From positions 1 to 63,106 of IMG/VR virus record IMGVR_UViG_3300021961_007069: a DNA stretch of 63,106 nt; one strand, given 5' to 3'. The translations under genes were made by a program, and so were the position numbers. Below the pieces are notes generated by a model, which saw nothing but the letters and a program-made list of their open reading frames with translations, searched no databases and was not told where the DNA came from. This DNA comes from a virus. Below, piece by piece: positions 1 to 63,106 of this stretch (position 1 is its first letter; each line of letters starts with the position of its first letter).

Positions 1-51
1 AACGACGCAGAAGATGCACAGTTCCCACAATAATAGGACTGTACTTTATTA

Positions 52-459
52 ATGAATAATGAAAGATTGACTGAAGAAAACTTTTTGTTATATGCAGCAA
101 GACATTATGATAACCCATCATGTATAGATGTGGCGGAGTTTGAGGATGATCTTAATACACTAAAGTATATTAAGAGGCTGCTAACTAGGTACCAAGAATC
201 AGGTGAGTTGAAGGAGAGATTAATCCTCAACCACCTGAACTTGTTAAACAATTTGTTTGGCCCAGAAGCAACTGTAAAAATGTGCTTATTGAAAATGCAG
301 GGTCAGTGGCATGTCCTTAAACCGTTTTTGGTTTATCTTGGTTATATGCCAGATGTTATTTTTAATGTTGGTAATGATGATATTATAAGAAACAGCGACA
401 TACCACTAGATACTGTAGTAGTAAAGAAACTAAGAGAGTTCCATGAATCAAGTAATTGA
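52..459 (+). CDS. Conserved phage protein of unknown function (135 aa)
   Basis: The complete 135-residue ORF is acidic and mostly helical, with no signal peptide or membrane segment. The central NHLNLLNNLFGPEAT stretch resembles a hypothetical protein I associate with marine T4-like phages, but I know no function for it. The last 17 bases overlap the next gene, which suggests translational coupling. Confidence 0.75.
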   Translation: MNNERLTEENFLLYAARHYDNPSCIDVAEFEDDLNTLKYIKRLLTRYQESGELKERLILNHLNLLNNLFGPEATVKMCLLKMQGQWHVLKPFLVYLGYMPDVIFNVGNDDIIRNSDIPLDTVVVKKLREFHESSN

Positions 460-1282
460 TTTGGCAATCACATACAAGTTCTTAAAGAATCTTGTCACTC
501 CTTTTGAGAAGTGGCCAGCGTATAAGCTTGGCTTGATTGATAAAGATGGAAACATTGTTAAGCAGAGAAAGGATAGACTAAAGCAAGAAGAAAAGGATGC
601 TTTAGGATACTTTGATGTTGTAACATTAAACCTAAGAAAGCTTTTGGGTAAGTTGCCAGGTGGTAAGTCAGCTATTGCAACATATGCTGCTGCCTATCTA
701 TTGCTAAAAGAATATCCAAAGAAGAATTTAAAGGAAGGCTATGAACCTTCAGAGCAGCAAGTAGCATTAATGCTGGAAGAGGCTATAGAAGAAGTGGAGG
801 CGTTAGTAAGTCCCCACACAAAAGATAAAGCAAAAGCAGACAAAAAAAAATATAGAGAAACAAATAAAAAAGAAACACCTAACGCAAAGGGGTTTCTAAA
901 TTTTGTTAACCAAAATATTAAAAAGGTTGAAGAGGAACAAGCTGTAACAAATTCTACAGCTGGTATCGCTGGTCTAAAGCCAGATTCAATTGGCGTAAAG
1001 AAAAAGGCAATGATTAGATATAAGAAGGCTAATCAAAAGCTAGCCCCATCAAGAATGGGCAAGAGATTTGTTAACTTTGTTGCTGAAGAAGAAAAAAAAC
1101 CACGTGTGGCTAAAGGGTTGGTATATGAAACAGATGTGTATGGTGCTAAGGCATATCACGCTGGTTGCTCGGAATCTGGATGTGGTTGGCAAAGTAAGAG
1201 ATATGATAAAATTACGCAAGCACAAGCTGCTATGAAGAAGCATCACGAGAATGAACATTTTAAAGTAAACGAAGGGGAATGA
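443..1282 (+). CDS. Conserved T4-like phage protein with C-terminal zinc-finger-like motif (279 aa)
   Basis: Residues 1-115 form a helical domain (ITYKFLKNLVTPFEKW, PGGKSAIATYAAAYLLLKE) that resembles an uncharacterised, possibly structural, protein of marine T4-like phages. A charged Lys/Glu-rich linker follows. The C-terminus has C242-x4-C247 and H267/H268-x4-H272, which could bind zinc. It overlaps the upstream gene by 17 bases and is followed by a lipoprotein gene after one base. No enzyme signature is visible. Confidence 0.75.
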   Translation: MNQVIDLAITYKFLKNLVTPFEKWPAYKLGLIDKDGNIVKQRKDRLKQEEKDALGYFDVVTLNLRKLLGKLPGGKSAIATYAAAYLLLKEYPKKNLKEGYEPSEQQVALMLEEAIEEVEALVSPHTKDKAKADKKKYRETNKKETPNAKGFLNFVNQNIKKVEEEQAVTNSTAGIAGLKPDSIGVKKKAMIRYKKANQKLAPSRMGKRFVNFVAEEEKKPRVAKGLVYETDVYGAKAYHAGCSESGCGWQSKRYDKITQAQAAMKKHHENEHFKVNEGE

Positions 1283-1283
1283 T

Positions 1284-1538
1284 ATGAAAGCTGTAATGTT
1301 AGCACTTTCATTATTATTAATTGCTGGCTGTGAAGATCATTATCGTTATCCATGTCAAGATCCAGCAAATTGGAACACAGAAGAATGTCAAAGACCTCGC
1401 TGCGAGGCTGAGGGAATCTGCCCAGATCAATTAACTGGCAGAGAAGTTGACTTAACACAAGGTAAGATTGAAGCAGCTGAAGAAACAGCTCCAGCTGCTC
1501 CATGTGAACAACCAACTAGTGAAGAAACAGGAGAGTAA
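1284..1538 (+). CDS. Small phage lipoprotein (84 aa)
   Basis: The N-terminal hydrophobic segment ends in the lipobox LIAGC with Cys16, so the product should be a lipidated outer- or inner-membrane protein. The mature part is Cys-rich (four further cysteines by residue 46), then acidic and Ala/Pro-rich. The SD-like AAGGGGAATGAT precedes the ATG. The EDHYRYPCQDP start of the mature protein resembles a small lipoprotein seen in marine T4-like phages. It lies in a lysis/envelope cluster with the holin candidate and endolysin; the function is unknown. Confidence 0.8.
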   Translation: MKAVMLALSLLLIAGCEDHYRYPCQDPANWNTEECQRPRCEAEGICPDQLTGREVDLTQGKIEAAEETAPAAPCEQPTSEETGE

Positions 1539-1540
1539 TT

Positions 1541-1864
1541 ATGTTTAATGGACCAAGATATACACCTGACGAGTTGATGGCACGATTAAAGTTTATTGTT
1601 GGCCTAACATTGGCAGCAACACTAACTGGTATCGTATTTGTGGTTCTATATTCATTGATCTTTGTTGTCCAACCAATGACACAGTCACCAAATGACGCCA
1701 AGTTCTTTGAATTGATCACACCTATCGCTACATTCCTAACTGGTATCCTTTCTGGTATCATGCTGGGCAAATCGCCAGATGAGAAGAAGCCAGAAGAGCC
1801 AGCCAAGCCACAGGAAACTGTTGCTGAGCAAGTTGTTGAGGAAGTAGAAGACGAAATCGCCTGA
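1541..1864 (+). CDS. Two-TM membrane protein, holin candidate (107 aa)
   Basis: Hydrophobic segments at about residues 14-40 and 58-75 are followed by a charged, Pro/Glu-rich cytoplasmic-type tail. Length, two-helix topology and position directly before the endolysin gene (8-base gap) fit a holin. Holins are too diverse to assign from sequence alone, and another membrane protein is possible. An SD (GGAGAG) precedes the start. Confidence 0.7.
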   Translation: MFNGPRYTPDELMARLKFIVGLTLAATLTGIVFVVLYSLIFVVQPMTQSPNDAKFFELITPIATFLTGILSGIMLGKSPDEKKPEEPAKPQETVAEQVVEEVEDEIA

Positions 1865-1872
1865 GGTAAAAA

Positions 1873-3042
1873 ATGAGTATTGAGAAGTTTTGCAATAAGA
1901 TTGGAGTTGCGCCAGACCCTAAGTTTGGTGTTGAAGTTCTGAAAGCAGCAATGAAGTATTATAAGATGACGCCTGAGAGGGCAGCACACTTCTTTGCTCA
2001 GACTAACCACGAGTCTGGTGGCTTTGCTAAGTTTCAAGAGAACTTAAACTATGGTGCTAAAGGCCTTCGTGGTATCTTTGGCAAATACTTCCCAACAGAT
2101 CAGATGGCTGTTGCATATGAGAGAAAGCCAGAAAAGATTGCCAACAAAGTATATGGTGGCAGAATGGGCAACGGTCCAGAATCCTCAGGTGATGGCTGGA
2201 AATATAGAGGCCGTGGTGCTCTCCAGCTAACTGGTAAAGATAACTATAAAGCTCTTGCTACCTATCTTGGTAAGCCAGAGATTCTTTCAAATCCAGATCT
2301 AGTTGCTACAGAGTATATCTTTGAATCAGCCATCTGGTTCTTTGATAAGAATAAGCTTTGGGATATTTGTGACAAGGGTGTTAGCGATGCTACAATCCTT
2401 TCTATCACAAAGAAGATCAATGGTGGTACACATGGTCTAGATGATAGATCAACTAAGACAAAGAAGTACTATAGCCTATTAAAGGGTGTTAAGGTTGATG
2501 CAGCTCCTGCGTCAGCTAAACCAGCTGTAGCAGTTGCCAAGCCAGCTGCAGCACCAGGCGTTATTAAGCCTGGTAACTTGTCAGAACACTTCTCCCTGAA
2601 GGAACTAACAAGATCAGAAACGGCAACAAGAAAGGGTATTGATAATACACCAAACCCAACTCATATGCATAACCTAACCCTAGTATGTAAAAACATTCTA
2701 GAGCCAGTTAGAAAGCATTTTGGCAAGCCAGTGCAAATTAATTCAGCTTATAGAGGTCCAAAGCTAAATGCGGCTGTTGGTGGCTCTGCTAAGTCACAAC
2801 ACTGCAATGGTGAAGCTGTAGACTTTGAGATTGATGGTATGTCAAATCTTGATCTTGCAAAATGGGTTGCTGATAATCTAGACTTTGACCAAGTCATTCT
2901 AGAATTTTATAATCCTAAAGAAGGTCCAAATAGTGGTTGGGTCCATGCTAGCTATGCTTCCTCTGGTAAGCAAAGAAAGCAGATTTTGACTGCCGTGATG
3001 GAAAAGGGAAAGACAGTATACAAACCTGGCTTTGCTGTGTAA
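1873..3042 (+). CDS. Endolysin: GH19-type lysozyme domain fused to M15 peptidase domain
   Basis: Residues 1-205 match the GH19/chitinase-like phage lysozyme fold, with the catalytic Glu in NHESGG and the GRGALQLTG substrate-groove motif. An Ala/Pro-rich linker (about 210-235) leads to a C-terminal peptidase M15_3 domain with zinc-ligand motifs SAYRGPKLNAAVGG, SQHCNGEAVDF and GWVHASY. The enzyme should cleave both glycan strands and peptide crosslinks of peptidoglycan. There is no signal peptide, so release would need the neighbouring holin candidate. The modular 389-aa arrangement is longer than single-domain endolysins. Confidence 0.92.
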   Translation: MSIEKFCNKIGVAPDPKFGVEVLKAAMKYYKMTPERAAHFFAQTNHESGGFAKFQENLNYGAKGLRGIFGKYFPTDQMAVAYERKPEKIANKVYGGRMGNGPESSGDGWKYRGRGALQLTGKDNYKALATYLGKPEILSNPDLVATEYIFESAIWFFDKNKLWDICDKGVSDATILSITKKINGGTHGLDDRSTKTKKYYSLLKGVKVDAAPASAKPAVAVAKPAAAPGVIKPGNLSEHFSLKELTRSETATRKGIDNTPNPTHMHNLTLVCKNILEPVRKHFGKPVQINSAYRGPKLNAAVGGSAKSQHCNGEAVDFEIDGMSNLDLAKWVADNLDFDQVILEFYNPKEGPNSGWVHASYASSGKQRKQILTAVMEKGKTVYKPGFAV

Positions 3043-3045
3043 TAT

Positions 3046-3053
3046 TATAAATA
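3046..3053 (+). promoter_or_regulatory. T4-type late promoter (TATAAATA)
   Basis: An exact TATAAATA octamer lies in the gap after the endolysin gene. In T4-like phages this is recognised by gp55-RNA polymerase with gp33 and the sliding clamp, and a gp33-like gene is present at 40716. It would drive the two secreted-protein genes from 3167. Confidence 0.75.
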
Positions 3054-3166
3054 CGTTTATATAAATCAATGGAATTTTGACTGTCATTATATAACTCCTG
3101 ATTTTTTTGCCCCTAGTGTTGGGCAACAATGATTTTGCAATGCAAACTCAAAATTCAGGAGCTACA

Positions 3167-4519
3167 ATGAAGAAGTTATTTCTTGCGCTACTATTCGCGG
3201 TAGGCGCAGTCCAAGCCTACGGTCAAACTACAACAGTTTCTACGGTCAATACGACCTCCGATGTCAATACGACAACAAATTCGACTTCGACCTCCACATC
3301 GACATCGGACAATACCAACACGAATGTGAATACAAATAATAACATTCAATCTGGTACTGCAACGAACATTAATCAGAATACGAATACTTCTACTTCGACT
3401 TCTGATAATACCAACACGAATGTGAATACAAACACTTCGACTTCTACGAACACCAATACGAATGTTAACACGAATAATAACATTAACAGTGGTACAGTAA
3501 ATTACAACAATAACAATACCTCTACTAGTACTGCTACGAATAATAATAACAACAATTCTGTTGTGAACAGTACAAATACGAACACGAATGTGAATACAAA
3601 TAACAACATTCAATCTGGTACTTTGACAAATAACAACAATAATGTGAACACTACGACATCTAATAACACAAATAATAATAACAATGTGAACACAACGACA
3701 TCTAATAACACCAATAATAACAATAATGTCAATGTGAGCACATCAACCTCAACAAACACAAATAACAATAATAACAATTTGTCTGGTGAGGTGACTTATA
3801 ATAACAATAATAATAACAACACGAATATTAATTCAACAAATACTAACAATAACAACAATGTCTCTACATCTACCAACACAAATAACAATAATAATGTCTC
3901 CACTTCAACTAATACAAATGTGAACAAGAACGACAGTACTTCTGTTGCCACAAATAATAATAACAATGTAAATGTGAGCACATCAACTGCTGTAAACAAG
4001 AACGAGAATGTGAATAAGTCTGAGAGCACAAGCCAATCAAATGTAAAGACAGATAACACAAATACAAATATTAACAGAAACGAGAATATTACAAAGTCAG
4101 AAACAACAATCAAAGCACCTCCTGCTTCTGCTATTGCTCCAATGATCTCAACATATAGTCAGGATGTTTGCGTAAGCGGTGTCTCTGGAGCCGTTCAGAC
4201 TCAGGTCTTTGGTCTTTCTGCTGGTAAAGCAGTTCGCGATATGAATTGCGAAAGATTGAAGTTATCTAAGACTCTATACGACATGGGTATGAAGGTTGCT
4301 GCTGTATCAATGATGTGTCAGGATGAGCGTGTGTTCAAGGCTATGGAAATGGCTGGAACACCATGCCCTTACATGGGTAAGATTGGTAAGGAAGCAACTG
4401 AACAGTGGACAGGCAATAAAGAAGAACGTCCTGACTTCAAGAAGAAGTGGTGGAAGTTTTGGGAAAAGGGCGAGCAAGAAAAGTCAACTGATCTTCCAGA
4501 AGCATCAGAAGGCGGCTAA
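3167..4519 (+). CDS. Secreted Asn/Thr/Ser low-complexity protein with conserved C-terminal domain (450 aa)
   Basis: I chose ATG 3167 because AGGAG lies 6 bases upstream and it gives a clean signal peptide (MKKLFLALLFAVGAVQAYGQ). Residues about 21-320 are built almost only of N, T, S and V in short repeats such as NTNTNVNTNNN. The last 130 residues are ordinary sequence with four cysteines and a basic Trp-rich patch (KKKWWKFWEK). It follows a late promoter and overlaps the next secreted-protein gene by one base, suggesting a late envelope or virion role. Function unknown; the repeats could be elongated, aggregation-prone or glycosylated. Confidence 0.85.
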   Translation: MKKLFLALLFAVGAVQAYGQTTTVSTVNTTSDVNTTTNSTSTSTSTSDNTNTNVNTNNNIQSGTATNINQNTNTSTSTSDNTNTNVNTNTSTSTNTNTNVNTNNNINSGTVNYNNNNTSTSTATNNNNNNSVVNSTNTNTNVNTNNNIQSGTLTNNNNNVNTTTSNNTNNNNNVNTTTSNNTNNNNNVNVSTSTSTNTNNNNNNLSGEVTYNNNNNNNTNINSTNTNNNNNVSTSTNTNNNNNVSTSTNTNVNKNDSTSVATNNNNNVNVSTSTAVNKNENVNKSESTSQSNVKTDNTNTNINRNENITKSETTIKAPPASAIAPMISTYSQDVCVSGVSGAVQTQVFGLSAGKAVRDMNCERLKLSKTLYDMGMKVAAVSMMCQDERVFKAMEMAGTPCPYMGKIGKEATEQWTGNKEERPDFKKKWWKFWEKGEQEKSTDLPEASEGG

Positions 4520-6681
4520 TGAAGCGGCTTCTCGCTCTACTACTATTGGCGGTGGCTCCTGCCTTTGGGCAGGGTTTGCCACCCCCAATAACAACTTATG
4601 ACCCTACGGTTGAACAGACATATACTGTTACACAACCACAAACACCATTACAAAATATTAATCAATCTGGTGGTACGCCATTAACATTGTATGATGATGG
4701 TTCTACTTTCCAGCCAATTCAATTGCCATTTGATTTTTACTATTTTGGCAGTTTGTTTGATTCAGTTTATATCTCGCAAAATGGATTGATAAGTTTTACC
4801 AGCAATGCCAATGGTTGCTGCAGCGGTAATGAACTGCCATTTTTATCTAATCAATCATACTATAATTTAAACAATAGCATTTTTGCTATGTGGAGTGATC
4901 TTGCTGATTTTAACAATCCAGGCAATCCATATTATAAGTCTACAGGAAACTCTTTTGTAGTTGGTTGGTATGGTGTTGATGAATTAGGTTCACCAAATAA
5001 ATTTGATTTTGAAATTAGTTTATTTGCTGATAGTAGTTTTTCTATAAATTACGGTTCGTTTGATTATACAATGGCAACAGGTAGAACATTTACCTCTGGT
5101 TTTCAGGGTGACACTGCCACAGAATTCACTCAATTTTATTGGGGCAACAATCCATCATCTTTACAAAACACAACGTACTTTGTACAGTCATCAGAGATTG
5201 TTCCATTGCCACCAGATACACCACTAGCACCTGATTGTACTACAAATCCATACGACCCTTCTTGTGTGATTGATAGTATTGGTATTGATGATGGTGTGAT
5301 TGACTATACAGACCCAGAAGAAATTTTAGCTGCAATTGAAGAACAGGAAGCAGCTCAAGAAGAACTTGAAGAATCAATTGACGATGGAAGTGATGATGGT
5401 TCAGATGATGGATCTGAATATGTTGAGGAAGAAGAAGTCCTAGTTGCTAATGAGGAAGCCACAGAAGAACTTCTTGATGCAGACCTAGAAGAAATGCTTG
5501 CTGAAGAAACAAATGAAGAAGACATTTCACTTGTTGAAGATGCAGAAGATCTAGGAGAGCCAGCCGTCGTTGCAACCTATAGAGAATTAACTGACGAAGA
5601 AAAGGCTCAGATTCTTGCTGATGCAATTTCAAAAGATGTGCTACAAAATGCCCTTACAATTGCATCAGAAGTTGGCTCATCAAATACCAATGCTGCTGGT
5701 GGTCCTGCAGCAGAAAGTTCAACAACTACTACAACAACAACCAGATCATCTAATGACCAATCAAGTGCAGCTGAGTCAACTGAAACAGTAGCGGCTACAA
5801 GTGCCCCCACAGAACAAAAAGATGACGGTTCATCTGCTTCTGATACTGGATTAGATATTCTAGAAACTGGTAGACAATTAGGTCAACAAGCATTATCAGA
5901 AATATTAACTGCAAGTGAAGCTGCTTCTAATGATTCTTCCAGAGAAGCTGAATCAATTGCAGCATTCTCAAGTGAAGCATCGGGAACAAATCAATCTACC
6001 GATACCATTTCAGTTACTAATTTAGAAGATGTAACACAACAAGAAACAATGGTTGCTGATTCTGGCGCAGAAGTGCAAACAGATATGGGGCAACCAGTTG
6101 AGTTCACAACAAGTGAAACAACAAGCCAGATTGAACAAGAAGCCGAGATGCTTGCTGAATCATTTGTTCGTGGTCCAGTTGTTGATGCTGCAGAAACAGA
6201 CGAGGCACTTGCAATTGTAGAAGCCAGTCGTGCCACAGCAGAACAAAGCGCATTTGATGATGAATCAAGCAAAGACGCAGAAGTAACAACAGCAATGGTT
6301 GATCCAGCATTAGCAATGGCAAACACATTCAACCAAGCACCAAATGCTATGAGTCTTGAATTCCTTGGAATTATCAAGCCAATAGAAGAAAAGAGTGATG
6401 CTGAAGTTAGAGCAGAGCAGGTAGTTGCTGCTAATAAAGAGCAACAAGATGCGATTAATGCAAATTATATGGACGCTGATCAATCAGGCATTGTATCAGC
6501 AATTGCAGTAGATGCAGATGTAAGTTCATATCTAACACAAAGAATTCCAGATGTACCGTTCTATAGACCAGAAGACATCTACAAAGGTGTTATTATTAAG
6601 GACAATGCCCGTGGCGCATATTTCCTTGAAAAGGGAAATACCGACACCTATAAAAAGATGGTTGAGGAGCAGTATAAGTAA
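4519..6681 (+). CDS. Large secreted acidic protein with nidogen-like N-terminal beta domain (720 aa)
   Basis: A signal peptide (MKRLLALLLLAVAPAFGQG) precedes a beta-rich domain at about residues 30-230 (LPFDFYYFGSLFDSVYISQNG, FAMWSDLADF, FVVGWYGVDE) resembling nidogen-like adhesion domains. The remainder is very acidic and Ser/Thr/Ala/Glu-rich, including DDGSDDGSDDGSE and a Thr run, and is probably extended. It is coupled to the preceding gene through TAATG. An extracellular or virion-surface role is likely; no catalytic motif is visible. Confidence 0.8.
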   Translation: MKRLLALLLLAVAPAFGQGLPPPITTYDPTVEQTYTVTQPQTPLQNINQSGGTPLTLYDDGSTFQPIQLPFDFYYFGSLFDSVYISQNGLISFTSNANGCCSGNELPFLSNQSYYNLNNSIFAMWSDLADFNNPGNPYYKSTGNSFVVGWYGVDELGSPNKFDFEISLFADSSFSINYGSFDYTMATGRTFTSGFQGDTATEFTQFYWGNNPSSLQNTTYFVQSSEIVPLPPDTPLAPDCTTNPYDPSCVIDSIGIDDGVIDYTDPEEILAAIEEQEAAQEELEESIDDGSDDGSDDGSEYVEEEEVLVANEEATEELLDADLEEMLAEETNEEDISLVEDAEDLGEPAVVATYRELTDEEKAQILADAISKDVLQNALTIASEVGSSNTNAAGGPAAESSTTTTTTTRSSNDQSSAAESTETVAATSAPTEQKDDGSSASDTGLDILETGRQLGQQALSEILTASEAASNDSSREAESIAAFSSEASGTNQSTDTISVTNLEDVTQQETMVADSGAEVQTDMGQPVEFTTSETTSQIEQEAEMLAESFVRGPVVDAAETDEALAIVEASRATAEQSAFDDESSKDAEVTTAMVDPALAMANTFNQAPNAMSLEFLGIIKPIEEKSDAEVRAEQVVAANKEQQDAINANYMDADQSGIVSAIAVDADVSSYLTQRIPDVPFYRPEDIYKGVIIKDNARGAYFLEKGNTDTYKKMVEEQYK

Positions 6682-7124
6682 TGTTAGCAGAACTAGCAGC
6701 AGTCAATGCAGCATATGTTGTCATCAAAGAAGTGGTGAGTAACGGTAGAGAGCTTGGCGAGTGCGCCAGTCAACTAGGAAGTTTCTTTGAAGGTAAACGA
6801 AAGTTAGAAAAGAAAGTTGTTGAAACACCTGCAAATGAGCGTAGCCGACTAGAAGAATTTTTTGCATTAGAAGAAGTACGAAGAAAAGAAAGAGAACTTA
6901 AAGACTATATGCTGATTGCTGGGCGCCCTGGATTATGGGATGATTGGGTGAAGTTTCAGAAAATGCATGCGCAGATGGAATTAGCAGCAGCGCAAGCAAG
7001 ACGACGCGCTGAAATTGAGGCCGCGCAAAGGCAAGAAGAAATTACGCTGATGATCTGTATAGGAATTTTATTTGTTATGTTTGCTGGTGGATTATTTGGA
7101 TTTGTTTATCTGATAACTAGATAA
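6681..7124 (+). CDS. C-terminally anchored coiled-coil membrane protein (147 aa)
   Basis: A long charged helical region (residues 40-118, heptad-like K/E/R/A pattern) is followed by one strongly hydrophobic segment at about 122-145 (MICIGILFVMFAGGLFGFVYLI). Its start overlaps the stop of the acidic secreted protein, so the two are probably co-translated. A tail-anchored topology is inferred; the function is unknown. Confidence 0.8.
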   Translation: MLAELAAVNAAYVVIKEVVSNGRELGECASQLGSFFEGKRKLEKKVVETPANERSRLEEFFALEEVRRKERELKDYMLIAGRPGLWDDWVKFQKMHAQMELAAAQARRRAEIEAAQRQEEITLMICIGILFVMFAGGLFGFVYLITR

Positions 7125-7148
7125 AGTATAAAACAAGGAGCAATACAA

Positions 7149-7688
7149 ATGAGCGATTTAGACGAAAAGGTCGATAAGTTAGAAGCTGCTGTTGACCCAA
7201 ATACTGTAATTAGCATTGGTGGATATAGTTTCACTCCAGCAAAACTTATGATTGCTGGTGGTATCGTGTCTACAGTATTAGGTGGTCTTTATGGCGCATT
7301 TGAGTTCTATAAAGATTACATGGATATGAAGCAACAGATTCAGGAGTATGTTGCTCCAGACCTATCAGCTATTCAAGAACGTATTACTAAAATGGAAGAG
7401 CGTGTTGATAATGCTGTAGTTATGGTTGACGAAAGCGGTGATATTATTCGTGATGTTAGAGCCGACCTAAAGGGTGACATTGATAGCCTGCAAGCAGATG
7501 TAGATGCTGCTGAAAGACGCAATCGTGAGCTAGATAAAGAGGTTCGTGGATTTGTTGGTGTAACTGACCGCGATATGTCAGCTCGTTTGAGAGCAATTGA
7601 GCGTGAAACAGACCAAAAGCTAAAAGAGTTAGAAAAGAAGGTTGATGAGAAGATTCAAAAAGCTTGGGAAAACCCTCTGGCAAAGTAG
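7149..7688 (+). CDS. Membrane-anchored coiled-coil protein (179 aa)
   Basis: An SD (CAAGGAG) precedes the ATG. One hydrophobic segment at about residues 33-58 is followed by a long coiled coil (about 60-175) with regular heptads (IQERITKMEERVDNAV, LKELEKKVDEKIQKA). It is the last gene before a late promoter. It may work with the preceding coiled-coil membrane protein, but no function can be named. Confidence 0.8.
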   Translation: MSDLDEKVDKLEAAVDPNTVISIGGYSFTPAKLMIAGGIVSTVLGGLYGAFEFYKDYMDMKQQIQEYVAPDLSAIQERITKMEERVDNAVVMVDESGDIIRDVRADLKGDIDSLQADVDAAERRNRELDKEVRGFVGVTDRDMSARLRAIERETDQKLKELEKKVDEKIQKAWENPLAK

Positions 7689-7698
7689 ATATTGACTA

Positions 7699-7706
7699 TA
7701 TAAATA
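7699..7706 (+). promoter_or_regulatory. T4-type late promoter (TATAAATA)
   Basis: An exact TATAAATA lies 11 bases after the stop of the coiled-coil gene and directly abuts ATG 7707. The expected start (5-7 bases downstream) would fall inside the first codons of that ORF, so the promoter either serves the later ORFs or the small ORF starts at its second Met or belongs to a read-through transcript. Confidence 0.6.
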
Positions 7707-7877
7707 ATGATGGAAACCTTAAACATACCTCTTTGTGAAAAACGATATATCGTTGCTAATAAGGGCAAAATACTTTTAGTAACTTATAACCGTAGGTATG
7801 CTGAGCATATATCTAATTTGGTCAAGAAGAATGATTACTCAATTACGTACGAGATTAGGGTCCAAGGGCGACCATAA
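7707..7877 (+). CDS. Small protein of unknown function (56 aa)
   Basis: The ORF starts with two tandem ATG codons and encodes a basic 56-residue protein (CEKRYIVANKGKILLVTYNRR, then HISNLVKKNDYSITYEIR). Composition is protein-like with no rare-codon runs. It lacks a good SD and overlaps the following membrane ORF in another frame. Moderate support only. Confidence 0.5.
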   Translation: MMETLNIPLCEKRYIVANKGKILLVTYNRRYAEHISNLVKKNDYSITYEIRVQGRP

Positions 7878-8001
7878 ATGTTGTTGTGATAGTTGTCCAA
7901 TCGAGAACAAATCAGGTAAAGTAGAAAAGATTTTATATTATACCTTTCTGATAGTGTTGCCGGCGTTTGTTATTATTCATACCATTATAACAAGTCTATA
8001 A
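7831..8001 (+). CDS. Small Cys-rich single-TM protein
   Basis: The frame carries a CCCDSCP cluster followed by a clear membrane helix (ILYYTFLIVLPAFVIIHTIIT). ATG 7831 has AAGAAG upstream; ATG 7798 is an alternative start. It overlaps the 56-aa ORF by 47 bases, so one of the two starts may be wrong, but the TM segment and the following SD-led gene support this frame near its 3' end. Unknown function. Confidence 0.5.
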   Translation: MITQLRTRLGSKGDHKCCCDSCPIENKSGKVEKILYYTFLIVLPAFVIIHTIITSL

Positions 8002-8011
8002 GGAGACAAGT

Positions 8012-8236
8012 ATGAGTATCCTAGCAAATTTAAAGTCAATGATATCAGATGGTGTAGATGGATCAATCTCTTCAAAGAGAGTTATTACAATTATGGCAAC
8101 ATTCCTAGTAGCTTTAGCATTCGTGCTAAATCTATTCTGGGATTTAGATGTTGATGCTAACATGTATGACTCAATGATGATGATTGTCGTAGCAGGTCTT
8201 GGTACAACTGTAGCAGAAAAGTTTGCCAAGAAGTAA
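8012..8236 (+). CDS. Small two-TM phage membrane protein (74 aa)
   Basis: The start has a strong SD (AAGGAGACAAG). The protein has a short basic amphipathic N-terminus (ISSKRVITIMAT), TM1 at about residues 26-45 and TM2 at 52-68 (MMMIVVAGLGTTVAEKF). The layout resembles a small membrane protein common in marine myophages. It could be a second holin or antiholin, but that is inferred from size and topology only. Confidence 0.75.
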   Translation: MSILANLKSMISDGVDGSISSKRVITIMATFLVALAFVLNLFWDLDVDANMYDSMMMIVVAGLGTTVAEKFAKK

Positions 8237-8259
8237 TTTTTAAACAAGGAGTATATTAA

Positions 8260-8463
8260 ATGAAGAAGTTTATTGCATTGTCTGTTCTAGCACTAGCCCT
8301 AACTGCATGCGCCGCCAAGGAAGAGGCCGTTGTAGTTGAAGAAGCAGCTCCAGCCGCCGAGGCTCCAGCTGCCGAAGCAGCCCCAGCAGAAGTTGGTGGC
8401 GTGCCAGCAGATGCAGCTGCACCAGCCGAGGCTCCAGCAGCCGAAGCACCAGCAGTAGAGTAA
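8260..8463 (+). CDS. Ala/Glu/Pro-rich lipoprotein (67 aa)
   Basis: The signal peptide ends in the lipobox LTACA (Cys17). The mature protein is only Ala, Glu, Pro, Val and Gly in EAPAAEAP-type repeats, suggesting a flexible periplasmic tether. A strong SD (AAGGAG) and a terminator directly after the stop make it the last gene of its operon. Confidence 0.85.
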   Translation: MKKFIALSVLALALTACAAKEEAVVVEEAAPAAEAPAAEAAPAEVGGVPADAAAPAEAPAAEAPAVE

Positions 8464-8476
8464 TAATACTGTGAAT

Positions 8477-8506
8477 GGGGCGAGGGAATCCTCGCCCCAA
8501 CTTTTT
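8477..8506 (+). terminator. Rho-independent terminator
   Basis: GGGGCGAGG (8477-8485) and CCTCGCCCC (8490-8498) form a perfect 9-bp stem with loop GAAT, followed by AACTTTTT. It ends the lipoprotein transcript. Confidence 0.9.
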
Positions 8507-8516
8507 GAGGTGACCC

Positions 8517-8933
8517 ATGAAAAAGTTTTTATTTGTACTAGCCTTAATCCCAACAACAGCTCTAGCCAATCCTTATGATTGGAAAGTAACAAGAGTCCTT
8601 GATGGTGATACAGTAGAATTTGAAGCCAAGTTCCTTCCCCCTGAACTTGGTGATAAGTTAAAGATCAGAGTCCTTGGTGTTGATACACCTGAGAAGGCTC
8701 CAAGAGCCAAATGTGATAAAGAAGCTGCAGCAGGATTAGCTGCAACAGAATTTACAAAGAAAGCTGTCAACGAAGCCAAAAAAGTTCAGATTGAAATTAA
8801 AGAATGGGATAAGTTTGGTGGCCGAGTTTTGGGTGATGTAATCATTGATGGCAAAAAGCTAAGTGAAGAATTAATCAAAAAGAATCTAGCAAGACCATAC
8901 TTTGGAGAAGCCAAAAAGTCATGGTGTGAATGA
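8517..8933 (+). CDS. Secreted thermonuclease-like (SNase) nuclease (138 aa)
   Basis: An N-terminal signal peptide (MKKFLFVLALIPTTALA) precedes a staphylococcal-nuclease fold. Visible motifs are RVLDGDTVEF, IRVLGVDTPE (Ca2+-binding Asp and active-site Arg/Glu region) and DKFGGRVLGDVIIDG. The family hydrolyses DNA and RNA with Ca2+. Export suggests periplasmic action, for instance on incoming DNA or for scavenging. It starts a new transcriptional segment just after a terminator. Confidence 0.85.
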   Translation: MKKFLFVLALIPTTALANPYDWKVTRVLDGDTVEFEAKFLPPELGDKLKIRVLGVDTPEKAPRAKCDKEAAAGLAATEFTKKAVNEAKKVQIEIKEWDKFGGRVLGDVIIDGKKLSEELIKKNLARPYFGEAKKSWCE

Positions 8934-8941
8934 GGTAACCT

Positions 8942-9502
8942 ATGTTAAGTATTATACCATTACCATATAGAATTTTATTGTTTGCAATGATTGTAGGTGG
9001 CGCATTTGCTGCTGGCTATAAGAAAGGCGGTGAGGCTGGAGAGCTAGAAATTCAGCGTGTTGCTAACGAGGCTGAAGATCTCAAGTTAGCTCTCGAAAAA
9101 GAACAAGCAATGATTCGCGAAGTAGTCAAGGTAGAATACGTTGACAGAGTTACAAAAATTAAAGAAAAAGAAACTAAAATTGTACAGGCAGCAGCTGAGA
9201 CAGTCCCTGGACAGTATGATATGTCTAATGGTTGGTTACACGCACACAACGCTGCAGCTTCTCCTAAAATTGATCTCGATTTAAATTTAGCTGCTGATGG
9301 CACAAGTTCTTTTGTTAAAGACAATGTTGCTCTTCAAACAGTTGTAGAAAATTATTCTATTTGTTTACAAAATGCTCAGCAGCTAACATCTCTACAAAAA
9401 TATTTAATCCAAGTCAATGAAAAAATTGACGAGGAAAATAAGAAGCGTGGAATTGATATTAAACTACCAGACTTGCCATGGAAGAAGGGGGGCCAGCAAT
9501 GA
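8942..9502 (+). CDS. Inner-membrane spanin (Rz-like, 186 aa)
   Basis: A single N-terminal membrane helix (residues about 7-25) is followed by a charged periplasmic coiled coil and a C-terminal basic tail. The 3' end overlaps an outer-membrane-type lipoprotein gene through ATGA, the usual Rz/Rz1 arrangement. Such i-spanins span the periplasm with the o-spanin and fuse the two membranes at lysis. Assignment rests on topology and context. Confidence 0.75.
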   Translation: MLSIIPLPYRILLFAMIVGGAFAAGYKKGGEAGELEIQRVANEAEDLKLALEKEQAMIREVVKVEYVDRVTKIKEKETKIVQAAAETVPGQYDMSNGWLHAHNAAASPKIDLDLNLAADGTSSFVKDNVALQTVVENYSICLQNAQQLTSLQKYLIQVNEKIDEENKKRGIDIKLPDLPWKKGGQQ

Positions 9503-9690
9503 AGTACCTTCTAGTAATTTTTATGTCTTTGATGTTGGCTGGTTGTGGTAAAGGATTAACAAGACTTTTACCAAAACTTGAAAAAGTTAATCTACCTGAG
9601 GAGCTAATGAAGCCACCTCAGGAACTAAAAACAATTGAAAAGCCAGCTCAACCACCACAAGAGGGTGCAAAAGATGTCTCACCTAAATGA
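9499..9690 (+). CDS. Outer-membrane spanin lipoprotein (Rz1-like, 63 aa)
   Basis: I chose ATG 9499 because GAAGAAGGGGGG lies upstream and it gives a lipoprotein signal with lipobox LAGC (Cys16). The mature part is short and Pro/Lys/Glu-rich, typical of o-spanins. It overlaps the i-spanin stop by 4 bases. The pair would complete lysis together with the endolysin at 1873. Confidence 0.75.
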   Translation: MKYLLVIFMSLMLAGCGKGLTRLLPKLEKVNLPEELMKPPQELKTIEKPAQPPQEGAKDVSPK

Positions 9691-9958
9691 AGTAGGCCGT
9701 AGCTATTTTGAACATTTATTATATGCATGGAAGTATGCTTTTGTTTTATTTGTTCATGGATTGCTACCAAATGTGTGGAAAACAAAAGCAAGCGATGAAC
9801 TTTGCAAAGAAAGAATAGGCGATAATGCAACCAGAGCCTATATGTTAAAACACATGTACGGCATTATTGAAAAGAAGTATGAAGAACCAAGCATCTATAG
9901 CAGATTGTCAGATAGAGAGCTTGCAATTTTGATGGAAAATCACAAGACTAATAAATAA
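9674..9958 (+). CDS. DUF6356-like small protein (94 aa)
   Basis: The start at 9674 follows a GAGG SD and overlaps the o-spanin gene by 17 bases. The protein has a hydrophobic stretch (YAWKYAFVLFVHGLLPNVW) within N-terminal residues 10-35, then a charged helical part. The pattern YFEHLxxAxK...FVHGLxP resembles DUF6356 proteins in phages and bacteria, whose function is unknown. Confidence 0.65.
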   Translation: MSHLNEVGRSYFEHLLYAWKYAFVLFVHGLLPNVWKTKASDELCKERIGDNATRAYMLKHMYGIIEKKYEEPSIYSRLSDRELAILMENHKTNK

Positions 9959-9985
9959 TCCTACATACTCGTAGGAGAAGCAAAC

Positions 9986-10330
9986 ATGGTTGACTTTGAG
10001 TCAAGGCTTTCAAAAATTGAAATGGATGTAGCAGCCATGAAAGAGAAGGTCAGCTTCTTTTCTGTAATCTACGAAAAGTTTGATAGAACACTTGATAAGT
10101 TAGATGAACGTCAAGTTGAAGACAGAAAAGAAATCAACGAGACTATGGCAAAGTTGCAAGACAATATCATGGAAGAGATTAAAGCTCTCAGAGATGATAT
10201 GGCCAAGCAGCATGTTATCGAAAGACAAAAGATTGAGGACCTGAACAAATGGCGTTGGATCGTAGTAGGGGCAGCCGCACTGGTCGCCTGGGTAGTATCA
10301 ACGTTTTCCAAAACTCTGCTGGGAAAGTGA
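9986..10330 (+). CDS. Coiled-coil protein with C-terminal membrane anchor (114 aa)
   Basis: Residues 1-85 form a long coiled coil. A single hydrophobic segment at about 88-108 (WIVVGAAALVAWVVSTF) anchors the C-terminus. The SD (TAGGAG) partly overlaps a small CCTAC/GTAGG hairpin. The reading frame shares its last 82 bases with the next gene. Confidence 0.75.
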   Translation: MVDFESRLSKIEMDVAAMKEKVSFFSVIYEKFDRTLDKLDERQVEDRKEINETMAKLQDNIMEEIKALRDDMAKQHVIERQKIEDLNKWRWIVVGAAALVAWVVSTFSKTLLGK

Positions 10331-10506
10331 CCCCTGTTGATGCAATTTATAATGCAGCAATGTGGGAAAAGTATATTGAACTAAGAAGAGAGCAAGCTAG
10401 AGTAGAGCCATCTGACAATAGCTTACTAGCTACCTCCCCAGAAGAAGTCAAACGCCAAATAGAACGATTCAGAGAACAACAAGAGCGAATTCACATAGTT
10501 GTATGA
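10249..10506 (+). CDS. Conserved small phage protein overlapping its neighbour by 82 bases (85 aa)
   Basis: ATG 10249 has a GAGG SD 10 bases upstream and gives MALDRSRG..., with the N-terminal 27 residues encoded inside the membrane-anchor region of the previous gene. Residues 28-85 (PVDAIYNAAMWEKYIELRREQ, ATSPEEVKRQIERFREQQ) are soluble and helical. A long overlap is unusual for phages but the upstream SD supports it. The function is unknown. Confidence 0.7.
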   Translation: MALDRSRGSRTGRLGSINVFQNSAGKVTPVDAIYNAAMWEKYIELRREQARVEPSDNSLLATSPEEVKRQIERFREQQERIHIVV

Positions 10507-10694
10507 GATTCAAGCAATTCCTAGAAAACTTTATGGATGGCCGTAACCCTCAAGATAAGGGTGATATGGCGCGTCACGGTCTAAAGGGAAAGTCAATCTC
10601 CCAACTAAAGAAAGTTAGATCGTCCAAGACCGCATCCCCAAGACAGAAGCAGCTTGCACATTGGTTCATCAATATGCATAGCAAAAGGAAATAG
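10503..10694 (+). CDS. Small basic conserved phage protein (63 aa)
   Basis: A basic protein containing MDGRNPQDKGDMARHG and a C-terminal RQKQLAHWFINMHSKRK, a pattern I associate with small hypothetical proteins of marine T4-like phages. It starts inside the stop of the previous gene (ATGA). High basic content suggests nucleic-acid binding, which is inference. Confidence 0.75.
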   Translation: MRFKQFLENFMDGRNPQDKGDMARHGLKGKSISQLKKVRSSKTASPRQKQLAHWFINMHSKRK

Positions 10695-10723
10695 TTGACC
10701 TTCTAGCCCTCTCTCTGTATAAT
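10695..10723 (+). promoter_or_regulatory. Sigma70-type promoter for the primase/RNR operon
   Basis: TTGACC (10695-10700) and a perfect TATAAT (10718-10723) are separated by 17 bases. The predicted start near 10730 leaves a short leader before the primase ATG at 10756. No copy of the GTAACTCCTTGATTCT element lies here. Confidence 0.8.
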
Positions 10724-10755
10724 CAGCGTGTCGCCATTCTGATTAGGGTCATAAG

Positions 10756-11802
10756 ATGCTTTGGATTGATATTAAGTACGCTAACCTTGCCTCGAGCAAG
10801 TTCCCCCGGTATAAGGTAAAAAAGCAGAAGCCGTTCCAGGCTAACTTTCGCTGCGTGTACTGCGGCGACTCTAAGAACAATAAATATAAGACAAGAGGAT
10901 ATCTCTTAGAAAATAATAAGGGATATGTGGTCTACCATTGCCACAATTGTGGCACTTCTACGAGCTTCGACAATGCTCTTAAATTTGTCGACCCAGTACT
11001 ACATAAGGAATATGTTCTCGAGAAATATAAGGAGAGAGCAACGCAAGCCGTTACCTCCACAGTTTCTGCGAATGTATTCCAGCCGGATATGTCAAAGTTT
11101 GCTAAGAGGAGATTTGAGAAGTTTGAGCCATTGAAAGAGCTAAAGAAGGTCTCCCAACTACAACCAGACCATATTGCCAAGAAGTATGTGGTCAGTAGGC
11201 AGATCCCTTCCAATAAGCACTATATGCTCTACTACTGTCCTAAGTTCAAAGAGTTTACCAATAGGTTGATTCCTGGTAAGTTTGAGAACACTGATATTGA
11301 TAGTGGTCGATTGCTGATACCATTGATAGACCGTGAAGGTACATTGTTTGGTTATCAAGGTAGAGCATTGTCCAATGACAAGATTAGATACATAACCATC
11401 GTTTTGGATGAAAGTAAGCCAAGAGTATTTGGATTAGATACTCTTGATATCAACCAAGATGTTATAGTTGTAGAAGGTCCTATCGATTCATTGTTCCTAC
11501 CTAATGCCATTGCTATGGCTGGCGGTGACAATGGGGATGTGGAGAAGTTGGGATTGGATAGCAAACTTATTTTCTGCTTTGATAATGAACCACGTAACGT
11601 GGATACTGTCAAGCGTATGAAAAAGATGATAGATAAAGGATACAGAGTGACTTTTTGGCCAAGTAACATTCAACATAAAGATGTTAATGATATGGTCCTA
11701 AATGGGTTGAGCCAAGAAGAGATTTCTGGTATAGTATATCGAAATGCCAAGAAAGGCATGGAAGCATTATTAGAACTACAAAAATGGAAGAAAGTACAAT
11801 GA
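10756..11802 (+). CDS. 61: DNA primase (T4 gp61-like, 348 aa)
   Basis: The N-terminal zinc-binding domain shows CVYCG and CHNCG. A Toprim domain follows, with the conserved Glu in VVEGPIDSLF (about residue 240), then GGD and an acidic DNEP motif. These fit a DnaG-type phage primase that makes RNA primers with the replicative helicase. Length is close to T4 gp61 (342 aa). It is the first gene of the operon that includes both RNR subunits. Confidence 0.9.
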   Translation: MLWIDIKYANLASSKFPRYKVKKQKPFQANFRCVYCGDSKNNKYKTRGYLLENNKGYVVYHCHNCGTSTSFDNALKFVDPVLHKEYVLEKYKERATQAVTSTVSANVFQPDMSKFAKRRFEKFEPLKELKKVSQLQPDHIAKKYVVSRQIPSNKHYMLYYCPKFKEFTNRLIPGKFENTDIDSGRLLIPLIDREGTLFGYQGRALSNDKIRYITIVLDESKPRVFGLDTLDINQDVIVVEGPIDSLFLPNAIAMAGGDNGDVEKLGLDSKLIFCFDNEPRNVDTVKRMKKMIDKGYRVTFWPSNIQHKDVNDMVLNGLSQEEISGIVYRNAKKGMEALLELQKWKKVQ

Positions 11803-11984
11803 GTGAATATGAACCAAAAGTATGGACTACGAAGGTAGTTGAAGAGAATGGTGAACTAGTTATTTTATTTCCTGCTGATCTTATGAAGCATGTGGGCTGG
11901 AAAGAGGGTGATAATTTAGCATGGGTTATATCAGATGATGGAAAGCAATGCTCTATTATTAAACTACAATCACCCGAGGGCTGA
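11799..11984 (+). CDS. AbrB/SpoVT-like small protein (61 aa)
   Basis: The start at 11799 overlaps the primase stop by ATGA; an in-frame ATG at 11784 is less likely. The sequence (VVEENGELVILFPADLMKHVGWKEGDNLAWVI) has the swapped-hairpin AbrB-like pattern of antitoxins and DNA-binding regulators. It sits between primase and nrdA. A regulatory role is inferred from fold resemblance only. Confidence 0.65.
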   Translation: MSEYEPKVWTTKVVEENGELVILFPADLMKHVGWKEGDNLAWVISDDGKQCSIIKLQSPEG

Positions 11985-11985
11985 A

Positions 11986-13767
11986 ATGAAATATCTAGAC
12001 ATCAACATCGACCTTTCAAGAGACATTCTGTTTGATGATCATGGCATGAAGAGAATGAAAGAATCTTACATGCGTGATGATGAAACATCCCCTCAACATC
12101 GTTTTGCTTTCGTATCTAAAGCATTTGGTAGTGATGAAAAGCATGCGCAGAGGTTATACGATTATTCTTCCAAGCATTGGCTATCATACTCCACACCTAT
12201 TCTTTCTTATGGTAGAACATCTAAGGGCTTGCCTATCTCCTGCTTTCTTAACTATATGGATGACTCATCCCAAGGGTTGGTAGACACTCTATCAGAAACC
12301 AATTGGTTATCGATGCTTGGTGGTGGTGTAGGTATTGGTCTAGGTATTAGATCAGCCGACGAGAAGTCAACTGGCATTATGCCTCACCTAAAGATCTACG
12401 ACTCATCCTGTCTTGCCTACCGTCAAGGTAGAACTCGTCGAGGCTCTTATGCTGCATATCTAGATATTGGCCATCCAGATATTATTCCATTCTTAGAGAT
12501 GAGAAAGCCAACTGGTGACCAGAACATCCGTTGCTTGAACCTCCACCATGGCATCAACATTCCTGATAAGTTTATGCAGCTTATTGAGAAATGTATGACT
12601 GATCCAAAAGCAGATGACGCTTGGGAACTTGTTGATCCAGCTTCTGGTGAAGTAAAGGAGAAGGTATCAGCAAGAGAGCTTTGGCAGAAGATCCTTGAAC
12701 TAAGAATGATGACTGGTGAGCCATATCTTCACTTTGTTGACACTTCTAACAAGTACCTTCCTCAGTGGTTAAAGGATAAGGGATTGTCTGTAAAGCAGTC
12801 AAACCTTTGCTCTGAAATTATTCTACCAACCGATAAGAAGAGAACAGCTGTTTGTTGCTTATCGTCTGTAAACCTAGAGTATTATGATGAGTGGAAGGAT
12901 GATAAAAGATTCCTTCGTGATATTGCTGAGATGTTAGATAATGTTCTCCAGCACTTCATCGATAATGCTCCTAAGCCAGTTCACAGAGCTGTCTATTCTG
13001 CAACAAGAGAAAGATCAATTGGTGTTGGTGCTCTAGGGTTCCATGCCTACCTTCAGAAGAATATGCTCGCATTTGAATCTGCAATGGCTAAGTCAGCCAA
13101 CATGAGAATGTTTAAGAATATTAGAGAGAAGTTAAATGAAGCCAATAAGCAGCTTGGAAAAGAAAGAGGAGAGGCACCAGATGCCGAAGGCACAGGTCTA
13201 CGCTTTAGTCACCTCATGGCTGTTGCTCCTAACGCTTCTAGTAGTATCATTATGGGTAACACCAGTCCTTCGATTGAGCCCTATAGAGCAAATGGGTTTA
13301 GACAGGACACCCTTTCAGGAGCATACTTCTATAAGAACAAGTATCTAAATAATTTACTGAAGAGTAAATATAGTGAAGATAAGCTACCAGAGATCTGGTC
13401 ATCTATCATTGCTAATGATGGTTCTGTTCAACATTTAGATGAGTTAGAAGATTATGAAAAGGATGTATTCAAGACTGCCATGGAAATTGACCAACGATGG
13501 ATTATTGAACATGCAGCTGACCGTCAGCAATTCATTGATCAGGGCCAATCAGTTAATCTATTCTTTAGACCAAACGCTAATGTTAAGTACCTTCATGCTG
13601 TACACTATATGGCGTGGAAGCATGAACTAAAGACTCTCTACTATTGCCGTTCTGAGAAGATTGGTAAAGCTGATAAGGTCGCCAAGAAGATTGAGCGTGA
13701 GATCATTCAGGAGATTGATATCAAGGCTCTAACAGAAGGCACTGAATGTTTGGCCTGTGAGGGCTGA
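11986..13767 (+). CDS. nrdA: Ribonucleoside-diphosphate reductase, large (alpha) subunit
   Basis: I chose ATG 11986 with GAGGGCTGAA upstream. Class I RNR hallmarks are GLPISCFLN (substrate-site Cys), LGGGVGIGLGIRS, NLCSEIILP (active-site Cys region) and the C-terminal redox pair CLAC. At 593 aa it lacks the N-terminal ATP-cone, as in several viral enzymes, so overall-activity inhibition by dATP is probably lost. It reduces NDPs to dNDPs with NrdB encoded at 14871. Confidence 0.93.
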   Translation: MKYLDINIDLSRDILFDDHGMKRMKESYMRDDETSPQHRFAFVSKAFGSDEKHAQRLYDYSSKHWLSYSTPILSYGRTSKGLPISCFLNYMDDSSQGLVDTLSETNWLSMLGGGVGIGLGIRSADEKSTGIMPHLKIYDSSCLAYRQGRTRRGSYAAYLDIGHPDIIPFLEMRKPTGDQNIRCLNLHHGINIPDKFMQLIEKCMTDPKADDAWELVDPASGEVKEKVSARELWQKILELRMMTGEPYLHFVDTSNKYLPQWLKDKGLSVKQSNLCSEIILPTDKKRTAVCCLSSVNLEYYDEWKDDKRFLRDIAEMLDNVLQHFIDNAPKPVHRAVYSATRERSIGVGALGFHAYLQKNMLAFESAMAKSANMRMFKNIREKLNEANKQLGKERGEAPDAEGTGLRFSHLMAVAPNASSSIIMGNTSPSIEPYRANGFRQDTLSGAYFYKNKYLNNLLKSKYSEDKLPEIWSSIIANDGSVQHLDELEDYEKDVFKTAMEIDQRWIIEHAADRQQFIDQGQSVNLFFRPNANVKYLHAVHYMAWKHELKTLYYCRSEKIGKADKVAKKIEREIIQEIDIKALTEGTECLACEG

Positions 13768-14234
13768 TGGCTACCTGGAGGAAAAGAAGTAAGTCTGGCG
13801 GCATAACTAGAACTTCAACTAGTAAAGGCTGGACTACTTCTACTTCCCAGGGAGCTGGAAAGAAGGGCGGTCTAGGGCATAGAATTACAACTACCCACAG
13901 AGCAGACGGTAAGACAGTTATACGTACTACTGAAAGAGCTAACGGTTGGCATAAAACAACACAGAAAACATTATCGAGTAAGGATCCGTACAAACTATCA
14001 AAAAGAGATTATGATAAGTTATCTTCTGGTGATGGTACTGGCACAGGTGTCGCGCTTGTTGTAATGTTTGGCATATGGGGATTAGTGGAATTGTTGGGTT
14101 GGTTGAAAGAGAGGCTTCAACCTATAATTGTTTTTTTTGAAACCCATAATGTCGCTGATATCATAACTGTCTTAGTTATATGTGCTATTGGTACATGGCT
14201 GTTTTTAAAATTACTACTGAGAGCAATTAAATGA
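13767..14234 (+). CDS. Two-TM membrane protein within the RNR operon (155 aa)
   Basis: The N-terminal 75 residues are basic and Ser/Thr/Gly-rich (GGITRTSTSKGWTTSTSQGAGKKGG). Hydrophobic segments lie at about 92-112 and 130-152. It starts on the nrdA stop (TGATGG) and overlaps the next gene by ATGA, so it is translationally coupled to RNR. The N-terminus resembles small phage proteins of unknown function. Confidence 0.75.
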   Translation: MATWRKRSKSGGITRTSTSKGWTTSTSQGAGKKGGLGHRITTTHRADGKTVIRTTERANGWHKTTQKTLSSKDPYKLSKRDYDKLSSGDGTGTGVALVVMFGIWGLVELLGWLKERLQPIIVFFETHNVADIITVLVICAIGTWLFLKLLLRAIK

Positions 14235-14860
14235 GAGTAGAAATTAGAGATGACTTCATCGGTATATTTGATGGAGCCTATACGCAGCAGCAATGTGATA
14301 ATTATATCCGCTTTTTCAAGAATGCTGAAAAGGCTGGTATGGTTGTTAACAGGCAGAATAGTGAAAACGTATCGCCATTCTCAAAGGATGACTTATCTAC
14401 AACAGCAAATGGTAACCACCTTTCTGAATGGATGATAAATAAACACCCTGAGATAGCTGAGATATATAATCACTCAACTGAGTTTACGAATGTATTAATA
14501 AACCAGTGCTTGAAGGAATACTGTAGACATTATCCCGGATTGGCTGGCTTCCCTGATGCAGAGAAGAAGCTTTCAATACAGGACTCAAAGATACAGAAGA
14601 CAGTACCTGGCCAAGGTTATCATGTATGGCATCATGAGCATGGAACATCAGGTAGAGCACCTAGAAGATTACTAGCATTCTCATTAAACCTGAATACGGT
14701 TGATGAGGGTGGTGAAACTGAATTTCTATATCAGAAAGTTAGATTTAAACCAATAATGGGTCAGATGTTAATTTGGCCTGCATACTTTACACATGCTCAT
14801 AGAGGCAACCAACCTTTAAGTGGTGAGAAATATATCATCACTGGTTGGATCGAGAAATAG
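14231..14860 (+). CDS. Fe(II)/2-oxoglutarate-dependent oxygenase, prolyl-hydroxylase type (209 aa)
   Basis: The C-terminal half has the double-stranded beta-helix pattern: WHHEHG (likely H-x-E/D metal ligands), EGGETEFLYQ, and the distal His in FTHAHRG followed by a basic residue in the GEKYIITGW strand. These enzymes hydroxylate proteins or small molecules. Position between the RNR subunits suggests a shared expression window. The substrate is unknown. Confidence 0.8.
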   Translation: MRVEIRDDFIGIFDGAYTQQQCDNYIRFFKNAEKAGMVVNRQNSENVSPFSKDDLSTTANGNHLSEWMINKHPEIAEIYNHSTEFTNVLINQCLKEYCRHYPGLAGFPDAEKKLSIQDSKIQKTVPGQGYHVWHHEHGTSGRAPRRLLAFSLNLNTVDEGGETEFLYQKVRFKPIMGQMLIWPAYFTHAHRGNQPLSGEKYIITGWIEK

Positions 14861-14870
14861 GAAGATAAAA

Positions 14871-15851
14871 ATGACAACAAAACAAGAGTTGGTACTTACG
14901 GATGAGCGTTCGTACTTCAAGCCATTTAACTATCCATGGGCATATGAGTCGTGGTTAAAGCATGAACAGAGCCATTGGCTTCATACTGAAGTTCCAATGC
15001 TAGAAGACCTAAAGGACTGGAAGAATAAACTCAATAATAACGAGAAGAAATTTCTAACACAGATCTTTAGGTTCTTCACTCAAGGCGATATCGATGTTGC
15101 TGGTGGGTATATCAAGACCTATCTTCCATTCTTCCCTCAGCCAGAGATTAGAATGATGTTAGCTGGCTTTGCAGCTCGCGAAGCTCTTCATGTTGCTGCT
15201 TACTCGCATCTAATTGAAACTTTAGGTATGCCAGAAGATACATACAATCAGTTCCTAGAATATCAAGCAATGAAGGATAAGCATGACTATCTAGCAAAGT
15301 TTACAAAGAGTGATAAGAAGAGAATTGCACAGAACATTGCTGCATTCTCAGCTTTCACTGAAGGTATGCAGTTGTTTAGTTCGTTCATTATGCTACTTAA
15401 TTTTCCACGCCATGGCAAGATGAAGGGAATGGGCCAGATCATTACTTGGAGTATTGTTGATGAGACTCAACACGCTGAAGCAATGATCAAGTTGTTCCGA
15501 ACCTATATCGAAGAGAATAGGGAGTTGTGGAATGATGAACTCAAATCTGAAATTTATACTATTGCAACTAAGATGGTCGAATTGGAAGATCAATTTATTG
15601 ATTTGGCGTTCGAGGGAGGAGAGATGGAGGATCTTACTTCGGAAGACGTCAAGAAATATATCCGATACATCGCTGATCGACGTCTCATATCGCTTGGGAT
15701 GAAAGGTATCTTCAAAGTTAAGAAGAATCCATTGCTATGGGTTGAGGAGATGATCAATGCTCCTACCCATACGAATTTCTTTGAGAATAGAGCAACAGAT
15801 TATGCTAAGGGTGCTTTGAGTGGCTCATGGGAAGATGTCTGGGCAAATTAA
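14871..15851 (+). CDS. nrdB: Ribonucleoside-diphosphate reductase, small (beta) subunit
   Basis: ATG 14871 follows a GGAAG SD. The ferritin-like four-helix pattern is clear: REALHVAAYSH (E-x-x-H), FTEGMQLFSSF (Glu ligand) and DETQHAEAM (E-x-x-H). All helices needed for the dimetal site are present at 326 aa, so it should supply the radical cofactor to NrdA. The next gene overlaps its 3' end by 17 bases. Confidence 0.92.
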   Translation: MTTKQELVLTDERSYFKPFNYPWAYESWLKHEQSHWLHTEVPMLEDLKDWKNKLNNNEKKFLTQIFRFFTQGDIDVAGGYIKTYLPFFPQPEIRMMLAGFAAREALHVAAYSHLIETLGMPEDTYNQFLEYQAMKDKHDYLAKFTKSDKKRIAQNIAAFSAFTEGMQLFSSFIMLLNFPRHGKMKGMGQIITWSIVDETQHAEAMIKLFRTYIEENRELWNDELKSEIYTIATKMVELEDQFIDLAFEGGEMEDLTSEDVKKYIRYIADRRLISLGMKGIFKVKKNPLLWVEEMINAPTHTNFFENRATDYAKGALSGSWEDVWAN

Positions 15852-16410
15852 TGTCTTCAACAATTACCTACCAGAGGCTATAGCTGAGAGAATCTCAAAT
15901 ATAGTCTTTGGTACTGGTAATTTAAAAAGTGATAGTTGTGATGTCAATGGTTCAATACCATTCCTGATCAAGATTGATAAGACGAGTCCTGGAATGATTA
16001 GTTTTGCTTCTATGGTATATACTAGCAAAATGCAGTATAATGAGCAGGACCCAACGATGCGAATGAAGAAAGCATTGCATGATATGTCCACTAAGTTCTT
16101 ATTGTCTAATAAGATATTGGATGGGTTTAAACCATTGCATGGTAGAATGTATTTGCAAGTGCCAATGGCTATACAACAAGACCATAAGAGCCCCCATGTT
16201 AACTTGCCAGGTGATCATTGGGTAGTTCTATATTATATTAATGATGCAGATGGAACTACAGCATTCTATAACACCGATGGAACTTTACGTACAGAAGTAG
16301 AACCAAAAAGAAATAGACTTGTAATATTTGATGGTACAATCAAGCATAGTGTTGGTATACCAAAGCTATCGCCTAGAGCAGTGTTAACATACGATATGAT
16401 ACAGGGGTAA
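15835..16410 (+). CDS. 2OG-Fe(II) oxygenase-like protein with HxN at the metal motif (191 aa)
   Basis: The start at 15835 has GGGAAG upstream. The core resembles the oxygenases at 49867 and 50507: PHVNLPG, HWVVLYYINDADGTTAFY, then the distal His in GTIKHSVG and Arg in RAVLTYD. The usual H-x-D is H-x-N here, which would weaken iron binding or indicate a changed chemistry. It overlaps the nrdB end. Substrate unknown. Confidence 0.75.
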   Translation: MSGQINVFNNYLPEAIAERISNIVFGTGNLKSDSCDVNGSIPFLIKIDKTSPGMISFASMVYTSKMQYNEQDPTMRMKKALHDMSTKFLLSNKILDGFKPLHGRMYLQVPMAIQQDHKSPHVNLPGDHWVVLYYINDADGTTAFYNTDGTLRTEVEPKRNRLVIFDGTIKHSVGIPKLSPRAVLTYDMIQG

Positions 16411-16415
16411 GTAAC

Positions 16416-17213
16416 TTGGGTTCTGTTACAGTCAAAGGCGTTAAGATCAAAGGCGATAAAGTTATTGGTGGTGATAGCATGGAACTAGACAGATCTAATA
16501 GACAGGCACCAGGCGATACAGGCAAGATCAGACATGCCTATATCATTTACATTGATAAGCCTGAATCTATTGAGTATGCTAATGAATGTGCTGCATCTTG
16601 TAAGAAGTATGGTCTACCATATACATTGTGGAAGGGCATTGAAAATGCTGCCTCTAGGGATCTTGATGAAGAAACTGGATTTCATTGGGTTGTCAAAAAT
16701 AATGAAATGGGGTGTACTGCAAGCCATCTTAAACTCTGGCACACAATTGCAGAACAACCATACGCGTGTTGCGTATTTGAGCATGATGCAATAGTGAAAG
16801 ATTATTTGTATGATACCGAGATTCCAGATAATAAGCTAGTAATGCTTGGGTACAGAGTTAATAAAGCTGACGACTATCAGCGTCCTAATGACCCCATTGA
16901 ATTCATGGACATTAATAAGTTTGAAGGTACCCATGCCTATGCCATCACACCTGGTATGGCAAGATATATGATTGATAGGATGCAGGGGTATTATACAGCA
17001 GAGTTTGGTGGAGTTAATACTACAATTGATGGTATTCTTTCGATCCATGACAATTTTGGTATTGCAAGATGTGTAATGGACCCTCCACCAGTGGTATGTG
17101 TAGTTGGTGATAGAATATCAACTATTCAAGGTCGACCTGCTGCCTATAATGCAAGCGTGTCACCTGGATTCATGAAAGGTTTAAAAGTAGAACCACTAAA
17201 GATTAACAATTAG
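16416..17213 (+). CDS. Glycosyltransferase family 25-like protein (265 aa)
   Basis: The LPS-type GT25 pattern is visible: AYIIYIDKPES, GCTASHLKLWHTI and an acidic motif CVFEHDA, then GTHAYAITPGMARYMI. TTG 16416 has AGGGG upstream and is the favoured start; ATG 16479 is an alternative giving 244 aa. GT25 enzymes transfer sugars to LPS or proteins. It closes the RNR operon just before a late promoter. Confidence 0.8.
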   Translation: MGSVTVKGVKIKGDKVIGGDSMELDRSNRQAPGDTGKIRHAYIIYIDKPESIEYANECAASCKKYGLPYTLWKGIENAASRDLDEETGFHWVVKNNEMGCTASHLKLWHTIAEQPYACCVFEHDAIVKDYLYDTEIPDNKLVMLGYRVNKADDYQRPNDPIEFMDINKFEGTHAYAITPGMARYMIDRMQGYYTAEFGGVNTTIDGILSIHDNFGIARCVMDPPPVVCVVGDRISTIQGRPAAYNASVSPGFMKGLKVEPLKINN

Positions 17214-17238
17214 TATAAATATCACCAAGAGGTGATAT
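17214..17238 (+). promoter_or_regulatory. Late promoter overlapping an SD-sequestering hairpin
   Basis: TATAAATA (17214-17221) overlaps the left arm of a perfect hairpin: ATATCACC (17219-17226), loop AAGA, GGTGATAT (17231-17238). The right arm contains the SD (GAGGTG) of the endonuclease gene starting at 17240. Read-through transcripts would hide the SD, whereas a late transcript starting near 17227 would lack the left arm. Confidence 0.7.
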
Positions 17239-17239
17239 T

Positions 17240-17635
17240 ATGTGGTTATACAATGGTCATGAGCTTACGGATGAGGATGTCAAAGGGCATTATGGATTCA
17301 TCTATGAGATTGAATGTTTAGAAAACAGCAAGCTGTATCTAGGTCGTAAGTATTTTACAAAGGCCGGTACCAAACAAGTCAAAGGCAAAAAAAGAAAGAC
17401 ACGTAAGGAGTCTGATTGGAAAGACTATTATGGGTCTTCTCCTCGTATGCTAGAAGATGTTGAGAAGTTTGGTAAAGATAAATTTGTTAGAAGAATCGTC
17501 CGGCTATGCAAGACACGAGGCGAAACAAACTACTGGGAAGCTAAGTTGCAGTTTGCCAATGAGGTTCTAGAGTCAGACAAATACTACAATGACAACATTT
17601 TGGTGAAATTTACTAGAAGGAATATTGGATTATGA
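17240..17635 (+). CDS. GIY-YIG/Seg-like homing endonuclease (131 aa)
   Basis: The N-terminus (GFIYEIECLENSKLYLGRKYF) fits the GIY-YIG pattern with the first motif as GFI and second as YLG. DWKDYYGSSPRM, KFVRRIVRLC and the metal-binding Glu in NYWEAKLQF follow. This resembles Seg-like phage endonucleases that cut phage DNA to spread their own gene. Only the catalytic region is clear. The SD is buried in a hairpin, as in T4 homing endonuclease genes. Confidence 0.75.
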   Translation: MWLYNGHELTDEDVKGHYGFIYEIECLENSKLYLGRKYFTKAGTKQVKGKKRKTRKESDWKDYYGSSPRMLEDVEKFGKDKFVRRIVRLCKTRGETNYWEAKLQFANEVLESDKYYNDNILVKFTRRNIGL

Positions 17636-18084
17636 AAGTAGGATTCACATGTTCAACATTTGATCTGTTCCACGCTGGACATGTTATTATGTTGAAGGAA
17701 GCAAAGGCTCAATGTGACCATTTAATTGTTGGTTTACAAACAGATCCAACAATTGATAGAAAGGAAAAGAATAAGCCAGTGCAAAGTATTTTCGAGAGAT
17801 ATGTTCAGCTCCAGGCATGTAAGTATGTTGATGAAGTTGTGGTATATGCTACAGAAAAAGATCTTGTTGATATTCTCTTAGCATATCCAATTAATATCCG
17901 CATTCTGGGTAACGAATACGAGCATAGAGAATTCACCGGTCGTAACGAATGCATTGAGCGTGGTATTAAGTTCTACTTTAATAAAAGAGAACATACATTT
18001 TCTACGACGGAATTACGGCAGAGAGTTGTCGATGCAGAAGTGGATAAAACGCTGCGGCAAGCTGGGATTGATGTAACTCCTTGA
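17632..18084 (+). CDS. Glycerol-3-phosphate cytidylyltransferase-like nucleotidyltransferase (150 aa)
   Basis: The TagD-type fold is shown by GFTCSTFDLFHAGHVIML (HxGH motif), VGLQTDPTID, and a C-terminal FSTTELRQRV replacing the family RTxGxSTT motif. The family transfers CMP from CTP to a phosphorylated alcohol or sugar for surface polymers. It could activate a substrate for the neighbouring glycosyl- and sulfotransferases. Its last codons and stop carry a copy of the 16-bp operator element. Confidence 0.85.
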   Translation: MKVGFTCSTFDLFHAGHVIMLKEAKAQCDHLIVGLQTDPTIDRKEKNKPVQSIFERYVQLQACKYVDEVVVYATEKDLVDILLAYPINIRILGNEYEHREFTGRNECIERGIKFYFNKREHTFSTTELRQRVVDAEVDKTLRQAGIDVTP

Positions 18085-18133
18085 TTCTATTAGGAATTTA
18101 GTTGTTGACCTATTGACCAAATGTGCGTATAGT
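18073..18133 (+). promoter_or_regulatory. Operator element cluster 1 and early-type promoter
   Basis: GTAACTCCTTGATTCT (18073-18088) lies 55 bases upstream of the -10. The promoter is TTGACC (18105-18110), 17-base spacer containing ATTGACCA, and TATAGT (18128-18133). The likely start falls at the ATG of the next gene (18141), predicting a leaderless mRNA. Confidence 0.75.
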
Positions 18134-18140
18134 GGACAGT

Positions 18141-18518
18141 ATGTTAGTATACACTCGTGCTCGTTTCAAGCCTAAAAAGAAGCGTAAGGTTCGTGGCGTT
18201 ATTGCCACTAAGTATGATGCCAAGAAGTATATGGATAGTAAGTCTGTATACACTCCTCGTGATTACCGCCCGCCTCGTTCTGAAAGCGAGGTCGTCATGC
18301 AGGCAAAGTCGCTAGAGACTAATGCTTGTTTTACTAGTCGTGTATCAATGACTGATGCTGCTGTGTTAGCTAAAGAGCCAGAGCACGTTCGTGAGGCTAT
18401 CATTGCCAAAAGTAAGCGAATTGCTATTGCCTATAACAAGGGCGCTTATCAGTATGTTACTGACGAAACAGATCCTAAGACAATTGGTAGTGGTGAGAGG
18501 CTAAGACGCGGTGGCTAA
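18141..18518 (+). CDS. Basic protein of unknown function, leaderless (125 aa)
   Basis: I chose ATG 18141 because an earlier in-frame ATG (18123) lies upstream of the -10 box. The N-terminus is strongly basic (RARFKPKKKRKVRGV), the rest neutral (YTPRDYRPP, AIIAKSKRIAIAYNKG). The end overlaps the next gene by 8 bases. Nucleic-acid binding is plausible from charge but unproven. Confidence 0.75.
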   Translation: MLVYTRARFKPKKKRKVRGVIATKYDAKKYMDSKSVYTPRDYRPPRSESEVVMQAKSLETNACFTSRVSMTDAAVLAKEPEHVREAIIAKSKRIAIAYNKGAYQYVTDETDPKTIGSGERLRRGG

Positions 18519-19350
18519 TGTTCTTGTTGTATTCACACCTAGGTCTGGAAGCACTATTATAAGCGATCTACTCGCCTATAAGTACAATGCTATCAACCTC
18601 GATGAGGTGCTGGACACAACAATAAGAAGTGTGCTATACGACAAGATACCTGACGACATTAAAGCTATTCTGAGCGAACGTTCATTACTAGATCCTTTGC
18701 CAAAGCCAACAAATAAGAAAGAAAGAGATTCATATTTTTACCACACATTCAATCTTTACAATCAAAAGTTTGAATTTGTAAAAGAGGTAACACAAAAATA
18801 TCCTGTAATAGTAAAATATTATCCAACAGCTATGTTACCTGGGATTGGGCTAGTAGAATGGGCTATAGAAAACAATTTTGAGTTATATTTTGTAAGCAGA
18901 AGAAACTTTAAGAAGCAGCTATACAGTATCCTACTTGCAGAAGTAAAGACTAATTTTTATAGAAAAGCTAAGAAAGCAGGAAGACTTGAAATTTCAGAGA
19001 TTAGCGGATATCTTAATACAAATAATAGTTTGAACATTTCATTCCCTCCTGTAAATGTTCCTCCAGAGCAGGCAATAGAACAAATAGTAAAACTTACTGT
19101 TATTAACAATATGTGGAAAGCGTATGTCAATGCTTATGGTAAGTATGGTAAAGTAATGTACTACGAAGACACTATTGTTAGAGGAGATTATAGCCTACTA
19201 GATGTCAGTCCTGACTTGCTCCAGGCATATGGAAAGGAAGAAATTTCATTAAGACCAACACATAGATATAATGTTGGCGACCAGATATCTAACTGGCAAG
19301 AAATTCTCGAGATATTAAAACAATACGAAGTTCCTAATCTGCATGAATAA
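18511..19350 (+). CDS. Sulfotransferase-like protein 1 (279 aa)
   Basis: The N-terminal VVFTPRSGSTIISDLL matches the PAPS 5'-phosphosulfate-binding loop of sulfotransferases, and a later hydrophobic strand plus Arg/Ser (LYFVSRRNFKKQLYS) fits the 3'-phosphate site. It should transfer sulfate from PAPS to a glycan or small molecule. A paralogue follows with an 8-base overlap, then an APS-kinase-like gene, so the three may act together. Confidence 0.75.
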   Translation: MANVLVVFTPRSGSTIISDLLAYKYNAINLDEVLDTTIRSVLYDKIPDDIKAILSERSLLDPLPKPTNKKERDSYFYHTFNLYNQKFEFVKEVTQKYPVIVKYYPTAMLPGIGLVEWAIENNFELYFVSRRNFKKQLYSILLAEVKTNFYRKAKKAGRLEISEISGYLNTNNSLNISFPPVNVPPEQAIEQIVKLTVINNMWKAYVNAYGKYGKVMYYEDTIVRGDYSLLDVSPDLLQAYGKEEISLRPTHRYNVGDQISNWQEILEILKQYEVPNLHE

Positions 19351-20200
19351 TTTAATCTTATTTACAAATAGATCAGGTAGTACCATACTAACTGATTTGA
19401 TATCCTATAGTCAAGGCACCATTAATCTTGGTGAAGGCTTACATAGTCTTGCTCGCCAATATAACTACAACAATGATACCCAGAGACAGAGTGAATTGTA
19501 TAAACAGTTCTCCTCTACTAGCATAACAGCAAAATACCATAACGAGGCTACAAATGGATATGATCATGTTGGCTTCTTTAAGGCAAAGTCAAAAAGAATT
19601 GAAATTTTAAAACAATCTAACGAGAGTTGGACTATAAAAGAGCAGCTCGAAAAGCAAACTATGGATTTCTCTTTTATTGAGTATTGCATTGACAATGGCG
19701 TCGATGTATATCTTACCCACCGTAGAAATATTGTTGAGCAATTTATATCTAAGGTTAATGCTAGATATAGAATACAGCAAGACGAAAATTATGTCAGGTT
19801 TCCAAATCAAAGACCAAATGTGCGGTCCAGCACGTTTATCTTTACAAACGAAGATAATTGTATCAAGTATGATGCGATGCGTATACCATTCAGTTGGTTG
19901 AACATGTACACACAAGTCTTTATTGGTCAGCTATTCATGTGGCGTGTCGTATATGATAGATTTAAAAATCACATCAAGCTCGTATCATATGAGGACAATA
20001 TCAAACCTCTTCAGCTTGAGAAGTTTGGTATCACACAGCAGCATATTCAACAGTATCAAAAGGAGAAGGTTCATCTTGTGCCAACTCCTCATAATACAAA
20101 CAAAGTAATTGTAACTGATGACTTACCAGCCCCAGTACTAGGAGCATGGCAGCAATCATTGTATTATGTCGATAGACACAAGTACTTAGTGGAGATTTAA
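19343..20200 (+). CDS. Sulfotransferase-like protein 2 (285 aa)
   Basis: A paralogue of the previous gene: LILFTNRSGSTILTDLIS is the PAPS-loop motif and DVYLTHRRNIVEQFIS the second site. The rest has diverged, so acceptor specificity probably differs. It ends one base before the APS-kinase-like gene. Confidence 0.75.
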   Translation: MNNLILFTNRSGSTILTDLISYSQGTINLGEGLHSLARQYNYNNDTQRQSELYKQFSSTSITAKYHNEATNGYDHVGFFKAKSKRIEILKQSNESWTIKEQLEKQTMDFSFIEYCIDNGVDVYLTHRRNIVEQFISKVNARYRIQQDENYVRFPNQRPNVRSSTFIFTNEDNCIKYDAMRIPFSWLNMYTQVFIGQLFMWRVVYDRFKNHIKLVSYEDNIKPLQLEKFGITQQHIQQYQKEKVHLVPTPHNTNKVIVTDDLPAPVLGAWQQSLYYVDRHKYLVEI

Positions 20201-20201
20201 C

Positions 20202-20972
20202 ATGGCATGTACAATATTAGTAATGGGCCTACCAGGCTCTGGTAAAACGACATTTGCTGAAAAACTAGCAGCATTGCTTGGTGAAAATGTTGATTGGTAT
20301 AATGCTGATAAGGTAAGACAATTGCATAATGATTGGGACTTCTCACCAGAAGGTAGAATGCGGCAAGCAAAAAGAATGAAAGATTTTGCTGCAGCTTCTA
20401 ATAAGCAAGGTCGTTATGCTATTTGTGATTTCGTATGTCCAACATACGAGACACAGTCCTTGTTTGCAGGTGATATTATCGTTTGGATGGATACAATTAA
20501 GGAAGGTAGATTTGAGGATACAAATAAGATCTTCCAGCGACCAAAAGAGTTCATGTTTTGGATCGATAGCTGGGACTATGAAGATGAACTTCTTGATATT
20601 GCCTATATGATTGTTAGCGAGCACTTTGATTGGACTAAACCAACAGTTCAGATGATGGGTCGCTATCAGCCATTCCACGATGGTCATAAGGCATTGTTTG
20701 AGGAGGCTCTAAAGAAGACTGGTCAAGTTGCTATCTTTGTTAGAAAGATGCCTGAGGATGAAAAGAATCCATTTGGCCATAGAGAGACAGAAGCATATAT
20801 CCTAAAGAAGTTGTCTAATTATCTTGGTAAGTTTCAGATCATTTGGGTACCTAATATCGTTGACATTTCTTATGGCCGGGATGTAGGATATTCGATCAGT
20901 AAGATAGAGTTGCCTGAGGATATCCAAGCTATCTCTGCCACTAAGATTAGAAAAGAGATGGGAATAGGCTAA
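20202..20972 (+). CDS. APS kinase-like domain fused to NMNAT/cytidylyltransferase-like domain (256 aa)
   Basis: Residues 1-140 are a P-loop kinase: MGLPGSGKTTFAEKL (Walker A), WYNADKVRQ, DFSPEGRMRQAKRM and DFVCPTYETQSLF match CysC-type APS kinases. Residues about 147-256 are a nucleotidyltransferase: GRYQPFHDGHKALFEEAL (HxGH) and ISATKIRKEMG, most like archaeal NMNAT. Similar fusions occur in marine T4-like phages. Next to two sulfotransferases it could provide PAPS if APS is available, or serve NAD metabolism. Confidence 0.75.
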   Translation: MACTILVMGLPGSGKTTFAEKLAALLGENVDWYNADKVRQLHNDWDFSPEGRMRQAKRMKDFAAASNKQGRYAICDFVCPTYETQSLFAGDIIVWMDTIKEGRFEDTNKIFQRPKEFMFWIDSWDYEDELLDIAYMIVSEHFDWTKPTVQMMGRYQPFHDGHKALFEEALKKTGQVAIFVRKMPEDEKNPFGHRETEAYILKKLSNYLGKFQIIWVPNIVDISYGRDVGYSISKIELPEDIQAISATKIRKEMGIG

Positions 20973-21046
20973 TAGAAAATCTCTATCAGTTTGTAAGAAA
21001 CAACGAATTGGATATGCCTATATTTTTAAAGTAGAGTGGTATACAT

Positions 21047-21184
21047 ATGACAGAACAAAAACAAGAAGAAAAGAAATACATCTATGAATCGCCTGATAAG
21101 GGTAAAACGGTTTATAGACGTGAATTTGGTAAACTTGAGAAGGAACTCATTAAGGAGAAAACACAAAATGAAGACAGTAGGTGA
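21047..21184 (+). CDS. Small charged protein upstream of AhpC (45 aa)
   Basis: A short ORF with protein-like content (KKYIYESPDKGKTVYRREFGKLEKELIKEK). The KYIYESPDKGKTVYRR string resembles small hypothetical proteins in marine phages. It overlaps the ahpC start by 17 bases, and its last codons carry the AAGGAG that serves ahpC. The 74 bases upstream (20973-21046) hold no motif I recognise. Confidence 0.6.
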   Translation: MTEQKQEEKKYIYESPDKGKTVYRREFGKLEKELIKEKTQNEDSR

Positions 21185-21743
21185 TAAGTTAAATCCGTTT
21201 GTAATTACAGGTGTTAAGCCTGGTGCCCTAGCACCAGACGGTGCTTTCGAAGACATCACAGAAAAGTCATTCGAAGGTAAGTGGAAGGTAATTGTTTACT
21301 ATCCTAAGGACTTTACATTCGTCTGCCCAACAGAGATTGTAGCTTACGATAAGCTGAATAATGACTTCGCTGATAGAGATGCAGTTCTTCTAATTGGTTC
21401 TACAGACAATGAATTCTGTAAGCTAGCATGGAAGAATGCACATGAAGGTTTAAAGAAGACAACTTCTTGGTTCTTCGCTGACACGAAGCGTGAACCAGCT
21501 GACTATGGTGTAGAAAACCTAAGTCTTGTTTCTGACCTTGGTGTGTTCTTCAACCCAGCGGGTGCTGCTCTAAGAGCAACATTTATTGTTGATCCAAACA
21601 ACGTTATTCAGCATGTTACAGTTAACAGCTTAGCTGTTGGCCGTAATGCCGATGAAACGCTTCGCATTCTCGATGCATTGCAGACTGGTGAACTTTGCCA
21701 GTGCAACCGTCAGGTTGGCGAAGCAACTTTAAACGCGGCCTAA
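21168..21743 (+). CDS. ahpC: Alkyl hydroperoxide reductase C-type 2-Cys peroxiredoxin (191 aa)
   Basis: ATG 21168 follows AAGGAG. The peroxidatic Cys is in YPKDFTFVCPTEI and the resolving Cys in TGELCQCN near the C-terminus, as in typical 2-Cys AhpC. VGRNADETLRILDALQ fits the family C-terminal helix. It reduces peroxides and peroxynitrite in the cytoplasm. An AhpD-like gene two genes downstream could re-reduce it. Confidence 0.92.
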   Translation: MKTVGDKLNPFVITGVKPGALAPDGAFEDITEKSFEGKWKVIVYYPKDFTFVCPTEIVAYDKLNNDFADRDAVLLIGSTDNEFCKLAWKNAHEGLKKTTSWFFADTKREPADYGVENLSLVSDLGVFFNPAGAALRATFIVDPNNVIQHVTVNSLAVGRNADETLRILDALQTGELCQCNRQVGEATLNAA

Positions 21744-21892
21744 TGGAAGCAGAAGCAAAACCTCCATTCAAAGAAGTCATTTGGCACTTCTTGTGCTCCC
21801 AATGTAAGCTCTGGTGGAGTTTTGCAACTGACGACAATTGGAAACCAAGGACATGGTATTGCCCACATTGTGGACATAAAAAAGAAATATGA
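21743..21892 (+). CDS. Small zinc-ribbon protein (49 aa)
   Basis: Two CxxC knuckles (CSQCK and CPHCG) spaced by about 20 residues form a zinc ribbon with several Trp (LWWSFATDDNW). It starts in the ahpC stop (TAATG) and overlaps the SGNH gene by ATGA. Such mini-ribbons may bind nucleic acid or act as rubredoxin-like redox sites; placement between ahpC and ahpD makes the latter worth testing. Confidence 0.7.
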   Translation: MEAEAKPPFKEVIWHFLCSQCKLWWSFATDDNWKPRTWYCPHCGHKKEI

Positions 21893-22305
21893 TTGAGTGT
21901 TTAATTCTCGGTGATAGTATTGCTGTTGGCACTGCTCAGACTCGCCCTGAATGTGTTGCTTATGTAAAGAGTGGTATCAATTCTTATCAATTTAATAAGA
22001 AATATCCACAAACATTTAGTAGTAAGGTTGTTGTAATCAGTCTTGGTAGTAATGATCATAAGCACATTAAGACTAAGAAGGAACTGTTCGAGCTGCGCGA
22101 AAGAGTGCAAGCAGAAAAGGTGTATTGGATTCTTCCTGCTGGTAATTCAAAGACTAGCGAAATTCCTGTTGTAAGAATTCAAGAGCATGTAGAAAGTATT
22201 GCGGAAATGTATGGTGATTGGATTATTAGAATTCCATCTCTATCAAAAGATGGCATACATCCCACTAGTAACGGTTATAAAAGGATAGGAGAGATAACTA
22301 AATGA
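21889..22305 (+). CDS. SGNH/GDSL-like hydrolase (138 aa)
   Basis: Block I is CLILGDSIAVG (nucleophile Ser), block III VISLGSNDH (oxyanion Asn), block V DGIHPTSNGY (Asp and His). All four SGNH residues appear present in a minimal-length domain. It has no signal peptide, so a cytoplasmic or virion-bound esterase is likely. Such enzymes deacetylate glycans or peptidoglycan; the substrate is unknown. Confidence 0.82.
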   Translation: MIECLILGDSIAVGTAQTRPECVAYVKSGINSYQFNKKYPQTFSSKVVVISLGSNDHKHIKTKKELFELRERVQAEKVYWILPAGNSKTSEIPVVRIQEHVESIAEMYGDWIIRIPSLSKDGIHPTSNGYKRIGEITK

Positions 22306-22814
22306 GCTGGGTAGAAACAATTAAAGAAGTATTGCCAGAATACGCTAAAGACACAAAGTTGAATCTTGACGCTGTTCTCTTACGCAGCTCATTAGATCCA
22401 GTCGTGGCACATGGATGTGCCGTCGCTGCAGCAATGGCAACTGGTAATGGAAAGGTACTAGCTGTAATTGAACAAGGTATGGAAGACAATAAGGAATGTG
22501 TCGCCGCCTTGACAGCTGCTGCCACTATGGCTCAAAACAATGTTTGGTATCCATATATTGAAATGGCTGAGGACTCTGCACTGAAGGGTCTTCCAGCTAA
22601 CCTTCGTATGAATGCTATCATAAGCCATGGTGGTACAACTAAGTTAAATTTTGAAGCTTATTCTCTAGCAGCCTCAATCGTGGGCAAATGCCACTTCTGT
22701 GTCAAGGCTCACTATGATACCTTAAAGAAAGAAGGCATGACAGTTGAACAACTCCGCGATATTGGAAGAATTGCTGCAGTTGTTAACGCTGTTGCTAAAG
22801 TGTTAAACGGTTGA
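22302..22814 (+). CDS. ahpD: AhpD-like alkylhydroperoxidase (carboxymuconolactone decarboxylase fold, 170 aa)
   Basis: The C-terminal core GKCHFCVKAHYDTLKKEGMTVEQLRDIGRIAAVV carries the CxxC thiol pair and the nearby His of the AhpD family (given here only as motif; residues about 127-160). Length matches AhpD (about 170 aa). AhpD recycles AhpC using a thiol donor in several bacteria. Overlap with the SGNH gene by ATGA puts ahpC, ribbon, SGNH and ahpD in one operon. Confidence 0.85.
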   Translation: MSWVETIKEVLPEYAKDTKLNLDAVLLRSSLDPVVAHGCAVAAAMATGNGKVLAVIEQGMEDNKECVAALTAAATMAQNNVWYPYIEMAEDSALKGLPANLRMNAIISHGGTTKLNFEAYSLAASIVGKCHFCVKAHYDTLKKEGMTVEQLRDIGRIAAVVNAVAKVLNG

Positions 22815-22839
22815 CTTGACCATTTGAATCCTGTATAAT
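22811..22839 (+). promoter_or_regulatory. Sigma70-type promoter before the tmRNA locus
   Basis: TTGACT (22811-22816), 17-base spacer and perfect TATAAT (22834-22839). The expected start near 22846 would transcribe the 54-aa gene and probably the tmRNA. The GATAAATA just after the -10 is one mismatch from the late octamer. Confidence 0.75.
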
Positions 22840-22871
22840 GATAAATATTTGGTAATGATGAGGTTGAACAA

Positions 22872-23036
22872 ATGGATCTTCCTATCGATAATGTGGACCT
22901 TCGTACTATTGTTGCTGCTCTAGAAAAGAGTGGTGATAATGATCTTGCTGCCAAGCTGATGCTTGTTAGTAAGTTGATTGAAGAAGGTGGACCATATAAA
23001 AAGATTCTGCGCGAACAGTACGGAATCGTTGCATAA
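22872..23036 (+). CDS. Small acidic helical protein upstream of tmRNA (54 aa)
   Basis: ATG 22872 has GATGAGG upstream. The product (DLRTIVAALEKSGDNDLAAKLMLVSKLIEEGGPYKKILREQYG) is helical and plausible as a folded mini-protein. It ends 3 bases before the tmRNA acceptor region and shares its promoter. Function unknown. Confidence 0.7.
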   Translation: MDLPIDNVDLRTIVAALEKSGDNDLAAKLMLVSKLIEEGGPYKKILREQYGIVA

Positions 23037-23038
23037 GG

Positions 23039-23339
23039 TTAATGGTAGTAAACTGACGACTAAAGGTGTCTTGGACGTGGGTTCAACTCCCACCTTCTCC
23101 ACCAAAAGCACACTGACTCGAAAGAGTTAAGAGCCGGATTGTACCGGACACATAGTGTGCTTCTGCGGGGAAGAAATGGCTTCGACAGGGCAAGTAATAA
23201 ACCGACGGCTACCAGTGAGGCGACTGACTTAATCAGCGCAAAAAAAGTAAACGCAAATGACGATTACTACGAAATGGCTCTAGCTGCTTAATTGCAGTAT
23301 AGGTTCCAGAGTTAACCGCTTGGTAACAGAAAGGTTAGA
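23039..23339 (+). ncRNA. ssrA: Circularly permuted two-piece tmRNA
   Basis: The acceptor piece comes first: T-arm GTGGG-TTCAACT-CCCAC (23077-23093), acceptor strand CTTCTCC (23094-23100), discriminator A and encoded CCA (to 23104). The coding piece begins GGGGAAG (23167), which pairs with CTTCTCC including the G3-U70 wobble used by alanyl-tRNA synthetase, followed by the D-analogue GGCTTCGACAGG. The tag frame (23253-23291) reads ANDDYYEMALAA-stop. Exact mature ends of both pieces are not determined. It rescues stalled ribosomes and tags products for proteolysis. Phage tmRNAs are known; the permuted form points to an alphaproteobacterial origin. Confidence 0.92.
23105..23166 (+). other. tmRNA intervening (excised) segment
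   Basis: Between the two tmRNA pieces lies a predicted three-way junction: AAGCACACT (23106-23114) pairs with AGTGTGCTT (23154-23162), enclosing ACTC-GAAA-GAGT (23116-23127, GNRA tetraloop) and CCGG-ATTGTA-CCGG (23134-23147). It is probably removed by tRNA-processing nucleases. Confidence 0.8.
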
Positions 23340-23372
23340 GGCGGCGGTGTAAAAACCGTCCGCCTTTTTCTT
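23340..23372 (+). terminator. Rho-independent terminator after tmRNA
   Basis: GGCGGCGGT (23340-23348) pairs with ACCGTCCGCC (23355-23364) with one bulge and is followed by TTTTTCTT. Confidence 0.85.
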
Positions 23373-23398
23373 CCAACTGCATAAATGGAGGTAACAAC

Positions 23399-24025
23399 AT
23401 GAAGGCAGTAGAAATTTTAGATCGCATTGAAGCTTATTTTGATAGAAACCATAACTTGTTTATTAGGTTTGGTGGACTATTTGCAGCTTTGTTCTTTTTT
23501 CTTTATGTACCGTTCACAATACATTTTGAATCAATGGACAAACTCGAAGCTGAGCAAGAGAGAAACATCTTTCTTATGGCTCAAATGGAGGACATGAACA
23601 GCCGCATGGAGTTCCTTGAGCTCTCCTATGACAAAAAGCAAAAAGTTATGCGCGAGGTAGAATGCCTTGCAAAGAACATCTATTACGAGGCTGGCTCAGA
23701 ACCTCGTGAGGGTAAACTTGCTGTTGCTCAAGTTACAATGAACAGAGTAAAGAGTAATCAGTTCCCTAGATCTGTATGTGGTGTTGTTTACCAAAAGTAC
23801 AGAGGCGTCTGTCAATTCTCTTGGGTATGTGAGAATGACCTCCGTGCTCGATCTGGTCCTGCATGGAGGGAATCTCTAAAGATTGCCGAAAACATTTTGA
23901 TCAACAAAAGGTCATATAATGTTGTTGGTCAAGCCAAGTTCTTTCATGCTACCTATGTCGACCCGGCTTGGTCAAATACTAAGAAGGTGGTTAGACAAAT
24001 TGGTAACCATATCTTTTATCACTAG
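23399..24025 (+). CDS. Membrane-anchored SleB-like cell wall hydrolase (208 aa)
   Basis: A hydrophobic segment at about residues 24-42 and a coiled region (45-85) precede a Hydrolase_2/SleB domain: CLAKNIYYEAGSEPREGKLAVAQVTMNRV holds the catalytic Glu (motif spans residues about 89-117), and CQFSWVC and FFHATYVDPAW follow. The domain is probably a peptidoglycan lytic enzyme facing the periplasm. It begins after the tmRNA terminator with a GGAGG SD. Confidence 0.85.
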   Translation: MKAVEILDRIEAYFDRNHNLFIRFGGLFAALFFFLYVPFTIHFESMDKLEAEQERNIFLMAQMEDMNSRMEFLELSYDKKQKVMREVECLAKNIYYEAGSEPREGKLAVAQVTMNRVKSNQFPRSVCGVVYQKYRGVCQFSWVCENDLRARSGPAWRESLKIAENILINKRSYNVVGQAKFFHATYVDPAWSNTKKVVRQIGNHIFYH

Positions 24026-24081
24026 TTGTCTTTCTAATGTCGTGATGGGATAGTATCCCTACTTTTGTAATGAGGTGACTT

Positions 24082-24270
24082 ATGTCTAATGGTGATTTTG
24101 AAGTAGTCCCGCGTGGCACTATAGAGGAACTTAAAGTTCTTAGAGAGTTTGCAAAACAAATGTCTGCTTATAACTCTATCCATGATATGCCAACTCCACA
24201 TGAGATGCGGTACCTAATTAATACTTTGGAGTTGTGGTACAACGGTCATAACGAGAAGTATCCTGTATGA
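24082..24270 (+). CDS. Small protein of unknown function (62 aa)
   Basis: A soluble acidic protein with no recognised motif (EVVPRGTIEELKVLREFAKQ, MRYLINTLELWYNGHNEK). The SD is GAGGTG. A short hairpin GGGAT-AGT-ATCCC (about 24048-24060) in the upstream gap may be a weak terminator. It overlaps the PurA-like gene by ATGA. Confidence 0.65.
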   Translation: MSNGDFEVVPRGTIEELKVLREFAKQMSAYNSIHDMPTPHEMRYLINTLELWYNGHNEKYPV

Positions 24271-25253
24271 TTTATTGTGATGCCGTAGTAGACCTCCAGT
24301 CAGGTGATACTGGGAAAGGTAAGGTTACTCATTCTTTACTAAGTAGTGGAGAGTACGACCTGGTTCTCCGATATAATGGTGGCTCAAATGCTGGACATAC
24401 TATCTACCACAATGGTGAGAAGATTGTCACACATCAAGTGCCAGCTGGAGTTCTCTACGGCATCCGATCTTTGATTGGTATTGGCTGTGTAGTAAACGTA
24501 AGGAAGCTTGAAGAAGAAATTGCCTATCTCAAGGCAAATGGGTTCAAGACTGATCGTCTTTTGTTTATTGATAAGAGAGCTCATCTAGTTACTGATGAAC
24601 ATTTAGCAGAAGACAATAACGATACAGCTATAGGAACAACTAAACAAGGAATAGGCCCGGCCTATAGAAACAAGTATGGACGCACTGGCACTCGTATTGG
24701 CGATCAGCTTATTAACACTGATAATTTCACCATTGTGGATAGTCTTGATCTTCTTACTGGCGCTCGCGTTCTTGCCGAAGGTGCTCAGGGCTTTGCTTTG
24801 GATATTGATTGGGGTGATTATCCTTTTGTTACTTCTTCCCATTGTACTATTGGTTCTGTTATTTTAAATGGTGTTTCACCAAGAAAGATCAGAAAAATTA
24901 TTGGTGTTGCGAAGGCATATGAAACATATGTTGGTACAAAGCCTTTTGGTATGCATTGTGAAGAGTTGTTGAGAGTTCAGATTCTAGGACAAGAATTTGG
25001 CGCCACAACTGGTCGTCCGAGAAAGTGTAATTGGATTGATGTTGATAAGATGGCATATGCTGCAAGAGTAAATGATATTACACAACTTATTGTCAATAAA
25101 ATCGATATCCTAGACCAAGTTGGTTCATACAAATATCTTAAAGACTCCAAGGAGCATGATGCAGGCAGCCGCCTTGGTTTAATTAACGCTATTGTTAATG
25201 CGATGCCAGATAATGTTAAGGTTATATTCTCTGATACCCCACATTCAATATAA
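24267..25253 (+). CDS. Adenylosuccinate synthetase family enzyme (PurA/PurZ0-like, 328 aa)
   Basis: The N-terminal DLQSGDTGKGK combines a PurZ-like DLQ start with the catalytic Asp (D14) of PurA; true PurZ has Ser or Gly there. RYNGGSNAGHT, EGAQGFALDIDWGDYPFVTSS, GATTGRPRKCNW and VNKIDILD (guanine-specifying NKxD) are PurA features, so GTP is the likely donor. Length matches the short archaeal-type enzymes. It should make adenylosuccinate from IMP or, as in phage PurZ0, the aminated product from dGMP. The stop codon lies in a late promoter. Confidence 0.88.
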   Translation: MIYCDAVVDLQSGDTGKGKVTHSLLSSGEYDLVLRYNGGSNAGHTIYHNGEKIVTHQVPAGVLYGIRSLIGIGCVVNVRKLEEEIAYLKANGFKTDRLLFIDKRAHLVTDEHLAEDNNDTAIGTTKQGIGPAYRNKYGRTGTRIGDQLINTDNFTIVDSLDLLTGARVLAEGAQGFALDIDWGDYPFVTSSHCTIGSVILNGVSPRKIRKIIGVAKAYETYVGTKPFGMHCEELLRVQILGQEFGATTGRPRKCNWIDVDKMAYAARVNDITQLIVNKIDILDQVGSYKYLKDSKEHDAGSRLGLINAIVNAMPDNVKVIFSDTPHSI

Positions 25254-25256
25254 ATA
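25249..25256 (+). promoter_or_regulatory. T4-type late promoter (TATAAATA)
   Basis: An exact octamer overlaps the stop codon of the PurA-like gene and lies 22 bases before the next ATG, giving a short leader with a GGAGGG SD. Confidence 0.75.
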
Positions 25257-25278
25257 TTCGTATAATCTTGGAGGGTGT

Positions 25279-25686
25279 ATGAAAAAGTTACTACTACTAA
25301 CACTTTTAATTTTAGCACCAGCAGCCTATGCAAACGAAGAGGATGAGAAAATTCTTGGAGCAATTGCAGGAGGTTACCTTGGTTCCACTATTGGTGGTGG
25401 AGATGGGAAGAAGGTGGCAACAGTACTTGGAGCAATTATAGGCTATAATGTTGGCCCACAAGTACTAGGTAACAGTCAAGGATACACATATGGCTATCAC
25501 GACAGAAGTTGGAGAGAGCCAAGATATCGACAGGCAGACATATACAAGTTGTGTGATAGAGAGAATCCATATCATAAAGATTCAAGATTCTACTGGTCAT
25601 ACAACAGGGGCTGTGTGCAGCGTCTAAGTGAAGAAATGAGAGAATTGGAGCAACATGTATATGAACAAGGTTACCAAGGACACTAA
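25279..25686 (+). CDS. Secreted glycine-zipper protein (135 aa)
   Basis: ATG 25279 follows GGAGGG. A signal peptide (MKKLLLLTLLILAPAAYA) precedes a glycine-zipper region (LGAIAGGYLGSTIGGGDGKK, VLGAIIGYNVG) typical of outer-membrane-associated 17-kDa/RcpA-like antigens. The C-terminal half has two Cys in a Tyr/Arg-rich stretch. It probably acts in the envelope; late expression is suggested by the promoter upstream. Confidence 0.8.
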   Translation: MKKLLLLTLLILAPAAYANEEDEKILGAIAGGYLGSTIGGGDGKKVATVLGAIIGYNVGPQVLGNSQGYTYGYHDRSWREPRYRQADIYKLCDRENPYHKDSRFYWSYNRGCVQRLSEEMRELEQHVYEQGYQGH

Positions 25687-25849
25687 TGTTGAATTATACG
25701 AAAAGTTAATTCAAAAGCTAAACGTACCAGAGGACAGGAAGGCCGCTACGCCACTGAATGCAAGATGGTTTATAAGAACAGGATACGTTCAAAACAGAAA
25801 CAATCCAATAGCAAATCAAGTGTTAGAACTAGCAAGAAAGATTGCCTAG
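25655..25849 (+). CDS. Small protein of unknown function (64 aa)
   Basis: ATG 25655 or 25661 is possible, with GGAG upstream favouring either. The protein is soluble with VELYEKLIQKLNVPEDRKAATPLNARWFIRTGY and a helical C-terminus. It overlaps the previous gene by 32 bases. No family is recognised. Confidence 0.6.
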   Translation: MYMNKVTKDTNVELYEKLIQKLNVPEDRKAATPLNARWFIRTGYVQNRNNPIANQVLELARKIA

Positions 25850-25860
25850 GGAGTAATATC

Positions 25861-26073
25861 ATGTATAATGAAAGTGTGTTGAAGCCACGCGAACGAATTC
25901 ATTTTGATCCAGCTAATAGCGAGCATGTTGAGGATTATGCTAACTTTATTAAGCAATCAAATTGGTCTAGTGGTTGTAGGTATCTACTTGAGCAACCATT
26001 CCAAGATATACCTTCGATGATTAACAATAAGTTAATTAGACATTTTCTTAGCCCCTATCTAAAGAAGGACTAA
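25861..26073 (+). CDS. Conserved small T4-like phage protein (70 aa)
   Basis: ATG 25861 follows GGGAG; the in-frame upstream extension overlaps the previous gene and was rejected. The pattern VLKPRERIHFDPANSEHVEDYANFI and WSSGCRYLLEQPFQDIPSMI resembles a hypothetical protein common in cyanophages and other marine myophages. Function unknown. Confidence 0.75.
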   Translation: MYNESVLKPRERIHFDPANSEHVEDYANFIKQSNWSSGCRYLLEQPFQDIPSMINNKLIRHFLSPYLKKD

Positions 26074-26108
26074 ATATAGCATTAGTTATTTCTTTAGTAG
26101 GAATTGAG

Positions 26109-26906
26109 ATGAACAAATTAGAAGAGTATATTTTAAGATACCAGGGAATCCATACTGCTGCCGAGAAGTACTTGGCGCTTGATGGTAATCTCCACACCAA
26201 CGAAATAGACCCATCCAAAGGTAAAACTTTGTTTGATGGTTCCCAGCTTGGTAAGAAGTTCCCACCTTACATTCAACAAGTAATCAATGCTAAAGGTAGG
26301 GCAGTAACATTACTTGACTATGGGTGTGGAAAGGCTATCCACACATACATGCCCCTTTCAGCTCACGGCAATAAGACACTACTTGGTAGATTAAATGGCA
26401 TGATTCAATGCTATTATTCTTATGACCCAGCCGTACCCCAGTATGCAACTAAACCACCAACTGGTATGGTGTTTGATATTACATGCTGTGCTGATGTTAT
26501 GGAGCATGTGCCAGAAGAGTTTGTGCCTCAGGTTCTAACAGAGATTGGTAACTATACCAAAGAAGATGGCACAATCATATTCTCAATTTCCTCCAACCCA
26601 GCTAAGAAAATGTTTAAGGATGGAGAGAATCTCCATGCAACCATTAAGGATTTGAATTGGTGGGTAGACGCCATCAAGCAATATTGTGGCGGCCGATCAT
26701 TTTTGTTAATTCAAAACAACGACAATGAATGGGTAGAGCCAACAAGTGTCTCCAAAGAAAGATGGAAAGAGTTAGAAGCAGTTGGTAAGAAACCAACATG
26801 CAACACATCACTACGTTTTTACAATTCTCCTAACTTTATCATTTGGCATTATGATGCTGTACAAAGCGGATACTACACTGATGTCAATACTGGAGAGGTC
26901 AAGTGA
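26109..26906 (+). CDS. SAM-dependent methyltransferase (265 aa)
   Basis: Motif I is VTLLDYGCGKAIH (about residues 66-78), and DITCCADVMEHVPEEFVPQVL carries motif IV, giving a class I Rossmann fold. It starts a cassette (26109-30033) with three glycosyltransferases and another methyltransferase, pointing to glycan assembly or modification. Acceptor unknown. Confidence 0.8.
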   Translation: MNKLEEYILRYQGIHTAAEKYLALDGNLHTNEIDPSKGKTLFDGSQLGKKFPPYIQQVINAKGRAVTLLDYGCGKAIHTYMPLSAHGNKTLLGRLNGMIQCYYSYDPAVPQYATKPPTGMVFDITCCADVMEHVPEEFVPQVLTEIGNYTKEDGTIIFSISSNPAKKMFKDGENLHATIKDLNWWVDAIKQYCGGRSFLLIQNNDNEWVEPTSVSKERWKELEAVGKKPTCNTSLRFYNSPNFIIWHYDAVQSGYYTDVNTGEVK

Positions 26907-27595
26907 AAGAGAAGGTAAAACTCTTTATCGGACATGATAGTAAGCAGACAAGTGTAGCTGATACCTGCAGGCTCTCCATTGAAGACTATTCAAAAATACG
27001 AGTTGAGACAATACATCTAACTTCTGTTGTAAGTAGAGGATACTTCTGGAGGGAGCAAGCCGAAGGTAGTACAGAGTTTGCATTTACAAGATTCTTAACG
27101 CCCTACCTCAAGGGGTTTTATGGGTACGCTATCTTTTGTGATAGTGACTTTATTTGGAACTGTGACCCTCTTGAACTTCTAGATGTTATTGATCCAACTA
27201 AAGCTGTTAGTGTAGTTAAACACAATATCCAGAAGGATCAAATTAAACCATTCAAGATGGATGGCCAAAAACAAAGTTGGTATCCAAGAAAGAATTGGTC
27301 TTCGTTAATGGTATTCAATTGTGATCATGCATTCACAAAAAGATTAACACCACAAGTTGTTTCAGAATCACCAGCTGGTTATCTACATGAGTTTAATTGG
27401 TGTGATGATCAATACATTGGTTCTATTCCCCATACATATAACTATCTTGTAGGTTACTACAATGATGAAGTTAATCCAAAGGCAATTCACTTTACAGATG
27501 GAGGCCCCTGGCATCCAGGTTATGAGAATGTTGAATTTGCCGATAGATTTAATTTCTATAAACACAAGGTAGAAGAAAAATATGGTAGATTCTAA
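26903..27595 (+). CDS. Glycosyltransferase, GT8-like GT-A fold (230 aa)
   Basis: The start KVKLFIGHDSKQ and the acidic metal-binding motif AIFCDSDFIWNCDP (DxD, about residue 76) fit a GT-A nucleotide-sugar transferase. NWSSLMVFNCDH and HFTDGGPWHPGY resemble the C-terminal motifs of GT8-like enzymes. ATGA overlaps on both sides show tight coupling in the cassette. Confidence 0.8.
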   Translation: MKEKVKLFIGHDSKQTSVADTCRLSIEDYSKIRVETIHLTSVVSRGYFWREQAEGSTEFAFTRFLTPYLKGFYGYAIFCDSDFIWNCDPLELLDVIDPTKAVSVVKHNIQKDQIKPFKMDGQKQSWYPRKNWSSLMVFNCDHAFTKRLTPQVVSESPAGYLHEFNWCDDQYIGSIPHTYNYLVGYYNDEVNPKAIHFTDGGPWHPGYENVEFADRFNFYKHKVEEKYGRF

Positions 27596-28443
27596 TGTGG
27601 AATAAAAGACTCAACGACAAGTTTGAAAATAGATTAATTGGATACTGTCAGAATAAGAGAGTTCTCATTGTTGGCAATTCGATTTCTTTGTTTAACAAAC
27701 CGTATGGTGAGTTTATAGACAGCTTTGATGTTGTAGTTAGACTTGGTAAAGGATTCCCCTGGCCTGAGTTTAAAGAACATCTAGGCAGTAAAACAGATGT
27801 ATGGGTTCTTTCTATATTGAGAGCCAATCACTATCCAGATTTTAAGGGAACACCATACCAGGTTTTAAATATATCTCAGATATCTGTATATGACTCTAAG
27901 AAAAATACGACAACAATATCCAAACATTTCTATGAAGAAGATTTTGAGATATATAAAGACTACTTCGTGATGGGTGATATAAAGAAGACAAGAGCATTGA
28001 TTAAAACTGCTTATGGTACAGTCGATATTAATCAACGAGCATCCCAGGGTGCATTGACATTAGCATATTTTACAAATATTATCCGCTCGTATAAGGAGCT
28101 TCATGTTATTGGATTTGATTTCTTCGAAGGTAAGGTACAGTATGAGATGAATGGTGAAGTAAATGAAGTAAGTAGTTTTCATTTACCTGTTCCATCCTTC
28201 AAGGGTAGCAACTCTAACCCTCATGCCGGAATGCTTGTTGAAGGTCATCCTGATAAACGTTACATTCAAAAGTTACGAGATGAAGGAAAGATTATTTTCC
28301 ACGAAATGGAGCCTCTTGTTAATACACCCGAGCTTCAGGATAAAGTTCAATTGATAATGAATAAATTTAGAAAGAGAGCAACGCTACTAAATATTGAAAC
28401 ATCAGAATTCAAAGTGAGAGAAGAAAATGAAACTAGTGATTGA
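27595..28443 (+). CDS. Glycosyltransferase family 29 (sialyltransferase)-like protein (282 aa)
   Basis: The L-sialylmotif-like region RVLIVGNSISL...DSFDVVVRLGKGFPW and the S-motif-like AYFTNIIRSYKELHVIGFDFF fit GT29-like bacterial and phage proteins. A donor other than CMP-sialic acid is possible, since no sialic-acid genes are visible. The protein starts on the previous stop and overlaps the next gene by 17 bases. Confidence 0.75.
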   Translation: MWNKRLNDKFENRLIGYCQNKRVLIVGNSISLFNKPYGEFIDSFDVVVRLGKGFPWPEFKEHLGSKTDVWVLSILRANHYPDFKGTPYQVLNISQISVYDSKKNTTTISKHFYEEDFEIYKDYFVMGDIKKTRALIKTAYGTVDINQRASQGALTLAYFTNIIRSYKELHVIGFDFFEGKVQYEMNGEVNEVSSFHLPVPSFKGSNSNPHAGMLVEGHPDKRYIQKLRDEGKIIFHEMEPLVNTPELQDKVQLIMNKFRKRATLLNIETSEFKVREENETSD

Positions 28444-29371
28444 AAGAAATGAAACAAATAAGAATTCTAGGGGTGGTACAGAGCTTATGGCTGAAAGGCT
28501 TGAGCAGTACGTTGATAAGGAACTACTAAGTAAGTTTCAAATTATTCCTTCTAGGGTTAGGGAAATCAATCCAGATAAGATTCCAATCCTTTGGTTGCAT
28601 GACCTACCATGGGATCCAGAGTCAGCTAAGTTAAAGGATCCTGAGTATAGAAAGCAATTTAAGAAAATTGTATTTGTATCCCATTGGCAGCAGCAGATGT
28701 ATAACACTGTTCTTGGTGTTCCATATTCAGAAGGTGTAGTAATCAAGAATGCAATTGTGCCAATCCAACCAGAACTAATTAATAAGCAAGATCCAGATGG
28801 AAAGATTAGATTGATCTATCATCCAACGCCTCACCGAGGTTTGGAGATTCTAGTACCAGTATTTAAGGAGATGCTAAAGTACCATCCTGATATTCATTTG
28901 GATGTGTTCTCGAGCTTTAAGTTATATGGCTGGGCTGAAAGAGATGTTCCGTATCAGGAGCTCTTTAAGGAGATTGAAGAGCATCCAAGTATGACCTATC
29001 ATGGTTCTGTCTCTCAAGAAGAACTAAGAGCAGCTATTGGTAAGGCACATATTTTTGCCTACCCATCAATCTGGCAAGAGACGAGTTGCCTATGTGCTCT
29101 AGAGGCTATGTCAGCTCAATGCTTAACTGTAACATCTTCTCTTGCTGCATTACCTGAGACTTGTGCTAATTATGCCTTGATGTATAACTACACTGAAGAT
29201 GTCAATAGCCATGCCAACACATTCTTTAAGATTCTCTACCATGCAATTGAAGTTGTTAAAAAGAACTCTGTAGAAAATTACTTAAAGGCCCAAAAGGAAT
29301 ACTTTGACAGAAATTATGATTGGAACTTGAGGAAAGAAGAATGGACATTCCTGCTAAATTCTCTTCTATAA
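28427..29371 (+). CDS. Glycosyltransferase family 4 (GT-B) protein (314 aa)
   Basis: GGTELMAERL near the N-terminus, FVSHWQQQMYNTVLGVP, IYHPTPHRGLEILVPVF, and the donor-site motif PSIWQETSCLCALEAMSAQCLTV (spanning about residues 214-236) define a GT-B group 1 glycosyltransferase. The E-x7-E motif is present. It likely adds a sugar to the glycan handled by its neighbours. Confidence 0.88.
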   Translation: MKLVIERNETNKNSRGGTELMAERLEQYVDKELLSKFQIIPSRVREINPDKIPILWLHDLPWDPESAKLKDPEYRKQFKKIVFVSHWQQQMYNTVLGVPYSEGVVIKNAIVPIQPELINKQDPDGKIRLIYHPTPHRGLEILVPVFKEMLKYHPDIHLDVFSSFKLYGWAERDVPYQELFKEIEEHPSMTYHGSVSQEELRAAIGKAHIFAYPSIWQETSCLCALEAMSAQCLTVTSSLAALPETCANYALMYNYTEDVNSHANTFFKILYHAIEVVKKNSVENYLKAQKEYFDRNYDWNLRKEEWTFLLNSLL

Positions 29372-30033
29372 CACCAAGCGTTGAAGACCTATTAGGTAAC
29401 TTTGCTTGGAGAAGACATCCACTTCTTCCAGAGCTGGAATTCTTTTGCCTTAAACAAAAAGATGATGGTGTTAAGAAACAACTCCAAGATGCACATCACT
29501 CGTGGCAATGGCCCTATCTTTGGGAATGTGGTGTTGCTCTTGGTAGATGGATTCTTGACAATCCAACTGTTGTTAAAGATAAAGTCGTCTACGATGTTGG
29601 AACAGGTCAGGGGACTGTTGCCATTGCTGCCAAGAGAGCAGGAGCCAAGATTTCAATTGGTGTTGATTGTTGTGTGTATAGCGATTTTACTATTGCTGTT
29701 AACAGCAATCGTAATAATGAAATTGTAACAGCATACATTAAAGATTTGTTCAAAGCCAAGATTGCGGAGCAGTCTGTTATCTTTGCATCCGATCTTATCT
29801 ATGGCCAGCAGACGAGTGACGACCTCTTAAACTACCTAGCCGATCTGGGTCAAACCTCAACTGTCATTATTGCCCAGTCAGGTCGTCAGAATCCACCATA
29901 CGAAATCAAGCATGAGGCATTCCATCATCTTATGTCTTATGAGGTTCCATGCTTTACACCAGGCCTAGAAACCATTGAAACCATGCCAGTTTCCCTATGG
30001 ACTTGTAACTCCTTGATTCTTAAGGATCTGTAA
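29341..30033 (+). CDS. METTL20/protein-lysine-type methyltransferase (230 aa)
   Basis: ATG 29341 (after GAAAGAAG) is favoured over 29320. WQWPYLWECGVALGRWILDNP followed by VVYDVGTGQGTVAIAAKRAGA and SDLIYGQQ matches the seven-beta-strand group that includes ETF-beta and ribosomal-protein lysine methyltransferases. Its target could be a host or phage protein. Two operator elements start in or just after its last codons. Confidence 0.75.
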   Translation: MDIPAKFSSITPSVEDLLGNFAWRRHPLLPELEFFCLKQKDDGVKKQLQDAHHSWQWPYLWECGVALGRWILDNPTVVKDKVVYDVGTGQGTVAIAAKRAGAKISIGVDCCVYSDFTIAVNSNRNNEIVTAYIKDLFKAKIAEQSVIFASDLIYGQQTSDDLLNYLADLGQTSTVIIAQSGRQNPPYEIKHEAFHHLMSYEVPCFTPGLETIETMPVSLWTCNSLILKDL

Positions 30034-30126
30034 CTTACTGATTCTACAGGTGTTTTTAAAACACGTGTAACTCCTTGATTCTAAAGGAGCTGTTGCTGTT
30101 GCATCTATTGACCAACAGTGTATAAT
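30005..30126 (+). promoter_or_regulatory. Operator element cluster 2 and early-type promoter
   Basis: Three direct copies of the element lie at 30005-30020, 30030-30045 (GTAACTTACTGATTCT) and 30067-30082; the first lies in the codons of the methyltransferase gene. The last is 54 bases from TATAAT (30121-30126). A -35 TTGCAT (30099-30104, 16-base spacer) is approximate; ATTGACCA sits in the spacer. Confidence 0.75.
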
Positions 30127-30133
30127 GGACGGC

Positions 30134-30406
30134 ATGGAAAGCAAACAACAAGTACGAATCGGTGACGTCGTCAAGAGCCTTGACTTCGTCGGTGTCAATG
30201 ACTGCTACTATGTCGGCCTCGTCGTCGGCATCAGTGAGATGGATAGCACGTTCCGTGCTAAGACTGTCAAGCGAGTTTGGCAGGGCAAGATTGATAGCAA
30301 GAAGGTCTATCCTGACTACTTTGTCGCTCCTCTTCCTGGCAATCATTTCTTCGATGACCTTGCCGAAGAGAAGAATGTTGAGCCGCGTGTGCAGGTGGTT
30401 GCCTAA
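30134..30406 (+). CDS. Unknown early-type protein, leaderless (90 aa)
   Basis: ATG 30134 is 7 bases after the -10 box; the in-frame ATG 30125 overlaps the -10 and cannot be in the transcript. The sequence (VRIGDVVKSLDFVGVNDCYYVGLVVGI, KVYPDYFVAPLPGN) is beta-rich and resembles small SH3-like proteins, which is a guess. Codons here are more C/G-ending than in late genes. Confidence 0.72.
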   Translation: MESKQQVRIGDVVKSLDFVGVNDCYYVGLVVGISEMDSTFRAKTVKRVWQGKIDSKKVYPDYFVAPLPGNHFFDDLAEEKNVEPRVQVVA

Positions 30407-30606
30407 TGAATATCAGCGAAGCAGTCGAGATTATTGAACAGCAAGCCAAGCGAGATGGCGTTAGTGTTCTTGAACTTCTCGAGACCATCGACAGGTATGG
30501 TGCTCTTTGGTATATCCGAGAAGCCAAGTTGGGCATTGAGTTCCTCACTGCATTCAACATCTTCATGGATGCTGGTCGTAAGATGTTTGCAAAGGTGGAA
30601 GCGTGA
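30406..30606 (+). CDS. Small helical unknown protein (66 aa)
   Basis: Helical acidic protein (ISEAVEIIEQQAKRDGVSVLELLETIDRYG) starting on the previous stop (TAATG). It is part of the early-type operon from 30134. No motif recognised. Confidence 0.7.
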   Translation: MNISEAVEIIEQQAKRDGVSVLELLETIDRYGALWYIREAKLGIEFLTAFNIFMDAGRKMFAKVEA

Positions 30607-30905
30607 TGAATATCGCTAAGACTATTCTCTCTCAGATCAAAGCAATCGACGCTTGGGCGCTCTGCGCTTGGGGTGCGAAGGACTTTGTGGTGATGGAAGA
30701 TGGCCTGAAGTTCAAGACTTCAGGCATGACTCCCTGGAAGGGCTATGTGTACGTCAAGTACAACGCTGTCCCTGATCTCTATGAGGTTCAGTTCTTCCGT
30801 GTTCGCAAGAACCGAGTCGAGGGTGTCGAGATCGTCCACGACAACATCGTCAACGCTGTTTACGCTCACGAACTCGTTGGCGTGATTGATAAGTTCGTAG
30901 GTTAA
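30606..30905 (+). CDS. Conserved small phage protein (99 aa)
   Basis: ATG 30606 overlaps the preceding TGA. The pattern ILSQIKAIDAWALCAWGAKDFVVMEDGLKFKTSG with YEVQFFRVRKNRVE resembles a widespread small phage protein of unknown role. Member of the same early-type operon. Confidence 0.75.
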   Translation: MNIAKTILSQIKAIDAWALCAWGAKDFVVMEDGLKFKTSGMTPWKGYVYVKYNAVPDLYEVQFFRVRKNRVEGVEIVHDNIVNAVYAHELVGVIDKFVG

Positions 30906-31063
30906 TGATGAAAACTACTATGGTTCTTGATATGCAGGTTCTTGAAATGTTCTTTGTGGACCACCTCGATAAGGAGGTCATTGCCGAAGAACTTAACATT
31001 CCGCTTGCTCAAGTTCGCCGTATCATTCGAGATTACAGGAACGGCGAGTATAAGGTCCGCTAA
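30905..31063 (+). CDS. Small helix-turn-helix-like protein (52 aa)
   Basis: A 52-residue ORF with two alternative start Mets. HLDKEVIAEELNIPLAQVRRIIRDYR has the spacing of a DNA-binding HTH. It overlaps both neighbours by one base. It is a candidate regulator, possibly of the repeated operator elements, but this is speculative. Confidence 0.7.
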   Translation: MMKTTMVLDMQVLEMFFVDHLDKEVIAEELNIPLAQVRRIIRDYRNGEYKVR

Positions 31064-31482
31064 TGCAGATCCCTTCTATAGGTTCTCTCGTTAAGGTAAC
31101 GACTCGGTATCCGAGCAACGTTGCCGGACGTGAGTTCGATGATAACACTCATACAGGTAGGGTAGTGCCGATTCCTGTATACTGGAAGAACGAGGTCGGT
31201 AACACGTTTGCTGTTGAGACCGGTCGCTCTTATCATCCTATCTCACTGATCTATACTCATAGGGTTATTGACCTTGAGATCCTAGAAGGTAAAGCTCTTA
31301 ACAAGACTGAATTTAGCAAATTACTAACTATTGAATGCACTGTTGCCGGCAGTAAGGGTAACGTGTATAATGTAATGTCCAAGGGCGGGAAGTGGTCCTG
31401 CACTTGTACAGGTTTCGAATTCCGTAATCAATGTAAGCACATAGCACAGGTAAAAAGTAAGATTTATGGCAAAGCAGCGTAA
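31063..31482 (+). CDS. SWIM zinc-finger protein (139 aa)
   Basis: The C-terminus has the SWIM pattern C-x-C...C-x-H: GKWSCTCTGFEFRNQCKHIAQV. The N-terminal 90 residues are beta-like (GSLVKVTTRYPSNVAG). SWIM domains bind DNA or proteins and occur in some recombination factors. It overlaps the next gene by 17 bases. Confidence 0.8.
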   Translation: MQIPSIGSLVKVTTRYPSNVAGREFDDNTHTGRVVPIPVYWKNEVGNTFAVETGRSYHPISLIYTHRVIDLEILEGKALNKTEFSKLLTIECTVAGSKGNVYNVMSKGGKWSCTCTGFEFRNQCKHIAQVKSKIYGKAA

Positions 31483-32524
31483 CGATTCTCTTGCCCGAGC
31501 ACTCGGCCAAGAACCAACGTTTACTGAACCTACCAAGTTGAACCTCATTGAGGCTCTTAACTGGTACAATTACAATAGCGATGATGGCAACTATAAGACT
31601 TGGTTGCGGCAGTTCCTTGCCCAGCAGAAGTCGTTCTCTAAGAGCGACATTGCCAAGGCTACGAATGGTGATGTGCCTCGTGCTATCGCTGCCATTGCCC
31701 GAATGGAATCTCGTGGTGTGGCAACTGGTGAGCAGGCTCGTGTCATTGCCTTTGCAATGAAGGCAATTGAATCCTCCACCTATGTGGAAGAGGAAGATGT
31801 TGTACCGACTAATGTCATCTCGATTCGCGACCGTCTGAAGGAGTCTTGTACTCCGTATGTCGCTTGGATCGATGAGCAGATCGATAACTTCATTGCTGGC
31901 AAGCCATATGATGATAACATCTATGACTACTTGAATGGTCAAGGCTGTAAGGCTGGCCACGCTCGCGTGATTCGAGAAGCGTTTGAGTTCAACTTTAACG
32001 AGATGGCTCTACTCAAGGATGGCGACCCAGCTGTTGTCGAATGTTATGAGGCCTATGGTAAGAAGGCTATCAAGGTCCTTGTTGCATTTTACGAGAAGTT
32101 GGAGGCTGACCTCAACCAGCTTGAACAAACTAAGAAGGCTGCTCGTGTCCGTAAGGTCCGTAAGCCAAACGTCGAGAAGATGTTGTCGAAGGTCAAGTAC
32201 CTGAAGGAGTCTACTGAATTCAAGGTTGGTTCAATCCATCCTCAGAAGGTTCTTGGCTCAGAGCAACTTTGGGTCTTTAATACAAAGACCCGTCAGCTCG
32301 GCCGCTATGTTGGTAGCAACATCCAGTTTAAGCGTTCAAGCCTTCTGAACATTGACCTTGAGCAGTGTGTGTCTAAGAAGCTTCGGAAGCCTGAGGAGTT
32401 CCTCAAGGTTGTAATGAATGCATCTAAGCCTCAACTCAACAAGCAGTTCGATGCTATTAAGGCTGTCGCTAAGCCGATGAATGGCCGACTGAATGAGTTC
32501 ACTGTCCTCTTGAGAGTCTGGTAA
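31466..32524 (+). CDS. Conserved phage protein of unknown function (352 aa)
   Basis: Soluble, mainly helical protein; residues 60-100 (FSKSDIAKATNGDVPRAIAAIARMESRGVA) look like a winged-helix/HTH segment, and a Lys/Arg-rich patch (KKAARVRKVRKPNVEK) follows at about 210. The C-terminal part (KVLGSEQLWVFNTKTRQLGRYVG) recalls proteins seen in other marine myophages. A DNA- or RNA-binding role is inferred only. Confidence 0.72.
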   Translation: MAKQRNDSLARALGQEPTFTEPTKLNLIEALNWYNYNSDDGNYKTWLRQFLAQQKSFSKSDIAKATNGDVPRAIAAIARMESRGVATGEQARVIAFAMKAIESSTYVEEEDVVPTNVISIRDRLKESCTPYVAWIDEQIDNFIAGKPYDDNIYDYLNGQGCKAGHARVIREAFEFNFNEMALLKDGDPAVVECYEAYGKKAIKVLVAFYEKLEADLNQLEQTKKAARVRKVRKPNVEKMLSKVKYLKESTEFKVGSIHPQKVLGSEQLWVFNTKTRQLGRYVGSNIQFKRSSLLNIDLEQCVSKKLRKPEEFLKVVMNASKPQLNKQFDAIKAVAKPMNGRLNEFTVLLRVW

Positions 32525-32610
32525 TGAAGCGCTTTCTAATTGCTCTTGTTATTATTGCTCTTGCTCCTTGGTTCATTGGCTTCTTTATAGGATTTGCACA
32601 TGGCTTCTAA
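32524..32610 (+). CDS. Tiny single-TM peptide (28 aa)
   Basis: Starts on the previous stop and encodes almost only a membrane helix (FLIALVIIALAPWFIGFFIGF). Its 3' end overlaps the next start by 11 bases. Tiny membrane peptides are common in phages; existence is inferred from coupling. Confidence 0.55.
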   Translation: MKRFLIALVIIALAPWFIGFFIGFAHGF

Positions 32611-32809
32611 TACATATTCTGTTTTTGTTAAGAACGCTGACGGTGGTATCATCGAGTTCTTTGATCTTTCCAAGATGGAGGCATTGAACTTAGTTAAAGA
32701 AATGAAGGAAGATGGTTTCACGGAACTTGATATGGTTCCTACCTATAACACACCCTTGTTCACTGACACGGTGACTGCCAAGGAAGAGGAAGATGGAATC
32801 CTCGAATAA
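32600..32809 (+). CDS. Small acidic unknown protein (69 aa)
   Basis: ATG 32600 has AGGA upstream. Acidic soluble protein (TYSVFVKNADGGIIEFFDLSKMEALNLVKEMKEDG) with beta-alpha character. It overlaps the next ORF by 17 bases. No family recognised. Confidence 0.68.
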   Translation: MASNTYSVFVKNADGGIIEFFDLSKMEALNLVKEMKEDGFTELDMVPTYNTPLFTDTVTAKEEEDGILE

Positions 32810-33179
32810 CGACAATGTCGTTAGTATGGCTGAGTTCCGTCAAAAGAAGATGGGGACTAAGCTGAAGAGAACTAAGCATCTAGAAAGCTTTGTTGAAGGC
32901 TATCACGAGGCTGGTCCAGAGGCAACTGATGTGTTCAATAAGACAATGATGTTGCTCAGAGCCTATGGGTTTGAGACAGAAGACTTTGACCGAAGAGACG
33001 TTTTACTGTTGAGGGAAGCCGTGTTTTCTATTATACTACGGTATAGAGAACAACATCACCCTCTACATTCGTTTGTAGATGATTTTGATAAATACTTTAA
33101 TAAACTTGAATATTTCTTGGATTCTGAATGGCATAATGCCGATCAAGATCCAGATGATGAAGGACCAGAATCAATATGA
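32793..33179 (+). CDS. Acidic helical unknown protein (128 aa)
   Basis: Basic N-terminus (AEFRQKKMGTKLKRTKH), then helical core and a very acidic tail (NADQDPDDEGPE). It is coupled to the RNase H gene through ATGA. Possibly a replication accessory factor by context only. Confidence 0.7.
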   Translation: MESSNNDNVVSMAEFRQKKMGTKLKRTKHLESFVEGYHEAGPEATDVFNKTMMLLRAYGFETEDFDRRDVLLLREAVFSIILRYREQHHPLHSFVDDFDKYFNKLEYFLDSEWHNADQDPDDEGPESI

Positions 33180-34042
33180 TTATTGTTGACCTAAACCAGG
33201 TTATGATTTCTAACCTGATGATGCAACTTGGCAACCATACGGATGCTAAGATTGAAGAGGGCCTTGTTCGTCACATGGTCTTAAACGCCATCCGCTCCTA
33301 CAAACAAAAGTTTGGTGAGGAGTATGGTGAGATTGTTATTGCATGTGACGATAAGAACTATTGGCGTCGAAAGATCTACCCATACTATAAGGCCAACCGA
33401 AAGAAGGCTAGAGAGGAATCCGACATTGATTGGAATTCGATCTTCGAATGCTTTAACAAGATCCGAGAGGAACTAAAGGAATACTTTCCGTATAGAGTAC
33501 TGAAGGTAGAAACAGCAGAAGCAGATGATATCATCTCCACACTTGTCCACCATAATGGTGCATTGCTAATGACAGGCAATGCCGAAAAGATTCTTATCCT
33601 ATCTGGTGATAAGGACTTCATCCAGCTTCAGAAGTTTGTAAACGTAAGGCAGTATGACCCTGTCCGTAAGAAGTTCATCTCCCACAACAACCCTGATGTC
33701 TACTTGAAGGAGCATATTCTTAAGGGCGACTCTGGTGATGGAGTTCCAAACTTCTTGTCTGCAGATGATGTATTCATTTCAGGCGGTCGTCAAAAGCCAG
33801 TTCGCCAGAAGAGTCTAGACAAATGGGTTACCCAAACTCCAGAAGAGTTTTGTGACCAGAATATGCTTCGTGGCTATAAGAGAAACGAGGCACTTGTAGA
33901 CCTATCTAAGATCCCAGTTGAGGTCTACAACACCATTCTTGCTCAGTATAACGAGCAAGAGGGTAAGAAGAAAGGTGATCTATTTAACTACTTCATTAAG
34001 TTCAAGTTAAAGAACCTAATGGAAAATATTGGAGAGTTCTGA
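33176..34042 (+). CDS. rnh: T4-type RNase H (FEN-like 5'-3' exonuclease, 288 aa)
   Basis: The acidic metal sites of the FEN family are visible: MIIVDLNQV, IVIACDDKNYWRRKIYPYYKANR, ETAEADDIISTL, LSGDKDFIQLQ and KGDSGDGVPNF (helix-hairpin-helix). It removes RNA primers from Okazaki fragments with primase and polymerase. Length is close to T4 RNase H (305 aa). Confidence 0.9.
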   Translation: MIIVDLNQVMISNLMMQLGNHTDAKIEEGLVRHMVLNAIRSYKQKFGEEYGEIVIACDDKNYWRRKIYPYYKANRKKAREESDIDWNSIFECFNKIREELKEYFPYRVLKVETAEADDIISTLVHHNGALLMTGNAEKILILSGDKDFIQLQKFVNVRQYDPVRKKFISHNNPDVYLKEHILKGDSGDGVPNFLSADDVFISGGRQKPVRQKSLDKWVTQTPEEFCDQNMLRGYKRNEALVDLSKIPVEVYNTILAQYNEQEGKKKGDLFNYFIKFKLKNLMENIGEF

Positions 34043-34482
34043 TGAATAGTAATGTAAGTGATGTAATGGAAGTTGCTAGTAAGGCAAAGACTAAACAAGA
34101 GCGCGCCGACATTCTCAAGGCAAATGATTCATTTGCGCTAAAGAGTGTTCTTCAATTAGCATTTCACCCCAATGTTGTTGCTGCCTTACCAGAAGGGGCT
34201 CCACCATTCAAGCGAATTGAAAAGCAACAAGATGACTACCATCGTGGCTTTATCCACGCTGAGGCTCGTAAGTTTGGGTATCTTGTTGACCAGCCTGGTC
34301 AGAACTTGACCAAGATGAAGCGTGAAAATATCTTCATTACTATTCTCGAATCTCTTCCTGGCGCAGAAGCAGACATGCTCGTTGCCGCCAAGGACAAGAA
34401 ACTACATAAGCTGTATAAGGGAATCACAGCTGATGTTGCTAAGTTAGCATTCCCTGAAATCCTACCGAATGATATCAAGTAA
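34042..34482 (+). CDS. DUF6433-like conserved phage protein (146 aa)
   Basis: Helical soluble protein (SKAKTKQERADILKAN, SFALKSVLQLAFHPNVVAALPEG, PGAEADMLVAAKDKKL) resembling the DUF6433 family of T4-like phages. It starts on the RNase H stop. Function unknown; replication context. Confidence 0.72.
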   Translation: MNSNVSDVMEVASKAKTKQERADILKANDSFALKSVLQLAFHPNVVAALPEGAPPFKRIEKQQDDYHRGFIHAEARKFGYLVDQPGQNLTKMKRENIFITILESLPGAEADMLVAAKDKKLHKLYKGITADVAKLAFPEILPNDIK

Positions 34483-34497
34483 GAGGTTGTTAGTTCC

Positions 34498-34698
34498 ATG
34501 ACGATTAAGAAGTATTCTCGTAACCAACGTTTTGACGACTATGAGGACCGTCCATCTAAACCAAAGCAAAAGGACCGTAGTGAGAAGCATATCCGCAATG
34601 CTTTGAGGACCACTGATCTAGATGCGTTAAAGAGACTATCAACTGACGACATGGATGAAGACTTTTACGACGACTACGAATTAGACTATAGGCGCTAA
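34498..34698 (+). CDS. Charged small unknown protein (66 aa)
   Basis: Mixed-charge, probably disordered protein (RPSKPKQKDRSEKHIRNALRT, DDMDEDFYDDYELDYRR). GAGG lies upstream of the start. No motif recognised. Confidence 0.65.
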   Translation: MTIKKYSRNQRFDDYEDRPSKPKQKDRSEKHIRNALRTTDLDALKRLSTDDMDEDFYDDYELDYRR

Positions 34699-34701
34699 TT
34701 A

Positions 34702-34914
34702 ATGATAGAAGAATATTCAATTCATATTCTATGGTTCCTAATGAGCTGTGCTTTTGGTACCTGGATGTATTTCCAAGGCGCCATGAAAGGCACACTAGCT
34801 GGCGTCAATGCAGCTGTAATCTTTATGGTTGTTAGTGGCAAAAGACAAGAGGCCGAAAAATTTCTAGAATTTGTTAATGACCTTACAGGTAAAAACTTCA
34901 AGATTGATAAATAA
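34702..34914 (+). CDS. Small membrane protein (70 aa)
   Basis: Two hydrophobic stretches (HILWFLMSCAFGTWMYF and LAGVNAAVIFMVV) precede a charged tail (KRQEAEKFLEFVNDLTGK). Looks like a two-TM phage membrane protein of unknown role. Confidence 0.7.
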   Translation: MIEEYSIHILWFLMSCAFGTWMYFQGAMKGTLAGVNAAVIFMVVSGKRQEAEKFLEFVNDLTGKNFKIDK

Positions 34915-34918
34915 AAAC

Positions 34919-35155
34919 ATGCCTACATACACTTTTGAAAACACCCAGACGGGTGAGGTCCATGAGGAGTTTATGTCGATCTCCGCACGAGAAGAGTACC
35001 TCGCTGCCAACCCTCATTTGAAGACCATAATCACACAGGCTCCGCCAATAGGAGATCCCCACCGCCTCGGCCTTAAAAAGCCTGATGCTGGATTTCGTGA
35101 CGTCCTTAAAAATATTAAATCCCATCATAAAAAGAGCAACATCAACACATGGTAA
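34919..35155 (+). CDS. Small conserved phage protein with FmdB-like start (78 aa)
   Basis: ATG 34919 gives MPTYTFENTQTGEVHEEFMS, an FmdB-type start but without the zinc-ribbon cysteines. DPHRLGLKKPDAGFRDVLKNIK matches a conserved hypothetical in marine T4-like phages. It lies directly before phoH. Confidence 0.72.
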   Translation: MPTYTFENTQTGEVHEEFMSISAREEYLAANPHLKTIITQAPPIGDPHRLGLKKPDAGFRDVLKNIKSHHKKSNINTW

Positions 35156-35171
35156 CAAAAGGTAGTACTCA

Positions 35172-35882
35172 ATGCCAAACAAAGCTAAGAAGAAACTTAG
35201 ATTAGCAGTTAATGGTAACCAACATCAGCAAGGAGTCAAGCTACATCAAATATATCCAATAACAAAAGCGCAGCAGAAAGTATTTGAGTCATTCTATAAA
35301 TCTCATTTACTACTACACGGTATCGCAGGCACAGGAAAGACATTCGTCAGCCTCTACCTTGCTCTAAAAGAAGTGCTAGAGCATAAAGCATTCAAACGCA
35401 TCGCCATAGTCCGCAGTTGTGTTCCCACAAGAGACGTAGGCTTCATGCCAGGAACACTAGAAGAAAAATTAAGTGTCTATGAACAACCATATAGAGAAAT
35501 CGTTAATTGTTTGACCCAGAGAGCTGATGGATATGATGTTCTCAAGGAAGCTGGTATTATTGAGTTTATGTCCACATCGTTCATTAGAGGTCTTACATTA
35601 GACAATACAGTTATCCTAGTAGATGAAATCCAGAATATGACATTTGGTGAGCTTGATTCTGTTATTACAAGAGTTGGTGACTATTCTAAGATCATCTTTT
35701 GTGGAGACTATAGGCAAACTGATCTACAATCAACTAAAGATAAATCCGGTCTAAAAGACTTCATGAAGATCTTAAATACTGTGGCAGATGTTGACTATAT
35801 TGAGTTTTTGGTAGATGATATAGTGAGATCAGGATTTGTTAAGAAGTACATCATTGCCAAGACTGAATTAGGGTTTGGATAG
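35172..35882 (+). CDS. phoH: PhoH-like P-loop ATPase (236 aa)
   Basis: Walker A GIAGTGKTFVS (about residues 49-59), Walker B VILVDEIQNMT and the PhoH signature RGLTLDNTVILVDE and FCGDYRQTD. PhoH proteins are ATPases, often fused to RNA-binding domains; this phage form is the ATPase core alone. Common in marine phages, role still debated. Confidence 0.9.
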   Translation: MPNKAKKKLRLAVNGNQHQQGVKLHQIYPITKAQQKVFESFYKSHLLLHGIAGTGKTFVSLYLALKEVLEHKAFKRIAIVRSCVPTRDVGFMPGTLEEKLSVYEQPYREIVNCLTQRADGYDVLKEAGIIEFMSTSFIRGLTLDNTVILVDEIQNMTFGELDSVITRVGDYSKIIFCGDYRQTDLQSTKDKSGLKDFMKILNTVADVDYIEFLVDDIVRSGFVKKYIIAKTELGFG

Positions 35883-35911
35883 GTAAGCTTCTGAAGCTAA
35901 AATATACTTAG

Positions 35912-35919
35912 CATAAATA
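35912..35919 (+). promoter_or_regulatory. Possible T4-type late promoter variant (CATAAATA)
   Basis: CATAAATA differs from the late octamer at the first base and lies 37 bases before the first of a run of beta-rich genes. Confidence 0.45.
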
Positions 35920-35955
35920 TCCTTCAGTAGCATTATAACTATCAGGGATTCCAAT

Positions 35956-36177
35956 ATGTCAGGCCCAGAACAGTCTATTATATTTCCAGATGTAACTGTA
36001 GTTAACAGTAACACTACAACTTACAAAGTTTGTGGTAATCCTGATTTAGTTGAACGTGTGGATATACAGTCTAAAATATCTGGTACACAAACATGGGTAT
36101 ATGGTTATGTTGATCCAACGACTAACACATATATCCACTCCCACGAAATGGAAGTTAAGAAAGGTAACTTCTTATGA
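35956..36177 (+). CDS. Small beta-rich protein, possibly structural (73 aa)
   Basis: Beta-strand-type sequence (DVTVVNSNTTTYKVCGNP, SGTQTWVYGYVDPTTNTYIHSHE). It follows a possible late promoter and overlaps the next beta-rich gene by ATGA. A virion role is inferred from expression class only. Confidence 0.62.
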   Translation: MSGPEQSIIFPDVTVVNSNTTTYKVCGNPDLVERVDIQSKISGTQTWVYGYVDPTTNTYIHSHEMEVKKGNFL

Positions 36178-36698
36178 GATATTATGGACTAAAACAAATT
36201 GATGGCATAAACCTTATGAGATATGAGGGTGTTGCAAATCAATACATAACCTCACTTCCAATGTCATACTCAAACAGCGTATATAAAGCAAGAGCTGATA
36301 TTATATATGTGTGCGAAGGTTCTGGCTCCATAACTGTAACAGAGTGCCAGACAAATAGTGACTTAGTCGGGTTCTCATATCAACCTGGAACAGCATATGT
36401 CCCAGAAAATGTATTTGGTAATAACATTGTCAAGCTAGAGAGTGGTAATGTTGTCCCAGTGTTAACAATTGTTACTCTTGGTAGACAATCAAACAGTTAT
36501 GCAACTAATGTTGCAACTATTGCAGTTAATGGATCATATGCTATTCCACCTAACACCTATGCTATAGTTGTAGAAGGAACAATAACTGTATCCAACACTA
36601 CTGCTGATTCGAATGTCGATCTATACATTCTTGGCGTAAGGGAAGAAGAAAGAACAATTGAAGGTAACGGTAAGTTAATTACATTTAAGGTTGTATAA
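36174..36698 (+). CDS. Beta-rich protein, cupin-like paralogue A (174 aa)
   Basis: Almost entirely beta-type. The C-terminal part (IPPNTYAIVVEGTITVSN...GNGKLITFKVV) aligns by eye with the genes at 38185 and 38836, suggesting a paralogous jelly-roll or cupin-like family. No catalytic residues stand out. A virion surface protein is possible. Confidence 0.65.
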   Translation: MRYYGLKQIDGINLMRYEGVANQYITSLPMSYSNSVYKARADIIYVCEGSGSITVTECQTNSDLVGFSYQPGTAYVPENVFGNNIVKLESGNVVPVLTIVTLGRQSNSYATNVATIAVNGSYAIPPNTYAIVVEGTITVSNTTADSNVDLYILGVREEERTIEGNGKLITFKVV

Positions 36699-36712
36699 AC
36701 TCAAAATATATT

Positions 36713-37429
36713 ATGGCAATGTTGTATGCTATTGGTGACAGCTTTACCTATGGGTTCAATTTCAAAGTAGAGCAAGAAAGAATTGAGTCAGTTTGGCCTA
36801 GACAGCTAGCTGACCTCCTCTCTTTACCACATAAGAACTTATCTGTTCCAGGTGGTAGCAATTGGAGGATGGCAAGGTTAGTGGCGACGCTGCCCCTGAC
36901 TCCAGATGATATTGTTATCATAGCTCTATCTGATAACCAGAGGTTTGAGTTTGGGGTCAACCTAAATCACAAACATCCAGCACCAAAGCTACCTGGTGAT
37001 ATCAATGAGGTGGATGGCAATCTTGTAACCAAAAGATTCTTTAGCGCTTTGTCGGAAAGAACGGTAGACACAAAAGCTAAAGAACTAACAGACCTAGCGT
37101 TTGGCCCATTCTTTAATAAAATGTGGTTTAGCCAGATGCATACTGTTATGTGCCTAGCTATTGCTCAAAGACTACAAACAATAGGTTGTAAGTGGTTAAT
37201 GTTTGATGCATGGAATATGAATCCTAGAATCGACATACCAAATTATATTTTTCCAAACTCAACAATGTATGATAACATAGTGCAAAGAAAAGAAGGGGAA
37301 TTGATTCGGTACTGGACTAAAGAAGAACATGGTGAGATCGCGAAGACAATTTATGATAAACTATATAATGACCAAAGCGATCAGTATGAAATCTATAGCG
37401 CGAATACAAATTTAGATTGGTTTTATTAA
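36713..37429 (+). CDS. SGNH/GDSL-like hydrolase domain protein (238 aa)
   Basis: Block I AIGDSFTYGF (Ser nucleophile), block II VPGGSNWRM (Gly) and IVIIALSDNQR (Asn region). The final Asp/His block is not obvious; HGEIAKTIYDKL may serve. A glycan esterase is likely. It starts 15 bases after paralogue A and ends on the next start. Confidence 0.72.
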   Translation: MAMLYAIGDSFTYGFNFKVEQERIESVWPRQLADLLSLPHKNLSVPGGSNWRMARLVATLPLTPDDIVIIALSDNQRFEFGVNLNHKHPAPKLPGDINEVDGNLVTKRFFSALSERTVDTKAKELTDLAFGPFFNKMWFSQMHTVMCLAIAQRLQTIGCKWLMFDAWNMNPRIDIPNYIFPNSTMYDNIVQRKEGELIRYWTKEEHGEIAKTIYDKLYNDQSDQYEIYSANTNLDWFY

Positions 37430-38118
37430 TGAATAGAATTGACTTTGATATAAAAATAGACAACTATAAATTTCACAAGCTCGAAAGAATTGATGGTGAG
37501 CCAAGACAGTATGTTCTACCAGATGGAGGTAAGGTTCCGTCTGTTACGTCAGTCACAGGACTAACAACAAAAGACAGTATCCAGAAATGGCGCTCTCGTG
37601 TTGGCGAACAAGAGGCAAATAAGATATCTAGAAAGGCTTCTGGTAGAGGGACTGTAGTTCATAATCTGGCTGAAAAGTATATTTTGAATGATGATAAGTT
37701 TGATGGGCTTTACCAGAAAGCAATGCCAGATGCTAAAATTCTATTTCACAAATTACGTGATTCGCTAAACAAAAATGTTACTGAAATCCGAGCGCTGGAA
37801 ACCCAGCTATGGTCACCCTACCTAAAGGTAGCCGGCACAGTGGATTGTATTGGTATGTTTGATGGTAAACTTAGTGTTATTGACTTCAAGACATCTAGCA
37901 AATCTAAAAATGAGGATTGGATCCAGCATTATTTCATGCAAACAGCTGCTTATGCTTGCTCTTGGTATGAGCTGACAAATGAGCCTATAAATAGTTTAGT
38001 CGTTATCATAGCGAATGATGAGGACAATGAACCTCAAATATTCAGAAAGACTACATATCAGTACTTAACATTATTTAAGCAGGCCAGAGAAGCTTTCCAT
38101 AAACATTATGGATTTTAA
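37429..38118 (+). CDS. PD-(D/E)XK nuclease, MGME1/RecB-like exonuclease (229 aa)
   Basis: ATG 37429 overlaps the preceding stop. RGTVVHNLAEKYIL (motif I His/Glu region), GTVDCIGMFDGKLSVIDFKTSSK (D...D-x-K core, residues about 136-158) and QTAAYACSW (QxxxY) define a RecB/Cas4/MGME1-type nuclease. It probably processes single-stranded DNA ends in replication or recombination. Confidence 0.85.
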   Translation: MNRIDFDIKIDNYKFHKLERIDGEPRQYVLPDGGKVPSVTSVTGLTTKDSIQKWRSRVGEQEANKISRKASGRGTVVHNLAEKYILNDDKFDGLYQKAMPDAKILFHKLRDSLNKNVTEIRALETQLWSPYLKVAGTVDCIGMFDGKLSVIDFKTSSKSKNEDWIQHYFMQTAAYACSWYELTNEPINSLVVIIANDEDNEPQIFRKTTYQYLTLFKQAREAFHKHYGF

Positions 38119-38184
38119 TATAATAAACCTGCAGCAGACGCATTTATCATATTTTAAACAGTCAAGAATTAGGAGTATATAACC

Positions 38185-38613
38185 ATGAGCTTCTACGGTA
38201 AAGCAACACAACAAAATCTATTTTTTGTCCATAAGACAAAATTAAATGCTAATCAAAGCCATCGTTTCGGCGGCGCCCAGGGCCACATTGCTTATAGTGT
38301 TACTGGAGAACCAGTACCAATCACTCTACACGAAAGTGGTGTTGAGATTATTCAGGCTGGTGCCGACGAGGTTGTGTCGGTAATTATAATGGGTACAAAG
38401 AAGGATGTACCTCCAGTAATTACTAATCTTGCATTGGTTGATGTTACCGATTCTCTTACACTTGCCTCTGATGTCCATGGTGTTGTACTAGAGGGATCTG
38501 TTACGGTCGATGGTGTTTTATTGGATGCTGAAACAGCTGTACACATTATTCAACCAGGTTCAGTTGCAACTGGTTCTGGTAAGCTTGCAACATTTACAAT
38601 CGTACAGAGCTAA
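38185..38613 (+). CDS. Beta-rich protein, cupin-like paralogue B (142 aa)
   Basis: GVVLEGSVTVDGVLLDAETAVHIIQ and GSGKLATFTIV match the corresponding part of paralogue A. The N-terminus (FFVHKTKLNANQSHRFGG) is distinct. Good SD (AGGAG). Possibly a virion decoration or receptor-contact protein; unproven. Confidence 0.68.
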   Translation: MSFYGKATQQNLFFVHKTKLNANQSHRFGGAQGHIAYSVTGEPVPITLHESGVEIIQAGADEVVSVIIMGTKKDVPPVITNLALVDVTDSLTLASDVHGVVLEGSVTVDGVLLDAETAVHIIQPGSVATGSGKLATFTIVQS

Positions 38614-38632
38614 GAGATACTAAACTATTATA

Positions 38633-38836
38633 ATGAAAGATTTGCCGGAAGGATTTCCTCTTTCAACTCTCAAGGCAACTGGTCAAATCACTGAAATTGG
38701 CAAGGTGCAAATTGTATTTCCTAATGGCCACAAGACACAAAAGGCTGTTAGAAAAATAATGATGGGTATATTTGTGGAGGAACGAAAACTACAGGATGTT
38801 GAAACAATAATTATTCCTTTTGGAAAAGTTGTTTAA
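38633..38836 (+). CDS. Small unknown protein (67 aa)
   Basis: Compact alpha/beta protein (LKATGQITEIGKVQIVFPNGHKTQKAVRK, VETIIIPFGKVV). It is coupled to paralogue C by TAATG. No family recognised. Confidence 0.65.
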   Translation: MKDLPEGFPLSTLKATGQITEIGKVQIVFPNGHKTQKAVRKIMMGIFVEERKLQDVETIIIPFGKVV

Positions 38837-39306
38837 TGCTTACAAGCCATATAATTAATTTTAATGGATTTCGTGTATTACAACAACATGTTCTGAAAAA
38901 TACTAGTGTTGAGTTTGATGATGTTGTTTTTTTTACATGCTTTCCATTAGTTGGTGGTCCAACATTGGAGATGTGGGATAACGTTGGCGAGCACACTGGT
39001 AGAATTTATGGTCCAGGAACCTTTTTAGACTTTAGAAGTGTAAGTCATTTACGTCCTAGAAGAATTCTTGTACATGAATCTGGATATACAATATGTTTGG
39101 TCACTAAACTCATTGATGCTCAATGGCATTATATGAATGTTACTAACTATGTTCTTCAACCAAACACCAAGGCGCTAGTAATAAGTGGTGGTGTTGCATT
39201 TGAAGAGAATGGTAAGCAAAAGCAAGCAAGCATGTTCAATTTGATAAACAAAAGACCATATGATTTGAATTTAGTTGGCAAAGCGGAACTAATACTAATT
39301 TCATAG
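38836..39306 (+). CDS. Beta-rich protein, cupin-like paralogue C (156 aa)
   Basis: LQPNTKALVISGGVAFEENG and LVGKAELILIS align loosely with paralogues A and B. HYMNVTNYVLQPN adds to the jelly-roll impression. The most diverged member of the three; the family grouping here is tentative. Confidence 0.62.
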   Translation: MLTSHIINFNGFRVLQQHVLKNTSVEFDDVVFFTCFPLVGGPTLEMWDNVGEHTGRIYGPGTFLDFRSVSHLRPRRILVHESGYTICLVTKLIDAQWHYMNVTNYVLQPNTKALVISGGVAFEENGKQKQASMFNLINKRPYDLNLVGKAELILIS

Positions 39307-39316
39307 GAGCTATCAA

Positions 39317-39814
39317 ATGAGACTACAAATCGAAGGTGGAACAGAGATACACCAGAGGCATTGTAGACAGTTTGCTAGATTCTTCTGTAAGAAATTCTTC
39401 TCTGAAGCACTTAATAAACAAATTACCGTTAGACTAAAGATTGTTAAAAAGCCAGAAATTAAATATGGCGATGAGTGCGGATATGTTGAGTGGATGGATA
39501 ACAATAGACAACCAAGACGGTTCACCATCTGTATCAATACACCACCTAGGGCATCCCTAAAATATATCATCAGTACACTTGCTCATGAGATGGTCCATGT
39601 TAAACAGTTCGTTAGAAATGAACTAATCGACCTTCCATCAACAGATTTTAATGTATCTGTATTTAAGAATAAGAAGTATAATCTTAATAGAGTAGCCTAC
39701 TTTGACCAACCTTGGGAGATTGAGGCTTTCGGTCGTGAACGTGGATTAACAAGAGAATATCTCGAAAAGGTCAAGTTGGCCAAGAAATTATTAAAGCGCC
39801 CTGTTGACTTCTAG
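39317..39814 (+). CDS. SprT-like zinc metallopeptidase 1 (165 aa)
   Basis: HExxH motif in STLAHEMVHVKQF (about residues 92-104), with a downstream PWEIEAFGRERG supplying the third ligand region. SprT-like folds include the DNA-protein crosslink protease SPRTN. Its paralogue at 40949 shares HETVHIRQ and PWEVEARGYEKG. Confidence 0.8.
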   Translation: MRLQIEGGTEIHQRHCRQFARFFCKKFFSEALNKQITVRLKIVKKPEIKYGDECGYVEWMDNNRQPRRFTICINTPPRASLKYIISTLAHEMVHVKQFVRNELIDLPSTDFNVSVFKNKKYNLNRVAYFDQPWEIEAFGRERGLTREYLEKVKLAKKLLKRPVDF

Positions 39815-39832
39815 TCTGAAGTAGCCTACAAT
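39804..39832 (+). promoter_or_regulatory. Sigma70-type promoter
   Basis: TTGACT (39804-39809), 17-base spacer, TACAAT (39827-39832), serving the basic protein gene at 39897. It overlaps the end of the peptidase gene. Confidence 0.65.
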
Positions 39833-39896
39833 ATGCCCTACTTGATAAGTGTGATGTCAAGTATTTGTTAAGTTAGTTAAATATGGAGTTATTGAA

Positions 39897-40175
39897 ATGA
39901 ATACTACTAAGACACGCGTTGTTGAAGTTCTCGAGAAGAACCGTAATGGTTTGACCCTCGCTCAGCTTCAGAAGAAGGTTGGTTCCGGTGCTGCTGCTCG
40001 CGTTAGCGAAGCTCGCTTTGCTGGTTTCCCAATCTACTCAAACCGTAAGACGTTTGCCAATGGCCGTACGTCGACCGTTTACCGTCTCGGTAAGCCTTCT
40101 AAGCGCTTCACGCGTAACATGAAGGCCGGTCGCACTCAGATCGCCGTTCGCTCGCTCTACACCCGCGCTGCCTAA
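39897..40175 (+). CDS. Basic winged-helix/HTH protein (92 aa)
   Basis: TRVVEVLEKNRNGLTLAQLQKKVGSGAAARVSEARFAG has an HTH pattern, followed by a beta wing (IYSNRKTFANGRTSTVYRLG) and a basic tail (KRFTRNMKAGRTQIAVRSLYTR). It has its own promoter and terminator, so it is probably strongly expressed alone. A DNA-binding regulator or architectural protein is likely. Codons are strikingly C/G-ending. Confidence 0.78.
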   Translation: MNTTKTRVVEVLEKNRNGLTLAQLQKKVGSGAAARVSEARFAGFPIYSNRKTFANGRTSTVYRLGKPSKRFTRNMKAGRTQIAVRSLYTRAA

Positions 40176-40198
40176 TTCCCCTTAGGCACTAGAGTATG

Positions 40199-40233
40199 GA
40201 AGGGGGCTGGGTTCTCTGGCCCCCTTTCTTTTT
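40199..40233 (+). terminator. Rho-independent terminator
   Basis: AAGGGGGC pairs with GCCCCCTT around a short loop and is followed by TCTTTTT. It ends immediately before the ATG of the deaminase gene. Confidence 0.85.
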
Positions 40234-40719
40234 ATGACAACAATCGATCTACCATTCAATTATCCTTATGGTGAACCTGATCCACAAATTAAGTGGCATA
40301 CAAGGTTCATCGGTTTAGCTGTTCATGTTGCTCAGTGGTCAAAAGACCCATCAACTAAGGTTGGTGCTGTCATTGTCGACAGTGAGCGAAGAGTTGTCTC
40401 TCTTGGTTATAATGGTTTACCAAGAGGTGTATGTGACCACGACCACATACTAAATAATAAAGAACTCAAACTTCAGGTCGTTAAGCATGCCGAAGAAAAT
40501 GCTATCCTCAATTCTCTTTTACGGCCATCTGGCTGTACAATCTATGTTACTCACCACCCTTGCGCTTCTTGCGCTGGTAGTATCATTCAGTCTGGCATTG
40601 TTCGCGTTGTGTTTCCTTCTGTTCCTCTGGATAATACATTCTCTAAGAGATGGGAAGAGTCGATTAGACTTGCACAAACAATGTTCAAAGAAGCCGGCGT
40701 AGAGGTGTTAGAAGCATGA
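40234..40719 (+). CDS. Deoxycytidylate (dCMP) deaminase (161 aa)
   Basis: Zinc site VKHAEENAIL (H-x-E) and HPCASCAGSII (PCxxC) with the N-terminal SKDPSTKVGAVIV. It makes dUMP for thymidylate synthesis alongside phage RNR. The ATG follows directly on a terminator tail, so there is no visible SD; translation may rely on leader read-through. Confidence 0.9.
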   Translation: MTTIDLPFNYPYGEPDPQIKWHTRFIGLAVHVAQWSKDPSTKVGAVIVDSERRVVSLGYNGLPRGVCDHDHILNNKELKLQVVKHAEENAILNSLLRPSGCTIYVTHHPCASCAGSIIQSGIVRVVFPSVPLDNTFSKRWEESIRLAQTMFKEAGVEVLEA

Positions 40720-40952
40720 TTGATCTGGATCAAAGAGTCACCGTTAATAACTTTCAGACAGCAATTGAAAGTTGTGTTCATAAGAAAGGTATGGGCTACC
40801 TAGAGGCAATCATGTGGTATTGTGAACAACACAATGTTGAGATTGAAGCTGTTGCCTCTCTAATCAAAAAGTCGGAAGCTATCCGAACAAAGCTTGAAGC
40901 TGAGTGCGAAGACCAAAACATGATCCAGAGGCAACCAAAGCTACCCCTATGA
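40716..40952 (+). CDS. 33: gp33-like late transcription co-activator (78 aa)
   Basis: Acidic helical protein (TVNNFQTAIESCVHKKGMGYLEAIMWYCEQHNVEIEAVASLIKKS) that matches the short gp33 forms of marine T4-like phages. gp33 bridges the RNA polymerase beta flap and the sliding clamp to activate TATAAATA promoters, several of which lie in this window. ATGA overlaps on both sides. Confidence 0.75.
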   Translation: MIDLDQRVTVNNFQTAIESCVHKKGMGYLEAIMWYCEQHNVEIEAVASLIKKSEAIRTKLEAECEDQNMIQRQPKLPL

Positions 40953-41497
40953 AAATTACCTGCACAAATAAATTGAACCCTAAGTTGCGTAAGCATGTTG
41001 TTGCTTTAACGCGTTTTACTGTTGACCAGATCTTCACTAAAAGACAAAGAGATAAACTTGAGTCAATTAGTATTAGAATTGATAAGTCACTAAGCAATGG
41101 CACCGTCCACGATGTCGATGCTGTTCCATTAGCCTATATGGATGCCCACGTTGAGGACTATAACGAAAGGCAAGGTCCAAGAAACTTTATTATTTGGATT
41201 AATCCATTCTTTGCCAAGAAGAATATTACTAGATTTACAAGAGCCACATTCTTAGAAACAATTGTACATGAAACTGTACATATTAGACAGGCTCTCACTG
41301 GCCAGATGAAGCAAGTGTTTCGAAACGGCGATATAATGATTAAGTTCCATAAGAAGTACTACAAGATTGATTCAGTTGAAAAGTATTGGTTGTTTCCATG
41401 GGAAGTCGAGGCCCGTGGTTATGAAAAAGGCGTTCTTAACCTCTACTGCATTAAGAATCAATGTTACAATGAGTTTCCTGATCATCCCCTGAAGTAA
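40949..41497 (+). CDS. SprT-like zinc metallopeptidase 2 (182 aa)
   Basis: ATG 40949 overlaps the gp33 stop. HExxH motif in ETIVHETVHIRQAL and third-ligand region FPWEVEARGYEKG. Clearly related to the peptidase at 39317 but with a different N-terminus. Target unknown. Confidence 0.8.
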   Translation: MKITCTNKLNPKLRKHVVALTRFTVDQIFTKRQRDKLESISIRIDKSLSNGTVHDVDAVPLAYMDAHVEDYNERQGPRNFIIWINPFFAKKNITRFTRATFLETIVHETVHIRQALTGQMKQVFRNGDIMIKFHKKYYKIDSVEKYWLFPWEVEARGYEKGVLNLYCIKNQCYNEFPDHPLK

Positions 41498-42486
41498 TGT
41501 ACACTCTTGGTATTAACCTATCACATCATTCATCGATAGCGCTTCTTAGAAATAATGAAGTCCTTTTGTTTATACACGAAGAAAGATTGAATAGGGACAA
41601 GTACCACAGAGGTATACCATACAAGTCTCTCGACCTAATTAAAAACTACACAAATAATATTGATTGTGTAGTTCAAGTTAGTGGTTCCTCTGAGAACCCC
41701 AAAGCAATAATTAAACATCTGGCTAATCAAGGTGTTGGCATAACTACTTTCAGAAATGATAGTAGTCTTCACCATATGTCACATGCAGCCGCTGGTTTCT
41801 TCATGTCGCATTTTGACACTGCTACTGTCGTCGTTATCGATGGAGCAGGAGCACTATATAGACTTGGTGAATCCAATGTAAGAGCTTCTGAGACAACATC
41901 TCTATATAGAGCAACATTCCCTAAAATTGTTTGTACTGATAAACATTTCGTCATCGGCCTATATGACAGAAAACCTTTTGTCTACAATCAAAGCGATAAA
42001 CAAAAATTTAGAGATAAATTCAATGACATAAGATTGAGTATCTCAGAAGGTCTGGATATAGGTTGGAAGTATGCTGATGTCACGTCCCGGATTGGATTTG
42101 GTACATTTGGCGAAGGTAAGACAATGGGGCTCTCGGCATATGGTTCTACATCTACAGCAAGTGTCAAAGCCCACAAAATTCAAAAAGAATTAGAAGCCAC
42201 ATTCGTTAAGATAGTTGAGAAATTAGACACTAGCAATCTTGTGTTGAGTGGTGGATGTGCTCTAAACATTCTTGGCAATTCGATAATCAAGAAGACATAT
42301 CCAAATCTCAATGTATTTGTTGACCCCATAGCAGCAGATGGTACAGTTGCTCTAGGAGCAGCTGCATACCATTACTATAGTGTGACAAAGGATATAAATA
42401 AATTGGTATTTGGTTCATACCAAGGTCCAGTCTACCAGCTTGAGAAAAATTACATTTATGAATGTGCAAGAAAATATTCTCTATAG
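41497..42486 (+). CDS. Carbamoyltransferase N-domain 1 (NodU/TobZ Kae1-like part, 329 aa)
   Basis: The Kae1-like domain is complete: LGINLSHHSSIALL, HEERLNRDKYHRG, SLHHMSHAAAGFFMS (metal His pair), VVVIDGAG, GKTMGLSAYG and LSGGCALNILGN. The YrdC-like C-domain is absent and is encoded by the next ORF in another frame, which overlaps by 29 bases. Together they would move a carbamoyl group to a hydroxyl of a sugar-like acceptor. Confidence 0.85.
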   Translation: MYTLGINLSHHSSIALLRNNEVLLFIHEERLNRDKYHRGIPYKSLDLIKNYTNNIDCVVQVSGSSENPKAIIKHLANQGVGITTFRNDSSLHHMSHAAAGFFMSHFDTATVVVIDGAGALYRLGESNVRASETTSLYRATFPKIVCTDKHFVIGLYDRKPFVYNQSDKQKFRDKFNDIRLSISEGLDIGWKYADVTSRIGFGTFGEGKTMGLSAYGSTSTASVKAHKIQKELEATFVKIVEKLDTSNLVLSGGCALNILGNSIIKKTYPNLNVFVDPIAADGTVALGAAAYHYYSVTKDINKLVFGSYQGPVYQLEKNYIYECARKYSL

Positions 42487-43015
42487 TGATGTAGCTAAAC
42501 TACTGGCTGATGAAAATATCGTAGCCATCTTCCAGGGCCGATCAGAGAGTGGCCCAAGAGCACTTGGCAATAGATCTATGCTCTATACTCCTACCGACCC
42601 TAATGGCAGGGACCATGTTAATAAAATTAAAGGTAGAGAGTACTTTAGACCACTAGCTGCATCAATGATGCTAGAGCATGCAAATGATTGGTTTGATATG
42701 CTTGGCATTCCAGAATCGCCTTATATGACTTTCTCTTTCACATGTAAAGAAGATAAGAAGCATGTCATTCCATCTGTAATCCATGTAGATGGTTCTTGTA
42801 GAATTCAGACTGTAACTGAGCAGCAGAACTTTCACTACTATAACTTAATCAAAGCATTCTATGAGCTAACTGGTGTCCCAATGGTTCTCAATACTTCATT
42901 GAACCTTGCAGGCGAGCCACTAGTAGAAACTATCGACGACACATTCAATACATTTGCTAAGTCTAAGATTGACTATCTCTACTTACCCGAGTTGCAGTTG
43001 CTTGTTTCCAAATGA
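42458..43015 (+). CDS. Carbamoyltransferase C-domain (YrdC-like part, 185 aa)
   Basis: ATG 42458 gives a protein that starts where the canonical linker should be: VAIFQGRSESGPRALGNRSML, KGREYFRPLAASMM and TGVPMVLNTSLNLAGEPLVET are the family C-domain motifs. The split from the upstream N-domain could be a real two-subunit design or a frameshift product. It overlaps the next N-domain gene by ATGA. Confidence 0.85.
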   Translation: MNVQENILYSDVAKLLADENIVAIFQGRSESGPRALGNRSMLYTPTDPNGRDHVNKIKGREYFRPLAASMMLEHANDWFDMLGIPESPYMTFSFTCKEDKKHVIPSVIHVDGSCRIQTVTEQQNFHYYNLIKAFYELTGVPMVLNTSLNLAGEPLVETIDDTFNTFAKSKIDYLYLPELQLLVSK

Positions 43016-44187
43016 GCTACTACACACTAGCAATATCTTCATCTAATCACGATTCATCTATCTGTCTACTTAAAGACAGTGAGATAGTTGTTGCTTTTTC
43101 TTGTGAAAGAACTAATAGAATGAAGCACACTCAAAGAGTGGAGCAATCTGATATTGATGTAATTGCAAAATACACTAGGAATGTTGATAAGTTGGTTCTT
43201 ATCAATGTCCATGCAAAGTATGAAAAGTATCCAATGTTCAATGCCTTTGATGTATCAGAGACAGTGGAGGGCTTACTAAGGAAAGTAAGGAACGCTGGAA
43301 TACAATGCAAAAGGACAGTTGTTGATAACGCCCAACATCACCTCTACCATGCTGCCGCTGGTTATTATACTTCTGGCCTCGATGATGCAATCTGTATTAT
43401 TATTGATGGCTTTGGTTCAACAGAGCAGCATGAGGATGTTTCATTTGCAGAAACAACTTCCATCTTCTATGCCAAAGATACTTTCGAGACCCTCCATAAG
43501 CAAATCTTATATAAATTTGAATCACCAAAAAAGACAGGATGGGACAATCAAAAACTATCCGATAAGAAGAAGTCTTTTAGGTTTCCTGTTACAATTACTA
43601 CACATTTTGACATTGGCAAGATGTATGGCACAGTAACCAGACATATTGGATTCTATACTGTCGATGCTGGTAAGACGATGGGCTTGTCGGCTTATGGAAA
43701 ACCAAACAACTTGCCATCCATGCTCGTGGATGGTACAATTATATCCAATAGCAATTTGTTTAGATATGATAGCCATATAGATGTTCAGTTATATCCTGAA
43801 CTAGATAATCCAGATGACCAGACCAAGAAGAACATGGCCTACAATGTTCAGAAGGCTCTTGAAAAAATATTTGTAGAAAGAGTTGCATCTGCATTGAAAA
43901 TTAAGTATAGTAATAATGTAATACTTGGTGGTGGTTGTGCTCTTAACATCTTAGGTAACTCTGAAGTCAAGAAGCACTTTCCAAACATCAATGTGTATCC
44001 TGAACCAATTGCAGCTGATGCTGCTCAATCAATTGGTGCTGCGTTATATCATTACAAGTTGGAATTTCCTGATACTAAGTTCAAGAAAGTACACAATGTA
44101 TACTTTGGACCTGATTACGAACTTTCAACAGTTAAGCAAAGACTTATCCAACTAGTGGAGCAATACAATAATGGGTCTACTCTATAG
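43012..44187 (+). CDS. Carbamoyltransferase N-domain 2 (391 aa), no C-domain
   Basis: A second Kae1-like domain: LAISSSNHDSSICLL, CERTNRMKHTQR, HHLYHAAAGYYTSG, IIIDGFG, GKTMGLSAYGKP and GGGCALNILGN. No YrdC-like domain follows, so it may share the C-domain encoded upstream. It is about 60 residues longer than N-domain 1 because of insertions around residue 150-190. Confidence 0.82.
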   Translation: MSYYTLAISSSNHDSSICLLKDSEIVVAFSCERTNRMKHTQRVEQSDIDVIAKYTRNVDKLVLINVHAKYEKYPMFNAFDVSETVEGLLRKVRNAGIQCKRTVVDNAQHHLYHAAAGYYTSGLDDAICIIIDGFGSTEQHEDVSFAETTSIFYAKDTFETLHKQILYKFESPKKTGWDNQKLSDKKKSFRFPVTITTHFDIGKMYGTVTRHIGFYTVDAGKTMGLSAYGKPNNLPSMLVDGTIISNSNLFRYDSHIDVQLYPELDNPDDQTKKNMAYNVQKALEKIFVERVASALKIKYSNNVILGGGCALNILGNSEVKKHFPNINVYPEPIAADAAQSIGAALYHYKLEFPDTKFKKVHNVYFGPDYELSTVKQRLIQLVEQYNNGSTL

Positions 44188-44356
44188 ATCGTCTGCAATT
44201 GGTACTAAGGTTGCTGAGCTAGTTGTCAACAGCAATACAATCGTTTGCGTCCTAACCGATAAGACAGCTAAGACGGCTAAGACAATCATCTGTATGACCG
44301 TCCACCAAGCCGAGAAGTTGATCGAGCAATTCCTACACCCCAAAAAGCCCTACTAG
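44171..44356 (+). CDS. Small unknown protein (61 aa)
   Basis: Overlaps the N-domain 2 end by 17 bases. VAELVVNSNTIVCVLTDKTAKTAKTIICMTVHQAEKLIEQFL looks like a small alpha/beta protein. The stop lies at the first operator element of cluster 3. Confidence 0.6.
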   Translation: MGLLYRSSAIGTKVAELVVNSNTIVCVLTDKTAKTAKTIICMTVHQAEKLIEQFLHPKKPY

Positions 44357-44627
44357 AATCAATAGGTTACACCACCGCGTTTTCGGATGAAGAAAACACG
44401 TTTTCCTTTAGAATCAATAGGTTACACGTTTCGAGGTCGTCTAGAAGGTGTAGTTGTGTATGATTGGCGTGCTGCTAACTCAATTTTCGTATATACGCGT
44501 CAAAACGCGCTCTCAAATTCCCCAGTAAAATCAACAAGTTATAACTCGTTAAAAATCAAGAGGTTATCGTCAATTTTGTAACTCCTTGATTTTGCGTGTT
44601 GCTATGTTTGGCCAATGTGCGTATAGT
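44355..44627 (+). promoter_or_regulatory. Operator element cluster 3 (five copies) and early-type promoter
   Basis: Reverse-orientation copies at 44355-44370, 44410-44425, 44527-44542 and 44552-44567, then a forward copy at 44578-44593, 44 bases before the -10. The promoter is TTGCTA (44599-44604), 17 bases, TATAGT (44622-44627). This 300-base gap holds no gene I support: a 64-codon ORF (44387-44581) runs through repeats. Confidence 0.75.
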
Positions 44628-44633
44628 GCCCGC

Positions 44634-44660
44634 ATGTTTGAGATGAATGAGGTTTCCTGA
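44634..44660 (+). CDS. Possible leaderless 8-aa leader peptide (MFEMNEVS)
   Basis: The predicted transcription start coincides with ATG 44634. The frame ends TGA at 44658-44660, overlapping the ATG of the ATPase gene, so leader translation could couple to it. The ATPase also has its own GAGG SD. Confidence 0.35.
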   Translation: MFEMNEVS

Positions 44661-45532
44661 TGCCTAGAGGCGTCCCGAAGAAGGGCTTTCGAATGACTAA
44701 GAATCGTCGGAAGCAGAATGTAGTACATCAGCCTGCTCTTACTCTTACTAAGAGTACTGAGTCGGTTGAGCAGATTGCCGAGAAGCTCAATGATCGTTTT
44801 AACGCTCTTGAGGTTCTAACTGAGGCAACTGGTAAGGGCATCAACCGTGCTCTGATTGTATCTGGACCTGCTGGTCTTGGTAAGTCGTATACGGTTGAGC
44901 AGAAGATGGCTGAGCTTGAGAAGCAGGGTCACAACGTGACCACAATCAAGGGCTATGTCCGTCCGCTCTCACTCTATAGACTGCTCTACGAATCGCGGTT
45001 CCCGAACTGTGTGCTCGTGTTTGACGACTCTGATTCGATCTTCGCCGATGACATTTCGATGAACTTGTTGAAGAGTGCTTGCGACTCTACTGATACGCGT
45101 AAGCTTCACTGGTTGTCGAAATCTATCGATAAGGTTGAAGATGAGGATGGTGAACCAATTCCTAACAGTTTCGAGTTCGAAGGTTCTGTGATCTTTATCA
45201 CGAACTACGACTTTGATGACCTCATCGCTCGTGGCTCGCGACTTGCTCCTCACTTTGAGGCGCTTGTTTCTAGATCACACTACCTTGACCTTGCGATGAA
45301 GACGAAGATGGATTATGTCGTTCGTATCAAGCAGGTTGTTGCGCTCGGTATGCTCCGTGATAAGGGCTTGAGCGTTACTGATGAGTCTACGATTGTGGAC
45401 TTTGTTGAGAAGAACATGGATAATCTCCGTGAACTCTCTCTTCGAATGGTCATTAAGTTGGCCACGTTGATGAAGATGAATAGTAGTAACTGGCAAAAGT
45501 TAGCAAAACAGACTTGTTTTCGTAACTGTTGA
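44660..45532 (+). CDS. AAA+ ATPase (290 aa)
   Basis: Walker A VSGPAGLGKSYTVEQ (about residues 69-83), Walker B CVLVFDDSDSIF, sensor-1-like VIFITNYDFDDL and Arg-containing RGSRLAPHFEALVSR. Similar P-loop ATPases occur in T4-like phages, with unknown role. It is the single large product of operator cluster 3, so it may be an early takeover or remodelling factor. C/G-ending codons are common. Confidence 0.85.
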   Translation: MPRGVPKKGFRMTKNRRKQNVVHQPALTLTKSTESVEQIAEKLNDRFNALEVLTEATGKGINRALIVSGPAGLGKSYTVEQKMAELEKQGHNVTTIKGYVRPLSLYRLLYESRFPNCVLVFDDSDSIFADDISMNLLKSACDSTDTRKLHWLSKSIDKVEDEDGEPIPNSFEFEGSVIFITNYDFDDLIARGSRLAPHFEALVSRSHYLDLAMKTKMDYVVRIKQVVALGMLRDKGLSVTDESTIVDFVEKNMDNLRELSLRMVIKLATLMKMNSSNWQKLAKQTCFRNC

Positions 45533-45557
45533 CATATATACTACTCTAGTAGATAAT
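45529..45557 (+). promoter_or_regulatory. Strong promoter of the tRNA array
   Basis: Consensus TTGACA (45529-45534), 17-base spacer, GATAAT (45552-45557). It overlaps the ATPase stop codon and precedes a 340-base leader before the first tRNA. Confidence 0.8.
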
Positions 45558-45899
45558 ACTAGGCCCTGAATAAGACATTGCGCTCTTGTTCAGTTCTTTA
45601 AAAATACGAATTCCAATTAGGTGCTTCGCGACCTGTCGGCATTAGTTCATTCTTCAGACCGACTGGAGTGTTTCGACGCTCGGCTTCCGTTCAGGCAGGC
45701 TTAACAGCGACCTTATTAGTTGGGTGTCCCGCCACCCCCTCGTTGTAGGTAGGCCATATTGTACCGGCCCGAACCGTTTTGTTGTTGTAACGGTGAAAAG
45801 AGTGGACCTTATTGCAGACTGCTACCTGATCATCGTAGCAGCGTGGACTGTCACCACGGAGCATAGTGTGACGCCGGATTAGTAACCGGCACTTATTAT
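45558..45899 (+). other. Structured non-coding leader of the tRNA array
   Basis: No ORF is supported here. AGTTCTTTAAAA (45592-45603) matches the boxA antitermination motif TGCTCTTTAACA at 9 of 12 positions. Several hairpins are visible: AGGT/ACCT around 45618, ACCGTT/AACGGT near 45775, CTGCTAC/GTAGCAG near 45825 and CCGG/CCGG near 45880. It may be a processed leader or hold unknown small RNAs. Confidence 0.5.
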
Positions 45900-45975
45900 G
45901 GACCGTTAGCTCAGCTGGTAGAGCATTTGACTCTTAATCAACAGGTCGTAGGTTCGAACCCTACACGGTCCACCA
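45900..45975 (+). tRNA. tRNA-Lys (CTT)
   Basis: Cloverleaf with acceptor GGACCGT/ACGGTCC, anticodon loop CTCTTAA and encoded CCA. First tRNA of the array. Confidence 0.95.
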
Positions 45976-45981
45976 TTTTGT

Positions 45982-46055
45982 TTCCCGATAGTGTAATGGT
46001 AGCATACGAGTCTCCAAAACTCTTGGTTGCGGTTCGAGTCCGTATCGGGAAGCCA
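45982..46055 (+). tRNA. tRNA-Trp (CCA)
   Basis: Acceptor TTCCCGA/TCGGGAA, anticodon loop CTCCAAA, discriminator G, encoded CCA. Confidence 0.93.
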
Positions 46056-46064
46056 GTTAGTTTT

Positions 46065-46139
46065 TGGCGTGTAGATCAGCGGTAGATCAAGTGACTGTTA
46101 ATCACTCTGTCGTAGGTTCGATCCCTACCACGCCAGCCA
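46065..46139 (+). tRNA. tRNA-Asn (GTT)
   Basis: Acceptor TGGCGTG/CACGCCA, anticodon loop CTGTTAA, encoded CCA. Confidence 0.93.
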
Positions 46140-46302
46140 ACTTGGTGACCCACAGGAGCGCTCTGTCGGGTTCATCCTATCAGTGTAAGGGCTTATCCGT
46201 TTCGGTAGCACTGATCGAATTATGAGGCAGAACGGATTGCAGCCTTGTTGCGTGGGGATAAGGCATAAGCACAAACCTTCAATGGTAGCCCACGCCTTAT
46301 TT
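46140..46302 (+). other. Structured inter-tRNA segment with possible pseudoknot
   Basis: A hairpin built on GACCC-ACAG/CTGT-GGGTT (46147-46172) and one on ATCAGTG/CACTGAT (46179-46215). Then GTGGG (46252-46256) and ATAAGGC (46258-46264) pair with CCCAC (46289-46293) and GCCTTAT (46294-46300) in pseudoknot order. It ends directly before tRNA-Ala. No T-arm or gene is seen. Confidence 0.5.
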
Positions 46303-46377
46303 GGGGGATTAGTGCTAATGGGAACACGCTGCGTTTGCATCGCAGAGTTGAGAGTTCGATTCTCTCATCCTCCACCA
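46303..46377 (+). tRNA. tRNA-Ala (TGC)
   Basis: Acceptor GGGGGAT/ATCCTCC with the G3-U70 identity pair, anticodon loop TTTGCAT, encoded CCA. Confidence 0.94.
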
Positions 46378-46380
46378 AAT

Positions 46381-46488
46381 TTGTTATTCGTAAGCCATGG
46401 GCACGATCATGCCTGAGTAACTGCGCCAAAAGAAAACTTCAGTTCTAGAAACCTGAAGGTGAGACGCAGCAAATAGTGCGAATAACAA
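46381..46488 (+). ncRNA. Candidate structured RNA between tRNA-Ala and tRNA-Gln
   Basis: A perfect 10-bp closing stem TTGTTATTCG (46381-46390)/CGAATAACAA (46479-46488) encloses a GGCA/TGCC hairpin (46400-46413) and a CTGCG/CGCAG stem (46421-46469) capped by CTTCAG/CTGAAG (46437-46458). It does not fold as a tRNA. Confidence 0.55.
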
Positions 46489-46495
46489 TCTTATT

Positions 46496-46541
46496 TGCCC
46501 GACACCTCTGCAGCAATGTACGTGTCGGCTGTCTAATCTTC
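46496..46541 (+). other. Hairpin before tRNA-Gln
   Basis: CCGACAC/GTGTCGG forms a 7-bp stem with a 19-base loop. It may be a processing spacer between the structured RNA and tRNA-Gln. Confidence 0.45.
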
Positions 46542-46615
46542 TGAGGAGTCGTCTAACGGCAGGACAGCAGGTTTTGATCCTGCTTATCGTGGTTCGAATC
46601 CATGCTCCTCAGCCA
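46542..46615 (+). tRNA. tRNA-Gln (TTG)
   Basis: Acceptor TGAGGAG/CTCCTCA, anticodon loop TTTTGAT, encoded CCA. Confidence 0.93.
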
Positions 46616-46624
46616 AGTTTATGT

Positions 46625-46710
46625 GGGCAAGCGGTGAAGTTGGAGAGTCACACCAGACTGTAAATCTGGCGCTATTAGCTGAGTAGGTTCGAATCCTTCC
46701 TTTCCCACCA
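46625..46710 (+). tRNA. tRNA-Tyr (GTA)
   Basis: Anticodon loop CTGTAAA and a long variable arm. Acceptor GGGCAAG/CTTTCCC has one C-U mismatch and the T-stem one T-T mismatch, so stability may be reduced. Encoded CCA. Confidence 0.85.
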
Positions 46711-46718
46711 TTTATTCA

Positions 46719-46795
46719 GGCCCGTTAGTTCAGTTGGTTAGAACGCATGCCTGTCACGCATGAGGCCACCGGTTCAAGTCCGGTACGGGTCGCCA
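46719..46795 (+). tRNA. tRNA-Asp (GTC)
   Basis: Acceptor GGCCCGT/ACGGGTC, anticodon loop CTGTCAC, encoded CCA. Confidence 0.94.
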
Positions 46796-46806
46796 TTTTG
46801 TTTTTT

Positions 46807-46882
46807 GGGACCTTAGCTCAGCTGGTAGAGCAGTAGACTTTTAATCTATTGGTCAGGAGTTCAAATCTCCTAGGTCCTACCA
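46807..46882 (+). tRNA. tRNA-Lys (TTT)
   Basis: Acceptor GGGACCT/AGGTCCT, anticodon loop CTTTTAA, encoded CCA. Second Lys isoacceptor. Confidence 0.94.
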
Positions 46883-46896
46883 TTTACGAGGTTGCT

Positions 46897-47301
46897 ATGG
46901 ATACTAACACAAGAACATTAGCTAAAACTATCACCTATAGGTTGACTACGTTTGTTTTAACATTTGTTATTACATTTTTACTTACAGGTCAGCAACAGAT
47001 GTCAGCTGGTCTTGCTGTGATGTCATTGACACTTGGTGCCTTGACATTCATTATCCATGAGAGATTATGGACAAGAGTCAAGTGGGGCAATCTTGGTGGC
47101 TTCGACCGTAAAGTAAGATCAGCTGTGAAAACAATTACCTATAGATTGTGGTCACTGTTTATTGTCTTTGTCATAGGCCTGGCATTTGGTCTAGGTGGTG
47201 GTGAAGCGTTGTCTTTGACAGTCGTTTTGAATATAATGTACCTACTTACTCATTATACAAACGAAAGAGTTTGGAATAGAGTTAAGTGGGGTAAGATTTA
47301 A
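46897..47301 (+). CDS. DUF2061-type membrane protein, tandem duplicated (134 aa)
   Basis: Two copies of a DUF2061-like unit: KTITYRLTTFVLTFVITFLL...HERLWTRVKWG and KTITYRLWSLFIVFVIG...NERVWNRVKWG, giving four hydrophobic segments. Start after GAGG inside the tRNA array. It is presumably an inner-membrane protein with unknown function. Confidence 0.82.
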   Translation: MDTNTRTLAKTITYRLTTFVLTFVITFLLTGQQQMSAGLAVMSLTLGALTFIIHERLWTRVKWGNLGGFDRKVRSAVKTITYRLWSLFIVFVIGLAFGLGGGEALSLTVVLNIMYLLTHYTNERVWNRVKWGKI

Positions 47302-47304
47302 TTT

Positions 47305-47381
47305 CGGATATTAGCTCAGTCTGGTAGAGCACCTGCTTTGGGAGCAGGGGGTCGCAAGTTCGAGTCTTGCATGTCCGACCA
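47305..47381 (+). tRNA. tRNA-Pro (TGG)
   Basis: Acceptor CGGATAT/ATGTCCG, anticodon loop TTTGGGA, encoded CCA. Confidence 0.94.
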
Positions 47382-47387
47382 ATTTTC

Positions 47388-47472
47388 GCGACTGTGGTGG
47401 AATCGGTATACACAACAGACTTAAAATCTGTCGGCTTTAGCCATGTCGGTTCAAGTCCGACCAGTCGCACCA
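47388..47472 (+). tRNA. tRNA-Leu (TAA)
   Basis: Class II tRNA with long variable arm; acceptor GCGACTG/CAGTCGC, anticodon loop CTTAAAA, encoded CCA. Confidence 0.93.
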
Positions 47473-47478
47473 TTCATT

Positions 47479-47555
47479 GGCCTCGTAGCTCAGTGGATTA
47501 GAGCAACAGCCTTCTAAGCTGTGGGTCGCAGGTTCGAGTCCTGCCGGGGTCGCCA
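47479..47555 (+). tRNA. tRNA-Arg (TCT)
   Basis: Acceptor GGCCTCG/CGGGGTC, anticodon loop CTTCTAA, encoded CCA. It reads AGA, a common codon in these genes. Confidence 0.94.
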
Positions 47556-47576
47556 TTTTGATATACATATTACATT

Positions 47577-47652
47577 GCTCCTTTAGCTCAGTTGGTAGAG
47601 CAGCCGCCTTGTAAGCGGCAGGTCATCTGTTCAAGTCAGATAGGGAGCACCA
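47577..47652 (+). tRNA. tRNA-Thr (TGT)
   Basis: Acceptor GCTCCTT/AGGGAGC, anticodon loop CTTGTAA, encoded CCA. Confidence 0.94.
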
Positions 47653-47668
47653 TTTTAATGAGGTTGTT

Positions 47669-47872
47669 ATGAGTAGCAGTCTACTAAGAGAAGTGTGGCG
47701 AGTTGGAGAGAATGCTAGAGATCCAAACCTAACTGGGTTTGTCAACTGGCCAAACAAACAACAACTCTATCTTGCCCAGAAGGAAATCCAAAAGGCTCTT
47801 GAATCATGCTCTACCTTCCATGGTGAAGAAGAGTGGCTAGCAGAGATGAGAGCTGAAGGTAAAGTATTATAA
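47669..47872 (+). CDS. Small unknown protein inside the tRNA array (67 aa)
   Basis: Soluble acidic protein (LLREVWRVGENARDPNLTG, QKEIQKALESCSTFHGEEEW). ATG after AATGAGG. Its stop overlaps a late promoter. No family recognised. Confidence 0.68.
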   Translation: MSSSLLREVWRVGENARDPNLTGFVNWPNKQQLYLAQKEIQKALESCSTFHGEEEWLAEMRAEGKVL

Positions 47873-47875
47873 ATA
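47868..47875 (+). promoter_or_regulatory. T4-type late promoter (TATAAATA)
   Basis: An exact octamer overlapping the stop of the 67-aa gene; the expected start at about 47881 falls on the first base of a compact RNA fold. Confidence 0.65.
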
Positions 47876-47880
47876 AGCAA

Positions 47881-47933
47881 CCAGCCGCCCTACCTTTCGG
47901 TGTAAGGTTTGTCGCATAGCGATGGCTGTTTTT
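47881..47933 (+). ncRNA. Candidate late small RNA ending in a terminator
   Basis: CAGCC (47882-47886) pairs with GGCTG (47924-47928), enclosing a CCTAC/GTAAGG hairpin and a TCGC/GCGA hairpin, then TTTTT. With the late promoter at 47868 this predicts a transcript of about 53 bases. It may instead act only as a terminator. Confidence 0.5.
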
Positions 47934-47998
47934 CGTAAATAAGGAATCTAGGGCACAGTGCGCAATGTGTGGCGATAGATAAACCGATACTTTATTGT

Positions 47999-48073
47999 TG
48001 CGGGGTAGAGAAGCAGAAACTCGTCAGCCTCATAAGCTGAAGACCGGTGGTGCAAATCCATCCCCCGCTACCA
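47999..48073 (+). tRNA. tRNA-Met (CAT), initiator-like
   Basis: Anticodon loop CTCATAA. The 1:72 pair is T-T, a mismatch typical of initiator tRNAs, but the anticodon stem lacks three consecutive G-C pairs and the T-loop reads TGCAAAT. Encoded CCA. Confidence 0.85.
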
Positions 48074-48080
48074 AATTATT

Positions 48081-48362
48081 ATGACACTAGACCAATTCAA
48101 TAGTATGTTCCCTGTTATAGCTAGTTCGGCTGTTATGCTGAACATCTATAGAGTATACAAAGACAAAGTAGTCAAAGGTATACATTGGGCTAGTCCTCTG
48201 ATCAACTATACTGGTCAGATATCAGGAACATATCTTTTATATTCATTAGGTCAATACTATTCGGCGATGGCAGGAGTGTGGTACACTTGTCTTTCCATCA
48301 CGTGGTATTGTATGATGATATACTACAATTACATTAAGAAGGACCCATCGTCTAACGGTTAG
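48081..48362 (+). CDS. Three-TM small phage membrane protein (93 aa)
   Basis: Three hydrophobic segments (FPVIASSAVMLNIYRVY, TYLLYSLGQYY, AGVWYTCLSITWYCMMIYY) with KVVKGIHWASP between the first two, a pattern seen in small phage membrane proteins near tRNA genes. The last 22 bases lie inside tRNA-Glu, so the C-terminus is encoded by tRNA sequence. Function unknown. Confidence 0.75.
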   Translation: MTLDQFNSMFPVIASSAVMLNIYRVYKDKVVKGIHWASPLINYTGQISGTYLLYSLGQYYSAMAGVWYTCLSITWYCMMIYYNYIKKDPSSNG

Positions 48363-48415
48363 GACATTACCCTTTCACGGTAAGAATAGGGATTCGAATT
48401 CCCTTGGGTTCACCA
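48341..48415 (+). tRNA. tRNA-Glu (TTC)
   Basis: Acceptor GGACCCA/TGGGTTC, anticodon loop CTTTCAC, encoded CCA. Overlaps the 3' end of a membrane protein gene. Confidence 0.93.
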
Positions 48416-48422
48416 ATTCAAT

Positions 48423-48498
48423 GCCCGGTTAGCTCAGCTGGTAGAGCGCCGCCTTTACACGGCGATTGTCGGCGGTTCGATCCCGTCACCGGGTACCA
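48423..48498 (+). tRNA. tRNA-Val (TAC)
   Basis: Acceptor GCCCGGT/ACCGGGT, anticodon loop TTTACAC with TAC; the outermost anticodon-stem pair is mismatched. Encoded CCA. Confidence 0.88.
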
Positions 48499-48599
48499 AT
48501 TAATAGCCTCGTACTGTTCAGGCAAGTGGGGCAAAGGCCGGTGGACTCGCGGCGCCAAGCACGAAAAAGGCCTTGGCCAACATGAGTCCTTCTTTTACT

Positions 48600-48687
48600 G
48601 GAAGGTTGCTAGAGAGGCCTATTAGCGCTCTTTGCTAAAGAGATGGATGTAATAGTCACGTAGGTTCGAATCCTACACCTTCCGCCA
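48600..48687 (+). tRNA. tRNA-Ser (GCT)
   Basis: Class II; acceptor GGAAGGT/ACCTTCC, anticodon loop TTGCTAA, encoded CCA. Confidence 0.92.
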
Positions 48688-48689
48688 AT

Positions 48690-48765
48690 GGCAACGTAGC
48701 ATAGTGGCTAATGCACCTCCTTCATACGGAGTTTATCGTTGGTTCGAGTCCAACCGTTGCTACCA
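48690..48765 (+). tRNA. tRNA-Met elongator or tRNA-Ile2 (CAT)
   Basis: Acceptor GGCAACG/CGTTGCT, anticodon loop TTCATAC, encoded CCA. It reads AUG unless C34 is converted to lysidine, which cannot be judged here. Confidence 0.9.
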
Positions 48766-48770
48766 TATTT

Positions 48771-48845
48771 GTTGCGGTGGCAGAGAAGTTATGCAAGAGT
48801 CTGCAAAACTCTTTTATGCTGGTGCGAGTCCAGTCCGCAACTCCA
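48771..48845 (+). tRNA. tRNA-Cys (GCA)
   Basis: Acceptor GTTGCGG/CCGCAAC, anticodon loop CTGCAAA, discriminator T, encoded CCA. Confidence 0.92.
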
Positions 48846-48846
48846 A

Positions 48847-48921
48847 GCCAAGTTAGCTGAGATAGATTAGCACGAGCCTGAAGAGCTTGAAAGGTTGGCG
48901 CGATACCAACACTTGGCACCA
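48847..48921 (+). tRNA. tRNA-Phe (GAA)
   Basis: Acceptor GCCAAGT/ACTTGGC, anticodon loop CTGAAGA. T-loop reads CGCGATA instead of TTCGATA. Only one base separates it from tRNA-Cys. Encoded CCA. Confidence 0.9.
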
Positions 48922-48929
48922 TTTTAAAT

Positions 48930-49006
48930 GCCCTCTTAGTTCAGTGGATTAGAACGCAACGCTACGGACGTTGAGGTCGGGAGTTCAAGTCTCTCAGAGG
49001 GTGCCA
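48930..49006 (+). tRNA. tRNA-Arg (ACG)
   Basis: Acceptor GCCCTCT/AGAGGGT, anticodon loop CTACGGA (A34 would need host TadA to read CGC/CGA). Encoded CCA. Confidence 0.93.
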
Positions 49007-49010
49007 ACAT

Positions 49011-49088
49011 GCGGGTGGACAGGACAAGGGGCGTCCAGCAGCCTTCCAAGCTGAAGATCGCGGAGTTCGACTCTCCCCACCCGCTCCA
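49011..49088 (+). tRNA. tRNA-Gly (TCC)
   Basis: Acceptor GCGGGTG/CACCCGC, anticodon loop CTTCCAA, discriminator T, encoded CCA; slightly long at 78 bases. Confidence 0.92.
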
Positions 49089-49092
49089 TTTT

Positions 49093-49169
49093 GTGACCGT
49101 TGTCAAGTGGCCTAAGACCCTGGGTTGTGATCCCAGTATACGTTGGTTCGAATCCAACCGGTCACCCCA
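49093..49169 (+). tRNA. tRNA-His (GTG)
   Basis: Acceptor GTGACCG/CGGTCAC, anticodon loop TTGTGAT, discriminator C as needed for His, encoded CCA. G-1 is not encoded. Confidence 0.93.
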
Positions 49170-49185
49170 TATACATATAAGATTA

Positions 49186-49261
49186 GGGACCATAGCTCAG
49201 TTGGTAGAGCAAACGCTTGATAAGCGTTAGGTCACTGGTTCAAGCCCAGTTGGTCCCACCA
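49186..49261 (+). tRNA. tRNA-Ile (GAT)
   Basis: Acceptor GGGACCA/TGGTCCC, anticodon loop TTGATAA, encoded CCA. Confidence 0.95.
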
Positions 49262-49276
49262 CTTTGAGGATTGATT

Positions 49277-49858
49277 ATGGCATACCTACCAGAGTACTTG
49301 GAATTTGTTACCGATGCAATTAGGTTTGAATTCTTTCAACCTAATGGTCTTTCTATGTTTGAGCTTGGCAACCAAAGATTCATTGGTGGTGAGTTTACAA
49401 CTGGTAAGCAACATTTTGAACATTATGGTATGCTTCATACATCTGTTGATATCAATGGAGAGGATGGAGCATTGCCACTTGATCTAACAAAGCCAGAGCT
49501 TTTTTATGACTTTAGATGTAGGTATGATGTCCTAACAAACCTTGGCGTCACCGAGCATGTTGAGCCTATTGATAAACAGTATGAGTGTTTTTCTATCATC
49601 CACGATGTAGTGAGGCCAGGTGGCATTATGATCCACATGGTACCAGATGTAGAAGAACTAGAAAATTCAGGGGCATGGAAAGATCATTGTTCCATTTACT
49701 ATACAAAAGAGTTCTTTATAGAGTTGACAGAAGCCTGTAATTATACTATACTTGAGAATAAAGTAATCTTTGGATTGAGATCTGTTGTACTAAGGAAGGA
49801 AACAGCCAGAGCGTTTACAGCAAACGCTGAGATATTTTCTTTGATACAGCAGAGATAA
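49277..49858 (+). CDS. SAM-dependent methyltransferase-like protein (193 aa)
   Basis: SMFELGNQRFIGG is a degenerate motif I; YDVLTNLGVTEHVEPIDKQYECFSIIHDVVRPGGIMIHMVP (about residues 88-128) matches the motif IV-VI region of class I methyltransferases. ATG 49277 follows TGAGGA. Substrate unknown. Confidence 0.72.
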   Translation: MAYLPEYLEFVTDAIRFEFFQPNGLSMFELGNQRFIGGEFTTGKQHFEHYGMLHTSVDINGEDGALPLDLTKPELFYDFRCRYDVLTNLGVTEHVEPIDKQYECFSIIHDVVRPGGIMIHMVPDVEELENSGAWKDHCSIYYTKEFFIELTEACNYTILENKVIFGLRSVVLRKETARAFTANAEIFSLIQQR

Positions 49859-49866
49859 ATAATTTT

Positions 49867-50430
49867 ATGATTAAATTGGTCAATAATATTCCTAAAAAAA
49901 TTGTTGATGATGTTGAGTTATGGGTAACAAGTACAAAGATCCCATGGTTCTTCTTCACTCACACATTGGGTGAAGAACCAAGAGGTAGCCACCCTGTAGA
50001 TCAAGATACCTACACAATAGCTGATCTACCGCGCCTCACTCACTACTTCTTTCCAAATTCCAAAACGCCAGAGAACGATAAAAAGTACATTATGCCATTG
50101 ACTCAATGGTGTATAGCAAACATTCTGCCTTCAAACTATGAGGTAAGAAGAGTCATGGGTAACTTGACTACCCAGTTGAGAGATGCTGAATTGCTTCTTA
50201 ACATTCCTCATGTTGATTCGGACGATGGTGATAAGATTACATTCCTCTACTATGTTAATGATAGTGATGGTCAGACTGTATTCTTCAAAGATGGTAAGAT
50301 TGCATTTGAAACAACACCTGTCAGGGGTACTGGTGCCCTGTTCCGATCGAACACTGTCCACGCAGGACAGGTACCATGTATAAATAAAAGCAGGTATGTG
50401 ATTAATATTATATTTTCAAAGCGGGATTGA
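49867..50430 (+). CDS. 2OG-Fe(II) oxygenase (187 aa)
   Basis: NIPHVDSDDGD gives H-x-D, LYYVNDSDGQTVFF the core strand, and NTVHAGQVP plus SRYVINIIF the distal His and Arg. The whole facial triad and 2OG-binding Arg are present. Ends 10 bases inside tRNA-Gly (GCC). Substrate unknown; paralogue at 50507. Confidence 0.85.
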   Translation: MIKLVNNIPKKIVDDVELWVTSTKIPWFFFTHTLGEEPRGSHPVDQDTYTIADLPRLTHYFFPNSKTPENDKKYIMPLTQWCIANILPSNYEVRRVMGNLTTQLRDAELLLNIPHVDSDDGDKITFLYYVNDSDGQTVFFKDGKIAFETTPVRGTGALFRSNTVHAGQVPCINKSRYVINIIFSKRD

Positions 50431-50494
50431 TGTAATGGTAGCCTAGAACTTTGCCAAAGTTCACGCGCGAGTTCGATTCTCGCATCCCGCTCCA
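50421..50494 (+). tRNA. tRNA-Gly (GCC)
   Basis: Acceptor GCGGGAT/ATCCCGC, anticodon loop TTGCCAA, discriminator T, encoded CCA. The stop codon of the preceding gene lies in the acceptor arm. Confidence 0.93.
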
Positions 50495-50506
50495 TTTAGG
50501 TAATGT

Positions 50507-51127
50507 ATGGTTGACACTATTAGAATAGATCCTTCATTAGCTGACTCAGTGGAAAAAGAGTTGCTAAGCATCAAGCCAAACTGGCAATATGTTGGAATGA
50601 CAAATTATTTTTACGATGTGTCAGATTCTAATCAAAGGGCTCTTCTTGATAGTATTAATACAAAGTATGGTCCTGTTGTCGACACCCAAAGATTTACTGA
50701 TGAGTATATAAATAGGTTTGCGAAGCCTGATGTTAGATTCATTGACATTCGTGGCAATCCAAATACACGTTACAACAAACATTTTCCAAGTGTTGCCAAG
50801 CTTGTTGACTATATACAAACTACATATATTCCTAGAGAGTATGCTGTGTATAGATTGATGACGAACATTCAAACAATTAGACCTAAATGGACTATGAATG
50901 CTCCTCATCCGGATACAAGATTAGATAAGTTTATTACAGTTTTATACTATGTCAATGACAGTGATGGAGATACGTTTTTCTTTGATGGAGATCAGTGCAT
51001 AGGTAGAATGAGACCTATCAAGGGTACAGCTGCCATGTACCCATCCAACACATGGCATGCTGGCTCAACACCTATTGAACATGAGACAAGAGTAGTCATT
51101 AATATGGTGTTTGGTCCAAACAAATAA
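50507..51127 (+). CDS. 2OG-Fe(II) oxygenase (206 aa)
   Basis: NAPHPDTRLDKFITVLYYVNDSDGDTFFF (H-x-D, residues about 134-162) and SNTWHAGSTP with RVVINMVF supply the triad and Arg. Related to 49867 but with a longer N-terminal domain. Start follows AGGTA near the tRNA-Gly end. Confidence 0.85.
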   Translation: MVDTIRIDPSLADSVEKELLSIKPNWQYVGMTNYFYDVSDSNQRALLDSINTKYGPVVDTQRFTDEYINRFAKPDVRFIDIRGNPNTRYNKHFPSVAKLVDYIQTTYIPREYAVYRLMTNIQTIRPKWTMNAPHPDTRLDKFITVLYYVNDSDGDTFFFDGDQCIGRMRPIKGTAAMYPSNTWHAGSTPIEHETRVVINMVFGPNK

Positions 51128-51128
51128 A

Positions 51129-51218
51129 GGAAGTGTGGCAGAGCGGTTGATCGCACTAGTCTTGAAAACTAGCAGACCTTAACGGGTCACGTAGGTTCGA
51201 ATCCTACCACTTCCGCCA
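51129..51218 (+). tRNA. tRNA-Ser (TGA)
   Basis: Class II; acceptor GGAAGTG/CACTTCC, anticodon loop CTTGAAA, encoded CCA. It begins 1 base after the oxygenase stop. Confidence 0.94.
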
Positions 51219-51237
51219 AATTATATAAGGAGATGAT

Positions 51238-53295
51238 ATGAAAAAGTTATTATTAATGTTTTTAGTATTTGCGCAAGTTGCTTCTGCAGCTGAACTACAG
51301 GAAGTGGTTGTCACTGCCCAGCGTAAGGTTCAGAACATTCAAGACGTTCCAATGTCAATCTCAGTTTTGACATCTGCAGATCTAGAAGCAAGACAAGTAT
51401 CTGTTGTTGAGAATGTATTATTCAATGCTCCAAACGTTATTGGTAACAATAACTTAGGAACACAGGCAGCACTAAATCTTTTTATTCGTGGTGTTGGCAC
51501 GACAGAAAATCTAGCAACAGCTGATCCAGCAATTGGTATGTACGTTGATGATGTATACGTGGGCAGACAAGCCCTGAATAATATTGCACTATTTGACGTC
51601 GAGAGTGTAGAAGTTCTTAGAGGACCACAGGGCGTTCTTTATGGACGCAACACTAATGGTGGTGCAATCAAGGTAACATCAGTCAAGCCAAATGCAGATT
51701 ATTATGGCCAGTATGATTTTTCATATGGTTCATTCAACTATCTCGATGCCAAGCTAATTGGCAATGCCCCAATCACCGACAACCTTTTTGCAAGAGCAAG
51801 TTTTGTTTGGGCACAAGATGATGGTTATATGACTGCTATCAACAAGAGTGTTAACAATCAAGATGTTGTTGGTGGCAAGTTTGCTTTAAGATATTTAAAA
51901 GAAAACGTTGATGTAACATTATCAACAGACTATATCGATAGTCAAACAAATGGTAATTTTGTAGTTGATGTTGGTGGCATTTTACAATCTGGTTCAAGAA
52001 ATTTATTTGTCAGTCAATCCAATAAAGATGCTCTAAATTTAAGTGAATCAATTGGTACAGTATTAAATGCTAAGTATACCGTTGGCAACTTTGAACTCCT
52101 ATCAATCACTGGGTATAGAGAAACAAATCAGTATCTCACCTTTGACGCTTCAGGCCAGCCAGTTTCATTGTATAACATATACCAGAACCAAGCAGCTGAC
52201 CAGCTCTCACAGGAACTGCAGGTTGTAGGTAATGTTGGTCCAGTCACCTTTGTTTCAGGATTATATTTTTTCAGTGAAAAGACGGATGCTTATGTAACAG
52301 ATGAACTCCGCCAACCAAACTCACTGTTTAATGTTGCTACATTCATTACAAAATACTTTGATGTCGAAGTGAATAATTATGCTGCCTATGGGCAGGCTGA
52401 GTATAGTTGGAATGATCTTACATTGGCAGCTGGTGGAAGATATACTAAAGAAGATAAGGAACTTAACCTAGCTCAATCTAGTACAATTCCAGGTCCATTA
52501 TATAACTATACAAGAGCATCTAAGAGAGAATTCAATAAGTTCACACCAAAGGTATCTGCTAGCTATAATCTCAATGGTGCATTATTGTACGCTTCATATG
52601 CAGAAGGGTTTAGATCAGGTGGCTGGACAGGTCGTGCCTTTAGAGGCGATCAGTATGTCAACTTTGAACCTGAGAATGTAGAAACTGTTGAGGTTGGTGT
52701 TAAAGCTGAAGGCTCAAGCTGGCGTATCAATGCTGCTGCATTCCATACCGACTACACGAACCTATTCAACACACTGACATTGAATGGTGCATTTACTGTA
52801 CAGACAGCTGATGCCACTATCAAGGGATTGGAAGTTGAAGGTCAAGTTGTAGCCAATAGTTGGCTAACAGCCTATGGTAGTGTTGGTTTACTAGATGGTG
52901 AGTATAAGCAGCCTCAACCACGCAATCTAGCTAGTAGCCTTCAGCGCTCTCCAAAGTACCAGACAACACTTGGTGCAACAGCTACATTCCCAGCCAAAGC
53001 TGGTAAGGTAGTTCTAAATGCTAATGTCTATTATGTTGACAAGTATCTACTAACACCAGCTAATCTTGCATTCACTGCACCTTTGTTAGCTGGTAAAGGT
53101 TTAGATGTTTCTGGTGGTTATGCTCTGATTAATTTGTCGGCGACATATAGTATAAGCAGCGTGGATGTGTCGCTGCAATGTACTAACTGTCTTGATAAGG
53201 AGTATACAGAAGGATCGATATATATTGGTCAGTATGCTGGCGCTTGGCCTGGTATGCCAAGAGTTGTCAAGTTGAACATCAGCGAGAAGTTCTGA
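51238..53295 (+). CDS. TonB-dependent outer-membrane receptor (685 aa)
   Basis: A signal peptide (MKKLLLMFLVFAQVASA) is followed by a TonB box (LQEVVVTAQR), a plug domain with VPMSISVLTSADLE, IRGVGTTEN and VEVLRGPQGVLYGRNTNGGAI, and a beta barrel with alternating strands (YASYAEGFRSGGW, NVETVEVGVKAEG). It ends in Phe (NISEKF), the usual BAM-recognition end. The frame is intact and in phage-like codon usage with a GGAG SD. It should take up a siderophore, vitamin or carbohydrate, or act as receptor decoy. Confidence 0.93.
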   Translation: MKKLLLMFLVFAQVASAAELQEVVVTAQRKVQNIQDVPMSISVLTSADLEARQVSVVENVLFNAPNVIGNNNLGTQAALNLFIRGVGTTENLATADPAIGMYVDDVYVGRQALNNIALFDVESVEVLRGPQGVLYGRNTNGGAIKVTSVKPNADYYGQYDFSYGSFNYLDAKLIGNAPITDNLFARASFVWAQDDGYMTAINKSVNNQDVVGGKFALRYLKENVDVTLSTDYIDSQTNGNFVVDVGGILQSGSRNLFVSQSNKDALNLSESIGTVLNAKYTVGNFELLSITGYRETNQYLTFDASGQPVSLYNIYQNQAADQLSQELQVVGNVGPVTFVSGLYFFSEKTDAYVTDELRQPNSLFNVATFITKYFDVEVNNYAAYGQAEYSWNDLTLAAGGRYTKEDKELNLAQSSTIPGPLYNYTRASKREFNKFTPKVSASYNLNGALLYASYAEGFRSGGWTGRAFRGDQYVNFEPENVETVEVGVKAEGSSWRINAAAFHTDYTNLFNTLTLNGAFTVQTADATIKGLEVEGQVVANSWLTAYGSVGLLDGEYKQPQPRNLASSLQRSPKYQTTLGATATFPAKAGKVVLNANVYYVDKYLLTPANLAFTAPLLAGKGLDVSGGYALINLSATYSISSVDVSLQCTNCLDKEYTEGSIYIGQYAGAWPGMPRVVKLNISEKF

Positions 53296-53297
53296 AC

Positions 53298-53337
53298 ATA
53301 AGCCCCTGTTGACATCCAGGGGCTTATCCTATACAAT
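53298..53337 (+). promoter_or_regulatory. Hairpin with embedded sigma70 promoter
   Basis: ATAAGCCCCTG (53298-53308) pairs with CAGGGGCTTAT (53317-53327). TTGACA (53309-53314) fills the loop and TACAAT (53332-53337) follows with a 17-base spacer. The hairpin may stop receptor transcripts, though no U-run follows, while the promoter starts the next unit with tRNA-Leu. Confidence 0.65.
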
Positions 53338-53347
53338 ACACAGTATT

Positions 53348-53431
53348 GCCCGGGTGGCGGAATTGGTAGACGCAACGGTCTTAGAAGCCGTCGCCGAAAG
53401 CGTGGAGGTTCGAGTCCTCTCCCGGGCACCA
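53348..53431 (+). tRNA. tRNA-Leu (TAG)
   Basis: Class II; acceptor GCCCGGG/CCCGGGC, anticodon loop CTTAGAA, encoded CCA. Last tRNA in the window. Confidence 0.95.
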
Positions 53432-53448
53432 TATTATAAGAGAGTGAC

Positions 53449-54078
53449 ATGAAGCATAAGTTATCTTTACTATTGGTTTTTGCTCTTGTTGGTCAAGCAT
53501 TTGGTCAGCAGAATGAGCTTGCAGAGCCAAGAGGCATGCAAGATATTATGGCTGAGATTGTCACCGGTAAGTATAGAATGAAGCAAGGTAGTGCTGCACC
53601 TTGGACAAATGAAGTTGTAGCAACCAGCGCTCATATCAATGCCTTAATCGAAGGCGAACTCTGCGAATCAAAAGAGTTTGATGTTAAGTTTGTTAAGCAA
53701 GAAACCCAATATGCAAAGTGGCGCGACCCAGTCGCATTTGAAGAGTTGACCTATAAGGGCAAGATCGAAGCAACATCAGAAGACCGTAAGATGACTATGG
53801 TGATTGAGAGTAACTCAGTTGGCCTAGCATTACGTAGAACTGTTATCTACTGGAACGGTGAGAAGGTTGATTGGGTTTGGCTTGGAACAGGGATTGTTGT
53901 CAAGGGGATGAGCGGTGGTCCAGTTATTGCTAGGTCTGATGGCGCTGTTGTTGGCATTGTTATGGGTCGTCCTGCCAAGGGATTGAAGAAGTACGCATTT
54001 GAAGAAGAGAAGTATGGTGACCTGACAATCTTTGTTCCATACAGCGTAGTTGACTTCGTTTGGAGAAATTGCAAGTGA
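53449..54078 (+). CDS. Secreted trypsin-like serine protease (209 aa)
   Basis: Signal peptide (MKHKLSLLLVFALVGQAFG). Catalytic triad candidates are H62 (ATSAHINAL), D79 (EFDVKFVK) and S155 in GMSGGPVI, followed by AVVGIVMG, the usual S1/Trypsin_2 C-terminal pattern. It probably acts in the periplasm and sits next to the TonB-dependent receptor, but a functional link is not shown. Confidence 0.82.
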   Translation: MKHKLSLLLVFALVGQAFGQQNELAEPRGMQDIMAEIVTGKYRMKQGSAAPWTNEVVATSAHINALIEGELCESKEFDVKFVKQETQYAKWRDPVAFEELTYKGKIEATSEDRKMTMVIESNSVGLALRRTVIYWNGEKVDWVWLGTGIVVKGMSGGPVIARSDGAVVGIVMGRPAKGLKKYAFEEEKYGDLTIFVPYSVVDFVWRNCK

Positions 54079-54182
54079 AGAAGCAGAAGCTTACTTGGGC
54101 AAACCTCAAGAAGGATAAAATGTTCCACATTGAGGCTGGCATCGTTGTTCTTGTATTCATTGCATATTGGTTCTTTGCATGA
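54075..54182 (+). CDS. Tiny single-TM protein, GTG start (35 aa)
   Basis: GTG overlaps the protease stop. Basic N-terminus (KKQKLTWANLKKDK) and one membrane helix (AGIVVLVFIAYWFF). ATGA overlap with the next gene supports translation. Confidence 0.6.
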   Translation: MKKQKLTWANLKKDKMFHIEAGIVVLVFIAYWFFA

Positions 54183-54406
54183 AGACCTATATCCATGTTA
54201 ACCAGCATGTGATACGTTCAAACAAAAAGAACGGAAATAATGATCCAGTAATTACAGTTAAGAGAGGATCTAAGAATACTTACTGTCGGAAGGTGAAGAT
54301 TCTTGGTCCAAGTGAAGTAGTCTATTCAGGCAACGACAAACCACTACTATCTTGTGGTGCCAGAGTTGCTGTAGTTACAGAATCAGAAGTCGAGATAGTA
54401 GAATGA
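54179..54406 (+). CDS. Small basic unknown protein (75 aa)
   Basis: ATG 54179 overlaps the preceding stop. Basic beta-type protein (YIHVNQHVIRSNKKNGNN, PVITVKRGSKNTYCRKVKI). Coupled to the P-loop gene by ATGA. No family recognised. Confidence 0.7.
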   Translation: MKTYIHVNQHVIRSNKKNGNNDPVITVKRGSKNTYCRKVKILGPSEVVYSGNDKPLLSCGARVAVVTESEVEIVE

Positions 54407-54930
54407 AAGTTATTAATTTGTTCGGTGGGCCAGGCGTTGGCAAGTCTACAATTGCAGCCGACCTCTTTGCTATGATGAAGCGTGAAGGCCACAATGTAGA
54501 ACTAGTGAATGAGTATGCTAAAGAAGTTACCTGGGAGGGGCACTTTAGTTATTTAGATGATGAGTTCTATGTCCTGGCCCACCAGAACAGACGTTTGGTT
54601 AGATTGAAAGGTAAGGTCGATTACGTTATTACAGATTCACCAATCCTTTTAGGTCTAGCATATACACCTCCTACTTACTACCCTGAATATTTTAGTAAGT
54701 TTATCCATGAGGTTTGGAATTCGTATACCAATATAAATATCGTTCTTGAGAGAGAACAAAGTAACTATATTGAGGCTGGAAGGAATCAGAAGTATGAAGA
54801 GGCGCTCATCAAGGATAAGATGATGATCGATCTTCTAGAAGGTAACAACGACAAATATTTTAAGACTGTTGTTGATAGGACAACAAAATACGAAATTCTG
54901 GAGTACGTAAAACATGGCGACAAAAAATGA
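54403..54930 (+). CDS. AAA_28-type P-loop protein (175 aa)
   Basis: Walker A FGGPGVGKSTIAADL (about residues 7-21), NEYAKEVTWEG and YVITDSPILLGLAY fit the NadR/Ttd14-like P-loop group, which includes nucleotide and nicotinamide-riboside kinases. It may act with the NMNAT-like domain at 20202, but this is speculative. Confidence 0.78.
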   Translation: MKVINLFGGPGVGKSTIAADLFAMMKREGHNVELVNEYAKEVTWEGHFSYLDDEFYVLAHQNRRLVRLKGKVDYVITDSPILLGLAYTPPTYYPEYFSKFIHEVWNSYTNINIVLEREQSNYIEAGRNQKYEEALIKDKMMIDLLEGNNDKYFKTVVDRTTKYEILEYVKHGDKK

Positions 54931-55069
54931 TGTAACTGGTGATACTATTCAGACAAAGTTAGCATCTGACGCTTATAGACAGAACTGGGAAAAGATCTTC
55001 GGTAAGAAGGATAAAAAGAAGAAAGATGGACAACGAAGAAGTTCTAGAAAAGTTCAACCAACTAGTTGA
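54914..55069 (+). CDS. Small basic conserved phage protein (51 aa)
   Basis: MATKNDVTGDTIQTKLASDAYRQNWEKIFGKK resembles small hypothetical proteins of marine T4-like phages. It overlaps both neighbours (17 and 44 bases), the second by an unusual length. Confidence 0.65.
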   Translation: MATKNDVTGDTIQTKLASDAYRQNWEKIFGKKDKKKKDGQRRSSRKVQPTS

Positions 55070-55193
55070 ACAATACGGGGACCAACTACCAAACCATATT
55101 CATGAACCAAGACGGTTTTCTTATTATGTCCGTATGACCGCTTGGACGAAAGAACTAGAAAAGTTAGCTGTTGATTCTAAACCTAAGGGCTAG
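55026..55193 (+). CDS. Small helical unknown protein (55 aa)
   Basis: ATG 55026 follows AAGAAAG. Acidic/amphipathic protein (EVLEKFNQLVEQYGDQLPNHIHEPRRFSYYVRM). Frame differs from the preceding ORF, with which it overlaps 44 bases. Confidence 0.62.
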   Translation: MDNEEVLEKFNQLVEQYGDQLPNHIHEPRRFSYYVRMTAWTKELEKLAVDSKPKG

Positions 55194-55231
55194 TATAATA
55201 AATATTACATACTGACCATTAGGAGTTTGTC

Positions 55232-55801
55232 GTGTCTCTTGTATTGATTGCTGATAGTGCTGGTACCCCAAAAGATTGGGTTAACTTCGAAACTGCTGTT
55301 TGCTATTACGCTAAAGATAAAGTTATCTGGGAAGCAGGTTCTCCTATAAGAGAATTCCTGGGTGGCCATAACTATCTTGGCGAGCAATCGAAGATTACTA
55401 TCTCTTCAATCCTTGGAGTCTCTGGTCCAATCCTTGGTTCTCATTTTTATGATAGAGAGTCAATTTATGCTGATCGTTATGTTTTATACTCACGCGATCG
55501 CCACCTTTGTGCTTACTGCGGCAATCAGTTTCAGCCTAAAGAATTAACTATTGACCATGTCCACCCTCGATCAAGAGGTGGTAAGAATCTTTGGACAAAT
55601 GTTGTAGCAGCATGTAAGCCATGCAACCATAGAAAGGGTAATAAGACTCCAGAAGAGGCTAAGATGCATCTTCTCTATGTTCCATACGTTCCTAATATAT
55701 TCGAAAAGATGATCTTGCGGAATAAAAAGATCTTGGCTGACCAGATGGAATTCCTAATTGGTAGAATTCCAAAGCACAGTAGAATCTTTCCTATCCAATG
55801 A
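55232..55801 (+). CDS. HNH endonuclease (189 aa)
   Basis: GTG start with AGGAG upstream. HNH core: CAYCGNQFQPKELTIDHVHPRSRGG (CxxC then DH, residues about 89-113) and ACKPCNHRKGN (second CxxC and His). The N-terminal 85 residues are unrelated to known domains I recognise. Could be a homing or restriction-type nuclease. Confidence 0.88.
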   Translation: MSLVLIADSAGTPKDWVNFETAVCYYAKDKVIWEAGSPIREFLGGHNYLGEQSKITISSILGVSGPILGSHFYDRESIYADRYVLYSRDRHLCAYCGNQFQPKELTIDHVHPRSRGGKNLWTNVVAACKPCNHRKGNKTPEEAKMHLLYVPYVPNIFEKMILRNKKILADQMEFLIGRIPKHSRIFPIQ

Positions 55802-56361
55802 GGCTGCCAGGCTTACTCTATAAGATTGGAAAGGTTGATACCTCAAAGATTGAAGAGTGCGTAAATGCTCTAACCAGCGAGCAATGGATGGAATGGGACC
55901 TGAGGCAGAATAGATATAAAGTCCATGCTGCCACAGAGTCCTACCCATTCATGTTCTCTGAGTATGGTGAGAAGCCAAAGCTGTACAACCAAGATACAGA
56001 TATCTGGAAGGCAATCAGACCACTGGTCAATAATCTCGAAAGCTTTTATAATACAAAAGCTGCTGCTATTGTTCTTGTTAAACTGAAGCCGAAAACAAAT
56101 ATCATTCCCCACACTGATGGTGGATGGTTTATTGATACGCATAGAATACACATTCCAATTATAACAGATTCGAAGATAGTATTTGTTCTTGATAGTGAAA
56201 AATTCCATCTAGAGGCTGGCAATGTTTATGAGATTAATAATGTTGTGGAACATAGCGTTATCAATCCAACTGATATTGGTCGAGTTCATTTGATGGTTGA
56301 TCTAATGCCTAACCCAATATCAACTATTGACTATAAAAATTTATTAGCAAATGAATTCTAA
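55798..56361 (+). CDS. Aspartyl/asparaginyl beta-hydroxylase-like oxygenase (187 aa)
   Basis: IIPHTDGGW supplies the first metal His with the AspH-type HxxxxW arrangement, THRIHIPI the second strand, LEAGNVYEINNVVEHSVIN the distal His and RVHLMVDL the Arg. AspH enzymes need only His ligands. Targets can be proteins or nonribosomal products. It overlaps the methyltransferase gene by 11 bases. Confidence 0.8.
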   Translation: MRLPGLLYKIGKVDTSKIEECVNALTSEQWMEWDLRQNRYKVHAATESYPFMFSEYGEKPKLYNQDTDIWKAIRPLVNNLESFYNTKAAAIVLVKLKPKTNIIPHTDGGWFIDTHRIHIPIITDSKIVFVLDSEKFHLEAGNVYEINNVVEHSVINPTDIGRVHLMVDLMPNPISTIDYKNLLANEF

Positions 56362-57085
56362 GTATCATATCAACAATCAAGACCATAGAATTTTCACAGG
56401 TAGTGATTGTCCTGAGGTATGGGATACGATTGGCAGGCTACAGTTTGATCTATGCATCGAGCATGGCCTTCATCATCACATGAAATTCATTGATATTGGT
56501 TGTGGATCACTGAGGGGTGGTGTTCATTTCATTAGGCATATTGGTGCTAATTATTTTGGTATTGATAAGCATAGAGAAATGATTGATGCAGGGTTAGATA
56601 TTGAACTCCCTGCTGTTGGATTACACTCATCCTATGATAACTTTGATGTCAATAGTAATTTTGATATTAGCAAGTTCAATGTTAAGTTTGATATGGGCAT
56701 TGCTCAATCAGTCTTTACCCACCTACCTCTATACAAACTTATTGAGTGTCTTGATCAAATCCACCCACACTTTAACATCGGTGGTAAATTTATTGTTACT
56801 TTGTATGTGAATAATAGTAAACAACAAACGATGGAGTATGACATCAACTATAGACTTAAACCTGTATTCGAAGGGAATCCTATTGATGTCGATAAACATT
56901 CTATTCGTCCAGTCAATAATGATGATCCAGAAAATGATAGTGGAATGAAGTCCTTCATTTTCCAACGACATACTGTACAATCAATTACACCTCATATCCA
57001 GGATAAGTGGCAGATGAAAGCGCTTGGTGGGTGGAAAGCACACCCTAGATGGCCCACTTTATACGTGTTTAAAAAAGTCCTTTAG
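56351..57085 (+). CDS. SAM-dependent methyltransferase (244 aa)
   Basis: Motif I KFIDIGCGSLRGGVHFIRHIG, post-I NYFGIDKH and AQSVFTHLP define a class I fold. C-terminal region (PHIQDKWQMKALGGWKAHPRWPTLYVF) resembles methyltransferases linked to glycosylation clusters. Its stop is 2 bases before operator cluster 4. Confidence 0.8.
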   Translation: MNSKYHINNQDHRIFTGSDCPEVWDTIGRLQFDLCIEHGLHHHMKFIDIGCGSLRGGVHFIRHIGANYFGIDKHREMIDAGLDIELPAVGLHSSYDNFDVNSNFDISKFNVKFDMGIAQSVFTHLPLYKLIECLDQIHPHFNIGGKFIVTLYVNNSKQQTMEYDINYRLKPVFEGNPIDVDKHSIRPVNNDDPENDSGMKSFIFQRHTVQSITPHIQDKWQMKALGGWKAHPRWPTLYVFKKVL

Positions 57086-57183
57086 AATCAATAGGTTACG
57101 AATCCTTAAAAATCAACGAGTTACTGTAGATTTTGTAACTCCTTGATTCTACGTGTTGTCTTAATTGACCAACCGCGTATAGT
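57084..57183 (+). promoter_or_regulatory. Operator element cluster 4 (three copies) and early-type promoter
   Basis: Reverse copies at 57084-57099 and 57109-57124, a forward copy at 57135-57150, 43 bases before the -10. TTGTCT (57156-57161), 16-base spacer with ATTGACCA, and TATAGT (57178-57183). The ATG at 57191 lies at the expected start. Confidence 0.78.
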
Positions 57184-57190
57184 GGGCGAC

Positions 57191-57574
57191 ATGAACAAAC
57201 GCGAATACACATTTGACGAGAACATCGTTTCCGACCTCCACAAGGATGCCTATGGCAGCCGTCCTGGAGAATACTTCTGGGCTCATTGGGACGCTTGCAA
57301 CAGCGATGACAAGCAGCGGATCTGGGATGGATTGCTCGATGATCTTGACCGTGCTGTCGAGAACGAGCGCGAGATGCAGATCGAGGCTATCCATGACCTT
57401 GAAGATCAAATCAAGTTCATATTGTCGACGGTCGCCGGCTCGACTCGTGAGGACGCGATTCGCTATCTCCACGAACAGCATGACACAAACGGCAACATCG
57501 AGTATCTCGAATACAATCTCGGCGTGCCATATGGTTATCTGAGTGGTCGTAATATTGGTGACATGGCTGCCTAA
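57191..57574 (+). CDS. Acidic unknown protein, leaderless (127 aa)
   Basis: ATG 57191 fits the promoter; earlier in-frame starts lie upstream of it. Acidic helical protein (DDKQRIWDGLLDDLDRAVENEREMQIEAIHDLEDQ). C/G-ending codons are common. No domain recognised; an early host-interaction role is possible. Confidence 0.75.
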   Translation: MNKREYTFDENIVSDLHKDAYGSRPGEYFWAHWDACNSDDKQRIWDGLLDDLDRAVENEREMQIEAIHDLEDQIKFILSTVAGSTREDAIRYLHEQHDTNGNIEYLEYNLGVPYGYLSGRNIGDMAA

Positions 57575-57586
57575 GAGGATTATACA

Positions 57587-57901
57587 ATGTTGTTTGAAAA
57601 TTATGATTTTGACATGGCTCTTTATAAGTATGCTGACCATCTTGTTGCAACGTATAACAAGACGGGCTCAGAGGGTCACTATCAAGTGTCATTTGATCGT
57701 GGTCGCAAGTTTCTGAAGGTTGTCTCCAATTCTTGGGGCTCACGTTCGGTGCATAGTTTCATCTGCATCAAGGAACATGATGGCTGGAAGTATGGTGACA
57801 TTCTGAAGGCTGCTTCTTGGGCACAACCTGCAAAGAACTTTGCTCGTGGTAATATTTTGAATACTAGCTCATATGTCAATCATCGATGGGTGGGACTCTA
57901 A
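57587..57901 (+). CDS. Unknown early-type protein (104 aa)
   Basis: Alpha/beta-type soluble protein (YQVSFDRGRKFLKVVSNSWGSRSVHSFICIKEHDGWKYGDILKAASW) resembling small phage proteins of unknown function. SD AGAGGA. Ends on the next start. Confidence 0.72.
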   Translation: MLFENYDFDMALYKYADHLVATYNKTGSEGHYQVSFDRGRKFLKVVSNSWGSRSVHSFICIKEHDGWKYGDILKAASWAQPAKNFARGNILNTSSYVNHRWVGL

Positions 57902-58152
57902 TGAATACAACAATCGCTAATACAAAACAGATTCGGAAGCTTTTCAAGCAGACGTTTTCGATTAGTCCTCTTTTTACAAACACTGTGGCTGATCCTGATA
58001 TGCGGACTCTTGGCTTCTTCTTTCCAACTAACGTTGATGCTGCTTTGGATATGATTAAGAGTAAGTTGCAAGAAGCAGGATTTAGTAATCAAGTATACAC
58101 GACTGGCAATTGCTACGTTCGAGTCGTAGCTGTTAAGTCGACTGGTGCGTAA
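57901..58152 (+). CDS. Unknown early-type protein (83 aa)
   Basis: Basic soluble protein (TKQIRKLFKQTFSIS, FFFPTNVDAALDMIKSKLQEAGF). TAATG coupling at both ends. No family recognised. Confidence 0.7.
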   Translation: MNTTIANTKQIRKLFKQTFSISPLFTNTVADPDMRTLGFFFPTNVDAALDMIKSKLQEAGFSNQVYTTGNCYVRVVAVKSTGA

Positions 58153-58577
58153 TGTCTCTTTCACGTAAGAGGCAGATCGCCGATAGAAATTTAGAAGGGT
58201 TTGAATACAAAATGTCATACGAACAAGCATTAGAGGCTGCTGGTGCGCGAGTAATCTCGTTCCAGGAGTTTGGTGACTGGCAAGGCTCATGGGTCGCGCT
58301 AGTTGAGTATCAGGGTGAACGTGGTTGGGTGCAGGGTGCGTTTGGCTCTTGCGATCACTGCGATTCGTTCCAAGCTGAGTTTGATTGGGATTCAGACTTT
58401 GCGTGTGAAGATGTTCAGGAACGTCTTGCGCAGTTTGGTCGTTCGTATCTAGATGACCTACTCACGACAGAGCAGGTATTGCGTCAGTATGATGCTGATG
58501 CGGATTGGGATTCTGACTCAGAAGCTGCTGCGTTCTGGATTCGCGAAACAGAACAGACTTATCGGAGCGTGCAATGA
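58152..58577 (+). CDS. Acidic unknown protein with Cys pair (141 aa)
   Basis: GWVQGAFGSCDHCDSFQAEFDWDSDF has a CxxC and very acidic surroundings; ARVISFQEFGDWQGSWVALVEY is beta-type. Could bind a metal. Phage family of unknown role. Confidence 0.7.
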   Translation: MSLSRKRQIADRNLEGFEYKMSYEQALEAAGARVISFQEFGDWQGSWVALVEYQGERGWVQGAFGSCDHCDSFQAEFDWDSDFACEDVQERLAQFGRSYLDDLLTTEQVLRQYDADADWDSDSEAAAFWIRETEQTYRSVQ

Positions 58578-58795
58578 ACGAACGAATTCGACAACTTGCT
58601 GAGCAGGCTGGATTCCGTTCTGATGTAACTGTTACCGATGGTAACAATAAAAGAATGGATACCAAAACATCTATTGCGTTAGAAAAGTTCGCCGAGTTGA
58701 TTGTTCGGGAAGTGTTTGCCAAGATTGAGGACGAAAGGTTTGAAGTATATCAACCTGTGAAAGAATCAGTAATGAAACATTTCGGAGTTGAATGA
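58574..58795 (+). CDS. Conserved small phage protein (73 aa)
   Basis: RIRQLAEQAGF and ALEKFAELIVREVFAKI with a C-terminal KHFGVE form a pattern widely seen in small phage proteins of unknown function. ATGA overlaps on both sides. Confidence 0.78.
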   Translation: MNERIRQLAEQAGFRSDVTVTDGNNKRMDTKTSIALEKFAELIVREVFAKIEDERFEVYQPVKESVMKHFGVE

Positions 58796-59184
58796 TGGGC
58801 ACTAATTATTATGTTGTTGATAATGTTTGCGAATGCTGTAAGCGATATGATGAAAAATATCATATCGGCAAGAGTTCGTATGGTTGGGCATTCTCTTTCC
58901 AAGGTTACAAGTACGATGGTCTGACCACTTGGCAAAAGTGGAAAGAGTATCTTACTGACAAAATCATCTATGATGAGTATGGTGAACAAATTTCATTTGA
59001 TAAGTTTGTTGAACTGGTAGAAGTCCATACACATCCGAACTATGTGATTGTGAATGAGTATCACCCACAAGGTCGCAAGGTAAAGGTTCACAACGAAGAA
59101 GGTCGTAAAGAAGGCTGGTTCAACCCAGAGTATGATTGGGATGATCCAGAAGGTTATTCGTTTTGCTCAAGAGAATTTAGTTAG
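58795..59184 (+). CDS. Conserved MGTNYY-type protein (129 aa)
   Basis: Start at the second ATG gives MGTNYYVVDNVCECCKRYDEKYHIGKSS, a pattern shared by phage and bacterial hypothetical proteins with a Cys/His metal-like site. The C-terminus is acidic (EYDWDDPEG). Function unknown. Confidence 0.75.
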   Translation: MGTNYYVVDNVCECCKRYDEKYHIGKSSYGWAFSFQGYKYDGLTTWQKWKEYLTDKIIYDEYGEQISFDKFVELVEVHTHPNYVIVNEYHPQGRKVKVHNEEGRKEGWFNPEYDWDDPEGYSFCSREFS

Positions 59185-59191
59185 AAAAGAC

Positions 59192-59220
59192 TTGTCCTAA
59201 CAACAAAGCTGTAGTATAAT
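59192..59220 (+). promoter_or_regulatory. Sigma70-type promoter for a leaderless gene
   Basis: TTGTCC (59192-59197), 17 bases, TATAAT (59215-59220). The ATG at 59227 lies 6 bases after the -10. No operator element is present. Confidence 0.7.
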
Positions 59221-59226
59221 AATTGT

Positions 59227-59478
59227 ATGAACAAAGTACCGAAAGTTATCTTCTTATACGATGATAGATTACCACACCAAATTGGTATCTTCAGATACAT
59301 TATCTACACATTCTCTGGTAAAGAGAAAGTTGTATATAATATTTGTATTGCAGACCAACACAACAAACAAAACCTAAAATATGTAACTGAATATGGACAT
59401 ACCATTCCAAGCAGTATTGGCTCAGCATTGTTTAGATATTTTAATGATAGGGTAGAAGATGTTTATCAAAACGCCTGA
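59227..59478 (+). CDS. Unknown protein, leaderless (83 aa)
   Basis: Beta-type soluble protein (KVIFLYDDRLPHQIGIFRYIIYTFSGKEKVVYNICIADQ). It overlaps the next gene by 20 bases. No family recognised. Confidence 0.7.
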   Translation: MNKVPKVIFLYDDRLPHQIGIFRYIIYTFSGKEKVVYNICIADQHNKQNLKYVTEYGHTIPSSIGSALFRYFNDRVEDVYQNA

Positions 59479-59908
59479 ATCGTATCACTTTGACCACAAG
59501 TATGCCCTCAACATTATCGAAGAGCAGTACAAAGCCGAGTACATGGGATACTGGGCAATTAAGCGTGGTGGCAGTTGGAGCGAGATGCCTGTTGATGTTT
59601 TCTATCAACCAAATCCTGATTTGTCCAAGGGTCACTCACACTACTTTGGAATCTTCACGGTTCCAGGACAGGGTGTGATGATTACAGATGCCAAAAGTGC
59701 ATTCAGCGAACCGATCACTGGCTTGCTGACGGAAGATGGTGAGGTGATTGTCAGTCGCTATCGGCACGATTGTGTTCAGAAGGGACCATACATGATTGAT
59801 GGTGGTCGCGACTATTTGCGCACCAGTGGTAACAACGCTGATGGTAAGTTGGTCAAGGTGACTGTTGTCGATGGCGAGTTTCAGTTTGAGGTCTACGGTG
59901 AAGTTTGA
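59459..59908 (+). CDS. Unknown protein (149 aa)
   Basis: Soluble beta-rich protein (MGYWAIKRGGSWSEMPVDVFYQPNPDLSKGHSHYFGIF, GPYMIDGGRDYLRTS). Codons are C/G-biased. ATG lies within the previous gene end. No domain recognised. Confidence 0.72.
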   Translation: MFIKTPESYHFDHKYALNIIEEQYKAEYMGYWAIKRGGSWSEMPVDVFYQPNPDLSKGHSHYFGIFTVPGQGVMITDAKSAFSEPITGLLTEDGEVIVSRYRHDCVQKGPYMIDGGRDYLRTSGNNADGKLVKVTVVDGEFQFEVYGEV

Positions 59909-59909
59909 T

Positions 59910-60026
59910 ATGCATTGGGTCAAGCGATGGTCTTTTGGATCAACAGCGCGATTCAATAATGGTAATCCTTATCGCGACTTTCGCATTGGACCAATCATGA
60001 TTCGATGTTTTTGGATAAAGCAATGA
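59910..60026 (+). CDS. Small basic protein (38 aa)
   Basis: Basic Trp/Arg-rich ORF (WVKRWSFGSTARFNNGNPYRDFRIGP) filling the gap between two coupled genes with ATGA overlap at its end. Resembles phage proteins that include NGNPYRDFR-type strings; modest support. Confidence 0.5.
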   Translation: MHWVKRWSFGSTARFNNGNPYRDFRIGPIMIRCFWIKQ

Positions 60027-60316
60027 ATGGTGTTTGCTATTCGACAAACTTGATGGGACCAATCAACCTTGAGTGGATAAAGCAACACGGTGAAGGTTGG
60101 TGCGCTGGTCGCATTGACATTTACGGTGAGGGATTGTATCCTGATGAAATAGGATTGCCACCCATGAAGTCAGAGGACTGGGGTCGTTTTAGTGATTGGT
60201 TAGATACTTTTGAAACTGATTATATGTGGACTCTTAGAATGTTGGTTTCTGAATATGAGAAAACAAATCCCAAGATTCAATGGCACCATACACCAGAGTG
60301 GGAGATGGACAAATGA
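60023..60316 (+). CDS. Unknown protein (97 aa)
   Basis: ATG 60023 overlaps the preceding stop. Acidic soluble protein (NLEWIKQHGEGWCAGRIDIYGEGLYPDEIGLPPM). Coupled to the next gene by ATGA. Confidence 0.72.
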   Translation: MNGVCYSTNLMGPINLEWIKQHGEGWCAGRIDIYGEGLYPDEIGLPPMKSEDWGRFSDWLDTFETDYMWTLRMLVSEYEKTNPKIQWHHTPEWEMDK

Positions 60317-60543
60317 ACAAGAAGATTACAGTTGAACTTGATTGGGATACAATGGACAAGATCACAACTTGCTCAATGAAGGGTGTTGCTGAGAGTCTTG
60401 AAGACGATCTTGAGAAGCGCAAGGCTGGAACTGGCATGGCAATCTTTCATGAAAATAAGAAGAAAGACATTGCTGAGATCAAACGACATATTGATGCGTT
60501 CAAGACTGTGTTGAAGTATTATGGAGAAGGTGATGAGCAATGA
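60313..60543 (+). CDS. Helical unknown protein (76 aa)
   Basis: ATG 60313. Charged helical protein (ITVELDWDTMDKITTCSMKGVAESLEDDLEKRK, IAEIKRHIDAFKTVLKYYG), a pattern common in small phage proteins. Function unknown. Confidence 0.75.
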   Translation: MNKKITVELDWDTMDKITTCSMKGVAESLEDDLEKRKAGTGMAIFHENKKKDIAEIKRHIDAFKTVLKYYGEGDEQ

Positions 60544-60904
60544 AGACCGTCTTAAATCACTAGAAGAGATTAGTAAGATCTTTAATGAGGCGATGGCCGA
60601 GGTTGAGAAGGAATCAGAAGACTTTTGGAACAGTCTTTCTAAAGATGACCAGTTAAAAGCATTCTGTGCTATCTCACGAAGAATCTATAAGGGTGAGATT
60701 GAGGATAGAGGAACATATCGTTATGTTCTTTATGATGTATTTGGGTTTGGTCCAGAAGCCTATGCCCCTGCTCAGTTGGCTGGATACTTGGCAATTCACA
60801 ATTCTATTATGGCATCTGATCATGATGAAAGATTGCTCAAGGCATTCTGTGTCAAGTTTGGAATTGAAGATGCTGATGCAAAGATAAGAGATTACTTTTT
60901 ATGA
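60533..60904 (+). CDS. Unknown acidic helical protein (123 aa)
   Basis: ATG 60533 with AAGGTGATG upstream, overlapping the previous gene by 11 bases. EEISKIFNEAMAEVEKESEDFWNSLSKDDQLKAFCAIS is helical and resembles small phage proteins near the 61095-type gene. Confidence 0.73.
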   Translation: MSNEDRLKSLEEISKIFNEAMAEVEKESEDFWNSLSKDDQLKAFCAISRRIYKGEIEDRGTYRYVLYDVFGFGPEAYAPAQLAGYLAIHNSIMASDHDERLLKAFCVKFGIEDADAKIRDYFL

Positions 60905-61098
60905 CCGAAAAAGAATACGATGTCGTTCTTGATGTTCTGCAAAAGCACCATGACAAACTTTGGGAAATGACGAAACGAAACATGGAATCTGAGTTTCTTG
61001 GAATGGGTATCATGGACGACATTCGATTACAACAAATGGCTGAAATCAAAGAAGCGATTCGTTGGTGGAAAGAACGAAAGGAGATGCTTGGAAAATGA
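60901..61098 (+). CDS. Small charged helical protein (65 aa)
   Basis: Charged helical protein (YDVVLDVLQKHHDKLWEMTKRNM, EIKEAIRWWKERKEML). ATGA overlaps on both sides. No family recognised. Confidence 0.7.
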   Translation: MTEKEYDVVLDVLQKHHDKLWEMTKRNMESEFLGMGIMDDIRLQQMAEIKEAIRWWKERKEMLGK

Positions 61099-61337
61099 AG
61101 AAGTTTGATCGTTTTGAATTTGAGCAGCAGATCATGGAATGCTGGAATGTCACGAGTGACGTTAAGACTGTGGCTAAATATCTTATGGACGCTCCTCTTG
61201 AGACTGGTAGAGAAGATAAGATTGCCAACATGCTAATTGGTATCGAAGCACTCTATAATGCAAAGTTCGATGAGCTGTTCCGTCAGTATGAAGCGATCAT
61301 TAAGGAACAGCATGATAGAGACAATAGTAAAGAATAA
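61095..61337 (+). CDS. Conserved small phage protein (80 aa)
   Basis: FDRFEFEQQIMECWNVTSDVKTVAKYLMDAPL...DKIANMLIGIEALYNAKFDELF matches a phage family of unknown function found in many myophages. ATG 61095 overlaps the preceding stop. Confidence 0.8.
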   Translation: MKKFDRFEFEQQIMECWNVTSDVKTVAKYLMDAPLETGREDKIANMLIGIEALYNAKFDELFRQYEAIIKEQHDRDNSKE

Positions 61338-61341
61338 CACA

Positions 61342-61938
61342 ATGTGTAGTGAGAAGAGAATCCAATCTCTTCGAAATATACTACCTAAGATAAACAACCT
61401 TGGCGGCGATATTGTAGAATGCGGTACGTGGAGGGGCGGACTTGCTGCCCTCATGTTACAGCATGTATTAGATCATAATGTTAGTAAGCTAATCTTTATC
61501 TATGATACATTTGAAGGTATGCCAGAGCCTGGTGATAAGGATCATCCAGATGCTTTAAGACGATACAGCGAATTGAAGGATGGTGAGTATTCAGATTGGT
61601 GTAGAGCTGGGATTGATATCGTTAGAGACACACTAAGACAAGTAACAAAAACGTACAGTGACCATTGCTACCTTATTGAAGGTAAAGTAGAAGATACACT
61701 AGAAGTATTTGGGCCAGAGGCAATCGCTCTTTGTAGATTGGATACAGACTGGTACTCTTCTACCAAGATTGAAATGGAAGTCCTCTTTCCAAGAGTCGTC
61801 AAAGGTGGCTATATCATTGTAGATGATTACTCAGACTGGCCTGGATGTAAGTTGGCTGTGGATGAATACTTGGCCAACGTAGAAGAAGACTACAACCTAT
61901 CAATAGAAGACGGATCTTTGGTGATACACAAACTATGA
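61342..61938 (+). CDS. TylF/MycF-type O-methyltransferase (198 aa)
   Basis: ATG 61342 follows AAAGAA. GGDIVECGTWRGGLAALML, YDTFEGMPEP, CRLDTDWYSSTKIEMEVLFPRVVKGGYIIVDDYSDWPGC (about residues 130-168) are the macrocin O-methyltransferase signatures, including the metal-binding Asp residues. It probably methylates a sugar. Fits the glycan-modifying set. Confidence 0.88.
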   Translation: MCSEKRIQSLRNILPKINNLGGDIVECGTWRGGLAALMLQHVLDHNVSKLIFIYDTFEGMPEPGDKDHPDALRRYSELKDGEYSDWCRAGIDIVRDTLRQVTKTYSDHCYLIEGKVEDTLEVFGPEAIALCRLDTDWYSSTKIEMEVLFPRVVKGGYIIVDDYSDWPGCKLAVDEYLANVEEDYNLSIEDGSLVIHKL

Positions 61939-62516
61939 AAAACTATTTTATAAGAGAAGGCTATAAGGTTCGTTTAGAGAACATGTTCTACAATGATACG
62001 AACATGAAGGACGAATGGCAGAAGGAAGTCTATGAGTATGCTCGTCTTCAATTCAATCTTCACAATCTTAAAAGTGTTTGGGATATAGGCACAGGGTCTG
62101 GTTATAAGCTCTTGAAGAACTTTGGTGACGTAAAGACACTTGGCACTGATCTTACGCCGACTGTTAATTGGTTAAGAGCGACTTATCCAAATAGAGACTG
62201 GTCTGATAGTTTTGAAGTCTTTCATGGCTATGATATGATCATCTGTTCTGATGTCATTGAACACATTCCTGATCCAGACCCTCTCTTGGATACAATCGAA
62301 CAAGCAAATCCAAAACTGATTGTCTTCTCTACTCCAGAGCGAATGTTGTTCCCAAGAGGCTATGATGGTCCACCTGATAACGTCTGCCATGTAAGAGAGT
62401 GGACGTTCGATGAATTTGGCAAATACATCGATTCCAGGTTCCAGGTCTTAGACCACTTCATATCTAACGAAAAACAGGCTACCCAATGCCTGCTAGCAGC
62501 CGTCAGAAACACGTAA
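61935..62516 (+). CDS. SAM-dependent methyltransferase (193 aa)
   Basis: Motif I SVWDIGTGSGYKLL, ICSDVIEHIPDPDPLLD and LIVFSTPERMLF fit class I methyltransferases. Coupled to the TylF-like gene by ATGA, so the two may act on one product. Confidence 0.82.
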   Translation: MKNYFIREGYKVRLENMFYNDTNMKDEWQKEVYEYARLQFNLHNLKSVWDIGTGSGYKLLKNFGDVKTLGTDLTPTVNWLRATYPNRDWSDSFEVFHGYDMIICSDVIEHIPDPDPLLDTIEQANPKLIVFSTPERMLFPRGYDGPPDNVCHVREWTFDEFGKYIDSRFQVLDHFISNEKQATQCLLAAVRNT

Positions 62517-62531
62517 TTCCAAAATCCCTGT

Positions 62532-62620
62532 AGAATCAATAAGTTACAGTTCCTTTAGAATCAAGCAGTTACTAACTCCTTGATTTTACGTGTTGCCTTA
62601 ATTGACCATTCGCGTATAGT
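62532..62620 (+). promoter_or_regulatory. Operator element cluster 5 (three copies) and early-type promoter
   Basis: Reverse copies at 62532-62547 and 62557-62572, a forward copy at 62572-62587, 43 bases before the -10. TTGCCT (62593-62598), 16-base spacer with ATTGACCA, TATAGT (62615-62620). From the spacer to the ATG it is nearly identical to cluster 4. Confidence 0.78.
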
Positions 62621-62627
62621 GGGCGAC

Positions 62628-62777
62628 ATGGAAACAATAACTGCAATTGAACAAGAGGCCTGGAACGAGTACGAACTCGTCCAGGGTGATATTGACGTCA
62701 AGCGCGAGGAGCAAGAGCAACTCGCTTGGATTGAGAGCCGCCTTGGCGGTTGGGATGATCTCGAGGACTACATCTAA
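62628..62777 (+). CDS. Small acidic protein, leaderless (49 aa)
   Basis: ATG 62628 sits 7 bases after the -10. Very acidic helical protein (AIEQEAWNEYELVQGDIDVKREEQEQLAWIESRLGG). It is coupled to the next gene by TAATG. Confidence 0.68.
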   Translation: METITAIEQEAWNEYELVQGDIDVKREEQEQLAWIESRLGGWDDLEDYI

Positions 62778-63028
62778 TGACGCTAAACGAATATGATAAG
62801 CTGTTGAGGGGCCATGACTGGTACTACAACTACTCAGACGATGGTCGTGTTTGGCGGGCTGGTGAAAGTGTCCAGAGTCAGATTGTGAGTCTTTCTAAAA
62901 TGTCGGAAGACCATCTTACCCTCTATAACGCTTGGAGTAAGTATTACTTTTCTGGTCCAAATTTCAACTCTGAGAAATTTACGAAAGAGCAGTTGGACGA
63001 AGTCCGTAAGACACTAGGAGTACTTTAA
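62777..63028 (+). CDS. Unknown early-type protein (83 aa)
   Basis: Soluble protein (LLRGHDWYYNYSDDGRVWRAGE, KFTKEQLDEVRKTLGVL). The WYYxYSDD string recalls small phage proteins of unknown function. Confidence 0.7.
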   Translation: MTLNEYDKLLRGHDWYYNYSDDGRVWRAGESVQSQIVSLSKMSEDHLTLYNAWSKYYFSGPNFNSEKFTKEQLDEVRKTLGVL

Positions 63029-63106
63029 TGTCTGCAAAGCAAACTGAATTGAATTCTAATCTTGCTAAGATGTTCACCGACCTTCTCTTGAAGCAGGGTG
63101 GACCAA
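63028..63106 (+). CDS. Partial gene running off the window (N-terminal 26 aa)
   Basis: ATG on the previous stop; SAKQTELNSNLAKMFTDLLLKQGG is visible before the window ends. Too short to identify. Confidence 0.6.
   Translation, partial: MSAKQTELNSNLAKMFTDLLLKQGGP

Follow-up and report, generated by a model that had tools for sequence, protein, structure and literature searches.

Phage metabolic genes mostly encode soluble enzymes or parts of the inner membrane or periplasm. TonB-dependent receptors (TBDRs) on phages are already known: the marine megaphage Mar_Mega_1 carries a SusC-type receptor that its authors read as serving nutrient uptake during infection (PMC9723777), and a TBDR has been claimed among the virion genes of Polarivirus skadi, where it was read as pointing to TonB as the adsorption receptor (PMC10504331). 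Phages also make proteins that act on the receptors of their hosts, as with T5 Llp and T1/phi80 Cor, small periplasmic lipoproteins that jam a host TonB-dependent transporter (TBDT; PMC9586334). TBDTs for aromatic compounds have been demonstrated experimentally, as with DdvT of Sphingobium sp. SYK-6 (PMC6874591, PMC8599685), and overexpressing a single TBDT or Ton complex raises the uptake or conversion of aromatics (PMC8599685).

Here we describe a TBDR gene, P0001, in a 63,106-nucleotide stretch of viral DNA (the window; IMG/VR record IMGVR_UViG_3300021961_007069). Like the Mar_Mega_1 SusC protein, P0001 is a full phage-borne TBDR; it differs in being a non-SusC TBDR of a T4-like phage, for which an orthologue group, an empty site and a second phage copy could be shown. 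The SusC/RagA class was rejected for P0001: TIGR04056 is absent from its NCBIfam matches, and there is no SusD among the neighbouring genes scanned. A structure search of BFVD returned one full TBDR match, A0A8D9FQQ5, labelled 'TonB-dependent receptor SusC [uncultured marine phage]', which may be the Mar_Mega_1 protein; its likeness to P0001 is a structure match only, with 11% identity and a TM score of 0.71 by query. Polarivirus skadi and the window phage can be likened by description, both having a TBDR annotation. Llp, Cor and P0001 are all phage-made envelope proteins concerned with TBDTs, but P0001 is a TBDT proper and the other two are not; an exclusion lipoprotein of their type was rejected here, since P0001 is a 685-aa barrel with no Cys at the cleavage site. 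With DdvT, P0001 shares a plug-barrel build, an N-terminal TonB box and, putatively, a catabolic substrate, a likeness of class. The bacterial orthologues of P0001 have a DdvT-like setting, with catabolic genes and IclR regulators adjoining, whereas the phage gene is set in a tRNA array and lacks catabolic neighbours.

The receptor gene and its phage setting

The features of the locus are as follows (window coordinates):

23012-23382: tmRNA (ARAGORN call), tag ANDDYYEMALAA
45900-49261, + strand: main phage tRNA array, with 22 of the 25 tRNAs and some protein genes among them
50507-51127, + strand: 2OG-Fe(II) oxygenase-like gene, 5' of tRNA-Ser; 87% identity to the copy in a second phage, L066
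51129-51218, + strand: phage tRNA-Ser(tga), left flank of the TBDR gene, beginning 2 bp past the oxygenase stop
51227-51232, + strand: Shine-Dalgarno sequence AAGGAG, 5 nt ahead of the P0001 ATG, read from the sequence
51238-53295, + strand: TBDR gene P0001, 685 aa (ORF, Pfam, AlphaFold2, fold search)
51292-51318, + strand: TonB box region ELQEVVVTA, at the expected mature N-terminus; aligns with the boxes of the orthologues
53298-53327, + strand: hairpin of 11 bp, ATAAGCCCCTG/CAGGGGCTTAT, 3' of the TBDR stop, read from the sequence
53309-53337, + strand: promoter-like site TTGACA-17-TACAAT ahead of tRNA-Leu, a consensus match only
53348-53431, + strand: phage tRNA-Leu(tag), right flank of the TBDR gene
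53449-54078, + strand: P0002, a putative secreted or periplasmic trypsin-like protein (signal peptide by eye, SAH and GMSGGP motifs)

P0001 runs from ATG to TGA as a single unbroken 685-aa reading frame with 0 frameshifts. Its parts are a putative signal peptide (residues ~1-18), the TonB box (~19-27), a plug (34-143), a predicted 22-strand barrel (~151-685) and a C-terminal Phe. Pfam matches cover both domains: PF07715 (Plug) at residues 34-143 (4e-20; 72.7 bits against a cut-off of 23.9) and PF00593 (TonB_dep_Rec_b-barrel) at residues 226-650 (1.8e-33, above its cut-off). The signal peptide, MKKLLLMFLVFAQVASA, was judged by eye from its KK, LLLMFLVFA and ASA elements. An AlphaFold2 model built on a 15-sequence alignment (pLDDT 78.6, pTM 0.81) shows a plug followed by ~22 barrel strands, and by plug, 22-stranded barrel and TonB box P0001 classifies, as far as sequence and model tell, as a TBDT. 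The earlier note on this DNA had described a full receptor with a signal peptide, a Shine-Dalgarno sequence and neighbour-like codon usage, and had proposed structure prediction; the description holds, for the signal peptide by eye, and the model bears out the fold.

In a PDB fold search the model came closest to FyuA, the yersiniabactin receptor (PDB 4epa; TM 0.82 by query, profile E 6e-46), followed by FhuA and FoxA; FyuA is 20% identical to P0001 over the fold alignment and is a bacterial gene product with a siderophore ligand. This ranking could point to iron piracy, that is, import of a ferric siderophore, for example for ribonucleotide reductase or the 2OG oxygenases, and the phage does encode nrdAB and several 2OG-Fe(II) oxygenases. 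Most solved TBDRs are siderophore receptors, however, which biases the ranking. TIGR01783 (siderophore receptor) is the best NCBIfam match of P0001 by E-value, but at 161.4 bits it falls below the cut-off of 223.5, and assignment to that family was rejected. Since the bacterial orthologues also lie in catabolic and not siderophore clusters (below), we regard siderophore import as improbable; the siderophore route suggested by the earlier note is not supported.

The surroundings are those of a phage. The window holds 25 tRNAs and one tmRNA, and its other phage genes include a primase, nrdA, nrdB and an endolysin. The codon usage of P0001 follows that of 13 other window genes (RSCU r = 0.90) and not that of two bacterial orthologue sets (0.13 and -0.11), and its GC3 is 0.29 against 0.75-0.92 in the bacterial orthologues. 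The hairpin behind the TBDR stop has no U tract, and its loop contains the TTGACA of the next promoter-like site. The Trypsin_2 match of P0002 is weak and below the cut-off, and a PDB search with this protein gave no significant match. Around the TBDR gene, at 49271-57085, 2OG-Fe(II) oxygenases, an Asp/Asn hydroxylase-like gene and methyltransferases are clustered, which suggests small-molecule or protein modification by the phage. Two neighbouring ORFs (41497-42486 and 43012-44187) both match a Nol-like carbamoyltransferase family (phrog_1601).

A separately assembled sister contig, G001 (IMGVR_UViG_3300021962_007022), is 100% identical to the window from 41238 to 63106 and continues for ~43 kb with T4-type baseplate wedge, hub/tail-lysozyme, tail tube and tail-fibre genes, so the genome exceeds ~105 kb or the contigs are circularly permuted. 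A 7,086-bp match (39306-46391) contains 47 mismatches, none of them right of 41238, and there is no match left of 39306; the divergence is thus confined to 39306-41238 and is of strain level. As G001 may derive from the window's own sample or a nearby one, it confirms the assembly rather than representing an independent virus. The window virus is a T4-like myovirus, and the TBDR gene belongs to its genome. The earlier note had named an assembly chimera of host and phage DNA as the outcome that would overturn its reading. Apart from the L066 copy (50%), the nearest matches of P0001 are indeed bacterial genes, but a chimera is almost inconceivable given the identical junctions in G001, the matching gene order in L066 from a different metagenome, the phage tRNA genes abutting the locus on either side, an empty site in a relative, G1350, and the phage-like GC3 and codon usage of the gene.

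Bacterial origin and the locus in related phages

As sampling narrowed step by step from gammaproteobacteria to one order, one family and one genus, the best identity to P0001 climbed from 34% to 47-48%, and the best bacterial orthologue group, of a Pseudomonadales-type family represented by 217 species, is 45-48% identical. In trees of 46 and 53 sequences, the window and L066 proteins form one clade (SH-aLRT 100) beside eight bacterial orthologues (100); the comparison with host receptors that the earlier note had proposed thus places the phage copies within one bacterial orthologue group. By these sequence comparisons the donor was a Pseudomonadales-type gammaproteobacterium, probably of the family Halieaceae. 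A closer donor may exist, each class having been only partly sampled.

The bacterial orthologues lie by genes for an acyl-CoA ligase, a 3-ketosteroid-dehydrogenase-like FAD protein and an FAD_binding_4 oxidase; an amidohydrolase-2, two IclR regulators, an MFS permease and an alpha/beta hydrolase adjoining the TBDR also recur. This neighbourhood has the look of a gene cluster for breaking down an organic acid, probably a cyclic one, and the clusters point to organic-acid, aromatic or alicyclic catabolism. P0001 keeps 204 of the 298 host-invariant residues, including 6 of 7 at the TonB box and, in loops assigned from the AlphaFold2 model, 11 of 11 in L7 (SGGWTGR), 8 of 9 in L9 and 7 of 8 in L10. 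Near residue 428 ('NYTRAS--KREF') the phage barrel has one segment that falls short of its bacterial counterparts in length, and at 46% identity to the orthologues ligand specificity may have shifted.

L066 (IMGVR_UViG_3300042389_000401), from a different metagenome, carries a TBDR at the corresponding place, in the order tRNA-Gly, 2OG oxygenase (87%), tRNA-Ser, TBDR (50%), protease-like gene (71%), kinase-like gene (83%) and HNH gene (92%). Both TBDR copies are intact, the TonB-box segment (residues 19-30) is 83% identical between them, and their dN/dS is 0.2, with dS near saturation. By contrast, the close relative G1350 (IMGVR_UViG_3300021962_000061; 91% at the ATPase gene, 93% at the HNH gene) has an empty site, tRNA-Ser, 43 bp and tRNA-Leu, with neither a TBDR nor a P0002-type gene. 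No Plug domain was found anywhere in the records of the 188-kb and 197-kb relatives. This absence from the nearest relatives makes the TBDR an accessory, dispensable gene, one gained or lost cleanly at a tRNA-tRNA junction and kept in two diverged phages. Scanning with the TBDR and P0002 pairs brought up no additional viral copies.

The P0002-type gene (counterpart in L066 at 7818-8444) tracks the presence and absence of the TBDR in the three phages compared: this trypsin-like gene was found only in the two phage lineages with this TBDR and is absent from the empty-site relative. P0002 may act together with the TBDR. In L066, the TBDR stop is directly followed, at 7703-7780, by the 3' part of a tRNA-Ser(tga)-like sequence that differs from the intact upstream tRNA-Ser; this part is likely a recombination scar.

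These features bear on whether the TBDR is a mere passenger: host DNA that a tRNA cluster prone to recombination captured by accident and that serves no selected function. Its accessory distribution, its position in the tRNA array and the truncated tRNA-Ser-like piece would all suit a passenger. Nevertheless, the gene is intact in two phages despite 50% identity and its codon usage is fully phage-like, and TBDRs of other phages are under strong purifying selection and were independently acquired more than once (below), which leaves chance carriage with little probability. In that it is host-derived and stably kept, the TBDR is an auxiliary metabolic gene, given its host orthologues, the two phages with the locus and its phage codon usage.

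TBDRs in other phages

IMG/VR contains ~20 contigs with a TBDR of this superfamily; L075, L077 and L082, which may be prophage or host DNA, were left out of the count. The earlier note's impression that few phage genomes carry a full receptor is fair for isolates, but there are these contigs and the published precedents. By sequence relationships, phage TBDRs arose at least 3-4 separate times. A second lineage comprises 13 viral tree rows, among them a 333-kb contig, and is kin to alphaproteobacterial genes (56-59% identity); the idea that this clade is virus-specific was dropped because genes of that identity occur in two alphaproteobacteria. This lineage includes L104, L107 and L136, T4-like phages related to the window phage, in which the TBDR, of other origin than P0001, lies at a different locus, near a RuvC-like ORF. 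Comparison with the window phage makes this a convergent acquisition of TBDRs within one phage group.

A third lineage is found in L078 (7998-10268) and L080 (7926-10196), beside phage nrdA/nrdB; its nearest tree neighbour is the TBDR of a SAR86 genome, and L078 and L080 are possible SAR86 phages. The fourth, jumbo-type lineage is represented by L083 (3226-10061; IMGVR_UViG_3300005537_000001, a 368-kb contig) and L084 (3558-10136), where the TBDR gene lies directly behind NMNAT-Nudix, NAMPT, PnuC and NadR-like genes (PnuC, PF04973, 4e-48 and 3e-47). This cluster is a possible phage-encoded import-to-NAD route that includes the outer membrane. In three other phage pairs, TBDR dN/dS was 0.11, 0.07 and 0.085, indicating purifying selection. 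The best full-length matches in INPHARED, from Acinetobacter 'phage' MD-2021a, look like mislabelled host contigs, and their TBDRs are unreliable: in record CAKLQH020000024.1 (L143), exbD, oppA, uvrA and acrB surround the match. In a search of papers in open-access journals, we found no literature on recurrent, multi-origin phage TBDRs or on a TBDR-PnuC NAD-salvage cluster.

Proposed import during infection and its alternatives

On balance we favour the view that P0001 is a functional transporter importing a host catabolic substrate during infection, a reading that draws on sequence comparison and the structure model. An ancestor of the phage would have acquired the gene from a gammaproteobacterium, with insertion at a spot between two phage tRNA genes. 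The TBDR would be transcribed together with the tRNAs, with read-through from the 2OG-oxygenase gene probable since only 2 bp separate its stop from tRNA-Ser; by eye, L066 shows a sigma-70-like site ahead of tRNA-Ser. Sec would then export P0001, BAM would fold it into the outer membrane, and the host TonB-ExbB-ExbD complex would power it. A weak single query detected no ExbB/ExbD in the phage, which argues for dependence on the host Ton complex. The ligand would share the substrate class of the orthologues, with a cyclic/aromatic or fatty-acid-like organic compound as the likeliest candidate; its import could sustain or broaden the supply of carbon and energy during virus production. By the time the protein is exported and assembled, the dying cell may be past benefiting from it. 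The uptake or conversion of aromatics rises when one TBDT or the Ton complex is overexpressed (PMC8599685), so one extra transporter can matter.

Alternatively, the phage TBDR may serve superinfection exclusion by flooding the outer membrane, competing for TonB or BAM, or occupying the tails of rival phages. TBDRs are frequent phage receptors, a conserved TonB box would also suit competition for TonB, and P0002, a secreted protease-like partner, shares the distribution of the TBDR. T5-type phages do block a TBDR, FhuA, through the lipoprotein Llp (PMC9586334). However, known exclusion proteins are small receptor-jamming lipoproteins and not whole receptors, and an extra host-like receptor could equally add adsorption sites. 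The predicted loops retain their host-invariant ligand residues and are not diversified: window/L066 identity is 0.54 in loops versus 0.46 in strands, a trend only and not significant by circular shifts (0.12 and 0.22). Loops no more variable than strands are unlike what diversifying evasion would be expected to produce. The blocking role raised by the earlier note thus finds no positive evidence in the locus, and we consider it unlikely, though less so than siderophore import or chance carriage.

Nutrient uptake fits best of the three functions that the earlier note had proposed for its receptor, which proved to be a full one on a genuine phage. The conserved TonB box, plug and ligand-loop residues and the catabolic clusters of the orthologues point to uptake, and purifying selection on TBDRs elsewhere and the PnuC neighbours agree with it. 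The NAD-salvage setting in L083 and L084 offers an instance where gene context speaks for import by a phage TBDR; jumbo-phage queries for NAD-salvage genes found none in the window phage beyond a 35-residue chance-level match.

The unrelated TBDR copies in other large phages suggest, from their sequences, that phages repeatedly equip infected cells with uptake channels of their own. The wider proposition is about evenly balanced: that large phages infecting aquatic Gram-negative bacteria have, repeatedly and independently of one another, supplied the cells they infect with TBDTs for different ligands, catabolic substrates here and NAD precursors in jumbo phages. If true, outer-membrane import would be a recurrent part of phage metabolic takeover, and the jumbo-phage PnuC, NAMPT, NMNAT and NadR-like proteins together with the TBDR would form a phage-encoded route from the cell exterior to NAD. 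Because the phage here encodes a receptor of a class that phages commonly use, uptake and superinfection effects would be separable by direct test. A host-powered outer-membrane transporter, selected and repeatedly acquired, would give phages control over the intake of a dying cell and not only over its output.
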